A DNA stretch of 57,094 bases from Planctomycetota bacterium (lineage in GTDB: Bacteria > Planctomycetota > Planctomycetia > Planctomycetales > Planctomycetaceae). Under the pieces are notes generated by a model. That model was given only the letters and a program-made list of their open reading frames with translations, was not told the DNA's origin and ran no database searches. The position numbers and the translations under genes were made by a program. Of this stretch, positions 1 to 57,094 are shown in pieces. Position 1 is the first letter of the stretch; each line of letters starts with the position of its first letter. Where the stretch lies: NCBI GenBank assembly GCA_003388505.1, contig QQVO01000031.1:1-57094 (forward strand), given 5' to 3'.

Positions 1-296
1 TGCTCGGGTTTCGTATCGGCGATGTCGCGTATGCGACGGATTGCAATCAGATTCCCGCCGAAAGCCGGCGTTACCTGGAGGGACTCGACACGCTGGTGCT
101 CGACGCGCTGTGGGACGAACCGCATCCGGCTCACTTCAGTGTCGGAGAGGCGGTTGAGGTGATTGAGCAAGTGCAGCCGCGTCAGGCGTTCTTAACGCAC
201 ATCTCGCACCGGCTGGAGTATGAGGCGACGAACGCGCGGCTACCGGGGAATGTTGAGTTGGCTTATGACGGGTTGAGGGTAGGAATTCGTTGGTAG
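1..296 (+). CDS. MBL-fold phosphodiesterase, PhnP-like (3' end only)
   Basis: Carboxy-terminal fragment of a metallo-beta-lactamase-fold hydrolase; the gene begins before the window and its codons are in frame from base 3. The visible part has the YATDCNQIP strand carrying the metal-bridging Asp, then LDTLVLDALW and the HPAHFSVGEA segment, and ends with LTHISHRLEY, the late His-containing motif. This order is typical of the PhnP / phosphoribosyl 1,2-cyclic phosphate phosphodiesterase-like family, common as a single gene in planctomycetes. The substrate cannot be told from this fragment, and no phn genes are in view. A short palindrome follows the stop codon. Confidence 0.75.
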   Translation, partial: LGFRIGDVAYATDCNQIPAESRRYLEGLDTLVLDALWDEPHPAHFSVGEAVEVIEQVQPRQAFLTHISHRLEYEATNARLPGNVELAYDGLRVGIRW

Positions 297-313
297 TGGT
301 TAGCTGTTATGTG

Positions 314-335
314 GGACAGATTTGGAAATCTGTCC
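314..335. repeat. 22-nt palindrome between convergent genes
   Basis: Inverted repeat with arms GGACAGATTT and AAATCTGTCC around a 2-nt centre, lying 17 nt after the stop of the PhnP-like gene. On the minus strand its first base belongs to the TAG stop codon of the DUF3592-like gene, so the palindrome directly abuts that gene end. It could act as a bidirectional terminator hairpin, although there is no U-tract. Similar stop-abutting repeats occur elsewhere in the window. Confidence 0.6.
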
Positions 336-1528
336 TACGTGGTGGGGAGGCTGTCGATCCAGAGGAGGCGGTCGGGGCGAAGGGGATCGACGAGGATTCG
401 CGTTTCCCGGGACGTTCCTCGGAGAGAGAACGCCGTCCGGACGGCCGGGTCGTAGGCATTGATGGTGCCGGTCATGTCGCGTCCGTCAAATTCGTACTGG
501 AGATCGACCTTGTAGCGGCGCTGGTTGTTGACGGTGACGTTGGTTGTGCGGACGTCGGTCACGCGGGCTGGACGGCAGACGCCGCCTGCCAGCAGTCGCT
601 TGTGCCGGCGTCGATAGAGGAACGTGACGACGATCGCGCCCAGGCCGATCAGGGGGATCAGGCTGAAGGGGAGCGCGATCAGGGGAGGCATCTCCCCGGC
701 GGCGACGAGGCCGGCGATGACGGCGGTGCCCGCGACGAGAAACATTCCGCCCCACACATAGAAGAAGAGGCCGGCAAAGCCGAGGTACTGGCGTTTGATC
801 GTTCGCGGAATCGAGCGCGGCGGTGGCTGTTTTAGAAAGGCCTCCAGATCGGCTCTGGGGACGACACGGCCGCGAAGGGCGGGCGAGCGCTGCAGCGCGG
901 CTCGGGCTTCGGCTTCGGGGTCGATTCCGAGAGACTCCAGTTGAGCGCCGCGACGGGCGAGGCTGACGGCGACGTTGTCGGTCTCGTCGATGAAGGCGGG
1001 CAGGTCTGCGGGATCGACGCGCTGGCCGGCGCGATAGACGACCAGCCGCGGTCCGTCGGTGCGGACCGTCAAGCCGGGGTTGGCGGTGAGATACTCCCGC
1101 AACGCCGGTTCGAGCAGGGCGCGGGTCGATTCCGGCTGCAGCGTCATGACCTGGCAGGCTTCGTGAAACTGCGGATCGTCCTCGAACTGCACCTGCTGGA
1201 TGCCGGCGAAGTTCATCGCGACCGCCAGGAGGCCGGTCGTCAGACTGCGCGGCTGAATGGTGGCGCCGGGCAGGGTGAGTCCCGGCTGCTCGAAGTAGAG
1301 CATGGTTTCGCGTTTCAGCCTGGATTGGCTGTCGCCGCTCGCGCTGCGGTAGGAGACGTCGGCGACGACGAAGCGGACGTCGCCTGAGCGCTTTTCGATG
1401 AGCCAGTCGATGTGGAACTGGCTGACGTTGCCCAGAATGCGTTCGAGGCCGTACCGGAGTTCGTCGCCGGGCTCGGTGACGACTTCAAAGCCGAGGTCGT
1501 GGGCGACCTGATCAAGCGTTTGGCTCAT
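335..1528 (-). CDS. DUF3592-like membrane protein
   Basis: A 397-aa protein with a soluble N-terminal region of about 245 residues that has no family I recognise. Two membrane segments follow, at roughly 248-276 and 283-305, with a basic RRRHKR stop-transfer sequence. The C-terminal domain contains ARVTDVRTTNVTVN, then YEFDGRDMTGTINAY and ILVDPLRPDRLLWID, which resemble the DUF3592 beta-sandwich pattern. It is monocistronic and convergent with the PhnP-like gene. The function is unknown; it is probably an inner-membrane protein with both flanking domains on the same side. The ATG at 1528 is the only good start. Confidence 0.7.
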   Translation of the reverse strand: MSQTLDQVAHDLGFEVVTEPGDELRYGLERILGNVSQFHIDWLIEKRSGDVRFVVADVSYRSASGDSQSRLKRETMLYFEQPGLTLPGATIQPRSLTTGLLAVAMNFAGIQQVQFEDDPQFHEACQVMTLQPESTRALLEPALREYLTANPGLTVRTDGPRLVVYRAGQRVDPADLPAFIDETDNVAVSLARRGAQLESLGIDPEAEARAALQRSPALRGRVVPRADLEAFLKQPPPRSIPRTIKRQYLGFAGLFFYVWGGMFLVAGTAVIAGLVAAGEMPPLIALPFSLIPLIGLGAIVVTFLYRRRHKRLLAGGVCRPARVTDVRTTNVTVNNQRRYKVDLQYEFDGRDMTGTINAYDPAVRTAFSLRGTSRETRILVDPLRPDRLLWIDSLPTT

Positions 1529-1751
1529 GGTGCTGCTGAGTTACGGAGCGCTTCCCTGCGGGTCGAGGCTAAACGGGAGGGCGTTGAATCATGGAGCTTG
1601 CACTCGTCAGTGAGAAACGGTGTAACGCATCAGCGCGGGCGAACCAAGTGTTGCGCGGGGTGTCGAGACCGAAGTTCCGCGACCTCGATGAATCGAAGGC
1701 GATTCCCTATTCTGTCGCACCGACGCCACACGTGAGACTCCGCCGCTTTGC

Positions 1752-2591
1752 ATGATTGAAAATCTGCCTCTCAAGTCGATCTCCCACGCCGGTCTGACGA
1801 TCGAAGGATATTCGCGCGCGGCGGTGCAGACCTACTGGCGAGTGCCGGAATTGAAGGTCGGTTTCGACATGGGGGGCAGTCCGTGGTCGTTTATGGGAAC
1901 GCAGACGTTTTTTCTGTCGCATTCGCATCTGGATCACATGGCGGCGTTGCCGGCTTACGTCGCACGGCGGCGGATGATGCGGATGGAGCCTCCGACGATT
2001 TACGTGCCGGCGGAGGTTCACGAACCGGTGCAGCGGATGCTCCGCTCGTGGCAGCGGCTCGACCGCGGCCGCATGCTGTGCGAGCTGATCGGCGTGAGTT
2101 CGGGCGACGAGTTTGAACTCTCGCGCGAACACGTGCTGACGGTGTTTGACACGAAACACACGGTTCCGTCGCGGGGCTGCATCCTGTGGGACCGGCGGAA
2201 GAAGCTCAAAGCCGAGTACCACGGCCTCTCGGGCGAAGAGATCCGCGACCTGCGGTACAGCGGGGTGGAGGTGAGCGAGGATGTCCGTGTGCCGCTGGTC
2301 TGCTACTGCGGCGACACGGCCCCCGCCGGACTGGACAACGATCCGGCGGTCTATCAGGCGAAGATCCTGATTACGGAGGTGACGTTTTTTCGCCCGGAAC
2401 ACCGCAAGGAAAAGATTCACAAGTTCGGGCACACGCACCTCGACGACATTATCGAGCGGGCGGAGCGGTTTCAGAATGAGCGGATCATCCTGGCGCACTT
2501 CAGCACGCGGTATCACGACAAACAGATTCGGCGCGCGTGCGAGAAGCGGTTGCCGAAGGGACTGTGGGATCGCGTTGAATTGTGGTTGTGA
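1752..2591 (+). CDS. RNase Z-like metallo-beta-lactamase-fold hydrolase
   Basis: A 279-aa MBL-fold enzyme related to tRNase Z / TRZ1-like proteins. The diagnostic zinc motif is [14 protein letters not shown] (residues about 56-69). A later GDT motif (CYCGDT) supplies the bridging Asp, FGHTHLDD follows, and ILAHFSTRY carries the last His. The usual exosite arm of long RNase Z is absent, which matches the short eukaryote- or plant-like TRZ1 group often present in planctomycetes. tRNA 3'-end maturation is plausible, but another phosphodiesterase role is possible. The start ATG at 1752 lies next to the divergent DUF3592-like gene, about 220 nt away. A REP-like repeat follows the stop by 15 nt. 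Confidence 0.75.
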
Positions 2592-2606
2592 GGGTGAGGG
2601 GAGTCG

Positions 2607-2633
2607 CGCCGGACGCAGCCGGCGGGCGTTGGG
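2607..2633 (+). repeat. Family A REP-like palindrome (variant copy)
   Basis: Degenerate copy of the CCGCC..GGCGG palindrome followed by GGGCGTTGGG, 15 nt after the RNase Z-like stop codon and before the convergent glycosyltransferase gene. It belongs to a set of six copies in the window (see 15740, 43543, 45646, 52093 and 55943). Confidence 0.6.
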
Positions 2634-2649
2634 CGGGCGCTTCGGCAAT

Positions 2650-4410
2650 TCAGTGGAGCGGTTGGACGAGTTGGCCGGACTGCTCGGGCGTCACATGGTA
2701 GACGTCGATTGAATAGCCGAGGCGCGCGACCGGTTCGAGACGCTGGAAGTAACTGAAGGCGTGCAGGTCAACAGGGGAAGCGGTCCCGTCGGGGTGAGGG
2801 ACGAGGTGCGGTCGACCCATGACGAAGTTGACGCTGACGGCGTACCAGCCGGGCGGCAGCGACCAGGTGGATGCAGTGTCTCCCGTGAGGTCCGGCGGAA
2901 CCTCGTAGTCGATTCCGAGCGAAGTCGGCGGCAGTGTGCCGAAGTAGGCAAGGCCGATCGATTCCAGTTGCTGATCGTTCATAAACTGCTTGACCAGGTG
3001 CAGGTCCTGGCCCCAGTCGATGTTGGAGTCGAGCAGATGATTCCGCCCTCCGACGGGACCGCCGGCGTATTCATTGAAGTAGGCGAGGTGATGCGGATGG
3101 TGTCTCAACGAAGCGAAACAGATCAAAGCGACCAGCGCACCGGCGGTTCGACGGGCGATCGTCGGCCAGCCGTTCCAGGCGAGGCCCAACCGTGAGGCGA
3201 TGAGAATCATGAGAGGCAAGAGCGGGAGGACGTAACGGACGCCGAGCTGCATGGCGGTTGTCCCGGCGATCCCCAGCAGCAGCAGAATGGGAAGCAACAG
3301 CATAACCAACGTCCGCCGGGTCATTTGTCCGCCCGGCTTGATCAGGCACAGGATCAGGCCGAGAGCGACGCACACGTGCAGGGGGTGAGGGATCTTGTAA
3401 AGGAGTGTCCGCGGGTAGTAGGCCGGGAATCCGGCGACGCTCCATGTTCCGTCAAGGAAGACGGGATGCGGACTCTCCATGATTCTGCGCTGTTCGTCGA
3501 TGCCGACGAGATAGTCCTCGGGAAACGGCAGCGGAAGCCACGGCGCGGATTGAAGCAAGGTTGCGACTGACTGCATGGCCGAACTGGTGAAGCGATACGA
3601 GCCCAGCGGGCGAAAGCTGCCGTGGAACTGGTAGACGGCGCTCAGGACCAGCAGGCTGGTGAGGAACGCAACCGGCATCTGCCAGAATTTTCCGCGCGAC
3701 CGTTGAGCGGATTCATCGGGCCCGCGCGTCCCACTGCAGATGAACCAGAGGATCAACAACACCGGATAGAGCAGGACGGCCGTGAACTTGGTTCCCTGAG
3801 CGAGGCCGAGCACGAGCGCCATGATGAATGTGAGAGTCCAGGTGCGACTGCGGGACCAGATCCAGAACGAATAGAGCGTGGCGAGAAACGCGAGCATCAA
3901 TCCGGCGTCGGGCGTGACGATCGCCGAGTGCGCCAGGATGTTGGGACAGGTGCAGTAGAGCAGGGTAGCGAGCAGGGCTCCGCCGTCTCCGAACAGTTCG
4001 CGGGCCCAGCGGGCCAGGATGAGGGCGGTCGCAACGGAGAGGATGAGATTGAAGACCCGACCCCGGTTGTAGAGTTGTTGAAAGTCTTGCGGATACTGGT
4101 CGATGAAGTTGATGCCGACTTGCGGGCCGGTCGCGGTTTCTCCGGTCTCCACGCCTGTGATCCACAAGGGAACGGCGGCCCACATGCGGGTCAGCGGGGG
4201 GTTGAGGACATCGAAATCGAAACGGTTGAAACGCAGATTGCAGAGCCCGACCGGGAGATGCCAGAGTTCGTCGTGCGTGACCGACTTGGAGACCGCCGTG
4301 TGCACTCCGAGCGCGAAATGCAGCGCAATCAGCAACCAGACGGCAATCGAGACGCCGCGCGATCTGGAGGGTGCGGGGCGGGCGGCGGATGGCTGAGTAT
4401 CGGACGTCAC
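2650..4410 (-). CDS. Multi-pass glycosyltransferase, ArnT/PMT-like (GT-C fold)
   Basis: A 586-aa integral membrane protein with about ten hydrophobic segments. The first extracytoplasmic loop after helix 1 holds THDELWHLPVG, the Asp-Glu motif expected in GT-C enzymes that use polyprenyl-phosphate sugars (ArnT, PMT and related families). Later loops contain SNIDWGQDLHLVKQFM, a motif often seen in planctomycete homologues. It probably transfers a sugar from a lipid carrier to a periplasmic acceptor, which is unknown. It lies 27 nt downstream of the DUF1501 gene on the same strand, so the two may be co-transcribed. The start at 4410 (ATGACGTCC) is the first good ATG. Confidence 0.8.
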   Translation of the reverse strand: MTSDTQPSAARPAPSRSRGVSIAVWLLIALHFALGVHTAVSKSVTHDELWHLPVGLCNLRFNRFDFDVLNPPLTRMWAAVPLWITGVETGETATGPQVGINFIDQYPQDFQQLYNRGRVFNLILSVATALILARWARELFGDGGALLATLLYCTCPNILAHSAIVTPDAGLMLAFLATLYSFWIWSRSRTWTLTFIMALVLGLAQGTKFTAVLLYPVLLILWFICSGTRGPDESAQRSRGKFWQMPVAFLTSLLVLSAVYQFHGSFRPLGSYRFTSSAMQSVATLLQSAPWLPLPFPEDYLVGIDEQRRIMESPHPVFLDGTWSVAGFPAYYPRTLLYKIPHPLHVCVALGLILCLIKPGGQMTRRTLVMLLLPILLLLGIAGTTAMQLGVRYVLPLLPLMILIASRLGLAWNGWPTIARRTAGALVALICFASLRHHPHHLAYFNEYAGGPVGGRNHLLDSNIDWGQDLHLVKQFMNDQQLESIGLAYFGTLPPTSLGIDYEVPPDLTGDTASTWSLPPGWYAVSVNFVMGRPHLVPHPDGTASPVDLHAFSYFQRLEPVARLGYSIDVYHVTPEQSGQLVQPLH

Positions 4411-4437
4411 GATTGCGCCGTCGGTTGCCGTGCCGCG

Positions 4438-5769
4438 TCAGGTGACCAGTTCGGGAATCGGCCGGGCGGTCTCGGGGAGAATCAGCACGGGCCGGTCGTT
4501 GACGTCGCGGACGTAGCTGTGAGGATTGATGCCCAGGTTGTGGTAGACGGTGGCGAGGACATCGCGGTAGTGGATCGGGCGATCTTCCGCGTATGCGGCC
4601 GTGGAGTCGGTCGAGCCGATGACTTGTCCTGCCGGCATTCCGCCTCCTGCAAAGAGAGCCGATTGAACGGGCGCCCAGTGATCGCGGCCGGCATTGTCGT
4701 TGATCTTTGGCGTGCGTCCGAATTCGCCCCACACAACCAGCGTGACATCGTCGCTGAGTCCGCGGTCGGAGAGGTCCTGCACCAGCGCGGAGAGTCCGGC
4801 GTCGAAGGTCGGCAGGTGCGTTCTGAGGTGGCCGAAATTGTTGCCGTGCGTGTCCCAGAATCCGTAGGCGACAGTGACGACTCGCACGCCGGCTTCGACG
4901 AGCCTGCGGGCGATCAGGAGTTGGTCGTTCCACAGCGGAGCGCCGTCGCCGAGATGCTTGGGCGACCCCTTGCCGTAGCGCTCGCGCAGCGCCGGGTCTT
5001 CCTTTTCAACGTCGAGCGCCTCGACAAGCTTGGAAGAGGTGAGCACCTCGAAGGCGCGCTGGTAGTTTTCGGCAACTTCGTCGAGACCGGTCCTGTCAGC
5101 GCGGCGACGAAATCTGTCGAGAGCGGTGAGCAGTTCCTGCCGGCTTGTGAATTGCGGCGGATCGACGTAGCGGAGTTTCATGCTGGCGAGGTCTTCGCCG
5201 TCGGCGCGGACCTGGTGATAAGCGCTGCCGAGATAACCGGCCCCGGTGCTGTTGTAAGGGCGGTGCTGCATGGTGGGAAAGAGGTCGATGAACGGCGGCG
5301 TGAGGGGATCGGTTGCGCCCTCAACTTTGGCCACGACGGAACCAAAGTGCGGCAGCCGATCTCTCTGAACTTCGGGCATCGGATAACCGGTGAGGCTCTG
5401 GAAACTCGAATGCTCGTCGCGTTGACCGACGACCGACCGCACGATGCTGCACTTGTCTGCGACGGCGGCGAGTTTCGGCAGGAGTTCGCCGTATTCGATT
5501 CCCGGCACGTTCGTCGAGATCGGGTTGAACTCACCGCGAATTTCGGTCGGGGCGGCGGGTTTGAGGTCGAACGTGTCCTGATGAGCAAGTCCACCGGAGA
5601 GGTAGACCATGATGACCGACTTATGGGACAGACCGGTCGCCGCGTGAGACTCTCGTTGCAGCAGTTGAGGGAATGCGAGTCCGCCGACCGCGAGCCCGCC
5701 GATCTGCAGAAACGAACGTCGTTTGACGCCGTCACAAAATCGGTATTGTCCACCGAGAAGTCTGAGCAT
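4438..5769 (-). CDS. DUF1501 protein, Tat-exported
   Basis: A 443-aa member of the DUF1501 family (sulfatase/alkaline-phosphatase-like fold), greatly expanded in planctomycetes. The N-terminus carries a twin-arginine signal, KRRSFLQIGGLAVGGLAF, so export is expected to be folded through Tat. Family motifs are VYLSGGLAHQDTFDLKP, SLTGYPMP, the late DTHGNNFGHL block and VVWGEFGRTPKINDNAGRDHW. Many homologues pair with DUF1549/DUF1553 cytochrome proteins, but no such partner is adjacent here. The catalytic role is not established. The upstream 240-nt gap separates it from the divergent metal-efflux operon. Confidence 0.9.
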   Translation of the reverse strand: MLRLLGGQYRFCDGVKRRSFLQIGGLAVGGLAFPQLLQRESHAATGLSHKSVIMVYLSGGLAHQDTFDLKPAAPTEIRGEFNPISTNVPGIEYGELLPKLAAVADKCSIVRSVVGQRDEHSSFQSLTGYPMPEVQRDRLPHFGSVVAKVEGATDPLTPPFIDLFPTMQHRPYNSTGAGYLGSAYHQVRADGEDLASMKLRYVDPPQFTSRQELLTALDRFRRRADRTGLDEVAENYQRAFEVLTSSKLVEALDVEKEDPALRERYGKGSPKHLGDGAPLWNDQLLIARRLVEAGVRVVTVAYGFWDTHGNNFGHLRTHLPTFDAGLSALVQDLSDRGLSDDVTLVVWGEFGRTPKINDNAGRDHWAPVQSALFAGGGMPAGQVIGSTDSTAAYAEDRPIHYRDVLATVYHNLGINPHSYVRDVNDRPVLILPETARPIPELVT

Positions 5770-5942
5770 TCTGCATCAGGAATGAAGAGAACCTGGATGG
5801 TTTTTGGCACGTCATTAACGAAGGATACCATAGCGGAGGCGGGGAGTATTGTCAGTTCGATCCGTGAGGCGGAATTGCCCAATGTGGGCGCTTGCGCGAC
5901 CGAACAGATTCCCAGGATCGTCCCGCCTCAACAACATTGAGC

Positions 5943-5970
5943 GTGACAATCGGATTTTCGCTGTAATAAT
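5943..5970 (+). promoter_or_regulatory. Candidate sigma70-type promoter of the efflux operon
   Basis: In the gap between the DUF1501 gene and the divergent efflux operon, a GTGACA box (5943-5948) is followed after 15-16 nt by TGTAATAAT (5962-5970), which resembles an extended -10 element. It lies about 40 nt before the first gene of the operon at 6009. No metal-regulator gene or clear dyad operator is visible next to it. This is a visual match only. Confidence 0.4.
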
Positions 5971-6008
5971 GGGGTGGTTGTCAGTCTTGCCGAAAGGGCA
6001 CTCAACAG

Positions 6009-6434
6009 ATGTCGGGCTTGTTGCTCACCTGGACCGCGCTCGCCAGCATGTTGCTGCATGCTGTGTTTGGCTGCGCTTGGCATGTGGAGCATCGAGGCGA
6101 GGTGGTCAAGTCAGAGGCTTTCGCGGTCCACGGAACGCGGCACGCCTGTGGTCAGAGCACGCCGCTTGCGCACGACATGTCGGGACAGGGTGATCAACGG
6201 CCATGCGGCGGCGACCGTGAAGGGCACGGAGAGCAGGCGGACTGCACGTATCTTCTGTCGAAGCCGCTGCAGCATGATGCTCAGATTGTTGAGTCGGCGA
6301 TCGATTCCGTGGATGTCGTGCTGTTGAGGGCGAGGGCCGGCACGCTGCTGCGAATTCGTCCCGCGGCTGAGATTGGGCCGCATTGGAGATCGGCGGCTGA
6401 GCGCTGCGCGGCGCTGCAGGTTCTGCGCATCTAA
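6009..6434 (+). CDS. Small Cys/His-rich exported protein at head of efflux operon
   Basis: A 141-aa protein opening with a hydrophobic segment (LLLTWTALASMLLHAVFGC) that looks like a signal peptide or lipoprotein leader. It is followed by a Cys- and His-rich stretch including GCAWHVEH, HACGQ, CGGDREGH and ADCTYLL. I do not recognise a family. Its position 131 nt ahead of the metal-efflux adaptor and the metal-ligand-like residues suggest a periplasmic metal-binding or sensing role, which is inference. The ATG at 6009 is the first ATG after the promoter-like site. Confidence 0.6.
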   Translation: MSGLLLTWTALASMLLHAVFGCAWHVEHRGEVVKSEAFAVHGTRHACGQSTPLAHDMSGQGDQRPCGGDREGHGEQADCTYLLSKPLQHDAQIVESAIDSVDVVLLRARAGTLLRIRPAAEIGPHWRSAAERCAALQVLRI

Positions 6435-6565
6435 TCGCTTGTTTCGCGGGAGCCGGTTTGTGCGGGCGCTCCCGCGCTGCTATTGAATTCGGGCGGCGTA
6501 TCTCTCACGCCGTCGCCGCGCTTGCGGACAGGGAAGTCTCTCTTCTTGCCGTTGGGAATCGAGTG

Positions 6566-8053
6566 ATGAAGTATGCACCACCGAAATGGGCGATCCGCGG
6601 GGCGATTGTCCTCGTGATTGCGGCGTTGTTGATCACGGCGTTCGTGACTCGGGGCCGCTGGCTGCCTGGGCTGACGCACGGGATTCAGACGACGATTGCA
6701 TCGTTCCGCGGTGAGTCGCCTGATGAGGCTGCGGGTGATGCGGACGAGGAGCACGATCACGACCACGGTTCTTCCGAAGTCGAAGCGATCGAATTGTCTC
6801 CGCAGGCGCGGCGGATGCTGAAGCTGGAGGGGGACGGGCTGGGTGAAATCCGGTTGACGACGTTTCGTCCTTCGGTGACCGTTCCGGCGTTGATCGTGGA
6901 GCGTCCCGGCTGGAGCCGCCGGCACGTTGTGACTCCGCTGACGGGAGTGATTACTGAAGTTCACATTGCGATGGGAGAGGCGGTCGCGCCGGGGATCCTG
7001 CTGTTTCAGATCCGGCTGACGCATGAAGATCTGGTGCAGGCCCAGGAGGAGTATCTGACTGCGTTGGGGGCGCTCGACGTGGAGCGGCGCGAGATCGCCC
7101 GCTTGAAGGAGTTGCAGGAGCGGGGGACGATCCCGCTGACGCGGCTGCTGGAGCGTGAGTATGAAAAGGACAAGCTGGACGCGAAGATCGCGGCGCGGAG
7201 CGAAGCGCTGCTGCTGCACGGCCTCAATGAAGAGCAGGTCGTGCAGATTGCGGAAACACGAAAACTGCTGCGCGAACTGCGGATCTACGCGCCGCCCAAA
7301 GGTTCGGCGTCGGGGGAATTGCAGCTCACGAACGCCGGGATCACTCAGGCGTCGCTGCAGGAGGAGGATGCGGAGCAGAACGGCGGAACGACCGGGACGG
7401 CGGGGGAACTCTATGTGGTGCATCGACTGGACGTGCAGCCGGGGCAGGCCGTGAGCGCCGGAGAAAGCCTGTGCGAACTGGCCGACTACTCGGAGTTGTA
7501 TATTCAGGGGCAAGCGTTCGAGCGGGACGCGGCGTCGGTGCTCGAGGCGGCGAGCCGGGACTGGAAGGTGACGGCCGTCCTCGAGGAAGACGCTCACCGG
7601 CGGCGGATATTCGACGATCTGGATCTGCTGTTCGTGGAGAACGACGTCGATCCGGAGACGCGACTCGTGCACTTCTACGTTGCGCTGCCGAACGAAGTGG
7701 CACGGGACAACGTGGCGGCCGACGGGCGACGGTACATCGGGTGGAAATACCGGCCGGGGCAGCGTCTCGACCTGCAGGTGCCGGTGGACGAGTGGCCGGG
7801 CCGGATTGTGCTGCCGGCGCGGGCGGTGACGAAGGACGGCGCGGAGCACTACGTGTTTCAGCAGAACGGGGATGAGTTCATCCGGCGGCCGGTGACGGTC
7901 GAGTATCGCGATCCCTATCAGGTTGTGCTGGCGAACGACGGTTCGTTGTTTCCGGGCGACATTGTGGCGTTGCACTCGGCGCAGCAGCTTCAGATGGCGC
8001 TAAAGAACGAGGCGGGGGGCGGCGTCGATCCACACGCCGGACACTCTCACTAA
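6566..8053 (+). CDS. HME-RND efflux periplasmic adaptor (CusB/CzcB family)
   Basis: A 495-aa membrane-fusion protein. The chosen ATG at 6566 gives an N-terminal anchor (WAIRGAIVLVIAALLITAF); a longer reading from GTG 6458 adds 36 unlikely residues. A short metal-ligand-like stretch, DEEHDHDHGSS, follows the anchor. Then come a barrel-sandwich half (GVITEVHIAMGEAV), an alpha-helical hairpin (about residues 150-225, EEYLTALGALDVERREIARL) and the second half with a beta-barrel. The extreme C-terminus is DPHAGHSH. It should bridge the RND pump to an outer-membrane channel and may hand over divalent metal ions. It is 42 nt ahead of the pump gene, in one operon. Confidence 0.88.
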   Translation: MKYAPPKWAIRGAIVLVIAALLITAFVTRGRWLPGLTHGIQTTIASFRGESPDEAAGDADEEHDHDHGSSEVEAIELSPQARRMLKLEGDGLGEIRLTTFRPSVTVPALIVERPGWSRRHVVTPLTGVITEVHIAMGEAVAPGILLFQIRLTHEDLVQAQEEYLTALGALDVERREIARLKELQERGTIPLTRLLEREYEKDKLDAKIAARSEALLLHGLNEEQVVQIAETRKLLRELRIYAPPKGSASGELQLTNAGITQASLQEEDAEQNGGTTGTAGELYVVHRLDVQPGQAVSAGESLCELADYSELYIQGQAFERDAASVLEAASRDWKVTAVLEEDAHRRRIFDDLDLLFVENDVDPETRLVHFYVALPNEVARDNVAADGRRYIGWKYRPGQRLDLQVPVDEWPGRIVLPARAVTKDGAEHYVFQQNGDEFIRRPVTVEYRDPYQVVLANDGSLFPGDIVALHSAQQLQMALKNEAGGGVDPHAGHSH

Positions 8054-8095
8054 TCGCGATTTCCAGACGACCAATACTTCCGGACAAAGCAGATC

Positions 8096-11000
8096 ATGCT
8101 CGATGCCGTCATTCGCACCGCCCTTCGTTTCCGCCTGCTGGTGGCGGTCACCGCGTTGTGTGTGTGCGTCTACGGCGGCTATGTGATCGCGAACCTGCCG
8201 ATCGACGTCTTTCCCGATCTGGACCGGCCGCGGGTGACGGTGCTGACCGAGGCGCACGGACTGGCGCCCGAAGAGGTGGAGACGCTGGTGACGTTTCCGC
8301 TGGAAGCGGTGCTGAACGGGGCGACGGGCGTGCAGGCGGTGCGGAGTTCCTCCGGCGTGGGACTGTCGGTGATCAACGTGGAGTTCGAATGGGGCACGGA
8401 CATCTACACCGACCGGCAGATCGTGGCGGAGAAGTTGTCGCTCGCGGCCGACCGGCTGCCGGAGGGCGTGCAGCCGCAGCTTATGCCGATCTCATCGATC
8501 ATGGGGCAGATCATGCTGGTGGGGATGTGGAGCGAGGACGGGAGCACCGATCCGATGGAGGTCCGCAGCCTGGCGGACTGGGTGGTTCGGCCGCGGCTGC
8601 TCACGATTCCCGGCGTGGCGCAGGTGATCACGATGGGGGGCGGGCGGAAACAGTTTCAGGTGCTGGTCGACGCGGAGATGCTGCTGAAGTACGACGTTTC
8701 GCTGGAGGAGGTCGAACGGGCGGTGGCGGAGAGCAACGCCAACGCGCCCGGCGGCTATCTCGACCTGGGGGGCAATGAGTATCTGGTGCGGGGGATCGGC
8801 CGGATTCAGGAGATCGAGCAGCTCGAGGACGTGGTGGTCAAGCCGCATCCGACGCGACCGGTCCTGTTGCGTCAGGTCGCGCGGGTCGAGGAGCGGGAGC
8901 AGATCAAGCGGGGGGACTCTGCGGTGAACGGGCGGCCGGCGGTGGTGTTGACGATCGCCAAGCAGCCGGGGACCGACACGCGGCATCTGACCGATGAGGT
9001 GACGGAGGCGCTGGAGGAACTCGCGGCGTCCCTGCCGGACGACATCCGCATCATGCCGGACGTCTACCAGCAGAAGCAGTTCATTGAACTGAGCATCTAC
9101 AACGTGGAAGAGGCGTTGTGGCTCGGAATCGGGCTGGTCGTGATCGTGCTGTTTCTGTTCCTGCTGAACTTTCGGACGACGTTCATCACGCTGACTGCGA
9201 TCCCGCTTTCAATCTGCATCACGGCGGTGATCTTCAAGTGGTTCGGACTGTCGATCAACACGATGACGCTGGGCGGGCTGGCGGTCGCCATCGGGGAACT
9301 GGTCGATGATGCGATCGTCGACGTGGAGAATATCTTTCGACGGCTGAAGGAGAACCGGCACGCCGAGCGGCCCCAGCCGGCGCTGCGCGTGGTGTACGAC
9401 GCCAGCCGGGAGATTCGCAATTCGATCGTCTTCAGCACGATCCTGGTGGTGCTGGTGTTCATCCCGCTGTTCGCGCTGGAAGGGATCGAGGGTCGGTTGT
9501 TTACTCCGCTGGGAATCGCTTACATCGTGTCGATTCTGGCGTCGCTGCTGGTGTCGCTGACGGTCACCCCCGTCCTCTCTTACTGGCTGTTGTCCCGAGC
9601 GAAGCTGATGGAGCGGGAGCAGGATGGATTGCTGCTGCGGGTGTTGAAGTGGATTGCGGGTTATGTGATCCGCTTCAGCATCCGGTTTTCGTGGCCGATT
9701 CTGGGCGTGGTGTCGGTGTTGGTGGCGCTGGCCGCGATCACGGTCACGCAGCTTGGTCGGGACTTTCTGCCTCCGTTCAACGAGGGGAGCGTGCAGGTGA
9801 ACGTGGTGCTGCCGCCGGGGACGTCGCTGGCCACGTCGGACCGGATCGCCGGGATGGTTGATCAGAAGCTGCTGGAAATCGATGAAGTGGTCGCCCTGGG
9901 GCGACGGACCGGCCGGGCGGAACTGGATGAGCACGCTGAAGGCGTCAACATGTCGGAGATCATTTTGACGCTCGACCCCGACAGCGAACGGTCTCGCGCA
10001 GAGATCATGGCGGAGATCCGGGAGCAGGCGAACGAGGTGCCGGGCGCGGTGATTGCGGCGGAACAGCCGCTGCAGCATCTGATGTCGCACATGCTCACGG
10101 GGATCCGGGCGCAGGTGGGCATCAAGATCTACGGGGACGACTTGACGGTGCTGCGAGAGACGGCGGACGACGTGAAAGCGGCCATCGAAGAGGTGGAGGG
10201 GGTAAAGGACCTGCTGGTCGAACCGCAGGTGGAAGTGCCGCAATTGAAGATCGAAATCCGCCGCGAGGATCTCCGCCTGCTGGGGCTGAACACGGACCAC
10301 GTGAACGAGTTTGTTGAGACGGCTCTCAACGGCCGGGTTGTCTCTGAAATCGTGGACGGAGAGCGGAAGTACGATCTGCTGGTGCGGCTGGACGACCGGT
10401 TCCGCAAGAATCCGGAAGAGATGAAACGGCTGGCGATCAATCTGCCGGGGGGCGGCCGGGTGCCGCTTTCCGACGTGGCCGACGTGTATGAAGACACGGG
10501 ACCGAACACGATCAACCGGGAGCGGGTGCGGCGGCGGATCATCGTGCAGTGCAACACCGCCGGCCGCGACCTGGGCAGCGTGGTGGAGGACATCCAGGCG
10601 CGTATCGCTCCGATCCGTGAGAGTTTGCCGAGCGGTTACGTGATCGACGTGGGGGGGCAGTTCGAGAGTCAGCAGGCGGCGACGCGCAGGCTGGCGGTGC
10701 TGAGCGTGATCGCGGTGGTGGGAATGTTCATCGCGTTGTATACGCTGTTCCGCTCGGTCAACATGTCGCTGCAGGTGCTGAGCGCGCTGCCGATGGCGGC
10801 AATCGGGGCGGTGACCGCGCTGGTGGTCACAGGGCAGTCGCTGACAGTGGCCAGCATGGTGGGGTTTGTTTCACTGAGCGGGATCGCGTCGCGGAACGGC
10901 ATCCTGCTGATCGCTCACTATTTGCATCTGGTCGAGCATGAGGGGGAGAAATTCACGCCGCAGATGATCGAACGGGCCGGGAAGGAACGGCTGGCGCCGA

Positions 11001-11272
11001 TGCTGATGACGGCGCTGACGGCCGGCTTCGGACTCATTCCGCTGGTGCTGGCGGCGGGGGAACCGGGGAAGGAAATTCTTTATCCTGTGGCGACCGTGAT
11101 TTTCGGAGGACTGATCAGTTCGACGCTGCTTGATTTCTTCGTGCATCCGGCGCTGTTCTGGCTGTTCGGCAAGCGGGCTGCGGAGCGGCGGATGCAGGGC
11201 GAGGCAGAGGAAGCGGAGTGGTGGCGGGACGAAACGTCGAGGACAGCTCCGGAAGCGGCAGCAGTGTCGTAG
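8096..11272 (+). CDS. Heavy-metal RND efflux pump (CzcA/CusA family)
   Basis: A 1058-aa inner-membrane proton/metal antiporter of usual length, with two repeats each containing one membrane helix, a large periplasmic porter domain and a helix bundle. The N-terminus (LDAVIRTALRFRLLVAVTAL) is typical. In the first bundle, GGLAVAIGELVDDAIVDVEN carries the acidic residues used for proton relay; this wording matches the CzcA-like HME group. The equivalent region of the second half is MVGFVSLSGIASRNGILLI. Cation specificity (Co/Zn/Cd versus Cu/Ag) cannot be fixed by eye. No outer-membrane factor gene accompanies it here. Confidence 0.92.
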   Translation: MLDAVIRTALRFRLLVAVTALCVCVYGGYVIANLPIDVFPDLDRPRVTVLTEAHGLAPEEVETLVTFPLEAVLNGATGVQAVRSSSGVGLSVINVEFEWGTDIYTDRQIVAEKLSLAADRLPEGVQPQLMPISSIMGQIMLVGMWSEDGSTDPMEVRSLADWVVRPRLLTIPGVAQVITMGGGRKQFQVLVDAEMLLKYDVSLEEVERAVAESNANAPGGYLDLGGNEYLVRGIGRIQEIEQLEDVVVKPHPTRPVLLRQVARVEEREQIKRGDSAVNGRPAVVLTIAKQPGTDTRHLTDEVTEALEELAASLPDDIRIMPDVYQQKQFIELSIYNVEEALWLGIGLVVIVLFLFLLNFRTTFITLTAIPLSICITAVIFKWFGLSINTMTLGGLAVAIGELVDDAIVDVENIFRRLKENRHAERPQPALRVVYDASREIRNSIVFSTILVVLVFIPLFALEGIEGRLFTPLGIAYIVSILASLLVSLTVTPVLSYWLLSRAKLMEREQDGLLLRVLKWIAGYVIRFSIRFSWPILGVVSVLVALAAITVTQLGRDFLPPFNEGSVQVNVVLPPGTSLATSDRIAGMVDQKLLEIDEVVALGRRTGRAELDEHAEGVNMSEIILTLDPDSERSRAEIMAEIREQANEVPGAVIAAEQPLQHLMSHMLTGIRAQVGIKIYGDDLTVLRETADDVKAAIEEVEGVKDLLVEPQVEVPQLKIEIRREDLRLLGLNTDHVNEFVETALNGRVVSEIVDGERKYDLLVRLDDRFRKNPEEMKRLAINLPGGGRVPLSDVADVYEDTGPNTINRERVRRRIIVQCNTAGRDLGSVVEDIQARIAPIRESLPSGYVIDVGGQFESQQAATRRLAVLSVIAVVGMFIALYTLFRSVNMSLQVLSALPMAAIGAVTALVVTGQSLTVASMVGFVSLSGIASRNGILLIAHYLHLVEHEGEKFTPQMIERAGKERLAPMLMTALTAGFGLIPLVLAAGEPGKEILYPVATVIFGGLISSTLLDFFVHPALFWLFGKRAAERRMQGEAEEAEWWRDETSRTAPEAAAVS

Positions 11273-11348
11273 TGGTGTTCGATTCTGAATCGGCGCGTGA
11301 GGCGCTACTGCATTCTGCAAGTGCATTGCCAGGTCAACGTCCTCTGTG

Positions 11349-11384
11349 CTTCGCACTGGCACAGCCAGTGGCACCCGTGAATTG
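11349..11384 (+). repeat. Family B palindrome
   Basis: GCACTGGC-ACA-GCCAGTGGC inverted repeat followed by ACCCGTGAATTGA, in the 173-nt gap between the RND pump and the His-rich lipoprotein gene. Related copies lie at 12400, 33045 and as a double structure at 43649-43743. The last shares the CACCC-to-ACCCGTCAA flank, so the copies are the same element type. Confidence 0.6.
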
Positions 11385-11445
11385 AATGTTGCCGAAGCAC
11401 TCGATGAACTCAACGAAATCAACAGACCAACCCAGGGAGGTTTTC

Positions 11446-12333
11446 ATGCGCAGCCTGGTGACTGTCATACTCGGCGCGGCGGTCGCGACGATGCTGGCGG
11501 GGTGCCCGTCGTCCGAATCGCCGGAGGCGGCGACCTCGGCATCGAATAATCACGACCACGGCCATGCTCACGACCATGGGCACGATCATCCCGATCACGG
11601 ACCGCACGGCGGCGATCTGATCGAACTGGGCAACGAGCAGTACCACGCCGAACTCGTCCACGACGAAGAGGCGGGAACGATCACCGTGTATGTTCTGGAC
11701 GGGGCGGCCGTGAATCAGGTGGCCATCGACGCCGCCGAGGTCAGGATCAATCTGGTCCACGACGGGTCGCCCGAACAGTTCATCTTGCAGGCCGATCCGG
11801 AAGCATCCGATGAGGATGGGAAGTCTTCGCGCTTCATTTCGAGCGATGAAGAGTTGGAGCAGCATCTGCACGATTCGACGAAGCCGCGGCTCTCGCTCAA
11901 GATCGACGGGACGCAGTACAGCGGAGAGATCGTACACGATCACGACCATGCGCACTCGCATGCTCACGACGATGCGCTGGTGTGGCGGCGGAAGGACATC
12001 AAGCACAATGGATTCGTCATCAAGCTGGGGCATCACGCGGCGCATCTGCATGCGGGGGAGCGGGTCGAGCCGGCGGTGAGCGTCACGCGTGACGGAGAGC
12101 CGGTGGACGATGCGGAAGTTTTCAATGCGCTCGTTTCGACCGACGGGACGGCGGTGATTGCGGAGGAAGTTGCGACCGTGTACGAACCGACGGCCGATGA
12201 GGAGCCGGCTCATTACGCGCAGGGCGCGCTCTCGATTCCTCCGAACATGGAGGAGATCGCGATTCGTTATCGCATCGTGCTGCCGGGGGACGGCGGAGAA
12301 TTGACGCAGGATGTGACGATCGATCTGGAGTGA
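11446..12333 (+). CDS. Histidine-rich lipoprotein linked to metal efflux
   Basis: A 295-aa lipoprotein. The ATG at 11446 has a strong ribosome site (GGGAGG, 11434-11439) and gives a signal peptide ending in the lipobox MLAGC, with Cys20 as the lipidation site. Residues about 36-56 are almost all His, Asp and Gly (alternating HDHGHAHDHGHDH), and a second HDHDHAHSHAHDD run is near residue 165. These flank two domains of similar beta-rich character (AELVHDEEAGTITVYVLD; LHAGERVEPAVSVTRDG). It probably buffers or delivers metal to the CzcA-type pump in the periplasm. Similar His-rich proteins accompany czc-like genes in planctomycetes. Confidence 0.8.
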   Translation: MRSLVTVILGAAVATMLAGCPSSESPEAATSASNNHDHGHAHDHGHDHPDHGPHGGDLIELGNEQYHAELVHDEEAGTITVYVLDGAAVNQVAIDAAEVRINLVHDGSPEQFILQADPEASDEDGKSSRFISSDEELEQHLHDSTKPRLSLKIDGTQYSGEIVHDHDHAHSHAHDDALVWRRKDIKHNGFVIKLGHHAAHLHAGERVEPAVSVTRDGEPVDDAEVFNALVSTDGTAVIAEEVATVYEPTADEEPAHYAQGALSIPPNMEEIAIRYRIVLPGDGGELTQDVTIDLE

Positions 12334-12399
12334 GTGGATTGCAGCGAGTATCGTGGAGGTCAGGAGCGATTGCGAAGAGAACCTGTTTGGGTCGAATTC

Positions 12400-12427
12400 G
12401 CACTGGCGGGACGCCAGTGGCGCCCGA
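12400..12427 (+). repeat. Family B palindrome
   Basis: GCACTGGC-GGGAC-GCCAGTGGC inverted repeat in the 206-nt gap between the His-rich lipoprotein gene and the DUF4160 gene; same family as 11349. Confidence 0.55.
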
Positions 12428-12539
12428 CTTGAGTGCCCCGTCATGGGCGGAGTTGGGGTACGCCAAGTTGCGGCCGGCACAGCCGGATCTTCATGCGCTG
12501 AGTTTATGACTGGCGCCGATCCCAGCGTTCGACAGAGCG

Positions 12540-12776
12540 ATGCCCACAGTTTCGAGAGTTGGTCCGTACCGTTTCTTTTTCTATGCTGGTGATGGTGAAG
12601 AACCGGTTCACGTGCATGTGGAACGTGACGACTGCGAGGCGAAGTTCTGGCTCGAACCAGTCCGTCTTGAGCGCAGTGGCGGTTTTTCAGCGAAGGAATT
12701 ACGCCGAATCGAGAAGATCGTAAGCGATCATCAAGAACGATTGATGGAATCCTGGAATGACTTCTTCCACGGTTGA
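12540..12776 (+). CDS. DUF4160 protein (toxin-antitoxin-like pair, first gene)
   Basis: A 78-aa protein with the DUF4160 pattern: an N-terminal RVGPYRFFFYAGDGEEPVHVHV strand-turn and a conserved C-terminal helix region (RIEKIVSDHQERLMESWNDFF). DUF4160 genes are usually followed by DUF2442 genes, as here, and the pair is often listed as a putative toxin-antitoxin or mobile small-gene module without a demonstrated activity. The downstream DUF2442 gene starts inside this gene (20-nt overlap), implying translational coupling. Confidence 0.85.
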   Translation: MPTVSRVGPYRFFFYAGDGEEPVHVHVERDDCEAKFWLEPVRLERSGGFSAKELRRIEKIVSDHQERLMESWNDFFHG

Positions 12777-13068
12777 CATCCAGCATGTTCGCGTTGCGAC
12801 CCTGAAAATCACGGACGATCTCTTGATCGCGGAGCTATCGGATGGTCGCACGATTTCCGCACCCCTTTCGTGGTATCCTCGGCTTTGCCATGGCACGGAC
12901 GAAGAACGGGAGGATTGGCGGCTGATCGGCGGTGGACGAGGCATTCACTGGACTCAACTGGATGAGGACATCAGCGTGGAAAACATCGTCCTCGGAAGAC
13001 CGTCGACCGAGAGTCAGGCGTCCCTGAAGCGATGGCTCGACAACCGAAACAATCACCCTTCCGCGTGA
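12757..13068 (+). CDS. DUF2442 protein (toxin-antitoxin-like pair, second gene)
   Basis: A 103-aa member of the DUF2442 family. It shows the core ITDDLLIAELSDGRTISAPL-WYPRL block followed by WRLIGGGRGIHWTQLDEDISVENIVLG, the usual signature ending. It overlaps the DUF4160 gene by 20 nt. It ends only 6 nt before exbD, so the pair sits inside, or at the head of, the exbD transcription unit. The role is unproven; binding to the DUF4160 partner is the usual expectation. Confidence 0.85.
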   Translation: MTSSTVDIQHVRVATLKITDDLLIAELSDGRTISAPLSWYPRLCHGTDEEREDWRLIGGGRGIHWTQLDEDISVENIVLGRPSTESQASLKRWLDNRNNHPSA

Positions 13069-13074
13069 GTCGTT

Positions 13075-13497
13075 ATGCCGCTCAAACTGGAGCCGATGGA
13101 GGAGCCGAGCCTGAACCTCACGCCGATGATCGACGTGGTGTTGCAACTCGTGATTTTCTTCCTGGTGGGGACGGAATTCATCAAGACGGAGCGGCAGTAC
13201 GAGGTCGACCTGCCGGAGGTGACCGAAGCGCAGCCGTTGACGAATCTGCCGGATGAACTGGTGGTGAACATTACGCGGGATGGGAGATTTTTTCTGGGGC
13301 GGAAAGGCCTCTCGGCCGAGGAACTTCAGGGAGAACTACGCGCTGCGGCGGATCGTTACGCGGATCAGTCGGTGGTGATCCGTGCGGACGGTTCCGGCCC
13401 GTACCAGCACGTGATGACGGCGCTGAACATCTGCCACCGGGCCGGGATTTCTAATATTCAGTTGGCCAATCGCGTGGGAAGCGAGTCAGCGCCATGA
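13075..13497 (+). CDS. exbD: ExbD/TolR-type biopolymer transport protein
   Basis: A 140-aa protein with a short cytoplasmic N-terminus and one membrane helix containing LTPMIDVVLQLVIFFLVGTEF. The helix Asp of MIDVV is the proton-pathway residue of ExbD/TolR/MotB-type stators. The periplasmic part (residues 45-135) has the ExbD fold pattern with VVIRADGSGPYQHVMTALN. ExbD normally works with a pentameric ExbB/TolQ proton channel, but no exbB lies next to it. The last 4 nt overlap the next gene (ATGA), so the two are translationally coupled. Confidence 0.88.
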   Translation: MPLKLEPMEEPSLNLTPMIDVVLQLVIFFLVGTEFIKTERQYEVDLPEVTEAQPLTNLPDELVVNITRDGRFFLGRKGLSAEELQGELRAAADRYADQSVVIRADGSGPYQHVMTALNICHRAGISNIQLANRVGSESAP

Positions 13498-15716
13498 TGA
13501 TCGCAGCACTCGACCTGTCGCAGCAGCGGTGGGAACTGGTCAAGCTGGGGCTGGCGATCGCGCAGCCGGTGCTGATCGTGCTGCTGTTCGCCGGGTTCGT
13601 CCTGGCTTCGGCGCACCTGTTGACGATGCTGGGCACGCGGTGGGGCAAACGGCGGGTCTCGTCGAAGGCGCTGGCGTTTTCCGTTGTGCTGCATCTCTGC
13701 CTGGCGTGCGGAATTCTGGCGATCTGGCCGGAGGCTGTGCTGAGGACGTCGGCCGCGTCGGATGTGGAAGAACCGGCTCCCGAGCGGTTCGAGGTGGTGA
13801 CGATTCCCGAGGAAGAGTTGCCGGAGCCTCCCGAGGAGCAGGGGACGACGCCGGTGTGGGAAGAGCTGCCGGATACGCTCTCGCCGGAACTGGTCCGCAG
13901 CAAGCCTGAATTCGAGCCGAGCGTCGAGTCGCTTCCATCGCGGCCTTCGGTGGCGGAGATAGCGCGGGCCGAGACGGTTGAACGGACCCCGTTGACTGTT
14001 CCCGAGGAGGCGATGCCGTCGCCGGAGACGCAGTCGCTGGAAGGTCCGTCCGATCCGGCCGCGGTTCCGCTGGAAGTGGACGATCCCCGTGCGGAGGCGC
14101 GGGCCGACGTCGAAACGCCGTCGATGTCCCGCGAACGGAGTCCGGCCGTGTCGGTCAACGTGCGGGAGAGCGAGGACGTCCCGCGTCCGCAGGCGGGAAC
14201 GGTGGAGCGGCTTTCGCCCGACCCCGATCCGAACCGCGACGTGACGTCGATCGGCGGATTCAGCGCGGAGACGGCGCCGTTGCAGAGGGCCGATGAAGCG
14301 GCCGAAATGATGCGGCGCACCGCGCCTGCGCCGGACACGCTGACGGTTGACGACGTGGGCGTTGGTGAACGAGAAGTGGCCGAACCCGGTCAGAATACGG
14401 CGCCGCTGCGGCCGCAGGTGGCGCGGGAGAGGACGCGCACGCCGCAGAGCATCAATGAGACGGGGGTCGAGCGGTATCGCCCGTCCGACATTCCGAAGCA
14501 GCCCGAACGTCCTTCGCTGGACCCGGTGCAGTCGCTGGCGGCGACGACTCCGGCGGAGATGCCGAGCCTGGAACGCCCCGATTTGGAGATTCCCGCGCCG
14601 GGCGATCAGAGCCGCGTTCCGGCGCCGTACCGGATGCGGACCCAGGACCAGCGGGAGGAGGCCGCCCGCAAGTATGGGGGAACCGACGAGTCGGAGCGGG
14701 CGGTGGAACTCAGTCTGCAGTGGCTGGCGGCGAACCAGACGGCGGGGGGATTCTGGGACTCGGACGCTCAGGAAGGGGGGAGGATTTCGGTCGGTTTCGA
14801 CGGCGTCGACCGCGGCGCGGCGGGGAAGAACGCAGACACCGGCGTGACGGGGCTGGCGGTGCTGGCGTTTCTGGGCGCCGGCCACACCTACGAAAAGGGC
14901 GATTACCAGAGCGAAGTGCAGTCGGCGCTGAGATGGCTGATCTCTCAGCAGCGACCGGACGGGTCGCTCTCCGGGAATGCGAGCAATTTCGACGCCGCGT
15001 ATTGTCACGCCATCGCCACTTACGCAATGGCGGAAGCTTACGCGATGCGAACCAGCGAGTCCGCCGGCGATTGGCTGGCCGCCCCGGTGCGACGGGCGCT
15101 CGGCCACACGCTCGAGCTGCAACTGGCCGACGGAGGCTGGCGCTACATGAAGAACCAGCGGGACGGTGACATGAGCATCTTCGGATGGCATCTCATGTCG
15201 CTGAAGAGCGGGGAACTGGGGGGCATTCCGATTCCCGGCGACGTTCGCAAGAAGATGATCGACTTTCTCGTTGCCCGCGGCCGGGGCCAGCACGGCGGAC
15301 TGGCGGCCTACCGGGCGGACGAGCGGCCGTCGCCTCCCATGACGGCGGAGGCGCTGTTCTGCAAGCAGATGCTGGGGATCGACCGGACGAACCCGGCGGC
15401 GATCGAAGCGGTGGAATACGTCCAACGATTTCCGCCGCACCGCTCGCAACTCAACTATTACTACTGGTACTACGGCTCGATGGCGATGCACGAACACGGC
15501 GGCGAGCCGTGGGAGAAATGGAACGCGGAGATGCGCGATCTGGTGGTGAACGAACAGATCCAGACGGGCGTCAACGCGGGGAGTTGGGATCCGCGCGACC
15601 TGTGGGGACCGTACGGCGGCCGCGTGTATTCGACCGCCGTGGCGACGCTTTGCCTGGAGGTCTACTACCGCTATCTGCCGCTTTACCGGCTGGGTGAGGA
15701 GTTTGAGGCGGAGTAG
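13494..15716 (+). CDS. Membrane-anchored protein with squalene-cyclase/prenyltransferase-like repeat domain
   Basis: A 740-aa protein. Residues about 13-46 and 60-80 are membrane helices. A long acidic, Pro-rich linker (about 85-380, many E, P, S and R) follows, and about 385-735 form an alpha/alpha-toroid of the prenyltransferase/squalene-oxidase repeat type, with repeats such as WLISQQRPDGSLSG and LELQLADGGWRYM. The Asp-rich cyclase motif DXDD is not obvious, so terpene cyclisation is doubtful. Pairing with ExbD and the TonB-like layout (helix, Pro-rich span, folded domain) recur in planctomycetes. I infer an energised, periplasm-spanning protein; its ligand is unknown. Confidence 0.75.
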   Translation: MMIAALDLSQQRWELVKLGLAIAQPVLIVLLFAGFVLASAHLLTMLGTRWGKRRVSSKALAFSVVLHLCLACGILAIWPEAVLRTSAASDVEEPAPERFEVVTIPEEELPEPPEEQGTTPVWEELPDTLSPELVRSKPEFEPSVESLPSRPSVAEIARAETVERTPLTVPEEAMPSPETQSLEGPSDPAAVPLEVDDPRAEARADVETPSMSRERSPAVSVNVRESEDVPRPQAGTVERLSPDPDPNRDVTSIGGFSAETAPLQRADEAAEMMRRTAPAPDTLTVDDVGVGEREVAEPGQNTAPLRPQVARERTRTPQSINETGVERYRPSDIPKQPERPSLDPVQSLAATTPAEMPSLERPDLEIPAPGDQSRVPAPYRMRTQDQREEAARKYGGTDESERAVELSLQWLAANQTAGGFWDSDAQEGGRISVGFDGVDRGAAGKNADTGVTGLAVLAFLGAGHTYEKGDYQSEVQSALRWLISQQRPDGSLSGNASNFDAAYCHAIATYAMAEAYAMRTSESAGDWLAAPVRRALGHTLELQLADGGWRYMKNQRDGDMSIFGWHLMSLKSGELGGIPIPGDVRKKMIDFLVARGRGQHGGLAAYRADERPSPPMTAEALFCKQMLGIDRTNPAAIEAVEYVQRFPPHRSQLNYYYWYYGSMAMHEHGGEPWEKWNAEMRDLVVNEQIQTGVNAGSWDPRDLWGPYGGRVYSTAVATLCLEVYYRYLPLYRLGEEFEAE

Positions 15717-15739
15717 GGGGCGTCGTGTGGTTCGCGGAA

Positions 15740-15767
15740 CCCGCCGGTTGCAACCGGCGGGCGTTGG
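15740..15767 (+). repeat. Family A REP-like palindrome
   Basis: Best-preserved copy: CCGCCGGTTGCAACCGGCGG followed by GCGTTGGG, 24 nt after the stop of the squalene-cyclase-like gene and before the convergent PQQ-like gene. It is a strong hairpin without a U-tract. Confidence 0.75.
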
Positions 15768-15805
15768 GTGTTGTTACCGGCGGGCTCTGTATAGCGGGAG
15801 ACGCA

Positions 15806-18772
15806 CTACTCGGGTTCGGGGGTGAAGCAGAGGAGTTGGCCGTTTTCCAGGGAGACGTAGACGCGGCCTGTGTGGTCGAGGGTGGCGCCGCCCTTGACGG
15901 CTTGAGCGGGGAGGTCGATTTCCCAGGCGGTTGTGCCGTCGTCGATGTTGATCGCGGCGAGAAATGCGGCGTCCGGCTTGGCGTCGGGATGGCCGGCGAC
16001 CAGCAGACGCTCGCTTGAGACGATGAAGCTTGTGAATCGGCGCTGCTGGTCGTCTTCCCAGACATTGACCGGCTGCGGATCCTTTGGATTACGGCGAATC
16101 CAGCGGGCGGCCTCTTTTTTCGGTCGCGGCGTGCCGTCGGGCAGCGGTTCCTGCAGAGCGAGGTTGCCGAACAGGCTGCCCTCGTAGCTGGCGTCGTGGC
16201 AGAGCGTGCGGCCGTCGCCGCAGGTGTGTTCGAGGGAGAGATACTTGCCGTAGTCGGGATAGTAGGGATAGAACGCCGTGCGGAAGGTCGACGTGACGTC
16301 GTTGCGTGGTTCGTTCAGGCATTCGAGGGATTCGAGGTCGAAGCGTGCGGTTTCCTGAACGCCGCCGGCAAGGAATCGCAGTTCTCCGTCGACGATCTTG
16401 AGATTCCCCTGCAGGCTGATGCCGCTGTTGACGTCTGCGTTCAGCTTTCCGGAGGTTGAATTCTCGGCTTTCAGTTCGCCGGTGACGGCGTCGAGAGCCA
16501 CGACGTAGGTGCCGTCGTAATGTGTGAACCCGGCTGCGGCGTAGACGATGCCGTCTTGAACGACCACACCGCCGGCGACAGGCCAGCGGGAAATCAATCT
16601 GCCGAAGACAGGGATCCTCCGAATCTCCGGAGCGACGCGGTAAGTCCAGAGGAGCCGGCCCGTGGCGGCCTCGAAGGCGTAAACACGGCCGTCGGCTGAC
16701 CCGACGTAGAGACGCCCCTGGGAGATTGCGGGCGGGTAGTAGACTGGTCCCGAGGCGTAGCTTTCCCAGGCGGTTTCGCCGTTGTCGCTGAACGCATGAA
16801 TGACGCCGGTGCGATCCGCGACGAAGACCATTCCGCCCGCGGTGACGGGAGCGGTGGGGAGTTCTCCGGCGACGACGTCGGCGGACCAGGCTGTCTGCAA
16901 CGAAATCGGAATCGCCGTTTCAGTTGTGTCGGAACGGGCGTTGTCCCCGCGATACGTCGGCCGGTCTCCGGGTCGGACTTGGAGTGGTTTCACATCACCG
17001 GCATCACCGAAGCTGACGAGAGCGGTTGTCGGTTCGGCCGGCAGCTCCGCTTGCGGAGCGAGGGCGATGTTGCCGTAGAGGGAGAGTTGGCAGCCGCACA
17101 TCCACGGGCCCCAGTAGAGGTGGCCGTTGGAGATGATGACGCCGTCCTGGCAGGGGGGCCGCATGGGGGCGATGTGCTGGGCGGTGTTGGTTTCGGTGAG
17201 CACGCGGACCGTCCCCCCGTTGGCGCGGAAGAAGATGCTGTCGATGCAACCGGTGGCGCGGGTGCAGGCCCGCCGGGCGGGGAACTCGGCCAGGACGCTG
17301 CCGGTGTGATAGTCGAACTTGTAGCCGGTGGTGTTCTGCGGACCGGCGGCGTAGACGGCGTCTTCTCTCAGCACGAGTTGCAGATTGCCGACCGGGTTGG
17401 TCCAGGCGAGAGCGCCGTTGATCGCGGAGACGACGACCATTTGCCTCCGCTGCGGGCCGGCGAAGAACAGGTACTGGTCGCTGCATTTCATGTAACAGGT
17501 TGTCGCGTAGCCGGTGACATAATGCTGGGCGGCTTCGTTCGGCCCGATGGCCGCGAGGAGATCTTCATCGGTGTTCTTAAACAGCAGTTCGCCGGTCTCG
17601 CGGTCGATGCAGGCCAGGAATTTCTCCGGACAGAAGCAATAGATGTTGTCGGAGTTCATGCAGACGGCCCGCGCGTCGAGGAATTCCTCGTCGCGGTAAT
17701 GCCAGATGACTTCCTTCGACTCCATGTCGATCGCCACGAGCGTGCGGCCATAGCCGAAGGCGGTGCGCGGATCGTTGTAGTCGTGTCCCTTCCACATGCC
17801 CCACGGCCAGTGACCGAGCCCGCGGCGGTTGGAACGCATGGTTTCGACCGAAACCTCCAGGTTGCCGACGAGTCCGTAGAGCACGCCGTTCCGCAAGGCC
17901 ATCCATTTCCAGACCGGGCCGTCGGTGATTTCTTCGGGGACGGTGATCTCGTCGCGAATTCGCCCCGTTTCCGCATCGAAGAGTTTGCACGATTCATGGT
18001 CGCCCATCAGCAATCCGTCGTCGGTGGCGATCATCGTGTTGCGATGGATCATGAAGCCTTCCGGCAGTTGTCTCCGCCAGAGGATCGTGCCGTTGTAGGC
18101 GTTGATGCAGAGCAGCGAATTGAGCCAGGCGTTCTGATTCTCTTTGTGGGCGATGTGCCCCATAACCTTGTAGATCCGCCCGCCGCCGGCGACCGACTGC
18201 TCGGGCATGGGGCTGAACATCGGCTCGGCGAGAAACTGCGTCTGGAACTCGCCGCGCACGTACTGATCGTTTGACTGCGGGTTGTTGTCCGGACCGTGGA
18301 AGGGGTGCGTCCATTCGTCGATGCCTTCGGGAACCGGTTTCACGATGCGGTCGTCGCCGATGAAGGCGGTTCCCAGCGGGCGGAGGATGCGCAGGAGTTC
18401 CGCTTCTGTGACGTCAGCGGCTGCCGATTCCGCCACGAGGACTGCGTCGGCGACGTTGTTGGCGAGATGAATTGAGCCTGGCGGTCCGCCGTCGACAAAA
18501 ATGCGGCGTCCCAGCAGGTGTGCTTCGTCGGCGGCCGCTCGGGCTGCGGCGAGATGATCGGCGTCGGCGGACTGCAGATAGATGTGCAGGCCGGACGTCC
18601 CCGCCAGATCAATGAGCGGTGCGGCTTCGCCTTGCGGCAGGCCGACCACGGCGAGGATGCCGCGCCGCGCACCGATGGCCTCGAAGAGTTCTTCGGTCGG
18701 CAGCGCCGCGTCAGCGGATGCGGACCAGAAGGCCGTTACGAACATCGATGCGATGGACAGTCGGGTCTTCAT
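15806..18772 (-). CDS. Secreted PQQ-like beta-propeller protein
   Basis: A 988-aa protein with a signal peptide (MKTRLSIASMFVTAFWSASADA). The first 140 residues form an unassigned Rossmann-like region. They are followed by EWTHPFHGPDNNPQSNDQYV and a long array of pyrrolo-quinoline-quinone-type propeller blades, such as INAYNGTILWRRQL, FDAETGRIRDEI, IDRETGELLF and ALDAVTGELKAE. Such giant outer-wall-binding-like PQQ proteins are common in planctomycetes and usually lack dehydrogenase cofactor residues. It is probably a periplasmic scaffold or sugar-polymer-related protein. It is monocistronic; the start at 18772 precedes a 640-nt gap. Confidence 0.85.
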   Translation of the reverse strand: MKTRLSIASMFVTAFWSASADAALPTEELFEAIGARRGILAVVGLPQGEAAPLIDLAGTSGLHIYLQSADADHLAAARAAADEAHLLGRRIFVDGGPPGSIHLANNVADAVLVAESAAADVTEAELLRILRPLGTAFIGDDRIVKPVPEGIDEWTHPFHGPDNNPQSNDQYVRGEFQTQFLAEPMFSPMPEQSVAGGGRIYKVMGHIAHKENQNAWLNSLLCINAYNGTILWRRQLPEGFMIHRNTMIATDDGLLMGDHESCKLFDAETGRIRDEITVPEEITDGPVWKWMALRNGVLYGLVGNLEVSVETMRSNRRGLGHWPWGMWKGHDYNDPRTAFGYGRTLVAIDMESKEVIWHYRDEEFLDARAVCMNSDNIYCFCPEKFLACIDRETGELLFKNTDEDLLAAIGPNEAAQHYVTGYATTCYMKCSDQYLFFAGPQRRQMVVVSAINGALAWTNPVGNLQLVLREDAVYAAGPQNTTGYKFDYHTGSVLAEFPARRACTRATGCIDSIFFRANGGTVRVLTETNTAQHIAPMRPPCQDGVIISNGHLYWGPWMCGCQLSLYGNIALAPQAELPAEPTTALVSFGDAGDVKPLQVRPGDRPTYRGDNARSDTTETAIPISLQTAWSADVVAGELPTAPVTAGGMVFVADRTGVIHAFSDNGETAWESYASGPVYYPPAISQGRLYVGSADGRVYAFEAATGRLLWTYRVAPEIRRIPVFGRLISRWPVAGGVVVQDGIVYAAAGFTHYDGTYVVALDAVTGELKAENSTSGKLNADVNSGISLQGNLKIVDGELRFLAGGVQETARFDLESLECLNEPRNDVTSTFRTAFYPYYPDYGKYLSLEHTCGDGRTLCHDASYEGSLFGNLALQEPLPDGTPRPKKEAARWIRRNPKDPQPVNVWEDDQQRRFTSFIVSSERLLVAGHPDAKPDAAFLAAINIDDGTTAWEIDLPAQAVKGGATLDHTGRVYVSLENGQLLCFTPEPE

Positions 18773-19412
18773 GTTCGCCTCTTCAGGTTTCTTCCGGACA
18801 GGTCAGTATCGGAGAGCGATCACCCCGTACCGTACCCGAGCCGGAGCAGAAACTCCACGATTGAGGCGGAGGGGTATGAATGATGCAATCAGATCGGGTT
18901 CGTCGGGTCGAGTCCGCAGAGTCCGTCACCGGGACGCAGAGTGAACTCGAGTGCTGTGCGTTGCTGTTACAACGTGTTGTCAGCGAGTTGCTTAGAGCGA
19001 CGTCGCGATTGCGGATTGCAATCGAAATCGGCTGAAGAGAGAATCGATGCGGCGGGAACGAAAATCGGGCGGGAAGCGAGGTGATCCGTGAACGGCATCG
19101 ATGACAACGCCCCGGTCAATCTGGACTCGAGCAGCGTGACCGAGCTTGGCCGGGAGGCCGCGTGCCAGATGGACGATTGCCGGTCCGGCGATTCGTTGAC
19201 GCCGGAGTTTACGCCACACGGCGCGCGGTGCCGCACGCAGGAGCGGGAACTTCTGTGGTGCGAGTTTCCGCCTGAGTCCGCTGCCGGGACTGCGGCCCGG
19301 CGTTGACGCTCGGGCGGCGTCGGGCGGCTGTGGTGCGAGATTCGTCTACCTCTGCGGGGCGATTGCGCGTAGTATCCGGCGTTTTCACACGGTTCGCCCG
19401 CGCGCCATTGCC
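18773..19412. other. 640-nt gap without a convincing gene
   Basis: Lies between the divergent PQQ-like and DUF1207 genes and should hold both promoters. Short open frames exist on both strands but have no family-like composition or good ribosome site. One perfect 7-bp inverted repeat, CGATTGC-N5-GCAATCG, is at 19006-19024 and could be an operator-like dyad. I see nothing else that can be supported. Confidence 0.5.
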
Positions 19413-20396
19413 ATGCGACGTATTTCGAGTCATCCGTGCTTCGCTGCGATCGGGTCCGGGCTGCTGTGGCTCGTCGTAGCCCCCGGAGCGGTCGCGCAGA
19501 GTTTTTCAGGCGGCGATCCGTTTCTGGCGCAGACGTGGGAGAGCGATTCGGCGACCGCGCAGTTCAGCCCCCATGCACCGTTGCCGGATTCGACGGCCGT
19601 GTTCGCTCCCGGGGCCGCCGCGCCCTGGACGTGGCATTTGCTGCCGGATGATCTGGTCTATCGTTCGTATCTGGGTTCGCCGCACGAACCTCGGCTGACG
19701 AGCGCTATCCTTCACGAATCGGACGCCGGCTGGCTATGGGAACTGGAAGTCGGCACGCGGGTTGGTCTGGTCCGATACGGCACGCCGGACGGCGCGAGGC
19801 CGCCTGAGGGATGGCAGATCGACATCCAGGGAGCGGCGTTTCCTCGATTGAATCTTGAACGGAATTACGATCTGGACGCGATCGATTTCGAAGTGGGCTT
19901 GCCGGTCACCTGGAGAAAGGGGCCGCTGCAGACGAAATTCGAGTTGCGGCACATCAGCTCGCACGTGGGCGATGAATTCCTCGAACGCAATCCAGGCTTC
20001 ATGCGGGCGAATTACGTCCGCGACTCGCTTGTCTTCGGCGTGGGAATGTTTCCGACTCCGGACGTTCGCGTGTACGGCGAAGCCGACTATGCTTTCAATT
20101 ACGACGGCGGAGCGGAGCCGTGGCATTTCCAGTTCGGCGTCGATTACAGTCCGACTCCGGTCGTGGAATGGCTCGGCTGGCACGGGACGCCGTTTGCCGC
20201 CGTGAACGGCGAGTTGCGGGAAGAGGTTGACTTCGGCGGCGGATTCAACGCCGTGGCGGGCTGGCAATTGCGGGGGCCTCAATCGGGCCGGCTGTTCCGT
20301 TTCGGGCTGCAATACTACAACGGGAAGTCGCTGCAGTTTTCGTTCTTCGATCAGCACGAGGAACTGTTCGGAGCGGCGATCTGGTACGACTATTGA
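19413..20396 (+). CDS. DUF1207 outer-membrane-type protein
   Basis: A 327-aa protein with a signal peptide (about 29 residues ending VAPGAVAQS) and the DUF1207 family pattern: LLPDDLVYRSYLGSPHEPRLT near residue 75, then alternating amphipathic strands (FELRHISSHVGDEFLERNPG, DVRVYGEADYAFNYDGGAEP) and a C-terminal aromatic strand ending FGAAIWYDY. The pattern suggests a beta-barrel or barrel-like outer-membrane protein. Function is unknown. It converges with the esterase gene and overlaps its end by 7 nt. Confidence 0.82.
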   Translation: MRRISSHPCFAAIGSGLLWLVVAPGAVAQSFSGGDPFLAQTWESDSATAQFSPHAPLPDSTAVFAPGAAAPWTWHLLPDDLVYRSYLGSPHEPRLTSAILHESDAGWLWELEVGTRVGLVRYGTPDGARPPEGWQIDIQGAAFPRLNLERNYDLDAIDFEVGLPVTWRKGPLQTKFELRHISSHVGDEFLERNPGFMRANYVRDSLVFGVGMFPTPDVRVYGEADYAFNYDGGAEPWHFQFGVDYSPTPVVEWLGWHGTPFAAVNGELREEVDFGGGFNAVAGWQLRGPQSGRLFRFGLQYYNGKSLQFSFFDQHEELFGAAIWYDY

Positions 20397-21325
20397 CCGG
20401 CGACCGTCTGCGGCGCGGTCACGTCGGAGGTCCATCGCTGCGAGAGAAACTGCGCGATCTCACTAATCGCCTCGCGCCCCTCCGGGACGACCGCGGCGTA
20501 GAGGTGCCAGTCGTGCCAGAGTCCGTCGCGCACGTCGCAGGCGACGTCGACACCGGCGTTTCGTGCGGCGTCGGCCAGTCGCGTCGAGTCGTCGAGCAGG
20601 ACTTCGTCTGTCCCGACATGAATGAGCAGCGGCGGGAGGCCGGTGAGATCGGCGTAGAGCGGTGAGATACGAGGGTCGCGAAGGTCGTGGTTTCCCGCGT
20701 ACTGTTTCGCGCAAGCCTGGATGCGATTCGCGGGCAGCATGGGGTCGATTTCGGCGCGAGTTCTTAGCGAATCGCCGGTGCAGGCCAAATCGGTCCAAGG
20801 CGAGAGACAAACGATCGCAGCCGGAAGCGGTCGGCCGGCATCCCGCAGCGTGACGGCGAGCGCCAGCGACAATCCGCCGCCGGCGGAGTCGCCCACGATC
20901 GCCAGGCGATCGGCGGAACAGCCCTGGTCAAGGGTCCATTGATACACCTTCTCAGCGTCTTCCAGCGCCGCAGGGAACGGGTGTTCGGGGGCGAGCCGGT
21001 ATTCCGGAAGGATGACGGTTGCCCCGCTGGCGGCCGCGATGCGAGCGGCGAGTTCGTGGTACAACGTGATCGACCCGAAACAGTATCCGCCGCCGTGCAG
21101 GTAGAGGATTGTTCCGGCCGGTTCTGCCTCCTGCGGCGTGAGTCTCTCAGCCGGCGTCGCGTTGATGTCGATCAAGTCCGTCGAAACCGATCGCGGCGGG
21201 AATCCGTAACGAGCCAGTTTGTCGGTTCCGCGGCGGACTTCCTCAATCGGCGCGTCTGAAGCGAGGAGCCGCTTGACGGAATAGCGGATCCACGTGCGAA
21301 CGAGGCGGCTGCGAAGACTGGGCAT
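20390..21325 (-). CDS. Alpha/beta-hydrolase, hormone-sensitive lipase (HSL) family
   Basis: A 311-aa esterase/lipase-like enzyme. The oxyanion-hole motif is LHGGGYCFGS, the nucleophile elbow is GDSAGGGLSLA, the acid lies in GTDEVLLDDS and the catalytic His in DGLWHDWH. These four in order define the family IV (HSL) carboxylesterases. The start is set at ATG 21325 (MPSLRSRLVRTWIRY); a 47-residue upstream extension is low-complexity and unlike the family. No signal peptide is seen, so it is probably cytoplasmic. Substrates are small acyl esters by family; the natural one is unknown. Confidence 0.87.
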   Translation of the reverse strand: MPSLRSRLVRTWIRYSVKRLLASDAPIEEVRRGTDKLARYGFPPRSVSTDLIDINATPAERLTPQEAEPAGTILYLHGGGYCFGSITLYHELAARIAAASGATVILPEYRLAPEHPFPAALEDAEKVYQWTLDQGCSADRLAIVGDSAGGGLSLALAVTLRDAGRPLPAAIVCLSPWTDLACTGDSLRTRAEIDPMLPANRIQACAKQYAGNHDLRDPRISPLYADLTGLPPLLIHVGTDEVLLDDSTRLADAARNAGVDVACDVRDGLWHDWHLYAAVVPEGREAISEIAQFLSQRWTSDVTAPQTVAGQ

Positions 21326-21461
21326 CGGGAATCGGTTTGGGGGCTTGGATCGGACGGAGCTTGTCGAGAGTAGCCTCGGCGTCGACTGAAGTCTATCGCG
21401 CTGATGCGGTGTGCGGCCGCCGTGAGCAGGGCGGTGGCGAAGCGTATCTCCGACGTCGGTG

Positions 21462-21480
21462 CGCACGCTGGCAGCGTGCG
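21462..21480 (+). repeat. Family C palindrome
   Basis: CGCACGCTGGCAGCGTGCG, an inverted repeat between the divergent esterase and zinc-ribbon genes. An identical core is at 38630, and a variant with CTGCCAG centre is at 53745. Confidence 0.65.
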
Positions 21481-21591
21481 GCTACGAGTGTGCTGCGAGA
21501 TTACGAACGGCGGCTGGATTCGTCTGATCCAAGGTCGCTTCTCTGACGTTTGGTGCTTTAGACTGGACGTCCAAGAAGAAGGAGACGGCCG

Positions 21592-22224
21592 ATGGCTGCA
21601 AGCGAGTCTGCATCGCTCGAGGAACTGAGCTGCAACAACTGCGGGGCGCCGCTCAGGGTTCCGGCGAGCGCCAACTTTGTGACGTGCAACCACTGCCGGA
21701 CGCAACTTGTGATCCGCCGGTCAGCCGAAGTTTCCTATACGGAAGAACTGGCGGAAATGTCACGGAAGACGGACGAGTTGACACAGCAGGTCCGGCATCT
21801 GACCTGGCAGAACGAACTGGCCGCCCTCGACCGCGACTGGGAGCGGGAGAAGGAACGGTACATGGTCAGCGACAAGCACGGCAGAAAGCATGTGCCGAGC
21901 GAATTTGGTGCTGTGATGGGTGGCGTGGTGTTCGTGATCATGGCAGTCGTGATGATGGGAGTCGGATTCTCCCATGGGGGCGGTATTCCGGCATTGTTTG
22001 GTCTGGCTGCGCTGGCCATCGGAGGTTTCGCCGTGGTGCACGGTTTCAGCAAGGCGAAGGATTACCGCGCAGCGCACCGCCGCTACCAACGACACCGCGC
22101 GTCGCTCTCGCCCGAGACGGTCGATATCGGTCGTTTCCAGCCGCAGCGGATCGCCGAGGGAGTCGAGCGGATCCCGACGCCGGAGGAGTACCTGGCTGAG
22201 TTGCAGCAGCGGAGTGTTGAGTGA
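21592..22224 (+). CDS. Zinc-ribbon membrane protein
   Basis: A 210-aa protein. Residues about 14-42 form a two-knuckle zinc ribbon (CNNCGAPLRVP then CNHCRTQLVI). A predicted coiled coil of about 40 residues follows (SRKTDELTQQVRHL). Two membrane helices lie at about 108-125 and 130-148, and a charged C-terminal tail carries a PTPEEYLAEL motif. GGAG-like sequence precedes the ATG at 21592. I do not know a function; zinc-ribbon plus helix proteins of this type are frequent in planctomycetes. It ends where the longer reading of the next gene would begin. Confidence 0.75.
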   Translation: MAASESASLEELSCNNCGAPLRVPASANFVTCNHCRTQLVIRRSAEVSYTEELAEMSRKTDELTQQVRHLTWQNELAALDRDWEREKERYMVSDKHGRKHVPSEFGAVMGGVVFVIMAVVMMGVGFSHGGGIPALFGLAALAIGGFAVVHGFSKAKDYRAAHRRYQRHRASLSPETVDIGRFQPQRIAEGVERIPTPEEYLAELQQRSVE

Positions 22225-22310
22225 GCGATCATGGTTGCCTTGGGGCAGCGGACATCCGAAAATACAAACCCGACCGGCTGACCCCCCCCCGTACCGTCGA
22301 TGCACTGCAC

Positions 22311-22967
22311 ATGGCGACCGTTCTGCAGAATCAGGCTGGGACTTCGGCGCCCAATCGCGTCATCGTCGAAGACGTGACATGGGAGCAGTATGTCACAATT
22401 TCGGACGCCCTGACCCCTCAGCGGGGATTGCGTCTGACATTCGACGGACAGAGGCTTGAGTTCATGACGCTGTCATATCTTCACGAGCGATTGAAACGGC
22501 TGATGGGGCGCCTCATCGAAACGCTGACGCTTGATCTGGAAATCGAAATGCAGAGTGGCGGCAGCACGACGTTTCGCCGCGAGGACGTGGAGCGCGGCCT
22601 CGAACCGGATGAATGCTACTGGATCGCTCACGCCGCCGAGATGGTCGGCGTGACGAAATGGGATCCCGGTCTCCACCCTCCACCGGATCTCGTTGTTGAG
22701 GTGGACGTCGCGTCCAGTTCGCTGAACCGGCAGGAAATCTACGCGCGGTTGCAGGTTCCGGAACTGTGGCGATTCAGCGGGTCGGTTCTTCGCGGCCTGA
22801 AGCTGACGGACGGCGGTGAATACGAGCCGATCGAGAAGAGCCTCGCCTTCCCGTTCCTGACGGTGGCCGATCTCCAGGAATTCCTCGTTGTTGATGAGCC
22901 GGCCACGGAGACGCAGATCGTGCGGCGGTTTCGGGATTGGGTGAGAGAGCAGAAATTTTCCACCTGA
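22311..22967 (+). CDS. Uma2-family PD-(D/E)XK-fold protein
   Basis: A 218-aa member of the Uma2 (DUF820) family, with restriction-endonuclease-like fold. Expected elements appear in order: EQYVTISDALT, RLTFDGQRLEFMT, GLEPDECYWIAHA, then PPDLVVEVDVASSSLNRQEIYARLQVPELWRF carrying the Asp and Glu of the catalytic-type core; the usual Lys position is not clear. Uma2 proteins are hugely amplified in cyanobacteria and planctomycetes; nuclease activity is inferred only. I choose ATG 22311. A reading from GTG 22221 also stays open but passes through nine consecutive C residues. Confidence 0.82.
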   Translation: MATVLQNQAGTSAPNRVIVEDVTWEQYVTISDALTPQRGLRLTFDGQRLEFMTLSYLHERLKRLMGRLIETLTLDLEIEMQSGGSTTFRREDVERGLEPDECYWIAHAAEMVGVTKWDPGLHPPPDLVVEVDVASSSLNRQEIYARLQVPELWRFSGSVLRGLKLTDGGEYEPIEKSLAFPFLTVADLQEFLVVDEPATETQIVRRFRDWVREQKFST

Positions 22968-23050
22968 TACTCCGGTGGCTCGCGTCTCGGTGCAATTTTC
23001 GCGAGACTCCGTTCCTGGACAAACGCTTTGCCTCAAGGATCAGATACGTT

Positions 23051-25399
23051 ATGGCAACTGCGCAGACCTCGACTCCTCCGTCCCCCAAGTACAAGGTCAT
23101 CGGCACGCGCCCGGTGCGGCATGATGGGATCGACAAGGTGACCGGCCGGGCGAGTTACGGGGCTGATGTGCAGCTTTCGGGGACGCTGTCGGGCTGGATT
23201 GTGCGCAGTCCGCATGCCCACGCCCGGATCGTGTCGATCGATACGTCGGCGGCGGAAGCAGTTCCCGGCGTGCGGGCTGTGGTGACGAACGCCGACCTGC
23301 CTGAGGTGACCGACGACATCGAAGACCTGGGGGAAGGCGCGGTCAGCATCTCCGACCTGAATGCCAACGTTCTCGCCAGAAACAAGGCCCTTTACCGCGG
23401 TCACGCGGTGGCCGGGGTGGCGGCTGATACGGTGCACATCGCGGAGGAAGCGGCCGCGTTGATCCGGGTCGAGTACGAGCCGTTGCCGCCGGTGCTCGAC
23501 GTCCGCGAGGCGATGCACGAAGACGCGCCGTTGCTGCACGATGATCTGCTGACGAAGGAATTCGGCGAGACGATCACGCAACAGCCGTCCAACGTCGCGG
23601 CGCGATTCTTCTACGAGCAGGGCGAACTGGAAAAGGCGTTCGACGAGGCGGCGCTCGTGATTGAGCGGGAGTTTCGTACGGCGACGGTGCATCAAGGTTA
23701 CATTGAGCCGCACTCCTCGACGGCGATGTGGAACGCGGACGGTCACCTGACGGTGTGGACCTGTACGCAGGGGTCGTTCGCCGTGCGTCAGCAGCTTTCC
23801 GATCTGCTCGACATTCCGCAGACGTATATCAAGGTGATTCCGACGGAGATCGGCGGCGGGTTCGGGGGGAAGATCAGCGTTTATCTGGAGCCGGTGGCGG
23901 CGTTGCTTTCCAGGAAGACAGGTCGTCCGGTCAAACTGACGATGAGCCGCGCCGACGTGTTTGAAGCGACCGGTCCCACGCCGGCGACCTACATGCGCGT
24001 GAAGCTGGGAGTCGACAAAGAAGGTCGAATCGTCGCCGGGGACGCCTACCTGGCGTATGAAGCGGGGGCGTTCCCCGGATCTCCGATCAATCCGGGGTGC
24101 ATGTGCGTTTTCGCCTGCTACGACATTCCGAATGCGCGGGTGGAAGGCTACGACGTGTGCACGACGAAGCCGCGCACCAATGCCTATCGCGCGCCGGGGT
24201 CGACGAGTGCGGCGTTCGCGACCGAGACGGTGGTCGATGAGATTTGTCGGGAGCTGGAAATCGATCCGATCGAGTTCCGCTTGAATAACGCCGCGCGGGA
24301 AGGGACGCGACGCGTTGACGGTGTCACCTATCCGCGGATCGGCATGTGGGAGACGGTGGATGCGATCAAAGCCAGCGAGCATTGGAACTCGCCGATCAAG
24401 AAAGAACCGCCGCCGGTTCTGCACGCGACGGGGAACGGATCGGCGGCGCGTCTGGCGTACGGCAGAGGGCTGGCCTCTGGATTCTGGTTCAATGCCGGCT
24501 TGAAGTCGTCACTCTCCGCGACGGTGAATGCGGACGGAAAGGTTTCGCTCGTGGAGGGCTCGACCGACATCGGCGGGACGCGGACCAGCATCGCGATGCA
24601 ACTCGCTGAGACGCTCGGCATCCCGGCGGAGGACATTAATCCGCTTGTCGCCGACACCGACAGCGTCGGCTACAACGACGTGACCGGCGGGAGCCGCGTG
24701 ACGCACACAACCGGGATGGCCGCTTACGAGGCCGGCATGATGATCCGGGGACGGATGATCCAGGGGGCCGCAGCGATCTGGAACGTGGACGAGGGCGACC
24801 TGCAATACGAGGAAGGCGGCGTGGCTGGGCCCGAGGGGAAGCGTATGACCTTCGGAGAACTGGCTGCGAAGCTTTCGCAGACCGGCGAACCGCTGAGCGT
24901 TACGGCGACCGTCTCGGCGCCGTCAGCGGGAGGCGCCTTCGGCACGCATCTCGTGGACGTCGCGGTTGACATCGATACCGGCAAGGTCGACGTGCTCCGC
25001 TACACGGCGGCTCAGGATGTGGGAACCGCGATCCACCCGAGTTATGTGGAGGGCCAGATCCAGGGGGGCGTCGCGCAAGGGGTCGGCTGGGCGCTGAACG
25101 AGGAGTACTTCTACGACGAGACCGGCCGGATGCGGAACGCGACGTATCTCGACTACCGCATGCCGACCTGCCTGGACCTGCCGATGATCGATTGCCTGCT
25201 GGTGGAAGTTCCGAATCCGAACCATCCGTACGGCGTTCGCGGCGTGGGGGAGGTTCCGATTGTGCCACCGCCCGCTGCGATTGCCGCCGCGGTGTACGAC
25301 GCAACTGGTGTGCGGCTCTACAGCCTGCCGATGTCTCCGGCGACGGTCGTGAAGAAGCTGACTCAGCAGGGCGGCGCGGCGGCAGGGTCGAGTGAGTGA
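23051..25399 (+). CDS. Xanthine dehydrogenase/CO dehydrogenase-type molybdopterin subunit
   Basis: A 782-aa large subunit of the molybdenum hydroxylase family (XdhB/CoxL-like). Residues about 20-130 are the a/b hammerhead domain. Cofactor-binding motifs follow: GGGFGGKIS, RAPGSTSAAFATE, TDIGGTRTSIAMQ, IQGGVAQGVGWALNEE, and near the C-terminus GVRGVGEVPIVPPPAAIAAA with the conserved catalytic Glu. Such enzymes normally need a 2Fe-2S subunit and often an FAD subunit; neither gene is beside it. The upstream in-frame extension from 22937 overlaps Uma2 and is rejected in favour of ATG 23051. Substrate unknown. Confidence 0.85.
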   Translation: MATAQTSTPPSPKYKVIGTRPVRHDGIDKVTGRASYGADVQLSGTLSGWIVRSPHAHARIVSIDTSAAEAVPGVRAVVTNADLPEVTDDIEDLGEGAVSISDLNANVLARNKALYRGHAVAGVAADTVHIAEEAAALIRVEYEPLPPVLDVREAMHEDAPLLHDDLLTKEFGETITQQPSNVAARFFYEQGELEKAFDEAALVIEREFRTATVHQGYIEPHSSTAMWNADGHLTVWTCTQGSFAVRQQLSDLLDIPQTYIKVIPTEIGGGFGGKISVYLEPVAALLSRKTGRPVKLTMSRADVFEATGPTPATYMRVKLGVDKEGRIVAGDAYLAYEAGAFPGSPINPGCMCVFACYDIPNARVEGYDVCTTKPRTNAYRAPGSTSAAFATETVVDEICRELEIDPIEFRLNNAAREGTRRVDGVTYPRIGMWETVDAIKASEHWNSPIKKEPPPVLHATGNGSAARLAYGRGLASGFWFNAGLKSSLSATVNADGKVSLVEGSTDIGGTRTSIAMQLAETLGIPAEDINPLVADTDSVGYNDVTGGSRVTHTTGMAAYEAGMMIRGRMIQGAAAIWNVDEGDLQYEEGGVAGPEGKRMTFGELAAKLSQTGEPLSVTATVSAPSAGGAFGTHLVDVAVDIDTGKVDVLRYTAAQDVGTAIHPSYVEGQIQGGVAQGVGWALNEEYFYDETGRMRNATYLDYRMPTCLDLPMIDCLLVEVPNPNHPYGVRGVGEVPIVPPPAAIAAAVYDATGVRLYSLPMSPATVVKKLTQQGGAAAGSSE

Positions 25400-25669
25400 A
25401 TCGGGCCGCAGTCGTCGTTCGCGGACAAGCTCTGTGCCGCGAAAGAAAAGAGTGCGTGTGTCGATGACCGATCGAGGTTCGCGCGGGCCCTCGTGCGGAT
25501 GCCGGGGGGCTGGCTGGGAATGTGCCGCGGCATCGATTAGATTCGTGGCTGGCGACTGTGACAGTCACCTGGGGTTGTTCGCTCTTGTTGGGAGCGTGCG
25601 GCTCTTCATTTCCCAGCCGCGCATCGCTCGTGCGGATTCACCTGCGCAGAGAGCAGAGAGTGGATTTCC

Positions 25670-27802
25670 ATGGACCCCTACGACCTGTGTCCTTGCGGCA
25701 GCGGCAAGAAGCTGAAATTCTGCTGCCAGTCGATCCTCGGCGAGATGGAGAAGGTTGAGCGTCTGCAGGACAACAATCAGCCGCGGATGGCGTTGCAACT
25801 CTTGGAGAGTCTCGGCAAGTCGCACCCGGACAACCCTTGGATCGTGACGCGAACGGCGCTGTGCCTGATCGAGGACGAGCGTTCCGATGAGGCGGAGGCG
25901 GTTCTGCGGCCTTTTCTGCGCGAGCATCGCGACCATCCGCTCGCCAACGCACTCTACGGCGCTGCGGTTCTGAACCGGGACGGTTATCCGGAGGCGAAGC
26001 GCGCCGTGCATCGCGCGTTTCGCCTGGCGGCGCGTCACTTCCCCGAGATTGTCGCCAACCTCGCGATGAACGTCGCGGCCGGATACCTCGATCAGGCTCA
26101 GTATCTTGCCGCGCGCGAGCACATGGTGTTCGCACTTCGTTTGGGGTCGGAAGAGCAGCGGAAACGGGTTTTCTCCGCCCTGCTTGAGTTCGACGGCGAC
26201 CAGTCCATTCCGTATCCGTTGCGGGGACCGCACAAGGCGCCGGCTTATGTCGGAGCCGAGGCTGACGGCGAAACGATCGAGAAGGCGCGGCGGCTTGAGC
26301 TGTTCGGGTGCTGGCGGGAGGCGGCCGAGCGACTGGAAGACGTTTCGAACCGTGATGCGGAAAATCCGCAGATCTGGCATTGGGTCGGTCTGCTGCGCGC
26401 GTGGGACGGTGAGGACGGGGCAGCTGCGCAGGCACTGCACCGCGCGGCGGGGCTCTACACCGATTTTGAAACGGCCGTCGAATGCGAGACGCTCGCGCAA
26501 CTGCTGGACCAGTACAGTCCCGAACAGACGCGTTACATGCGTGCGCAGCGGCACTCGGTCAGTTCGCCGTCGCAGTTGTTGACGAAACTGGATGCCGTGG
26601 GTCGGTGCGTGCGTCTGAATGCCGCCGAGGCCGAAGAATCGACCGTTGCTCGTTACCTGATCCTCGATCGGGAAATGGACGCGGAATCCCCGGCGTTGAC
26701 GCGGGATGAGACTCCCCGGCATGTGGCTCAGGCGGCCGTGCTTGATTCGCCGGAATCCTCGGACGCGGGGGCCATGCTGATCGTTTCGGCGCTGGAAGGC
26801 GGTCCCCTGGAGTCGGCTGAAAAGCTGTTGACGGAGGAGGTCGGGAATCTGCTTGACGTCGAGGGAGACGTACCGCCGTCGGTGGTGACAGGCATCGTGC
26901 CGACTGAGCAGATCGATCTGTTTCAGAACTATTACTTCCCACCGAAGACGTCAGGCAGGAAACGCACTGAGATTCAACAGGAAGAATGGGACGAGATCGT
27001 CCTGGAGCGCTGGCCGAACATGGCGCTGGCCGGTCTCGGAGGGCGGTCTCCCCTGGAGGCGGCGCGCGACGACTCCGCACGAGTCGCATTGACGGCAGCC
27101 GTCACCGTGTTCGACGCCTATTGCGCCGTGCGCGGCTACATCCTTCCCGAGGCCAAGCTGTTTGAGCGACTTGAGATGCCTGTTCCGCAGGCTTTCGAGT
27201 TGAACGCCGAGACCGATCTGAATGAACTCTCGTTGACTCAGCTCCGCCGCGTGGATCCGGCCGCCCTTGAGGGAAAGCGGCTCGAGCAAGTGGCCCATCG
27301 GGCGCTGCTTGTGCGGCATCCCGCGCACGCTCTCGCGGTCATTCGTACCGTGATCGACCGCGGAATGGCCGGCCGGGTGAGGGCCGATACGGAGTCCTTG
27401 TGCGCGGCGGCCGGCGAGATCTGCCGGGCGTCGTTGCGCAGCGAGGAATCGCTGGAATGGGTCGAGCGTGGAAAGTCGGCGGCTGAAGGGGCGGAGCAGC
27501 GTTTCGAGCATGTGCTGCAGTGGAAACTGCGGGAGATGGGGTATCGGCTGGACGATCCCGAAGACCCGGTGCTGAGGGATCTGCTCCGCGAACTCTGGGA
27601 CCGCTACGGCAGCAAACTCCCCTGGCTGAGAGAGCGGCTCACCGCCCTGGTCGATCAGATGGAGATTGATGCTCCGTGGGAATCCGTGGTGGTTGCCGGA
27701 TCGATGCCCGATCAAGGCGGAGCCGGGGTTTGGTCGCCCGGCGAAGCCAGTCAGCCCGCTGCGGAGGGTGAGAAAAAGCTGTGGCTGCCCGGTGATCGCT
27801 GA
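25670..27802 (+). CDS. SEC-C zinc-motif protein with TPR-like repeats
   Basis: A 710-aa protein. The first 20 residues contain CPCGSGKKLKFCC, a SEC-C zinc-binding motif as in the SecA C-terminus. The following 250 residues form helical repeats of TPR type (ALQLLESLGKSHPDNPWIVTRTALCLIEDERSDEAEAVL). The remainder is helical and not recognised. The SEC-C module often tags proteins to ribosomes or SecB-like partners; here it could recruit a TPR scaffold. ATG 25670 begins exactly at the SEC-C motif. It is single-gene with a 270-nt upstream gap that shows no gene I trust. Confidence 0.78.
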   Translation: MDPYDLCPCGSGKKLKFCCQSILGEMEKVERLQDNNQPRMALQLLESLGKSHPDNPWIVTRTALCLIEDERSDEAEAVLRPFLREHRDHPLANALYGAAVLNRDGYPEAKRAVHRAFRLAARHFPEIVANLAMNVAAGYLDQAQYLAAREHMVFALRLGSEEQRKRVFSALLEFDGDQSIPYPLRGPHKAPAYVGAEADGETIEKARRLELFGCWREAAERLEDVSNRDAENPQIWHWVGLLRAWDGEDGAAAQALHRAAGLYTDFETAVECETLAQLLDQYSPEQTRYMRAQRHSVSSPSQLLTKLDAVGRCVRLNAAEAEESTVARYLILDREMDAESPALTRDETPRHVAQAAVLDSPESSDAGAMLIVSALEGGPLESAEKLLTEEVGNLLDVEGDVPPSVVTGIVPTEQIDLFQNYYFPPKTSGRKRTEIQQEEWDEIVLERWPNMALAGLGGRSPLEAARDDSARVALTAAVTVFDAYCAVRGYILPEAKLFERLEMPVPQAFELNAETDLNELSLTQLRRVDPAALEGKRLEQVAHRALLVRHPAHALAVIRTVIDRGMAGRVRADTESLCAAAGEICRASLRSEESLEWVERGKSAAEGAEQRFEHVLQWKLREMGYRLDDPEDPVLRDLLRELWDRYGSKLPWLRERLTALVDQMEIDAPWESVVVAGSMPDQGGAGVWSPGEASQPAAEGEKKLWLPGDR

Positions 27803-27909
27803 GCGGGGATCTGCAAGAGGACCGGCATCTCTGGTTGGAGTCCGATTTGTGGGGTTCGGTGATCGCCTGGCGGCGTGACGATCAAGCAGGATGGGTCTGA
27901 CTGTCAGTT

Positions 27910-29133
27910 ATGGCCGAGAGATTCCCAGACTCTGCGTCGGTCATGCGGCGTGCGCTGGAACTGGCCGCCCGCGGCCTGGGGCGCGTCGAGCCCAATCCTC
28001 CCGTGGGGGCGGTCGTGGTGGACGGTGACCTGCGGCTGCTCGGCGAAGGCTTTCATGAGCGGTACGGGGGACCGCATGCAGAAGTGAATGCGATTGAGAC
28101 GTGCGGAGCAATTCCGTCGGGTGCGACGTTGTACGTCACGCTCGAACCGTGTGCGCACCATGGGAAGACGCCGCCGTGTACGGAGTTCGTGATCAATTCC
28201 GGGATTCGAAAGGCTGTGATTGCGGTGCGCGACCCCGCCCCCCACGGGCAGGGCGCCGGGGTGCACCGGTTGCGTGAGGCAGGGATTGAGGTCGACGTGG
28301 GACTGCTGTCGCATGAGGCCGGGGCACTCATTGCGCCGTTTCGCTGTCTGGTGAAGGAGGGGCGTCCTTACGTGCACGCCAAGTGGGCGATGACGCTCGA
28401 CGGCCGGATGGGCACTCGCACGGGGGATTCCAAGTGGATTTCATCCGAGGAGTCGCGGGAAATCGTTCACGGCCTGCGAGGACGGATGGATGCGGTGATT
28501 GTCGGAATCGGAACGGTTCTGGCCGACGATCCGCTTCTGACAGCGCGTCCTGCCGGACCACGGACGGCGACGCGGATTGTGCTCGACCGTCATGCCCGCA
28601 CGCCTGTCGACTCGCGGCTTGTGCGGTCCATCGACGAGGCAGCGATTCTGGTTGCGGTGGGCGATGATGCACCGGTGAATCGAATCGAGCGACTCGCCGA
28701 AGCTGGAGTCGAAGTCGTCAGGTTGCCGGCCGGATCCGGTGGAGGGGTGCGAATCGGCGATCTGCTGCAGGAGCTTGGCCGGCGAAAGATGACCAATGTT
28801 CTGGTGGAAGGAGGCGGCCGCGTTTTGGGAAGCTTTTTTGACGCGGGATTGATTGATGCCTGCCATGTGTTCATCGCCCCGAAGCTGACGGGGGGGACTG
28901 CGAATCCGATTCCCAATCACGGGGCCGGTTGTGAGGGGATGCAAGGGGCGGCCGGCTTGTGCGACGTGACAGTGGCTCAACCGGGAGGGGATGTCTATTT
29001 GCGCGGCGTGCTCGATCGCTCCGCCGAATCAGGAAGCACGGACGATGACATCGGCGAGCCAGTTGGCGATCAGCAGGATGAGAACGCAAATCCCCGCGAT
29101 GGTGGGAAGCCGGCGCCCCAGCGGAAGTCCTGA
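27910..29133 (+). CDS. ribD: Bifunctional riboflavin biosynthesis protein RibD
   Basis: A 407-aa bifunctional enzyme of cytosolic riboflavin synthesis. Residues 1-145 are a cytidine-deaminase-fold pyrimidine deaminase with zinc motifs HAEVNAI and PCAHHGKTPPC. Residues about 150-365 are the NADPH-dependent reductase (AKWAMTLDGRMGTRTGDSKWISSEESR, VEGGGRVLGSF). They convert diaminohydroxyphosphoribosylamino-pyrimidine to the 5-amino-6-ribitylamino product. The C-terminus carries an extra hydrophilic tail of about 35 residues that is antisense to the end of the DUF2752 gene. No other rib gene is nearby, as usual in dispersed planctomycete genomes. Confidence 0.92.
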   Translation: MAERFPDSASVMRRALELAARGLGRVEPNPPVGAVVVDGDLRLLGEGFHERYGGPHAEVNAIETCGAIPSGATLYVTLEPCAHHGKTPPCTEFVINSGIRKAVIAVRDPAPHGQGAGVHRLREAGIEVDVGLLSHEAGALIAPFRCLVKEGRPYVHAKWAMTLDGRMGTRTGDSKWISSEESREIVHGLRGRMDAVIVGIGTVLADDPLLTARPAGPRTATRIVLDRHARTPVDSRLVRSIDEAAILVAVGDDAPVNRIERLAEAGVEVVRLPAGSGGGVRIGDLLQELGRRKMTNVLVEGGGRVLGSFFDAGLIDACHVFIAPKLTGGTANPIPNHGAGCEGMQGAAGLCDVTVAQPGGDVYLRGVLDRSAESGSTDDDIGEPVGDQQDENANPRDGGKPAPQRKS

Positions 29134-29538
29134 AGGACTGCGCAGCGCCCACAGCCGATAGGGAATCTGCAGGACGACTCCGAGCGCCAGCAGCCACCCG
29201 ACGCGATGGACCTGGAGCGACGCCGCGAGTTCCCCGTGTGCGAGATAAATGAAGCTCCGCGTCAGTCCGCAACCGGGGCAGTTCCAGCCAAGCAGACTCT
29301 TGCTCTGGCACAGCTCCGGAAGAGGCCAGTCCGGGAGGAAGCCGAGTCCGACACGCTGATCCTCGCGGACGCTCATCACGAACGCGAGGACGACCACGGC
29401 GATCGATCCCCAGAGGAACAGCCGATGGTAGTCATCGTGCCGGGTGTCGCGAGTCTGGCGGCCGGCCGCCTCGGGACTCTCTGAGTGTGCCGGAACACGT
29501 TGCAATTCTGCCGCCATGCGGAAGACCAGGAGGGACAT
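29029..29538 (-). CDS. DUF2752 membrane protein
   Basis: A 169-aa protein of the DUF2752 family, marked by GWNCPGCGLTRSFIYLAHGE near residue 90 with its CPxCG motif. It has three hydrophobic segments (LFLWGSIAVVVLAFVMSV, VGWLLALGVVLQI, IAGICVLILLIANWLADVI). Two starts are possible, ATG 29538 (MSLLVFRMAAEL) and ATG 29517; neither has a strong ribosome site and I give the longer. Its 3' 105 nt overlap the 3' end of ribD on the other strand. Function unknown. Confidence 0.75.
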   Translation of the reverse strand: MSLLVFRMAAELQRVPAHSESPEAAGRQTRDTRHDDYHRLFLWGSIAVVVLAFVMSVREDQRVGLGFLPDWPLPELCQSKSLLGWNCPGCGLTRSFIYLAHGELAASLQVHRVGWLLALGVVLQIPYRLWALRSPSGLPLGRRLPTIAGICVLILLIANWLADVIVRAS

Positions 29539-29756
29539 CTGACAGAGGATCAACGAAAATGGATTTTCGGCGGCGCTGTCGGTGATTGCAAACGAATCCG
29601 CTGTTTGGAGCTGCCTCGGAGTTCGCTCTGCCTGGCCAGTCTTGAGCCGGATGTCGTATCGGAGTAAGCTGATGTGAAGAGGAGAGTGCAGCGCCCTCGA
29701 TGACTTGCAGGCTGCAGATCGTCGTCCACCGACCGGCCCCTGCCCGAACCGGACCC

Positions 29757-31202
29757 ATGATGCAGTTCGATCATCCAACACGGATTTCCCGGCGAACCGC
29801 GGTGCAGGCGGGCTCGATCGGCCTGCTTGGTCTGGGAATGAATCATGTGGCGGCGCTGCGCGAGGCTGCCGCTTCGGCGGGGGATTCGGCGACCCCTCCC
29901 GCGCGGACCTGCATCTACATTTTTCTCTCTGGCGGTCTGGCGCAGCATGACAGTTTCGACATGAAGCCGCATGCTCCCGACGACATTCGCGGGGAGTTTA
30001 CGCCGATCTCGACAAGTACGTCCGGAATTCAAGTCTGCGAACATCTCCCGATGCTGGCCCAGCGGAGTCATCTGTGGAGTCTTTGCCGCTCGTTGACGCA
30101 TCCCTCGAACGAACATTCGGCCGGGCATCACATCATGTTGACCGGCCGGACGATGCTTCCGCCCGGTTTCAGCGCGAGCGCGCCGCGGCCGACCGACTGG
30201 CCCTGCATTGCCAGCGTGGCGGGGTCGGCAACGCGACCGAGGAACAATCTTCCGCCGGCAGCCTCGCTTCCTGAGCGTCTCGTGCATTACTCCGGGCGTG
30301 TGATTCCGGGCCAATTCGCCGGCCAGATGGGGGCGGCCCGCGATCCCTGGTTCATTGAGGCGTCGCCGTACCACAGCACCTCGTATGGCGCCTACCCGGA
30401 ATACGAGTTCGATCACCAGGAGCGCGGAAACGCGGATGAGCGGGTGTTTCAGGCGCCGAACCTGTCGTTGCCTCACGGCCTGACGGACCGGAAGCTGAGC
30501 CGCCGCGTCGATTTGCTGGGCGAACTCGAAAATCAGCGGCGCTACCTCGATCACCATGCGCACATCGAGAGTTTCGACCGCTATCGGCAGGGCGCGTTGT
30601 CGCTGCTGACCGATCCTCGCGTTAAGGCGGCTCTCGATGTGACGAATGCCGACGATGCCGTCCAGGAGCGGTACGGACGGAATTCCTTCGGTTGGTCGCT
30701 GCTGATGGCGCGGCGGCTGGTCGAATTGGGTGTGAATCTCGTGCAGGTGAACCTGGGCAACGACGAAACCTGGGACACGCACGGTGAGGCGTTTCCGCAC
30801 CTGAAGAACAAATTGCTGCCGCCGACCGACCGGGCGATCTCGGCCTTGCTGGACGATCTGAACGAACGCGGCCTGCTGGACGAAACGCTGATCGTGATGG
30901 CGGGAGAATTCGGCCGGACTCCGAAGATTACGCACCTGCCGCAGCACTACAAGCTGCCGGGGCGGGACCACTGGGGGGCGGTGCAGACCGTGTTCTTCGC
31001 CGGAGGGGGAGTGAAGGGGGGTACGGTGGTCGGCGCATCGGACAAGAACGGCGGGTATCCTGCTTCGAACCCGCAGAAACCGGAGAACATGGCTGCGACG
31101 ATCTACAAGTCGCTGGGAATTCCCGCGACGGCCGTGTGGCGCGACGAGGCGGACCGTCCGCACCATATCTATCACGGTGAGCCGATTGCCGGGCTGACTT
31201 GA
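29757..31202 (+). CDS. DUF1501 protein, Tat-exported (second copy)
   Basis: A 481-aa DUF1501 protein, only distantly like the first one at 4438. The Tat signal is SRRTAVQAGSIGLLGLGMNHVAAL. Family blocks include YIFLSGGLAQHDSFDMKP, HPSNEHSAGHHIMLTGR, WDTHGEAFPHLKN and VMAGEFGRTPKIT, then GRDHWGAVQTVFFAGGGVKGG. ATG 29757 (followed by a second ATG) starts it; an upstream in-frame ATG at 29700 adds residues unlike a Tat leader. The usual DUF1549/DUF1553 partner is absent. It is followed by a 335-nt gap and then the virion-structure cassette. Confidence 0.9.
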   Translation: MMQFDHPTRISRRTAVQAGSIGLLGLGMNHVAALREAAASAGDSATPPARTCIYIFLSGGLAQHDSFDMKPHAPDDIRGEFTPISTSTSGIQVCEHLPMLAQRSHLWSLCRSLTHPSNEHSAGHHIMLTGRTMLPPGFSASAPRPTDWPCIASVAGSATRPRNNLPPAASLPERLVHYSGRVIPGQFAGQMGAARDPWFIEASPYHSTSYGAYPEYEFDHQERGNADERVFQAPNLSLPHGLTDRKLSRRVDLLGELENQRRYLDHHAHIESFDRYRQGALSLLTDPRVKAALDVTNADDAVQERYGRNSFGWSLLMARRLVELGVNLVQVNLGNDETWDTHGEAFPHLKNKLLPPTDRAISALLDDLNERGLLDETLIVMAGEFGRTPKITHLPQHYKLPGRDHWGAVQTVFFAGGGVKGGTVVGASDKNGGYPASNPQKPENMAATIYKSLGIPATAVWRDEADRPHHIYHGEPIAGLT

Positions 31203-31537
31203 CGGCGACAACGGCGAAGTCGCGGGCACATTTCTCGCTGACGATTCGGGAGACGTCGTTCCAGGCTGCCTCGGGACGACGTCGCGCAATCGGATTGGCG
31301 CTTTCCGGCGCGAAAATCCGGAATTTTTCCGGCCGCAGCAGGCTTCCCAAGTTTCGACGCCACTTGGAATTGCGCACCGGGTCCGTTGTGCGCCGGTCTC
31401 CAATGAACGTGCAGCGTGTTCCCGTCCGCGCGCAGAAGTGCGCACCGACCACGGGTCGTTATGAACGGCGAAGTGAGTGAGGCTCTTGGCGAATCATTGC
31501 CAGGGGGCACGGGGGGCGCGAATCCTTGGGGGGGCGA
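31203..31537. other. 335-nt gap at left edge of the virion cassette
   Basis: No gene is supported. A perfect 15-nt inverted repeat, CCGGAA-TTT-TTCCGG, at 31318-31332 could be a weak terminator after the DUF1501 gene. One open frame from ATG 31458 (MNGEVSEALGESL...) overlaps the protease gene in another frame and has no family resemblance. No attachment-site-like duplication, tRNA end or integrase remnant was seen. Confidence 0.5.
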
Positions 31538-32449
31538 ATGGACGAACTTGAAACGGTCGTCGAAGAGTGCGCGGATTGGCAAGCGGGGGTGGAGGTCGAG
31601 CGGCAGTCGAGACTGGTACGGAATGTGGCGCTGGTGGGGCGCGTCTCGCGGAACGGACACGAATACTCCGAAGAGGCGCTGCGATCTGCGGCCAGGCTGT
31701 ACGAGCGAAAGCCGGTGTTTCTTGATCATGCGGCCGACGCGCGGCGGCCGCAGGAACGGAGCACGCGGGATCTGGTGGGGTCGGTCGTGAACCCCCGGTT
31801 CTCCGAGGGACGGATTCGCGGCGACATCCGCGTGCTGGACACGGAGTCGGGACGGACGTTTCTGGCGCTGGCGGAATCGGACACACCGGGGGTCGGCATG
31901 TCGCACGTCGTTCTGGCCCGGCGGAACGGAGACGGGACTGCGGTGAACCGCATCGAGGACGTGATCTCGGTCGACGCGGTCGTCGGGCCGGCCACGACGA
32001 CGACTTTCCACGAATCGACGTCGAATGCCGACATCGATTCAGCCGACGGACCAGCGGCTGACGTCGCGGAGGAGATCGCCGAGTTGCGGGAAGCAGTCTC
32101 GCGCTTGAGCGCCGAACGGGACGAGTTGCTGGCGCGGCTGGCGGACCAGGAAGCGCTGGAGCGGTCGCGGCTCTTTCAGAACGAGTGGCAGACAACGGCG
32201 GAAGACCTGGGCCTGCCCGGATTCGCCGTGACCGGGGAGTTTCTGACTCAACTCGAAAACGCGGAGAGCGACGAATCGCGGCGTTCGCTGATCGCCGAAC
32301 GCGTGCAGTTGCTGCATCGCGCCGGTGCGGAACACCCCCGCAGCATCGAGCGAAACGGGGGACCGGGCGGAGGCAACACAGGCGAGGACGAGGAGTTTGT
32401 TGCGGCAGTGCGGGGATTTCGCGCGGCTGCGTCGGTTCTGGCGGGATAG
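31538..32449 (+). CDS. Phage prohead protease fused to scaffold
   Basis: A 303-aa protein. Residues about 30-165 resemble the phage prohead protease group (T4 gp21-like): ALVGRVSRNGHEYSEEALRS, then VFLDHAAD supplying the likely catalytic His, GVGMSHVVLA for the Ser, and VISVDAVVGPATTTTFHES, the family's closing VDVV.DPA.. pattern. Residues about 165-260 are coiled-coil-like (AEEIAELREAVSRLSAERDE) and look like the internal scaffold that is cleaved with the delta domain. ATG 31538 follows a G-run (31528-31534). It is the first gene of the cassette; head maturation inside the procapsid is its expected job. Confidence 0.75.
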   Translation: MDELETVVEECADWQAGVEVERQSRLVRNVALVGRVSRNGHEYSEEALRSAARLYERKPVFLDHAADARRPQERSTRDLVGSVVNPRFSEGRIRGDIRVLDTESGRTFLALAESDTPGVGMSHVVLARRNGDGTAVNRIEDVISVDAVVGPATTTTFHESTSNADIDSADGPAADVAEEIAELREAVSRLSAERDELLARLADQEALERSRLFQNEWQTTAEDLGLPGFAVTGEFLTQLENAESDESRRSLIAERVQLLHRAGAEHPRSIERNGGPGGGNTGEDEEFVAAVRGFRAAASVLAG

Positions 32450-32565
32450 TCGCCCGCTTGCGATTCGGCTTCGGCGGCGCTGAACAACGAGATGTGTGAA
32501 ACGGAGATCTTCCGGGTCCGCAGAGGGCGGGCCTGATCGGTCGACTCAATTTGTGAAGGAGCGCA

Positions 32566-33042
32566 ATGAACAGACTGCGATTTCGATCGGGACAGGTGCA
32601 GATGCGGAAGGTCCGCGTCGATTCGGCGACGGTCATCGAGGCGGGCGATCTGGTGTGGCTGGACGGGGACGATGCCAAGCCGGCTTCCGATTTCACGTGG
32701 ACGACCGATCTGGCGACGACACAGGCGGCGTTTGCGGCGAAGTTTCTGGGAGTGGCGCATCAGCAGTCGGCGGCGGGCGATGTCGATCCGATCTCGGTCG
32801 ATGTGAGCCCGCACAGCGTCTACGAGTTCGACGCCAACTCGGCGGCCTATGAAATCGGCGCGCCGCTGGGACCGGACGAACAGAGCAGCGCTCTGATGAA
32901 CCAGCAACTCGAAGCGGCCGCCGCTGCGAATGCGGTCGCGCGGGCCGCCGAGTCTACGCCCGGCGCTCAGGCGACGCTGCGGGTGACGATCGCTTCGGCC
33001 TACGCAACCGGCAGCGCGAACGTCAACGCCGCTCTCGGCTGA
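32566..33042 (+). CDS. Probable capsid decoration (cement) protein
   Basis: A 158-aa protein between protease and major capsid gene, the usual place for a decoration protein. The pattern ATVIEAGDLVWLDGDDAKPASDF and GAPLGPDEQSSA is typical of small trimeric beta-tulip decoration or cement proteins (DUF2190-like or gpD-like). An Ala-rich helix follows (QQLEAAAAANAVARAAE). It would bind outside the HK97-fold shell. ATG 32566 is preceded by AAGGAG (32558-32563). The assignment rests on position and general pattern. Confidence 0.65.
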   Translation: MNRLRFRSGQVQMRKVRVDSATVIEAGDLVWLDGDDAKPASDFTWTTDLATTQAAFAAKFLGVAHQQSAAGDVDPISVDVSPHSVYEFDANSAAYEIGAPLGPDEQSSALMNQQLEAAAAANAVARAAESTPGAQATLRVTIASAYATGSANVNAALG

Positions 33043-33107
33043 ACCAGTGCCAGTGGCACTTGTTCGTGGCGGCGTCTGGTCGCATTTTTGTCTTTGTTTA
33101 CGGCGTT

Positions 33108-33211
33108 TAGAGCAATTTGCTCTACCATGTGTCCGCGTCGAGCAGTGTTTGGACTGTCGAGGACGACAATCCGCGAGACAGATCGCCAACACTGATTTGC
33201 AAATCGCTATA
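33108..33211. repeat. 104-nt imperfect inverted-repeat element
   Basis: Between the decoration and capsid genes. The left end, TAGAGCAATTTGC, is matched at the right end in inverted orientation by TATAGCGATTTGC; inner segments (GTGTTTGGACTGTC versus GTGTTGGCGATCTGTC) also pair. The left end itself is a perfect 17-nt palindrome, TAGAGCAA-T-TTGCTCTA (33108-33124). The ends resemble those of the larger element at 37516 and 43764. It could be a degenerate MITE-like insertion, a terminator or an operator for the capsid gene. Confidence 0.45.
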
Positions 33212-33314
33212 ACGCCGCCAGAACCCCTTCGGTCGAATGAAACGCGGTCCCGGGAACGGCCCAACCGCGATTCTGCGGACTTGTTTTTCAACTGTCAGGA
33301 AGGACGAAACGAAT

Positions 33315-34511
33315 ATGCACGGGACCTCACTCCAGGCTCTGGTCGAATCTCACGGACCGGCCGGCTTCTATCGGAAAGTGTGCGAGCTGCTCAACGAGAA
33401 GAAACTGTCGGTGGACGACTTCTCGTACAACGAATTGGCGGACGCCTGCGGCGTCCTTCCGCGGCTGCGTTCGATGAGGGGATTCACGCCGCGGTCCGGT
33501 CCGCTCGGCGAAGTGCTGAGCGAGTCGAATCCGGGCGTGGGGACGAACCTGTTCCAGGTGGTGACGGGAGAACTGCTCGGCCGGAAAGTGATCGAGGGCT
33601 ATGAGGACGACGCCGGATTCATCGGGGACCAGTTGGTCATGGTCGTTCCCAGCCGGCTGCGCAACTCGAAGATCGCCGGCTTTCGGGCGCTGGCGGGACC
33701 GACCGAGGTGGCCGAGGGACATCCGTACGAGGAATCGACCTTCGAGGAGAAATACGTCACCACGGCGGAGAGCAAGCAGGGTCGGATTCTGAGCATCAGC
33801 GAAGAGTTGATCGCATTCGACCAGACGGGGGAGATCAACCGCCGCGCGATGGCGCTCGGATATTACCTGCGGCAGGAACGGGAGCGAACGATCGTCCGCG
33901 CGGTGACCGATGCGGACTCGGGAAGCGGGACGTACGTGTACCGTCCGAGCGGTTCGGGGGAGGCCCTGTATGCGAGCGACGGATCGCACCGCAACTACGT
34001 CGGATCGGGCAACACGACGTCACCCGGCTACGCCTCCGCCGTGCCGCTGGTCGACTGGACCGACATCGAAGAGGTGCTGCAGTACCGGGCGACGGAAGTA
34101 AAGGACGACCGCATCGACGGCGAGCAGCGGCCGATCGTCGCGCCGGCGCGGCAGATCCTCGTGCCGGAGGCGCTCCGCGGGACGGCGCGGAGCATCGCGC
34201 ACGCCACGGAGATCGACGTGGCAACCGCCGACGGCGAAATGCGGATGGCCAATCCGATCCACGGCCTGGTGGACGTGCTGTCTTCTCCGTTCATCGACGA
34301 ACAGGGGGGCGACGCGCTGACCGACTGGTATCTGGGCGACTTCCGGCGGCAGTTCGTGTGGACGGAGATCTGGCCGGTGCAGACTCTCTTGCAGCGGGCC
34401 GAGAGCGAAGCGGCCTTCGAGCGCGACGTCGTCCTGCGGGTGAAGGCCCGCTACTACGGCGGCATCAGCGCGGTGGACACGGCCTTCGTGACGAAAGTGG
34501 ACGGCGCCTGA
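33315..34511 (+). CDS. Major capsid protein (HK97 fold)
   Basis: A 398-aa shell protein. ATG 33315 has a clear ribosome site AGGAAGGA (33297-33304); an in-frame ATG at 33237 is rejected. Recognisable stretches are the capsid-typical NPGVGTNLFQVVTGELLGRKV early, TTAESKQGRILSISEELIAF in the middle (the region between E-loop and P-domain) and a C-terminal AFERDVVLRVKARYYGGISAV, seen in HK97-fold and Mu gpT-like coat proteins. It shares the base composition of its neighbours and is intact. It would assemble several hundred copies into the head, with the protease and decoration protein upstream. Confidence 0.8.
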   Translation: MHGTSLQALVESHGPAGFYRKVCELLNEKKLSVDDFSYNELADACGVLPRLRSMRGFTPRSGPLGEVLSESNPGVGTNLFQVVTGELLGRKVIEGYEDDAGFIGDQLVMVVPSRLRNSKIAGFRALAGPTEVAEGHPYEESTFEEKYVTTAESKQGRILSISEELIAFDQTGEINRRAMALGYYLRQERERTIVRAVTDADSGSGTYVYRPSGSGEALYASDGSHRNYVGSGNTTSPGYASAVPLVDWTDIEEVLQYRATEVKDDRIDGEQRPIVAPARQILVPEALRGTARSIAHATEIDVATADGEMRMANPIHGLVDVLSSPFIDEQGGDALTDWYLGDFRRQFVWTEIWPVQTLLQRAESEAAFERDVVLRVKARYYGGISAVDTAFVTKVDGA

Positions 34512-34596
34512 CAGTTGCCTTGTGCGAGCGGCGGCCGAACAACGCTCGGCCGGCCTACGCGAGCATCACCTCGCTTTGAACGAAAGTTTGTGAACC

Positions 34597-35127
34597 GTGA
34601 AGATCGCCGGACGGAACAACCTGAATGAGTTTCACGAGGTGTGCCGGCTGCCCCGGCCGAACGGCGAGGAGCTGGCGCTGACAATGCGTCCGCTGCCGCT
34701 CGGTTTCTCGCAGCGGTTGCGCCAGCGGGGAATTGCACCGCCGTCGCCGCCGCGGCGGGTGGCGCGGGATTCGTCGGGCCGGGCGATCCGCGACGAATCG
34801 GGCCTGGCGGTGATGGTCGCCGATGAGCAGGACGCGGAGTACGGCCTGGCGCTGGAAGCCTACCATCGCCGTGTGGCGGTGCTGGCGGTTGCCGAGTCGC
34901 TGCAGGCCGATGCTCAGATTGAGTTCGAATCCGGAGCACCGGATGGCAACGCCGGCTGGGAGGCGTACGCGGACTCGCTGTTCGCCGAGATGGAGGAGAG
35001 CGGCTTCACTGCAGGGGATCTGGTGCAGTTGTGCACGTTCGTGTGCCGGCTGAGCAATCTGACGGGCGAGCATCTCACGCAGGCCGCAGCGTCTTTTTCG
35101 TCGGTCATCCGGGAGGGGCCGGGATAG
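34597..35127 (+). CDS. Probable tail assembly chaperone (G-like)
   Basis: A 176-aa protein starting at GTG 34597. Features typical of tail assembly chaperones are the N-terminal NNLNEFHEVCRLPRPNGEELALTMRPLPLGF, a charged linker and a helical C-terminus (DLVQLCTFVCRLSNLTGEHL). They normally coat the tape measure protein during tail assembly. The reading frame just before its stop (35031-35127) is open in the -1 frame and leads into the next small gene, the arrangement used for G/GT frameshifting. It is placed right after the capsid gene, not just before the tape measure as in most phages. Confidence 0.55.
   Translation: MKIAGRNNLNEFHEVCRLPRPNGEELALTMRPLPLGFSQRLRQRGIAPPSPPRRVARDSSGRAIRDESGLAVMVADEQDAEYGLALEAYHRRVAVLAVAESLQADAQIEFESGAPDGNAGWEAYADSLFAEMEESGFTAGDLVQLCTFVCRLSNLTGEHLTQAAASFSSVIREGPG
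35092..35100 (+). promoter_or_regulatory. Candidate -1 ribosomal frameshift site
   Basis: Codons TCT TTT TCG contain five consecutive T residues (35094-35098). Slipping back by one keeps TTT in the P site and continues as TTC GTC GGT into the downstream frame, which stays open to 35303. The product would join 167 chaperone residues to 68 more. The A-site match is imperfect (TCG to TTC), so this is a hypothesis. Confidence 0.35.
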
Positions 35128-35144
35128 GCGCGGGGACTTCGGAG

Positions 35145-35303
35145 ATGCGGTCGTGCGATTACTTCGTGCTGAGAGCATGTGAGCGGCTGGGGGTGATGGA
35201 AGCCGACTTCATCAGGCTGCCGTATGCACAGCAGTTGAAGTATCTGGCATATGACCGGCTGCGAGCGGCCGAGGAATCGGTTGGAATCCCGATGATCGAA
35301 TGA
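35145..35303 (+). CDS. Small phage protein, possible chaperone T-domain
   Basis: A 52-aa reading frame from ATG 35145 (MRSCDYFVLRACERLGV) to a stop at 35301-35303. The region LPYAQQLKYLAYDRLRAAEE resembles the short T extensions of phage G/GT tail chaperones. The GGAG before ATG 35145 is directly adjacent (no spacer), and a GGGG at 35132 is weak, so independent initiation looks poor. Fusion to the upstream protein by -1 frameshifting is therefore attractive. If not, it is a tiny stand-alone protein of unknown role. Confidence 0.5.
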   Translation: MRSCDYFVLRACERLGVMEADFIRLPYAQQLKYLAYDRLRAAEESVGIPMIE

Positions 35304-35322
35304 GCCGGAACAAGGAAACGAC

Positions 35323-35598
35323 ATGAGCGACCTCGCAGACCTTTCAACCGTATCGGGAACCGATCTGACGGCCGGGCAGATCAAGGGCATCCTGGCCCAG
35401 ATCGACCTGGACATCACGAATCTGGTGCGGGACGGCAAACTGTCGGCGCTGAAGTACAGCGTGGGGGGAGCGGGCGGACAGCGGACCGACCGGGCGGCGA
35501 ACCTGAAGGCGCTGCTCGATGCGCGGGCCCACTATGAGCGACTGCTGGCGGCTCAGCCGGGCTGGGAGATTTCGCAAGCAACCTGTGAGTCCGATTAG
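35323..35598 (+). CDS. Small phage structural protein (gpW-like candidate)
   Basis: A 91-aa protein. The second half, DGKLSALKYSVGGAGGQRTDRAANLKALLDARAHYERLL, recalls small helical head-tail connector or gpW/DUF6148-type proteins, with a short beta hairpin followed by an amphipathic helix. Its position between the chaperone-like gene and the head-tail adaptor supports a role at the head-tail joint, but the family assignment is uncertain. The stop codon is TAG, followed by AGCGCG, like the ends of the repeat element at 37516. Confidence 0.5.
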   Translation: MSDLADLSTVSGTDLTAGQIKGILAQIDLDITNLVRDGKLSALKYSVGGAGGQRTDRAANLKALLDARAHYERLLAAQPGWEISQATCESD

Positions 35599-35636
35599 AG
35601 CGCGTCATTCACTCATACGAGGCAGGGAGAGACGGG

Positions 35637-35999
35637 ATGGAGATCGAATCAGGGATGATCGCCGCCGACCGGGATCAACTGTTCGCCGACTGGGGCGTTG
35701 AGGTCGTGTTGAGGGCCGTTGAACAGGCGTATGACCCGGAAGACGGTGCGATCGAAGAGACGCCGACCGACTTTGTCGTCACGGCGGTGACCGGCGGTGC
35801 GGCGAAACAGGCGGCGCAAGGGACGGCGGGGCAGCACGGGAAGATCGATGCGGTCTTTCTGATTCGGGGCGAGGACGTTCCGGAGGGGGTCGAATTGAGG
35901 ACCCGCCGGGTTGTGCAGGGCGGCGTTGAATATCGCGTGATGTCGACAGAGACGGACGCTGCGGAGGCGATCGTCACGCTGCACTGCCGGCTGATCTGA
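35637..35999 (+). CDS. Head-tail adaptor/stopper-like protein
   Basis: A 120-aa protein with mostly beta pattern: an N-terminal helix (DRDQLFADWGVEVVLRAV), a variable loop (ETPTDFVVTAVTGG), then GKIDAVFLIRGEDVPEGVELRT and GGVEYRVMSTETDAAEAIVTLHCRL. This resembles small-barrel head-closure or stopper proteins that sit under the portal. ATG 35637 is preceded by AGGGAGAG. The next gene begins 6 nt after its stop. Confidence 0.6.
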   Translation: MEIESGMIAADRDQLFADWGVEVVLRAVEQAYDPEDGAIEETPTDFVVTAVTGGAAKQAAQGTAGQHGKIDAVFLIRGEDVPEGVELRTRRVVQGGVEYRVMSTETDAAEAIVTLHCRLI

Positions 36000-36005
36000 G
36001 GACGA

Positions 36006-36485
36006 TTGCCGACATCGAAGATTACGGAGGACGACGCATTGTTCCGAATAGCAGTCGAGATCGACGATCGGGCGAGCGAACGGCTGGACGAACTCGCAGG
36101 TGAGGAACTGGACGACGCGCGACGGCAACTCGTGGACGACTCAATGACGACCGTTCTGGAAAGCGTCGTGCGGCTCAACCCGGTGGAGACGGGGCGGGCG
36201 CGGTCGGCGTGGGTCCGTGCGCTGAGAGAGGCCGGCGGAGAGGCGCCGGCGGGCTGGAGGGGGTCGCGTTCCCGGAGTGGTGCGGTTGCGGAGGGCGCGT
36301 CGCTGGGAGGACTGAGCAGGTCGGCGGGACGGTCGCGAGACGAGGTGAGTGCGACGAACTCTGTGAGCTACATCAGGTACCTCGAATACGGAACGTCAAA
36401 AATGCAGGCATTCGCGATGGTGCGGCGTTCGATCGCTCAGGCGGTCCCGCGGCTGAGAGAGGTGTTCTCGTTTCCACCGGAGTGA
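36006..36485 (+). CDS. HK97 gp10-like tail completion protein
   Basis: A 159-aa protein whose core RLNPVETGRARSAWV ... SVSYIRYLEYGTSKMQAFAMVRRSI is the HK97 gp10-like signature (NPV-TG-ar then Y..ylEyGTs.m.a...). These proteins sit in the neck between head completion and tail. The start is TTG 36006, chosen because a GAGG (35998-36001) lies at correct spacing right after the previous stop; no in-frame ATG exists before residue 47. A Gly/Ser/Arg-rich loop of about 35 residues (REAGGEAPAGWRGSRSRSG...) interrupts the domain. Confidence 0.72.
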   Translation: MPTSKITEDDALFRIAVEIDDRASERLDELAGEELDDARRQLVDDSMTTVLESVVRLNPVETGRARSAWVRALREAGGEAPAGWRGSRSRSGAVAEGASLGGLSRSAGRSRDEVSATNSVSYIRYLEYGTSKMQAFAMVRRSIAQAVPRLREVFSFPPE

Positions 36486-36513
36486 TCGCCGAACGCGGCG
36501 ATGGGAGTCGGAG

Positions 36514-36969
36514 ATGGTCACGGCTGAGGCGATCACGCGAAGCGTGCAGACATTCTGGGCGGCCGGTTTCTCGGCTTCGGCCACGGTCTATCCGGGGCAG
36601 CAGGCGGACACGTCGGCGCTGGAAGAGTGGGTCGAACTGTGGATCGAGTCGTGGGAAGAGGCGGTTCGGAGGGACGCGTCGCCGCACATTGTGCGCGTCA
36701 ATGTCACAGTGCACTGTTTCAGCCGTTCTGCGACGGCGGCGACACGGGTTCAAGAACTGGCGGACGCGGCGCGCGACGTCTTGGCGCGGCAAACGATCGT
36801 CATTCGAGACTATGACGAGAGTGGGACGCCGGTGCTGGGTCACGTGCGGCTGCGCGAGGCGGAGATGCACGACATGACGCGACCGCAGGGCGCCGAGCAC
36901 CGTGGCGTGTTGCGTCATGCGGTCGTTGCAATCAACGGGCGAGCCGAGTCGCTGGCCGAAGCGATCTGA
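36514..36969 (+). CDS. Tail terminator-like protein
   Basis: A 151-aa protein matching the position and general pattern of tail terminators: an N-terminal helix (AEAITRSVQTFWAAGF), YPGQQADTSALEEWVELWI, HIVRVNVTVHCFSRSATAATRVQELADAARDVL, then short beta strands. Such proteins cap the end of the tail tube and join it to the neck. It follows the gp10-like gene by 28 nt and precedes the tail tube gene by 38 nt, the usual order. Family call is by context and pattern. Confidence 0.6.
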   Translation: MVTAEAITRSVQTFWAAGFSASATVYPGQQADTSALEEWVELWIESWEEAVRRDASPHIVRVNVTVHCFSRSATAATRVQELADAARDVLARQTIVIRDYDESGTPVLGHVRLREAEMHDMTRPQGAEHRGVLRHAVVAINGRAESLAEAI

Positions 36970-37007
36970 GCGGCTCAAAGGGATCTTGACCAGGGAAGGG
37001 AAACAGC

Positions 37008-37517
37008 ATGGCTGTGTCGAATCTGACGCGGAATCTGAGAGACGGCGAACTGCGGATCAAAGACGGCACGTCCGGGACGCCGCAGTCGCTGACGGTGCTG
37101 CTGGATGAAGGAGACCTGCGGTGGGCGGTGCGGTCGAACACGATCGAGGTGAAAGACCGGGGTTCGATTACAGACGGGCACACGCGGAAGGGGGACGAAG
37201 AACCGGTGTCGCTGTCGTTTACGGTGAAGTGGACGCAGTTGATCGGAAAAGCGGGGAACCCGGCCGATCCGCTGCAGCTCTATGAGATGCTGATGTTCAC
37301 GTCGGGAGCGGACGTCGTGAGTACGTCGCCGGACGGTGAGCAGGAGACGCTGACGATGGAATTCACGGTGGTCGATCCGGCCGGAGTCGCAGGCGAGAAG
37401 ATCACGTTTTCGAAGGTGTATCGCGAATCGTTGACGATGACGGAAGGGGACGACGCGAACCTGATCGCGTTCAGCGGCCGGGCGTTCGAGACGGAGCCGC
37501 TGGTGGAGCGGGTGTAG
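37008..37517 (+). CDS. Tail tube (major tail) protein
   Basis: A 169-aa protein of all-beta character: LRIKDGTSGTPQSLTVLLDEGDLRWAV at the start, DRGSITDGHTRKGDEEPVSLSFTV in the middle and EFTVVDPAGVAGEKITFSKVYRESLTM near the end. These fit the tube fold of long-tailed phages. GGGAAGGG lies 9 nt before ATG 37008. The TAG stop is formed with the first bases of a repeat element that begins at 37516, so the gene end and the insertion coincide. Hexamers would stack along the tape measure. Confidence 0.72.
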   Translation: MAVSNLTRNLRDGELRIKDGTSGTPQSLTVLLDEGDLRWAVRSNTIEVKDRGSITDGHTRKGDEEPVSLSFTVKWTQLIGKAGNPADPLQLYEMLMFTSGADVVSTSPDGEQETLTMEFTVVDPAGVAGEKITFSKVYRESLTMTEGDDANLIAFSGRAFETEPLVERV

Positions 37518-37746
37518 AGCGCCTTGCAGAACTGTGTTTGTGCTGAGGGGGCAGGTTGGCTGGAGTTCGTCATCTCCGGCGAAGTGGCGGGTCGAGAGCC
37601 GAGAGTCAAGGGTCAAGGGACACGAATCGTTGACGTGTCGTTAGTCAGGTCTCTGGACTCTCAGCCCTCAGCTCATTTTCGGTCATGCATCCGCGAATCA
37701 AGAGCGGATCGTTCCCGGGACAACATACAAAACTGCAGAGCGCTCT
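37516..37746 (+). mobile_element. Repeat element copy 1 (MITE-like, 231 nt)
   Basis: Non-coding element with imperfect inverted ends AGAGCGCCTTGCAG and (inverted) AGAGCGCTCTGCAG. Its left 83 nt match the inverted copy at 43764-43958 with one visible mismatch, and its right 60 nt match with about five; the centre differs. Internal short repeats of the GAGAGTC/GACTCTC type occur. No transposase is present. It starts within the TAG stop codon of the tail tube gene. Confidence 0.75.
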
Positions 37747-37784
37747 GGCCGGCGCGGGTGTGCGTCGAGCATGGATCGGATGAT

Positions 37785-37811
37785 ACGGCCGGCTGACGCC
37801 GGGCGCTCGCC
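37785..37811 (+). repeat. Family F GC-rich repeat
   Basis: CGGCCGGCTGACGCCGGG followed by CGCTCGCC, imperfectly palindromic, between element copy 1 and the tape measure gene. A near-identical copy is at 50938-50964 and an inverted one at 54531-54557. Confidence 0.55.
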
Positions 37812-37850
37812 AGGGGACGTGGTGGGCACAACGAAGGTCGAGGAACTTCG

Positions 37851-38549
37851 ATGGCGTTTACGGAATCGTTGACGGTTCGGATTCTCGGGGACAGTTCGCA
37901 TCTCAAGAGTGAACTGGAGTCGGCGGCGTCCGATATTCGGAATCTGCAGACCAGCCTCAATCAGGCCGGTCAAGCGGGGGAGCAGATCGGCCAGGGCTTT
38001 GCGCGGGCCTCATCGGCGATGCGGCCGCTGCAGGAGATCAGCCGCATGCTCAGTCGGCTGACGACGCAGGCGGAGACCCTGGGACGGACGCCGATCCGGT
38101 TGAACGTGCAGCCGGCGCTGCAGGCGCTCGGCACGTTGAGCGGAGCGATCCAGGCGATTGCCGGCCAGTTGCGGGCGTTGTCGGCGATCCCGGTAGGAAT
38201 CGGTGCGGGGCCGATCGGCGGCGGGGGACCGATCCGCCGGTTCGCGGAGGGAGGGCTGGTGACCGGCCCGTCGGGGAGGGACGTCGTTCCTGCGCTGCTC
38301 TCGGCCGGAGAGTTCGTGATGAGCCGGCGGGCGACCGAGGCGCTGGGATCGCGGTTTCTGGAAGCAGTCAATTCGGCTCCAACCGCTCGGTCAGTGAGTC
38401 GCGGAACAGCGATGAGCCCTCCGCCCGCCCGAGTGACGACTAACAATTTCGGCGGCGTAACGATTCAAGTGGCGGATGGTTCGCAGGTGAACGGGATCGT
38501 GCGGGATCTGCGACTGCAAGGGGTGCATTTGAGGAACCGGCGGGGATAG
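37851..38549 (+). CDS. Short tape measure-like protein
   Basis: A 232-aa protein with an N-terminal helical part (SHLKSELESAASDIRNLQTSLNQAGQ), a central helix rich in Q and L, and the C-terminal block FAEGGLVTGPSGRDVVPALLSAGEFVMSRRATEALG, which is a hallmark of tape measure proteins. Typical tape measures have 600 to several thousand residues; at this size the tail would be very short. GAGGAAC precedes ATG 37851. No muramidase or peptidase domain is present. It follows the repeat element, so loss of an original longer copy is possible. Confidence 0.65.
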   Translation: MAFTESLTVRILGDSSHLKSELESAASDIRNLQTSLNQAGQAGEQIGQGFARASSAMRPLQEISRMLSRLTTQAETLGRTPIRLNVQPALQALGTLSGAIQAIAGQLRALSAIPVGIGAGPIGGGGPIRRFAEGGLVTGPSGRDVVPALLSAGEFVMSRRATEALGSRFLEAVNSAPTARSVSRGTAMSPPPARVTTNNFGGVTIQVADGSQVNGIVRDLRLQGVHLRNRRG

Positions 38550-38629
38550 GGCCGGGTTTCCCACGGGCTGCCTGGTGAGAAGGCGAGGTTCGAGGTCATG
38601 AATACACGCCGGCGGGAAGCGGTACGGGT

Positions 38630-38648
38630 CGCACGCTGGCAGCGTGCG
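38630..38648 (+). repeat. Family C palindrome
   Basis: CGCACGCTGGCAGCGTGCG, identical core to 21462, located 18 nt before the Dit-like gene within the virion cassette. Confidence 0.65.
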
Positions 38649-38665
38649 GTACGGGAGCGGGAGAG

Positions 38666-39112
38666 ATGTTGACATTCAAGCCTTGCATCTGGCGGGACGG
38701 TGCGCTGACGGAGTTGCCTCGGCCGGTGGACGTGGTGCGGGTGCAGGACAGTTGGGACTTCGCGCAGTTCAAGGTGCCGCTGGCATCGGGTGATGCTATC
38801 GAGGGGCGCTCGCTGAACGGGGTGGACATTTCGCTCGAAGGCCGCGTGGGACGGCAGGCGGGCGTGCTGACCGCCGACGAGGGCGACATGCTCGCCGCGC
38901 TCGATGCGCTGCGTGCGGCGCTCGGCGTGAGTGCGCCGGAAGACGAGTACGAACTGTTCCTGTATCACGATTCCAGTTCCGGGACGTACCGGTCGTTTCG
39001 AGAGTGCACGACGGTGCGGTTCGAGTACGACCTCTCCGCACCTCAACTCTTCAGTTATTCGGCGGTGATTCACGCCAGCGATCCGGCGATCTACACCGAC
39101 GCGCCGTCGTAA
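38666..39112 (+). CDS. Distal tail (Dit-like) protein
   Basis: A 148-aa protein following the tape measure gene. The N-terminal RVQDSWDFAQFKVPLASGDAIEG, then VDISLEGRVGRQAGVLT and the C-terminal YELFLYHDSSSGTYRSFRECTTVRFEYDLSAPQLFSYSAVIHASDP resemble siphophage distal tail and tail-component domains (galectin-lacking short form). It would form the hexameric ring between tube and tail hub. The family match is by general pattern and position. Confidence 0.62.
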   Translation: MLTFKPCIWRDGALTELPRPVDVVRVQDSWDFAQFKVPLASGDAIEGRSLNGVDISLEGRVGRQAGVLTADEGDMLAALDALRAALGVSAPEDEYELFLYHDSSSGTYRSFRECTTVRFEYDLSAPQLFSYSAVIHASDPAIYTDAPS

Positions 39113-39147
39113 GCAATCCGGCTGAGGCGTGGGACTTCAGAGAATTC

Positions 39148-40725
39148 ATGTTTGAGCGACGCATACTCCATCACGGGGAGACGCCGACTGGGCCGGCGGT
39201 CGACATTTCGCAGCGGGCCGCGGCAGGGTGCTGGTTCGAGCTGCTGCGGCAGGGGGGGTGCGGGGCCGGGCAGCTCGTGCTCAAGGACCGTTTTCCGGAC
39301 CGGGATGAGATCGAGATCGGCGACTGGATTTCGTTCGAATATGAAACCAGCGACCGCTGGTATCTGGGACGCGTGGAAGAGCGGTCGGCGGTCAGCCCGG
39401 CGGGCGTGTCGTTCCGGCTGGAAGGCATGGGCATCGAACTGAACGAAGTCTTTCCGGGCGGATTCTCCGTGGACGCGGAGGGGGTGCCGCCGCACCGCTT
39501 CGGGCGGACCGACCTGTTCAGCAACGATCCGGACTATCCGCTGGAGACGTTTGACTCCGCATCGGTCGCCGCAGACGTCGTGACTTTGCTTCTGCAACGC
39601 TACGTCACGCCTGCGACGCATATCGCCCACGATGCAGGATTGATTGAGTCGCCGCCCGATCCTGCGACGGTGGCCAGCCTGAAGTTCCGCGGCGAGGAGT
39701 CGGTGCGGTCGATCGTCAAGGAACTGGCGATGGTCGCGCGGGGCAGTTCCTGGGGGGTGAACGCGGAGGGCGTCTTCTTTTTCCTCCAGCAGCGGGAGGA
39801 GACTGCGTTGACGCTGCGCGAGGGACGGGACGTGACGCTGCTGGAGGAATCGCGGGACCGGGAGCATCTGTTCAACCGGGTGCTGCTGACAGGCGACTAC
39901 GTCTACGACGTGCGGAATTCATCCGGGATCATCGCGCGGCGCGCGTATCGATTCCGGGGCAACTTCGTGCAACCCGACAGCCGGGAACTGCACGGGGAGC
40001 GGCGGATCCGGATGTGGATTCCCTGGTTGCGGACACCCGAGGACTCGATCGCCTTCATCCGTGAGTTCTTCCGCATCTACTCGCAGCCGACGAGCCGCTA
40101 CCTCGTGGAGACCGACGGCCGCTCGGCGTTGCTGCAGCCCTGGTTGGGCCGCGTGCGGTTGGAAGACCGGGACGGCAACGAGATTGTCACGTCGCACGTG
40201 GAAGCGGTGCGGGTCGAATTCGACCGCGTCCCGCGGTTTCGGCTCGAACTGGGTTCCGGTGATCCGCGCACGCTCTGGCCCGAGCCTCCGGAGGACGAGC
40301 GCTGGGAACTGCCGGAAGCGCAAATCGCCGGCGGCAAGCTTTCGCTCACCGACGCGTCAAGTTCGGAAGACGGATCGTCGGCCGCGAGTTCGGAGAGTTC
40401 CGGATCGGAAGGGTCGGAAGCATCGTCGGGGTCGTCCGGGGTCTCGTCGGCCGGGGGCACGAGCAGTGCCGCGTCCTCTTCGGCGTTGAGTTCAGAGTCG
40501 TCTGAGGAGGCTGGGAGTTCTCTGTCGGAGGACGGTTCATCGGCTTCGAGCGAGACGGCGACGAGCAGTGCGGACCGGTCGTCGAGCGCGGTGAGTTCGA
40601 GCGCGCCGCCGGCAAGCAGCACCGGCGGCGCGCCGTCGTCGACCGGATGGAGCAGCGGCGGGCCGTTCAGTTCGGATGCGGGTACGTCGTGGTCGTCTTC
40701 GCTCGGCGAATCCTCGCTGAGCTGA
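39148..40725 (+). CDS. Tail hub/Tal-like protein with Ser-rich tail
   Basis: A 525-aa protein from ATG 39148. Residues 1-400 resemble tail hub (gp27/Tal, prophage tail endopeptidase-like N-terminal) proteins: IGDWISFEYETSDRWYLGRVEERSAV, SLKFRGEESVRSIVKELAMVARGSSWGVNAEG, ITSHVEAVRVEFDRVPRFRLELG. From about residue 405 to the end the protein is Ser-, Gly-, Glu- and Ala-rich, with many SS and SSE pairs and no predicted fold. This unusual end is followed by genes for sugar transfer, so it may be a glycosylated or adhesive fibre. No peptidase motif is visible. Confidence 0.62.
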   Translation: MFERRILHHGETPTGPAVDISQRAAAGCWFELLRQGGCGAGQLVLKDRFPDRDEIEIGDWISFEYETSDRWYLGRVEERSAVSPAGVSFRLEGMGIELNEVFPGGFSVDAEGVPPHRFGRTDLFSNDPDYPLETFDSASVAADVVTLLLQRYVTPATHIAHDAGLIESPPDPATVASLKFRGEESVRSIVKELAMVARGSSWGVNAEGVFFFLQQREETALTLREGRDVTLLEESRDREHLFNRVLLTGDYVYDVRNSSGIIARRAYRFRGNFVQPDSRELHGERRIRMWIPWLRTPEDSIAFIREFFRIYSQPTSRYLVETDGRSALLQPWLGRVRLEDRDGNEIVTSHVEAVRVEFDRVPRFRLELGSGDPRTLWPEPPEDERWELPEAQIAGGKLSLTDASSSEDGSSAASSESSGSEGSEASSGSSGVSSAGGTSSAASSSALSSESSEEAGSSLSEDGSSASSETATSSADRSSSAVSSSAPPASSTGGAPSSTGWSSGGPFSSDAGTSWSSSLGESSLS

Positions 40726-40762
40726 TCGACGGCCGTTGGGAGCGCGAACGGAGGGTCGCCGG

Positions 40763-41848
40763 TTGTACTATCGCATGCACACGGACGGCACACGGAGCGC
40801 TGCGGGGCTGGAGTCGTTCTTCGGCGGTCCGGCGCGAACGGCGTGCTGGATCATCGGCGGGGGACCGTCGCTGGCGAAACTGCCCTGCGATCTGATTGGG
40901 GCAACGCCGGCCGCGAAGTTCGCAGTGAACCTCGGCGGCAGTTCGCTGATCCGGCCGGACCTCTGGACCTCGTACGACCCCTCAGCGAGGTTTCACCGTT
41001 CGGTTTACCTTGACGCTTCAATCATCAAGTTCGTTCACGAGCGGCGGGCCATGGACCTTGTGCCCGAGACGACGTTCAAAGTCTGCGAGTGTCCGGGCAC
41101 GGTGTTCTTCGACCGGGACACAGAGCGGGGTTTCGCCGATCTCCTGAGTCCCTCGCAGCGGAAGGTGATCGACTGGAACGATTCGCTGCTGCAGGCGATC
41201 GACATCGCGTATCGGCTGGGGTTTCGCAGGCTGTACCTCGCCGGATGCGACATGCATGTCAGGCCGTCTCCCGAGCAGATGGCCCATGCAATGCAGGCGG
41301 GAGTCGAGTATGCGCGGCTGGAGACGCTCGAAGCGTTCTTTCGCCGCTGCGACGAGGCGGGTTGCTCGCGAGAGCGGCTGGCGGAAATGCAGTCGCCGTT
41401 GCAGTACCACTTCGACGAGCAGAAGAAGCTGGCCTCCGCCGTGCAGACCGACCTGCACTATTTCCGCGTCGTCCAGTACCTGCGGCTGGCGCGTCGCTCG
41501 CTGGCGCTGGCCGGGATGGACCTCGTGTCGGTCACGCCGGAAAGCCGCTTGAACGACCATTTCGAGCATCGCAGCGCGGAACAGGCGGCTGCGGAGATCT
41601 GCGCCGCCGTCGGGGATCCGGCTGCCGAATCGACACGGGGCCGTTATTCGCTGACGGCGGCGCGAACACCGGCGGGCATCGGTCCGATGCGGGACTTGAA
41701 GCCGCATCACTGGAAGAAATCGGGCGAGCGACCTGCGTCGAATCGGCCGCCGGGCGGAGAGGCGGAGGAGGCTCCCACTCTCCGGCGGGCTCCGAGGGGA
41801 TGGGACGAACTGCCGGCGGTCTGCGTCGATGTGCGGGAGGAGGGGTAA
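40763..41848 (+). CDS. DUF115/MptE-like protein of the tail module
   Basis: A 361-aa protein with a Rossmann-like DUF115 (6-hydroxymethylpterin-pyrophosphokinase MptE-like) region. The motifs are WIIGGGPSLAKLPCDL (residues about 29-44), FAVNLGGSSLIRPDLWTSYDPSARF and RRLYLAGCDMHVRP. DUF115 proteins act with surface glycosylation (for example Maf-type flagellin sugar transferases). I place the start at TTG 40763 because GAGG (40751-40754) has correct spacing; ATG 40775 is the alternative. Its stop overlaps the next start (TAATG). The C-terminal 60 residues are low-complexity. Confidence 0.7.
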   Translation: MYYRMHTDGTRSAAGLESFFGGPARTACWIIGGGPSLAKLPCDLIGATPAAKFAVNLGGSSLIRPDLWTSYDPSARFHRSVYLDASIIKFVHERRAMDLVPETTFKVCECPGTVFFDRDTERGFADLLSPSQRKVIDWNDSLLQAIDIAYRLGFRRLYLAGCDMHVRPSPEQMAHAMQAGVEYARLETLEAFFRRCDEAGCSRERLAEMQSPLQYHFDEQKKLASAVQTDLHYFRVVQYLRLARRSLALAGMDLVSVTPESRLNDHFEHRSAEQAAAEICAAVGDPAAESTRGRYSLTAARTPAGIGPMRDLKPHHWKKSGERPASNRPPGGEAEEAPTLRRAPRGWDELPAVCVDVREEG

Positions 41849-42573
41849 TGTTGGACGGAAAAACACCCGCTCTCACCGAGCGCGATTGCACGGTGGTGAT
41901 TCCGCAACACAACGAGGCGCACTTGACGGTGGAATGCGTCCGCTCGCTCAGGCGCGCGGAAGGAATGTCCTGCGACGTGCTGATCGTGGACGACGGGAGC
42001 GACTCCTCGCAAGTGCGGATCGTGCAGCGGGAACTGCCGGGGGAACGGGTGCTGACGCAACTGCACCGGGGAGTCACCGTGGCATGGAATCACGGCGCGC
42101 GGGCCGCGTCGTCGCGGTTTCTCGTCTTTCTGAACAACGACACGCTGTCGCGCGGTCCCTGGATCGACGACTTGCTTGCTCCGCTGCGAAGCGGCGAGGC
42201 CGTCATGACGGGCGTCTGCCGGCGGCGGGAGAGAGCGGTGGGACCGGAGTTGCTCGCGCGATTGCCGGCTCAGCAGTTTCTTGAAGGATGGTGCTTTGCG
42301 GCGGCGGCGAGCGATGTGGAACGCGCTCGCGGATTCGACGAGTCGCTACGGCTGTATTTCTCCGACACCGACGTGCAGTTGCGGCTGCTGGAAGAAGCGG
42401 GGCTGGGGGGCGAGGCGCTGCAGATCGCACGAGGACTGCCGTTGTCCCATGCGGGACATTGCAGCACGCGAATGTTGCCCGACAGGAGAAAGATCTGGCG
42501 ACGGGACCGTGAGCGGTTCATTGAGAAGTGGACCGCGCGGCTGAACGGCCAAGACAAGCTGGGGGCGGAATGA
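41848..42573 (+). CDS. Glycosyltransferase family 2
   Basis: A 241-aa GT2-type enzyme. DCTVVIPQHNEAHLTVECVRSL, then LIVDDGSDSS and FLVFLNNDTLSRGPWIDDL (the DXD-like nucleotide-sugar/Mn site) give the GT-A signature; FSDTDVQLRLLEEAGL is the acceptor-side motif. The start ATG 41848 overlaps the DUF115 stop, preceded by GGGAGGAGGGG. The stop overlaps the ATG of the next gene (ATGA). All three genes are therefore coupled to one message that also encodes tail proteins. Confidence 0.85.
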   Translation: MLDGKTPALTERDCTVVIPQHNEAHLTVECVRSLRRAEGMSCDVLIVDDGSDSSQVRIVQRELPGERVLTQLHRGVTVAWNHGARAASSRFLVFLNNDTLSRGPWIDDLLAPLRSGEAVMTGVCRRRERAVGPELLARLPAQQFLEGWCFAAAASDVERARGFDESLRLYFSDTDVQLRLLEEAGLGGEALQIARGLPLSHAGHCSTRMLPDRRKIWRRDRERFIEKWTARLNGQDKLGAE

Positions 42574-43529
42574 CGCGGCTGCTGCAGGTCTGCAACGTGG
42601 GCCGCATCCTGGGCGGGACGGCGGCCTGCGCCTGGACCGTGACGCGCGCGTTCCCGGACGTGGAGCATTCGGTGGCGTTTCTGTCTCGCGTGCGGCCCGA
42701 GACGGCGCGCGCATTCGCAGGCTGCCGGATCGAGGAATGGAAGTCGGTCACCGAGCGGGTGGCGGCGCGTCATCGGGCGGATCTCATCGTGCTGCACAAC
42801 GTCCATACCGACCGCTGCGAAGAGCTGCGTTCGGGTCGCGTCGTGCAGTACGTGCATTCACGGGGACGACGCGCCGCGGCCGATGCGACGGTCTATTGTT
42901 CGCGCTGGCTGGCGGAGGCCTGCGGGGCGGGCGCCGCCGGGCCGGTTCTGTATCAGGCGGCGCCGAAGCCTGTGCGTCCTTCGGATGGGGCGCGTCGCGC
43001 CCTGCGGGACGGCTTGATCGTCGGCCGCATCTGCACGCCGCATGCCCTGAAGTGGCCGGAGTCAATCGCCGGCTTCTACCGGCGACTGGCCGAGCGGCAC
43101 CCTGCCGTGATGTGGGAGTTCGTCGGTTGTCCCGCGGCGATCGAGCCTGCGCTCCGGGAGGCGTGTCGCGGACGGGCGAAGTTTCACCCGGCGGAATGGT
43201 CGGCCCGCAGCCGATTGTGGGAGTGGGACGCCATGCTGTATCACCATCCGCATGTGACCGAGTCGTTCGGTCGGACGGCGGCCGAGAGCATGCGGGCGGG
43301 GTGCATTCCGGTCGTCGACGCGCGCGGCGGATTCGTCGAACAGGTTTCGCCGGGCTGCGGGTTTCTGTGTGCGAGCGACGAGGAATTCGCCTCCGCACTG
43401 GAGCGGCTTGCCGACCGGGGCGAGCGATATCGCCTCTCGCGCGCGGCCATGGCGCACGCGGACCGGGAATTTTCTCTGGCGCGGTTTCGTAGGGAGTTTC
43501 TTCGCGTGGTGCGGAACAGACGCGACTGA
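42570..43529 (+). CDS. Glycosyltransferase family 4-like protein
   Basis: A 319-aa GT-B enzyme. The N-terminal half starts with TRLLQVCNVGRILGGTAACAW, and the C-terminal half contains LIVGRICTPHALKWPESI, YHHPHVTESFGRTAAESMRAGCIPVV (the GT4 E-rich EX7E-type donor-binding segment, ESFGRTAAESM) and GFVEQV. The start overlaps the GT2 stop by ATGA. It ends the cassette; a palindromic repeat follows 14 nt after the stop. With the DUF115 and GT2 genes it probably modifies a protein of the particle, by inference. Confidence 0.82.
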   Translation: MTRLLQVCNVGRILGGTAACAWTVTRAFPDVEHSVAFLSRVRPETARAFAGCRIEEWKSVTERVAARHRADLIVLHNVHTDRCEELRSGRVVQYVHSRGRRAAADATVYCSRWLAEACGAGAAGPVLYQAAPKPVRPSDGARRALRDGLIVGRICTPHALKWPESIAGFYRRLAERHPAVMWEFVGCPAAIEPALREACRGRAKFHPAEWSARSRLWEWDAMLYHHPHVTESFGRTAAESMRAGCIPVVDARGGFVEQVSPGCGFLCASDEEFASALERLADRGERYRLSRAAMAHADREFSLARFRREFLRVVRNRRD

Positions 43530-43542
43530 CAGTCGGCGACGA

Positions 43543-43570
43543 CCCGCGGGTTGCCACCGGCGGGTTTGGG
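43543..43570 (+). repeat. Family A REP-like palindrome
   Basis: CCCGCGGGTTGCCACCGGCGGG variant with GTTTGG tail, 14 nt after the GT4 stop; marks the right end of the cassette. Confidence 0.6.
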
Positions 43571-43648
43571 GCGGACGATGGATGTGCCGGAGATCGATTG
43601 GTGCGTCGGGACGCACGTGACGTCGCTAGTGGTTCATCGAGGCTGAGT

Positions 43649-43743
43649 TGACGGGTGCCACTGGCGTTCCGCCAGTGCGAACCAGAGAGGACGTCTACTC
43701 CGCGATGCACTGGCGGAACGCCAGTGGCACCCAACCCGTCAAT
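43649..43743. repeat. Double Family B inverted repeat
   Basis: Two arms of about 30 nt, starting TTGACGGGTGCCACTGG and ending in its inverse (CCAGTGGCACCCAACCCGTCAA), flank a 35-nt centre; each arm also holds its own palindrome CACTGGCGTTCCGCCAGTG. It is followed by element copy 2, so the gap is built almost wholly of repeats. Confidence 0.65.
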
Positions 43744-43763
43744 TCAGGATCGAACAACTACTC

Positions 43764-43958
43764 GAGCGCTCTGCAGTTCGGTATGTGGTCCCGGGAACGA
43801 TCTGTTCTTGATTCGCGGATGCAAGATCGCCAATAGCTATTAGCCAATAGCGACCTCTTGACTCTCGGCTCTCGACTCTCGACCCGCCACTTCGCCGGAG
43901 ATGACGAACTCCAGCCAACCTGCCCCCTCAGCACAAACACAGTTCTGCAAAGCGCTCT
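43764..43958 (-). mobile_element. Repeat element copy 2 (inverted)
   Basis: About 195 nt, the inverse of the element at 37516-37746 (see there). Its outer end, read on the minus strand, begins TTAGAGCGCTTTGCAG, and the TAG stop of the minus-strand lipoprotein gene falls in it. With copy 1 it brackets the tape measure through GT4 genes in inverted orientation. Its centre (GCCAATAGCTATTAGCC) differs from copy 1. Confidence 0.75.
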
Positions 43959-44385
43959 AATTGGCGGTCATCTCGACGTTGTACGAGTTCTCACCTTCGT
44001 TCAGTGTGACGGTCAGGCCGCTTTCCCCGGGATTCTGGTATTTCGGGGGAATGTCTTCCCGTGCTTCGGGCGGCACAAAGTCCTGATCTCCCTCTTCCCC
44101 GGCCACCGGTGTCTCAAAGCTTGGCATCACGCTGACCGCGTATTCTCCGACGGGAATCGGTTCGGTCACGGTGTAGCTGCCGTCAGAGCCGACTTCCGCG
44201 ACCGCCGACATTCCGGTCGACGTCGGGTCGAACTGGACTTTGGCGTTGGTGACGGGGGCGCCGTCGAATGTGACTTTGCCGCTGACGGTGGCGACCGGCG
44301 CCGCCGGTTCGCCGCACCCCAGCAGCAGCACCGTTCCGATGGCAAGGGTCAGTCGCGTTCTGCTGACCAGTTCGGCGATCCGCAT
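43957..44385 (-). CDS. Small lipoprotein with carboxypeptidase-regulatory-like domain
   Basis: A 142-aa lipoprotein. ATG 44385 has GGAG (44394-44397) at good spacing; TTG codons just upstream are not needed. The signal ends at the lipobox LLLGC. The rest, VSGKVTFDGAPVTNAKVQFDPTSTG and GSYTVTEPIPVGEYAVSVMP, is a carboxypeptidase regulatory-like (transthyretin-type) beta-sandwich. Such proteins regularly follow DUF1559 genes in planctomycetes, as here. Envelope or pilus-associated role inferred. Its TAG stop lies in the end of repeat copy 2. Confidence 0.8.
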   Translation of the reverse strand: MRIAELVSRTRLTLAIGTVLLLGCGEPAAPVATVSGKVTFDGAPVTNAKVQFDPTSTGMSAVAEVGSDGSYTVTEPIPVGEYAVSVMPSFETPVAGEEGDQDFVPPEAREDIPPKYQNPGESGLTVTLNEGENSYNVEMTAN

Positions 44386-44471
44386 CAACAAACTCCGGTT
44401 GAATGACTATCAGAAAGAGGGAAGTCCGGCAAACATGGACCGGACTCCCCCTGAAAAAGCGAGTGAGAGAA

Positions 44472-45431
44472 TCAGAACTCGCCGAGAACGAGTTCGTCCT
44501 CGCGGTTGGACAGCCGCATCAGCGTCGTCATGTCGATGTTCTCGGAGATGAACCGCACGCCGCCGTCGCCGAGAGTGACCTGGACGCCCCCTTCGTGGCG
44601 GGACGAGAGCGGATTGTTGAAATGGTATGGCTGGTCGGCATAAGTCAAGCCGGTGGCCAGGTTGTTGGGAGCGTAGAGCATGGCGGCGATATTCTGGCAG
44701 AACTGAGATCCGGCGACTTGAATCGAGTAGTAGCAACCTTCCCAGGCCCCACCGCAGTGCATGCAAGAGCGGTAGTCGGTTCCATCCGTCCGCTTGCGGC
44801 CCTGCTCGCCCAGCATGATCGTGTTTGTCGTGCCGTCGATGATGTCGCGGATCGTGACGTTTTCGACGTGATTGAGGACTCCGTTATACACGTACCGGCC
44901 GTACGTGCCTGTCGAGCCAATCAGAGTGACGCCGTCAACGGCGCTGCGGGCTGCACCGGCAATGCCGACATAGTTCGGCCGCTGAACTTTAAGCCCGATC
45001 CCGCAGCGAACCGATGTCGCATGAGTATCGAGTTCGGAGGAGGGACAATTCAGGCCGGGCACTTCCAGTTCGTTGTAGATGGCACGTTGTTGTGCAGTGA
45101 ATGTTCGCGTGCCGCTTCTTCCGTCGAAATCGGAATTGAAATCAAAGCGGTTATACGCGGCCGTCTGGTCCATGTAGGGGAGCAGCATCACAAAGAATGA
45201 GGCGTAGCCCCAGCCGTTGCCGCCGGGAGGAAAGGTGAGGTGGGCGTCGTGGTAGTTGTGCAGCGCGAGCCCGAGTTGCTTCAGGTTGTTCTTGCAGGAG
45301 GTGCGGCGGGCCGCTTCGCGGGCCTGTTGCACGGCGGGGAGCAGCAGGGCGATGAGAATCGCAATGATGGCGATGACGACCAGCAGTTCGATGAGTGTGA
45401 AACCGCGGCGACGGGAGCGATGCTGGAACAT
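44472..45431 (-). CDS. DUF1559 protein (type II pseudopilin-like)
   Basis: A 319-aa DUF1559 protein. ATG 45431 has GGAG upstream and gives [37 protein letters not shown], a class III (prepilin) leader cut before Phe with the GFTLIE motif. Then follow [24 protein letters not shown] and a C-terminal [16 protein letters not shown]...LGEF ending, which are family hallmarks. The planctomycete DUF1559 family has dozens of members per genome. It is processed by a prepilin peptidase and may form part of a pseudopilus. It lies 86 nt upstream of the lipoprotein gene on the same strand. Confidence 0.93.
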
Positions 45432-45645
45432 GGGAGAACTCCGGTTTGCAAGGACGAATGTGGATAGAAGGCCCGACCAACGCCTAGAAACGCTGAACAC
45501 ACAGTATGCATCGCCCGGCCGGGAAAATCAACTTCATACGTTTCCGGGAGAGGGCCGGAGAATCCGCGAGTCGGGTCCGCTTCGCGGCCGGGAGTGCGGA
45601 TGCTGCGTTCGGTTCGCAGAGCGGACCCGAATGATGCGGGGCGGA

Positions 45646-45674
45646 CCCGCCGGTTGCCACCGACGGGCGTTGGG
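45646..45674 (+). repeat. Family A REP-like palindrome
   Basis: CCCGCCGGTTGCCACCGACGGG followed by CGTTGGGG, in the 278-nt gap between argG stop (45710) and the DUF1559 gene start; lies 36 nt beyond the argG stop. Confidence 0.65.
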
Positions 45675-45709
45675 GAGCTTTTGGGCGTGGGTTGTCGGGG
45701 CCGGAGTGG

Positions 45710-46927
45710 TCAATAGGGCCGCTTGCGGGCTGCGGCCTGGACGCGGAGGGGGAGGCCGGTGATGCGGAGGAAGCCTTCGGCGTCGGTCTGGTTGTAGTCG
45801 CCGCCGGACTCCATCGACGCGATCGCTTCGTCGTAAAGACTGTTGGGCGACGTGCGGCTGCTGGGACGGATGTTGCCTTTGTAGAGCGTGAGCGTGACGT
45901 CTCCCGTCACCGGCTGCTCCGCTTCGCGAAGAAACGCCATCAGGGCGTCCATCTTGGCGCAGTACCAGAATCCGTAGTAGACCATCTCGGCGACCTCCGG
46001 CGCGAGGCGGTCGCGGAGGTGCGTCAGGTCGCGGTCGAGCGTGAGTTGTTCGAGCGCCTGGTGGGCGGCGTAGAGCAGCGTCATCCCCGGCGCCTCATAG
46101 ACGCCGCGGCTTTTCATCCCCACGAACCGGTTCTCCACGATGTCGATGCGGCCGACGCCGTTGCGGCCGCCGATCTCATTCAGCGTTCGCACAACCTCAT
46201 ACGCCGTCAGCGAATCCCCGTTGACGGCGACCGGGACGCCCGAATCGAAGCGGATGGTGACCTGTTCCTCCTTGTCGGGCGCGTCGTGCGGGGAGACGGT
46301 CATGCCGAAGTCGACGACCGTCTGTCCGTCGACGGCGGGATCTTCCAGCTTGCCGGCTTCGTAGCTGATGTGCAGGCAGTTCTCGTCGCTGGAATAGGGT
46401 TTGGCGGCGGTGGCCTTGACTGGAATGTTCTTCTTGTCGCAGTAGTCGAGCATTTCCTTGCGGCCGGGGAACTGCGTGCGGAACTTTTCGACCCGCCAGG
46501 GAGCGAGAATTCTCACCGTGGGGTCGAGCGCTTCGGCGGCGAGTTGGAAACGGCACTGATCGTTCCCCTTGCCGGTCGCCCCGTGAGCGAAGGTCGTCGC
46601 CCCGACGTCGCGGGCCCGCTGCAGGCAGGCTTTGGAAATCAACGGCCGGGCGATCGACGTGCCGAGCAGGTAGATGTTCTCGTACTTCGCCTGCCACTGC
46701 ATGACGGGAAAGGCAAAGTCGCGGCAGAGTTCCTCCTGGACGTCGACGATCTCCGAGGAGGCGGCGCCGATGTCGCGGGCCTTCTGCAGGATCGCGTCGC
46801 GGTCTTCGCAGGGCTGGCCGAGATCGACGTAGAGGCAATGCACTTCGTAGCCCTCGTCCATCAGCCAACCGACGAGGACGGAGGTATCAAGGCCGCCACT
46901 GTAGGCGAGAACGGCTTTTTCAGGCAC
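45710..46927 (-). CDS. argG: Argininosuccinate synthase
   Basis: A 405-aa enzyme of arginine biosynthesis that joins citrulline and aspartate with ATP hydrolysis to AMP. The N-terminal AYSGGLDTSVLVGWL is the PP-loop ATP pyrophosphatase motif. HGATGKGNDQCRF and PYSSDENCLHISYEAGKLEDP are synthase-specific, as is TLYKGNIRPSSRTSPNSLYDE near the end. The GTG start at 46927 is supported by GGAG at 8-9 nt spacing. The gene stands alone; no other arg gene is near. Confidence 0.96.
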   Translation of the reverse strand: MPEKAVLAYSGGLDTSVLVGWLMDEGYEVHCLYVDLGQPCEDRDAILQKARDIGAASSEIVDVQEELCRDFAFPVMQWQAKYENIYLLGTSIARPLISKACLQRARDVGATTFAHGATGKGNDQCRFQLAAEALDPTVRILAPWRVEKFRTQFPGRKEMLDYCDKKNIPVKATAAKPYSSDENCLHISYEAGKLEDPAVDGQTVVDFGMTVSPHDAPDKEEQVTIRFDSGVPVAVNGDSLTAYEVVRTLNEIGGRNGVGRIDIVENRFVGMKSRGVYEAPGMTLLYAAHQALEQLTLDRDLTHLRDRLAPEVAEMVYYGFWYCAKMDALMAFLREAEQPVTGDVTLTLYKGNIRPSSRTSPNSLYDEAIASMESGGDYNQTDAEGFLRITGLPLRVQAAARKRPY

Positions 46928-46984
46928 GGGTTGGTTTCTCCGGTTTCGCGAAAGAGCGAATGTTGTCGATCAAAGCCAAGTGAG

Positions 46985-47015
46985 TTGGACCACAAAGGCA
47001 CGAAGGGCACAAAGG
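46985..47015 (+). repeat. Family E flank, left copy
   Basis: ACCACAAAGGCACGAAGG with GCACAAAGG, in the gap before the argG start. It is matched inverted by 47454-47483, so the two bracket the GxxExxY gene. Confidence 0.65.
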
Positions 47016-47052
47016 GTCAAATCAAGGGGCCGATCTGGGACTTGTCAGTTTG

Positions 47053-47451
47053 TCAACAGACCAATCGTTTCAGTCCGTCTTTGAGCAGTGGGACATTGAA
47101 ATTGATCAGCAGTCCGAGTCGGTGTCCGGTCAGTTTGAGATACGTGAGAAGCTGGGCTTCGTATAGCGGAATCAACTTCTCGACCGCTTTCAATTCCACA
47201 ACAACACACTCGTCAACCAATACATCGATCCGCAAACCAGCGTCGAGACGAATCGAGTCATACACGACCGGAAGATTCAGTTGTCTTTGAAACGGAATGT
47301 TTCGCCTGGAGAGTTCATGACAGAAACAGGCCTCGTAAACCCCTTCCAGTAATCCCGGCCCGAGTGCCCGGTGCACCGTGATGGCCGCGTCGATCGCCGC
47401 CTTCGCCAACTCCTCCGTTGCTGCAGGAATCGGCTCAAATTCCGGCTTCAT
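47053..47451 (-). CDS. GxxExxY family protein
   Basis: A 132-aa protein from ATG 47451. The family mark [12 protein letters not shown] is at residues about 31-42, and the core [20 protein letters not shown] follows with the D...ExK arrangement of PD-(D/E)XK nucleases. Function is unknown. Such genes in planctomycetes and other bacteria are often flanked by short A-rich direct or inverted repeats, as here (46985 and 47454). An upstream 42-residue extension from 47577 runs through the repeat and is rejected. Confidence 0.88.
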
Positions 47452-47453
47452 TT

Positions 47454-47483
47454 CTTCGTGTTCTTGGTGTCTTTGTGGTCCAA
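47454..47483 (-). repeat. Family E flank, right copy
   Basis: Inverse of the left flank: on the minus strand it reads TTGGACCACAAAGACACCAA then GAACACGAAG, placed directly upstream of the GxxExxY start. Confidence 0.65.
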
Positions 47484-47578
47484 TCCACAACGCGGCGATT
47501 CGGCGTTGGCGAACTCGCTTCATCAGACAACGAGCGGACAGGGCGGGTTCACCGGCGGACGCGGCGCGAAACAGCAAT

Positions 47579-48502
47579 TTACTCCGCCGTCAATTCGGCG
47601 TAGACGTGTTCAATATTTTCGGTGCGTTGTTTGACGTCGACGCCGGTCCACTCGGCGTACCAGGGGAGGTCGATCTCGGCTTTGATTTCGTCCAGCGACT
47701 TGCCGTCGTCGATGCCCTGCTGCACGGCGGCGCGGAGTTCGACGAAATAGCGCTTCTGCAGCCCGAAGAGTTCGGCCGTGGCGGTTTCCCCATGACCGGG
47801 AGCGACGACTTTGACCGGCAGGCCCTGCATCTGAGTCAGCGCGGCGATCCAGCTTGCGGTGTCGCTGTCGCCCGTGTAGTTGAAAGGGCCGTTCACGCAG
47901 GCGTCGCCGGTGAACATGATGCCGTGCTCGGGGAGCCAGGCGACGGCGTCCCCGGCCGTGTGGGCGTGGCCGAAGTGGAGCAACTCGACACGCTGCGTGC
48001 CGTCGTCGATGACCAGCTTCGTGGGAAAGTAGAGCGACGGTTCGTCGTATTCGAGCGGACCGTATTCGTCCGGCTTGGCCTCCTGCGACTCGCGGAAGCC
48101 GGCGATGCCCTTGGTGGCGAAGAGTTGCTTGCTGTTTTCGTTGGCGACGGCGATCGCGCCGATTTCGGTGAACTGCTGATTTCCGTCGGCGTGGTCGCCG
48201 TGGTAGTGCGTGTCGAAGACGTAACGGATCGGTTTGTCGGTCTGTTTGCGAATCAGCCGGATGACCTCCTGGGCCTGGTTGGGGAAGTTGGCGTCGATGA
48301 CGAGCACGAAGTCCTCAAAGATGACCCAGCCCTGGTTGCAGCCGATGAACTCGGGTTCCGTTTGCGTCTTGCGAAAGAAGACGCCGGGGGCGAGTTCTGT
48401 GACGGTCGTGTCGGTGGGGGCGAAACGGCCTCCGGCGACGCCGGTCATGACGATCGCGGCGACGGCGAGCAACAGGGCGGCGCGTGGTTGCGTGATTTTC
48501 AT
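47579..48502 (-). CDS. Secreted MBL-fold hydrolase
   Basis: A 307-aa metallo-beta-lactamase-fold protein with a signal peptide ([25 protein letters not shown]). Metal motifs are [37 protein letters not shown] and a late PGHGE. This is the common planctomycete/SoxH-type group with the fold but no known substrate; lactamase, quinone reductive or glyoxalase roles are all possible. It is monocistronic with ATG 48502. Downstream is the GxxExxY gene. Confidence 0.82.
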
Positions 48503-48892
48503 GGTGAAGTCAGAAGTCAGGTGTCAGTGGTCAGAAGTCAGGTGATCGTAGAGCGACCCGGAGGCGGGGGCAACGCAAGGGTGGGGGGCTTTACTTGTTC
48601 CGCGCGCACGACGCCTTTGGCAACGCCGAATTCTCAACGCAAAGGCGCGGAGAGGCAAAGGGACGCAGAGGCGTCTGGAGATCACAGTCACAAACAGTGC
48701 GCCGGCATCATTGTTTCAGGTCCGCCCGGCGCACTCCCGCTTCTGAAGAACTCGGCAGGTTGAGCGTTGACCACTCACTGACCGACACGACGAGGAACGC
48801 CGCTCTCCCCACTTCAACTTTGCGCGTCTTTGCCCCCCGTTGAGACTCTGCGTTGAAAACGACAAAGCGCCTCGTGCCTCCACCAGATTCGA
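48503..48892. other. 390-nt gap with A-rich inverted repeat pair
   Basis: No gene is supported. Imperfect repeats of the type CAACGCAAAGGCGCGGAGAG (48637 on) and its inverse (TTTGCGCGTCTTTGCC, ending with CTCTGCGTTG at about 48853) suggest a degenerate element related to Family E. The open frames inside look like noise. Confidence 0.45.
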
Positions 48893-52068
<3,176 letters not shown>

Positions 52069-52092
52069 ATTCCAAAGCCTGCCGCGTGAAAG

Positions 52093-52118
52093 CCCGCCGG
52101 TTGCAGCCGGCGGGCGTT
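52093..52118 (+). repeat. Family A REP-like palindrome
   Basis: CCCGCCGGTTGCAGCCGGCGGG followed by CGTTG, 24 nt after the parA stop and 16 nt before the stop of the convergent DUF6807 gene. Confidence 0.7.
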
Positions 52119-52134
52119 GTACGGAGTTTGGCCG

Positions 52135-53304
52135 CTACTCTTCCTCAACCGCAACGAACTGCTCGTAAGCCTCAGCGACCTGTCCCTCTTCCACGCCGCC
52201 GGCGTGCACGTAGAGCCCGTAACGCAGGTTGAGCGTTTCGCCCGGCTGAAGCGTGACCGGCTTCGCCTCCTCATCGCCGCGCGAGTAGGCGGCTTCGCCG
52301 AAGGGGTTGATCGAGAACAGGCCGTAGTCGCGGACGTGATATCGCGAGGGGCGGAAATTCTCGGGGTGGTCCATCAGCGTCACGCCGAACGAGTGACCGT
52401 CGACGGCGCCGACGTAGTCGATCCAGGCGGCCGGCTTGCCCCACAGTTCGGCTGAGCCAACCACGCCGTCGGCCCCGGTGATGGGCCCCTCGGAGATGAA
52501 CTCCCGCATGCTGTTGGGCAAGCGGATGCCGAACAGGCCTTCCTTCGTGTCGTCGAACGTCACCGGCTTTTCATCGGCGGCAAACGTGATGTCATACACG
52601 AGCAGCCGGTTGGCGAAGACGCTGATCGTGGTGGTTTCGATCGCGACCGGCTTTTCGTCTTCACCCAGCCAATGATTGGTGACTCGGAACCGGGCCGGGT
52701 CGCCTTGCTCTTCAAGGATCTCGACGCCGACATTCCTGATCACGCCGTCTTCCGCCCAGAACCGGATGCCGTTGACCTCGTCGATCGAGAGCCAGATGCC
52801 CTTGTGGTGGGGATGGTCGTAGTACAGCGGATGCGTCCGATCGAGCCCGGTCGGCGGGTCGGCGTCGACGATCCGCGTCACGTTGGACTTGAGCGGTATG
52901 ATGTCGTGCTGGTGGATCCAGCCGTTCTTCTCCGGAATCCAGAGCCATTCCCCATCGACGTCGGCGATTTCGACGATCTCGCCGAAATCCACTTCGCCGG
53001 TGGCCTGATCGAGCACGCGAAGTTCGGCGTTCTCCTGGGCGACGAACACCTTGTTGCCCGGCGCGTATTCGTCGGCCGGTTCGTCCTCGAGTCCGTCTTT
53101 CAACAGTTCCAGCCCCCCCGGACCGGAGACCGGGAACATGAACGGCTTCTTCCACTGGTCTCCGAACTGGTAGACGCCGAACACCTCGTCGCCGATCGTA
53201 ATCTTGATCGTGCTGGCGTTCTCGGTCAGTTGGACATCTTCAGCATGGAGCGGAAGCCCCCCCAGAATGATGAACAGCATCGCGGCCGGGATTCGCGTTC
53301 GCAT
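52135..53304 (-). CDS. DUF6807 (PmoA-like) secreted protein
   Basis: A 389-aa protein with signal peptide (MRTRIPAAMLFIILGGLPLHAE) from ATG 53304. The second half carries the DUF6807/methane-oxygenase-PmoA-like signature: HPLYYDHPHHKGIWLSIDEVNGIRFW, SMREFISEG..., and YHVRDYGLFSINPFGEAAY. Despite its name in databases this family is not shown to be an oxygenase and is abundant in planctomycetes and Bacteroidetes next to sugar-use genes. Periplasmic location is expected. It is the only gene of its unit. Confidence 0.82.
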   Translation of the reverse strand: MRTRIPAAMLFIILGGLPLHAEDVQLTENASTIKITIGDEVFGVYQFGDQWKKPFMFPVSGPGGLELLKDGLEDEPADEYAPGNKVFVAQENAELRVLDQATGEVDFGEIVEIADVDGEWLWIPEKNGWIHQHDIIPLKSNVTRIVDADPPTGLDRTHPLYYDHPHHKGIWLSIDEVNGIRFWAEDGVIRNVGVEILEEQGDPARFRVTNHWLGEDEKPVAIETTTISVFANRLLVYDITFAADEKPVTFDDTKEGLFGIRLPNSMREFISEGPITGADGVVGSAELWGKPAAWIDYVGAVDGHSFGVTLMDHPENFRPSRYHVRDYGLFSINPFGEAAYSRGDEEAKPVTLQPGETLNLRYGLYVHAGGVEEGQVAEAYEQFVAVEEE

Positions 53305-53872
53305 GAGGTCTCTCGCTCGATAGGTTTTCGGTTGTTGTTGCAGTCTAACAGCGCGGCGACAATCGAGCGCTTTGCAGGACTGCGTGTCATCGGGTGCCAA
53401 TCTACGTCGTGAACCGTTCTTTGGGAGGTCAGTTGATTGAGTTCAATGAGCCTGGGTCAAGAGACCGCTTGTTCTTCTATGGGTGGCACGACCCGGAACG
53501 GAATGAAATGGAGTGATGGGCGTGGCTGGATGCAAGGTTGACGCAGATCGCGATCGGTCGCTGAATGTTGACTCCTACCGACCACGCTACGTGAATTTGA
53601 ACCACGAAGGCACGAAGCACACAAAGCCAGGACGCCGGCTTGTTCCTTTGATCGCGCCCTCGCAAGCCGCATCGTTGACGCCTCTTTGTACTACAAACGT
53701 TCAGAATCTTGTTGTCCTGCGCAAATTCCTGCGGCGGCCCGTAGCGCACGCTGCCAGCGTGCGTCAACCGCCTGTGCGATCAGCGGGACGCACGCAAGGC
53801 TGCGTGCGCTACGTTTTTTCCTCGTTCCCCAACTTCTGTTTGAGAACGCGCCTCCGTCGTGCATTTTCCGTG
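53305..53872. other. 568-nt gap made of repeats
   Basis: No gene is supported. Contains a fragment GAGCGCTTTGCAGGACTG (53366-53383) resembling the ends of the element at 37516, an A-rich Family E copy (53597-53626, ACCACGAAGGCACGAAGC), and a Family C hairpin, 53741-53814, whose outer arms are CGTAGCGCACGC and GCGTGCGCTACG. The hairpin is followed by six T residues on the plus strand, where no gene points. Confidence 0.5.
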
Positions 53873-54430
53873 TCAATCTCCGTGCAGTTGCCGCAGTCGT
53901 GACGACGTGCGCAGCATCCACTGAATTCGTTCAAACTCGTCGAGCCAGTCGCTGACGACCTGCTGTGTCAACGATGCGTCGGGGTCGACTCCCGTGGGAC
54001 AAAACGCGCCGGCGAACTGCGAGACCATGTTGCGATACGCGGCGAGCGTCCGGTCGCCGTATCGGCCGCAGAACTTGCCGTCTTCGCTCAAGAACACGAC
54101 CGCCGGCACGCGAGCGCCGCCGCAGGTCTGCAGTTCGGCGGCCAGGTCGGGGTTGTCGTCCCGGTCGAAGTACCGGACGTGAATCTTCGGAGACGCGGCC
54201 GAAAAATGCTCGAAGATCGGACACTGGTTCACGCAGTCTCCGCACCACGCGCCGGCCAGGACGAGGACGTTCATCTCCCGCGCCCAACTCTTCAGCAGCG
54301 CCTGCTGATCGTCGGTGAGCGAGACGATCGCGTGGAAATCGTCCCAGCGTTGCCGTTCCTGGGGGTTGGCGTACTTGTCCAGAAAGGCTTGGTAAGGGAG
54401 TCCGGTCTCGAACCTGGCGGCGTAATCCAT
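53873..54430 (-). CDS. Thioredoxin-family protein
   Basis: A 185-aa protein with the thioredoxin fold. LVLAGAWCGDCVNQCPIFEHF holds a WCGDC redox motif, and GGARVPAVVFLSEDGKF supplies the cis-Pro strand (VPAVVF). There is no signal peptide, so it is probably cytoplasmic. The N-terminal 45 residues (FLDKYANPQERQRWDDFHAIV) are of the type seen in the thioredoxin-like DUF group of planctomycetes. A thiol-disulfide or peroxiredoxin-helper role is plausible. ATG 54430 is used. Confidence 0.82.
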   Translation of the reverse strand: MDYAARFETGLPYQAFLDKYANPQERQRWDDFHAIVSLTDDQQALLKSWAREMNVLVLAGAWCGDCVNQCPIFEHFSAASPKIHVRYFDRDDNPDLAAELQTCGGARVPAVVFLSEDGKFCGRYGDRTLAAYRNMVSQFAGAFCPTGVDPDASLTQQVVSDWLDEFERIQWMLRTSSRLRQLHGD

Positions 54431-54737
54431 GGGATGGCTGATGGCTGGTGGTCGTTCGGCAGTGGCAAGTCGATTCGGTTACTTTTTTCCCGGAAGTCGC
54501 CGCACTTGAGTCGAGTTTCAACGACCAACGGGCGAGCGGCGCGGCGTGAGCCCGCCGATTCGTCCTCCCAATCAGCCGCACGAATGTTCCGAGGCGCTGC
54601 CTCGTGAGAGTATTGCGTTGCGGCATGCGCGCACGGTGCGCGGTTGTTCGGAGTGTAGTCCACTCGCTCCGCGAGTGGAGGCGACTCGCGGAGCGACTCG
54701 CCTCCATTGGTTGCGGCCCAGGCTGCGTTCGGGCGAA
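54431..54737. other. 307-nt gap with palindromes
   Basis: No gene is supported. It carries an inverted Family F copy (GGCGAGCGGCGCGGCGTGAG, from 54531) and a palindrome at 54678-54704 with arms GAGGCGA and TCGCCTC around CTCGCGGAGCG. A second one, CACTCGCTCCGCGAGTG, is at 54661. They lie just beyond the DegT-type gene's stop. Confidence 0.5.
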
Positions 54738-55916
54738 TCATTCGTTCGGCGGAACCAACATCGTCGCGTGGCGCTCGATTTTGTCAACCGCGGCGACGAT
54801 CTGTCGCAGGTCGGCTGCTTCGCCCAGCAGAACCGGGTGGTGCAGCACGAGCGCCTGCCGGTCCGTTTCGTCCGCGATCGGGAGTTCCCCTGCAGCGCGA
54901 AACCTGCGGCGCGAGTGAATGAAGTGCAGGGCCCGGAACCCGGGATCGAGCGCGATTCCTTCCGCACGGATTGCTTCAGCGATGCGATCTCTCGTGAGCC
55001 CCTCGATTCGTGCTCCATCACATCGAAACGCCAACTTGTAATAGGCCGGGTCGCAACCGTCTCGCTGCGGCGAATTGAGTGCGTGGATCAGTTCTGGAGC
55101 GCCCGGCTCTCGTTGAGCCAGCATTTCACGCAATTGAGCGACGCTGGTTTTTCGGCGCTCTTGTCTCTCAGGCAGAGCCTCGAGTTGCGGGAGCAGCACC
55201 GCCGCCTGCATCTCGGACAACGGATAGGCGTCGTTCCCGCGCTGAGTGTAAAGCTTGATGCGCTGCGCGACGTCGTCTCGCCGCGTCAGAATCGCGCCGC
55301 CGCGGCCGGCAGTCAGCAGTTTGGAGCCGCCGAAGCTCAGCACGCCGACGTGCCCCCACATGCCGGGGGGACGCCCGTGGATCGTCGCCCCCTGCGCCTG
55401 GCAGGCGTCTTCGATTATGGGGACGCCGTGTTCATCGCAGACCGCCCGCAGCCGGGACATGTCGACGATTTTGCCGTGCAGGTGTGACGCAATGACCGCA
55501 GCCGTCCGTCCGCTGAGGGCGCCCGCGACCTGTTCCACGTCGAGTTGCCAGTCGTCGGCCCGAATGTCGACCAGCACCGGCGTCGCGCCCAGCGTGAGGA
55601 CGTTCGTGAAGTTGGCTTTGAAGTCGTAGGCCGCGAGGATCACCTCATCCCCCGCACCGACTTTCAGACCGCGCAGAGCCAGTTCAACGGCCGCCGTTCC
55701 GCTGGAACACAGAATTGCGTGTTCGCACTCGTGACGCTCTCGCAGTGCTTCCTGCAGGCGCCGGCAGTGCGGTCCATGATACCGTCCCCAGGCGCCGTCG
55801 TCGGCCATGCGGGCGAGCGCCTCGCGCACGGCCGTGTCGTCGATCGGCCAGGACGGCGGACCATCGGGACGTATCGGCGGACCGCCGAGAATCGCGGGGA
55901 GTTCGGAGGCGGACAT
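54738..55916 (-). CDS. DegT/DnrJ/EryC1/StrS-family aminotransferase
   Basis: A 392-aa PLP enzyme of fold type I. The N-terminal CSSGTAAVELALRGL and EVILAAYDFKANFTNVL lead to the PLP-contact IIEDACQAQGATI; the Schiff-base Lys is in LSFGGSKLLTAGRGGAI. It would use a sugar-nucleotide or related keto-substrate for amination, for example for lipopolysaccharide or antibiotic-like sugars. ATG 55916 (MSASELPAIL) is preferred to a longer reading running through a repeat. Followed on the same strand upstream by the DUF2071 gene, 65 nt away. Confidence 0.9.
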   Translation of the reverse strand: MSASELPAILGGPPIRPDGPPSWPIDDTAVREALARMADDGAWGRYHGPHCRRLQEALRERHECEHAILCSSGTAAVELALRGLKVGAGDEVILAAYDFKANFTNVLTLGATPVLVDIRADDWQLDVEQVAGALSGRTAAVIASHLHGKIVDMSRLRAVCDEHGVPIIEDACQAQGATIHGRPPGMWGHVGVLSFGGSKLLTAGRGGAILTRRDDVAQRIKLYTQRGNDAYPLSEMQAAVLLPQLEALPERQERRKTSVAQLREMLAQREPGAPELIHALNSPQRDGCDPAYYKLAFRCDGARIEGLTRDRIAEAIRAEGIALDPGFRALHFIHSRRRFRAAGELPIADETDRQALVLHHPVLLGEAADLRQIVAAVDKIERHATMLVPPNE

Positions 55917-55942
55917 CGTGGAAGGCGAGGCAAGTCGTGGCG

Positions 55943-55968
55943 CCCGCCGGTTGCAACCGGTGGGCTTT
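55943..55968 (+). repeat. Family A REP-like palindrome
   Basis: CGCCCGCCGGTTGCAACCGG followed by TGGGC, between the DegT-type gene start and the DUF2071 stop, 13 nt beyond the latter. Confidence 0.65.
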
Positions 55969-55980
55969 GCGAAAAACACA

Positions 55981-56667
55981 TCATACCCGTTCAGGCGGAA
56001 ACACTTCGACGTCAACGCCGCGCGAGAACAGCATGTGGTCAGGCGATCGCCCATCGGCGGGGAGACCGGCAAGTCGAATCAGGTTGTCGTCCCAGGCAGA
56101 GACGTTCGCTGGAGCGAGCGGATACGGCGTGTGATAAACGCGGCCCGAATAGAGTCGGCCGCGATGGTGAGCGAACAACACGTACCGCTCGGCGAGAAAA
56201 AACTCGAGCGACCCAGGTTCCGCAGGAACTCCGGGACCGGCGGGCGCGTATTCGAACCGGCTCCGGAACTCCGGATCCATGCTCCGGCGTTGGGTCTGAT
56301 ACGTCACCGCACCGGTCGATTCCTCCTCGGAGAACTCCATCCGCGCCCAGTGATAGGGCAGGCCGAACAGCTTCCGTCCCCATTGCACACCCGGCCATGA
56401 GTTCGCGTCCAGCGAATAGAACCAGACGCCCGGTGTGCCGTCGTCATCGAACACGTACGTGCGGACGTTGATCTCCTGAAAGTCTGAGACGCCGGGGACG
56501 GCCGGAAACCACGTCGGGCGGATGTTCCTCATGAAGAACGGCACGATCGCGACCCAGGCCTGCTCTTCAAACGGATCCACGTGGAGACCGCCCGGCAGCG
56601 TCGCCTGGATCACATTCGGATCAAACCGCCAGTGCAGAAACAGCAGGTTCGTCCAGGAATGGTACAT
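55981..56667 (-). CDS. DUF2071 (YqjF-like) protein
   Basis: A 228-aa protein of DUF2071 (acetoacetate decarboxylase-like fold) family. The motif LLFLHWRFDPNVIQATLPGGLHVDPFEEQAWVAIVPFFMRNIRP is at the start and FQEINVRTYV, GVWFYSLDANSWPGV and YHTPYPLAPANVSAWDD follow. No activity has been proven for the family. Monocistronic or co-transcribed with the DegT-type gene; ATG 56667. Confidence 0.88.
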   Translation of the reverse strand: MYHSWTNLLFLHWRFDPNVIQATLPGGLHVDPFEEQAWVAIVPFFMRNIRPTWFPAVPGVSDFQEINVRTYVFDDDGTPGVWFYSLDANSWPGVQWGRKLFGLPYHWARMEFSEEESTGAVTYQTQRRSMDPEFRSRFEYAPAGPGVPAEPGSLEFFLAERYVLFAHHRGRLYSGRVYHTPYPLAPANVSAWDDNLIRLAGLPADGRSPDHMLFSRGVDVEVFPPERV

Positions 56668-56839
56668 CGCCGGCCGCCGTCCGGCCGGCTACGGGCGGCG
56701 AGCCGCTGGTCGAGCGTGGGCTGCGCAGTGGCGGCGGATTTCATGGGGGCGCGATCATCCAGGTGAACAGACATCCGAGGATGACCGCAGTCCGTGCGAC
56801 GGATTCACGCGCTGCGAAACGGCGAGCCAACGGAATCGT

Positions 56840-57094
56840 TCATTTCGTCGCAATCGCCTGCGCGAGAGGCTGGAGAACCTCTCCCACGACATGGTCGTTC
56901 AGCAGCCTTTCCGCATCCTGGCTGAGTTCGTCGAGCGCGTCGGGATACGACGTGTCTTGCGACAGGCTGCCGTACTGCCGGACGGTGAAGTAGACGCTGA
57001 TCGATTCTTCCGCGAACTCGTTGCGGCGCACCTGATAGGCGTTCGTCCGCGTCTCGATCATCAGCCGGCACTGCCGCCGACCGCTTTCATCCAG
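56840..57094 (-). CDS. Unidentified protein, C-terminal end only
   Basis: Open reading frame that enters from the right edge of the window and stops at 56840-56842; 84 residues are visible. The visible part has mixed helix and strand character, with RRNEFAEESISVYFTVRQYGSLSQDTSYPDALDELSQDAERLL and VVGEVLQPLAQAIATK at the end. I recognise no family. An inner ATG at 57061 exists, but the frame is open through to the edge without a stop, so the true start is probably outside. Confidence 0.5.
   Translation of the reverse strand: MDESGRRQCRLMIETRTNAYQVRRNEFAEESISVYFTVRQYGSLSQDTSYPDALDELSQDAERLLNDHVVGEVLQPLAQAIATK

Follow-up and report, generated by a model that had tools for sequence, protein, structure and literature searches.

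The window, a stretch of 57,094 nucleotides from a planctomycete genome, carries a cassette of phage-like head and tail genes. The cassette proper occupies positions 31538-40725 on the + strand and is followed by three glycosyltransferase-like genes that extend to 43529 (Table 1). A preliminary description of this DNA had recognised genes running in one direction and in phage morphogenesis order, and that reading is borne out at the coordinates given here. Its capsid-to-tail-tip set spanning 31538-43529 holds for the structural genes, which reach 40725, but not for the last three genes (40736-43529).

Table 1. Features of the cassette and its borders, in window coordinates
Feature	Position	Strand	Evidence
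Bipartite motif with one mismatch (GCGCACC, then ATGAAC)	31440..31466	+	upstream of first cassette gene
Prohead protease with scaffold-like C-terminal region	31538..32449	+	phrog_2229 weak (0.0077), invariant H59/S117/D141; function inferred
Decoration (cement) protein	32566..33042	+	PF09956 9.6e-5, just under cut-off; conserved in family
Major capsid protein	33309..34511	+	PF25209 6.9e-19; in 21/37 family genomes
p176, conserved; possible tail assembly chaperone	34597..35127	+	without Pfam/PHROG family match
Conserved 91-aa cassette protein	35323..35598	+	conservation
Head closure Hc1	35637..35999	+	phrog_161 6.4e-7
Neck / tail completion protein	36006..36485	+	phrog_169 3.8e-9
Tail terminator	36514..36969	+	phrog_179 1.2e-3
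Tail tube protein	37008..37517	+	position, weak fold support
Short tape measure protein, 232 aa	37851..38549	+	phrog_25241 4e-7
Dit-position protein	38666..39112	+	position and conservation
Tail hub (Tal)	39142..40725 (start codon provisional)	+	fold of core
MptE-like protein, candidate glycosyltransferase	40736..41848	+	PF01973 2.3e-4, below cut-off
Family-2 glycosyltransferase	41848..42573	+	PF00535 6.4e-17
Group-1 glycosyltransferase	42528..43529	+	PF00534 4e-7
Palindromic repeat 3' of cassette	43628..43762	.	relatives just 3' of TerL (C14) and portal (C25)

The protease residues His59, Ser117 and Asp141, which we take to be the protease triad, show no variation in 19 of 19 aligned rows. 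Dit, Tal and tube gave no Pfam or PHROG matches at the limits used. The core of Tal nevertheless resembles the gp27/gp44/VgrG hubs when structure models are compared, and is continued by a Ser-rich C-terminal extension (37% Ser over 156 aa). The model of the tube protein is poor (pLDDT 53); tail tubes come first among its structural matches, with no match reaching E <= 0.001. We infer the roles of tube, Dit and p176 from position or weak evidence. The tape measure is consistently short, with a median of 236 aa over 26 family ORFs (duplicates included). The MptE-like PF01973 protein, presumably a glycosyltransferase, is encoded beside most tail modules, detached ones included. No toxin family was matched by the cassette proteins scanned against Pfam and PHROG. 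A sequence search of solved structures returned no relative of the large terminase (TerL) and, for the capsid, a single ribosomal-protein row at E 0.28.

The surroundings of the cassette look like host DNA, and the flanking genes scanned are of ordinary kinds. The upstream neighbour, a DUF1501 gene, ends 335 nt before 31538, within the 350 nt originally proposed for both sides, but the downstream neighbour (43957-44391, minus strand) begins 427 nt past 43529. Host-like composition and host-type repeats had also been suggested, and both are found: the cassette has a GC content of 65.3%, against 63.4/62.7% for the adjoining DNA, and repeats present elsewhere in the genome occur within and next to the cassette. 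None of the 28 window proteins scanned, which are part of the window's genes and include 10 flanking ORFs, matched terminase, portal, integrase or lysin. Integrase and lysin families of Pfam were likewise unmatched among 20 flanking ORFs (10 at the window cassette and 10 at the contiguous cassettes of genomes G001 and G013) and among the conserved cassette families scanned, and no lysis gene was found among the proteins scanned.

The reported absence of packaging genes thus stands for the window proteins scanned but not for the genome, where a search for terminase and portal was successful. The small and large terminase genes (TerS/TerL) lie on contig C14, about 17 kb in from its closer end, and a lone portal gene lies on contig C25, about 37 kb in. 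The portal belongs to the lambda family (PF05136, 2.6e-33), while a search of the genome for PF04860 portals gave no match. TerL matches PF03354 and TerS matches phrog_4044 (1.9e-5); a ParB-like protein matches ParB_N below cut-off (1.3e-4). About 4 kb separate the portal gene on C25 from a serine-recombinase-like ORF. We considered misassembly as the reason for the missing packaging genes and rejected it: on C42, C14 and C25 the closest contig end is about 14-37 kb away from the respective module, and the single-contig genomes G004, G007, G018 and G033 are split too. The named motif residues of TerL, whose labels we assigned from general knowledge, are unchanged in 21 of 21 sequences; the last motif was compared in 20 of 20 rows, with one glycine there at 90%.

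The set is far from confined to one strain. Among 37 genomes of the family, each from another genus, capsid, TerL and portal occur together in 20, and the aligned capsids are 61-78% identical to that of the window. Capsid and TerL are present together in 20 genomes, capsid only in 1, TerL only in 2 and neither in 14 (Fisher 2.7e-7), and TerL and portal co-occur as well (Fisher 1.7e-9). A strong capsid match is absent from 16 of the 37, so the particle is dispensable. Thalassoglobus neptunius and Alienimonas chondri, both named isolates, carry the capsid gene. The conserved set comprises HTH, ParB-like, ABC ATPase, GNAT, TerS, TerL, portal, protease, decoration and capsid genes together with the connectors, tube, short tape measure, hub and glycosyltransferases. 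Synteny across genera, which the preliminary description proposed to check, proved to be conserved: TerS adjoins TerL in all 20 distinct packaging loci and the ParB-like gene is there in 15 of 20, and in 11 of 20 the packaging module adjoins the same ThiF-family gene; among the remaining 9, some contigs break off upstream. The opposite flank has a DUF374-type gene in G001, G013 and G035. Related species and congeners were each entered separately in these counts and in those of the motif below.

In some genera the set is near-contiguous, whereas in others it is cut into 2-4 places, mainly at the same borders; exceptions are G161, with HTH and ParB genes beside the head genes, and G012, with a portal before a TerL piece. 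Two of the six single-contig capsid carriers are contiguous (G001 and G013) and four are split. The contiguous forms span about 18-22 kb. In G004 the set occupies four places on one contig, with head and tail modules separated by 3.6 Mb in contig coordinates, or by no less than 2.7 Mb on a circular molecule, a spacing that implies that a single packaged piece could not hold both. G018 is split in two places 459 kb apart. The pieces are closer in G033 (two, 42 kb) and in G007 (two, 24 kb, tail not found), and in these genomes a large head could hold both. The composition of the set varies as well. A profile search of 16 genomes recognised no hub in seven (G007, G015, G017, G021, G022, G028 and G036, the last genome being 78% complete), and the G025 and G035 clusters lack detectable p176, neck, tube and tape measure alike, which is hard to reconcile with one fixed delivery machine. 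G023 carries a decayed remnant, and the capsid frame of G020 is broken.

Several lines of evidence suggest that the set has been inherited and maintained with its hosts. A capsid/portal/TerL tree shares 7 of 13 splits with RpoB, compared with a maximum of 3 in 5000 permutations, and mean identity over 16 genomes is 72% for capsid against 77% for RpoB. GC3 follows the host (r 0.94-0.97). Agreement with RpoB is weakest for TerL (Mantel 0.356, 31/2000). Inheritance therefore appears mostly vertical, with co-diversification with the hosts, TerL fitting least well. The proposed comparison of dN/dS, with rows at high divergence left out, gave 0-0.244 for 19 genes, 0-0.320 for 15 genes and 0-0.27 for 8 genes (one undefined) in three close pairs, and 0.167 for capsid and 0.470 for decoration protein in a fourth (L075/L157). 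These values, mostly < 0.3, show purifying selection on the set in the close pairs available.

The module borders share a short element, GCGCAAC followed 14 bp on by a second box (GCGCAAC / T[GT][AG]A). A first Gibbs run returned only the HTH start codon; when the search was repeated without coding sequence it produced the motif, and portal and protease upstreams that had played no part in its discovery served to check it. Counted on either strand within 250 bp upstream, GCGCAAC precedes three module-border genes in 57 of 80 cases (portal 23/27, protease 24/37, HTH 10/16) and 20 other gene families in 18 of 448. It stands before p176 in 2 of 25 cases, namely the two detached tail modules examined. 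The counts omit 11 loci that duplicate the DNA of another locus in the count, loci outside the family and upstream stretches shorter than 200 nt, and keep both members of the close relatives L077/L239, L153/L154 and L068/L163. Upstream of the window cassette the exact 7-mer is absent, and two further one-mismatch copies lie nearby (31284 and 31372), so that the copy listed in Table 1 is by itself weak evidence. Genome-wide, the bipartite pattern gave 99 matches in total against 85 for the reversed control in nine genomes, indicating that the motif alone is not specific; the excess in G161 (104 against 9) is due to a repeat. Scanning the ten genomes, a weak test, revealed no partner element among the matches listed and was of little use for recognising further regulon members.

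A search of 50,697 phage records gave no match to the capsid. The portal has distant matches in 44 of them (23-25% identity among the ten matches listed), and TerL has one partial match, at 28.6% and covering one third of its length. IMG/VR yielded one contig only (L163), which lies wholly within the cassette and has a capsid 98.7% identical to that of the host genome G024. An ordinary prophage appears unlikely, because the capsid has no relative in those phage records and the sole IMG/VR contig is inside the cassette, with a capsid near-identical to that of G024.

The reading that we favour, on genomic evidence, is that the genes probably encode a vertically inherited, dispersed and probably co-regulated gene-transfer-agent-like particle derived from a tailed phage, in line with the earlier suggestion of a domesticated particle, for which a gene transfer agent, a protein-delivery particle or a remnant with packaging genes at another place had been offered. 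The phage, which had a portal of the lambda family, would have entered an ancestor of the family, probably beside the ThiF-family gene, and its genes would since have been inherited with the host. A host regulator may turn the modules on together; the capsid would then form and be filled with chromosomal DNA by TerS/TerL and the portal. The hub would be borne on a short tail, about 35 nm long if a tape measure of about 235 residues is helical (a rule of thumb), and the glycosyltransferases encoded next to the hub may O-glycosylate its Ser/Thr/Gly-rich extension, which may bind recipients. The producer would be lysed by host genes. Widely separated modules could not all travel in one packaged piece, and in such genomes the particle would thus be unable to spread its own complete set.

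Other readings draw on parts of the same evidence. A host-domesticated particle that packs DNA but kills, or is released, without delivering it, as a weapon or in self-sacrifice, would resemble PBSX of Bacillus, a DNA-packing particle that is not known to deliver DNA. The conserved TerL residues fit such a particle, as does the persistence of lineages without a recognisable hub or without a tube, and the hub extension and glycosyltransferases could serve target recognition. Yet hub and tail are conserved in the other carriers and the cassette proteins scanned match no toxin family, and we regard this explanation as unlikely. Delivery of protein or effectors, with capsid or tail used without DNA, might be read from the three non-structural, glycosyltransferase-like genes that close the cassette and from the separation of head and tail in some genera. 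It appears quite improbable given that TerL, TerS and portal are conserved along with the capsid; the conserved TerL residues likewise favour DNA packaging.

The set could also act as a helper for some other mobile element, similar to a satellite or a plasmid, which it would package in place of random host DNA and which the TerS, ParB-like and HTH proteins would recognise. The family matches of TerS and the ParB-like protein and their constant or frequent place beside TerL speak for such a helper, but no partner element was seen, even (in a weak test) in the genome-wide motif pattern, and we give this possibility very little credence. Finally, the genes might be functionless remnants of one or several ancient integrations. 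The G023 remnant, the broken capsid frame of G020 and the 16 genomes without the set look like decay, but dN/dS well below 1 in close pairs, the invariant TerL residues, the border motif and the retention of modules despite their dispersal are hard to square with it. Decay is thus largely refuted for most carriers, and as a general account it is barely tenable.

Returning to the gene-transfer-agent-like particle, we give somewhat better than even credence to a fuller proposal: an independent Planctomycetota lineage of sufficient age to span the whole family, cut by the host into free-standing modules that carry the same bipartite promoter- or operator-like border element, detached tails carrying it only where detached, with some genera reshaping the particle (tails without tube or tape measure, head-only sets) while keeping capsid, portal and terminase. 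If this is true, there is one more phylum whose bacteria have made a phage into inherited machinery for DNA exchange. Split and intact layouts, a common cis-element and reduced variants would then allow one to examine directly how viral genes turn into a dispersed host regulon, and the two named isolates make the system testable.

Gene transfer agents (GTAs) studied so far are described as limited in number and mostly alphaproteobacterial (PMC12946183), and our literature searches found none in Planctomycetota. As defined in the account of Kogay et al., GTAs are tailed particles formed by Caudoviricete-derived proteins that package mostly random host DNA and deliver it to other cells; they are endogenised, often at multiple loci, are inherited mostly vertically with host co-diversification, and do not fully package their own genome, the head being too small (PMC9662315). 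Judging from the genes alone, the cassette proteins are homologous to tailed-phage proteins, and the set is fully endogenised across multiple loci, as in the four places of G004. PBSX occupies one cluster on the chromosome and is not known to transfer genes, whereas the planctomycete genes are in many cases scattered and occur across genera. PBSX-like Bacillus prophages are reported to pack host DNA in 13.4 kb pieces (PMC12946183). BaGTA of Bartonella and BhGTA of Brachyspira, described as independently exapted GTA groups (PMC9662315), are comparable by description but have other hosts. FpGTA of Faecalibacterium is likewise presented as GTA-like outside Alphaproteobacteria, but as podovirus-like (PMC12946183), whereas the planctomycete genes are mostly siphophage-like, although neither tube nor tape measure was detected in the G025 and G035 clusters. 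Phages and prophages with lambda-family portals share the PF05136 portal but offer no capsid match and one partial TerL match. RcGTA (Rhodogtaviriformidae), like the cassette, has a short tape measure. It is also alike by description in its phage-derived head-tail genes, their several places, vertical inheritance and co-diversification; its genes are reported to be spread over five loci (PMC9662315, PMC7947584), the largest a single 17-gene head-tail cluster (PMC7947584), whereas in the planctomycetes, a different host phylum, head, tail, portal and packaging genes can all be apart.

The preliminary description claimed a set of head-tail genes in the window, all in one direction, and this set is indeed present, followed by genes for an MptE-like protein and glycosyltransferases. 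The terminase and portal that it proposed to seek elsewhere in the genome were located on two other contigs. The genome has one terminase large subunit (TerL) gene, on contig C14, in an operon-like row of HTH, ParB-like, ABC ATPase, GNAT, terminase small subunit (TerS) and TerL genes; the HTH product has a weak match to sigma-70 region 4. There is likewise one portal gene, of the lambda family, which is solitary amid ordinary genes on contig C25. A large serine recombinase-like ORF (judged by eye) lies ~4 kb from it. The nearest contig end is ~17 kb away for TerL and ~37 kb away for portal, so the split is not accounted for by a simple contig break.

Coordinates of the cassette and associated features
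Feature	Sequence	Coordinates	Remarks
Head-tail cassette	window	31538-40725	single direction; gene calls and profile searches
MptE-like gene, then two glycosyltransferase genes	window	ending 43529	3' of head-tail genes
Upstream motif, cassette copy	window	31440	one mismatch
104-bp repeat	window	33109-33212	between decoration and capsid; 94% copy on C14
230-bp repeat	window	37515-37745	between tube and tape measure
Inverted copy of 230-bp repeat	window	43764-43959	77%; past cassette
Palindromic repeat	window	43628-43762	
Palindromic repeat	L002 (C14)	18322-18449	
Palindromic repeat	L112 (C25)	8733-8839	
Serine recombinase-like ORF	L112 (C25)	14348-16084	

Gene maps of relatives show a contiguous, nearly complete row in genomes G001, G013 and G024 and at locus L132, with GT2 not detected in the rows of G013 and L132, nor neck in L132. 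Elsewhere the row is cut between TerL and portal (G003, G025, G033, G035), between portal and protease (G007, G018), or at both borders (G000, G027); G161 and G012 are exceptions to the usual borders. The capsid is separated from the tail as well in G004 and G011. On the single contig of G004 the capsid lies at 0.11, TerL at 3.51, portal at 3.69 and the tail, on the opposite strand, at 3.71 Mb; splits across contigs in other drafts may be produced by the assembly. The tail clusters of G035 (L078) and G025 (L080) keep head closure (Hc1), terminator, Dit and hub and are without the conserved protein p176, neck, tube and tape measure. A tube match is absent genome-wide from both, and a tube-less particle is possible on this gene content. 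Three loci (L114 in G015, L075 in G007, L127 in G022) have head genes and no hub recognisable genome-wide by profile search; in G015 and G007 ordinary-looking genes come after the capsid. Locus L242 (G023), adjoining ThiF, is a decayed remnant comprising HTH, a cut ParB, the capsid C-terminus, p176, hub, MptE and glycosyltransferases.

The separated modules share an upstream element. A motif around TGTTGCGC emerged from a Gibbs search of the regions preceding HTH. In an independent test set outside motif discovery, copies with at most one mismatch precede 15/15 portal-first modules (2.75 in shuffles) and 8/10 protease-first modules (1.83 in shuffles). The core, GCGCAAC on the coding strand, occurs on either strand within 250 bp upstream of 23/27 portal and 24/37 protease genes (counts that take in genomes where these genes are still attached), 10/16 HTH genes and 18/448 genes of 20 other families. 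It precedes p176 in 2/25 cases, both of them the detached tail modules that were read, in G004 and G011. Alignment of 54 sites, anchored on GCGCAAC alone, reveals a second box at near-fixed spacing, with T at +21 in 42 and A or G at +23 in all 54. The window's genome has exact copies at HTH and portal. From its sequence, the element may be either an alternative promoter or an operator. In G161 the pattern is swamped by a repeat starting GCGCAACC and mostly ending TGGA, with ~100 copies genome-wide. In the window's genome each of the three modules is followed, 16-99 bp past its 3' end, by a palindromic repeat. Its family counts at least 40 sites across the genome (40 of 117 candidates were scored); the repeat may act as a terminator, or module dispersal may use it as a substrate.

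Several observations point to inheritance with the host. Of 20 distinct packaging loci, 11 have a divergent ThiF-family gene next to the packaging module, whether the set is contiguous or split in that genome, and a DUF374-type gene lies at the opposite end of the set in G001, G013 and G035. Of 13 splits, 7 are common to the capsid, portal and TerL tree and that of RpoB, as against at most 3 in 5000 label permutations. Mantel correlations with RpoB are 0.536 for capsid and 0.515 for portal (each 0/2000 permutations as high) and 0.356 for TerL (31/2000); third-position GC also correlates (r 0.94-0.97). Among 20 flanking ORFs scanned (window cassette, G001, G013) there was no integrase or lysin; the matches are to ordinary genes such as those for argininosuccinate synthase, RibD, DUF1501, DNA ligase and response regulators, and 4 ORFs have no match.

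One genome per genus was surveyed in the family Planctomycetaceae, the window's own included; of these 37 genomes, 21 have a strong capsid match, 22 have TerL, 21 portal and 20 all three. Capsid identity to the window's is 61-78% (alignment of 18), with one partial match at 82%. When the phylum was sampled evenly, 15/27 family genomes and 0/365 others had a strong capsid match, above 600 bits (best among the others 265 bits), and genus g56 of the family (9 genomes) has one weak capsid match only. Named genomes yielded 31 loci when scanned: 30 bear planctomycete names and 1 is titled only 'bacterium'. Two isolates among them, Thalassoglobus neptunius and Alienimonas chondri, belong to Planctomycetaceae, and the window's own family membership is inferred from relatives such as these. 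Other planctomycete families have capsids of more distant kinship, at 27-34% identity (L225 in G045, L229 in G049, L233 in G040, L230 in G408). The G045 set comprises ATPase, TerS, portal, protease, decoration and capsid, its TerL matching another profile (phrog_38), and G049 has a tail-sheath-like protein.

The dN/dS comparison among relatives that had been proposed gave 0-0.320 in three close pairs, all pairs being drawn from relatives and none including the window's genome: 0-0.244 over 19 genes (L142/L163), 0-0.320 over 15 (L153/L154) and 0-0.27 over 8, one undefined (L077/L158). Capsid values in these pairs are 0.024-0.050; in the fourth pair (L075/L157) capsid is 0.167 and decoration 0.470. 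The TerL motif residues are invariant. Because widely dispersed modules are not packageable as one piece, selection must act on the host.

Profile matches identify capsid (PF25209), decoration, Hc1, neck, terminator and tape measure, those of terminator and decoration being weak. The protease has His, Ser and Asp invariant in 19/19 aligned rows, which we take to be its triad. The predicted hub core (pLDDT 90) resembles gp27/gp44/VgrG-type hubs (for the best chain by each method, Foldseek E 1.2e-16; VIA-align Z 23.4 over 303 aligned residues at 3.0 Å). Tube (model pLDDT 53) and Dit are assigned mainly from gene position. Since the Ser/Thr/Gly-rich hub extension (28-60% of residues wherever present; 7 residues only in L116) adjoins glycosyltransferases, the arrangement suggests, as a hypothesis, a glycosylated tail tip.

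The conservation of TerL, TerS and portal together with the capsid argues, at the level of gene content, for DNA packaging. Judged by titles and abstract openings, the matches listed include no published report of such a system in Planctomycetota. Nearest among them is PMC7947584, in which the planctomycete Zavarzinella formosa has a predicted prophage with a TerL close to the RcGTA-like ones; the chronic phage released by a deep-sea planctomycete is reported as a phage (PMC10945688). The system is consistent with the published definition of a gene transfer agent (PMC9662315), three of whose six features are found here at the level of genes and genomes.
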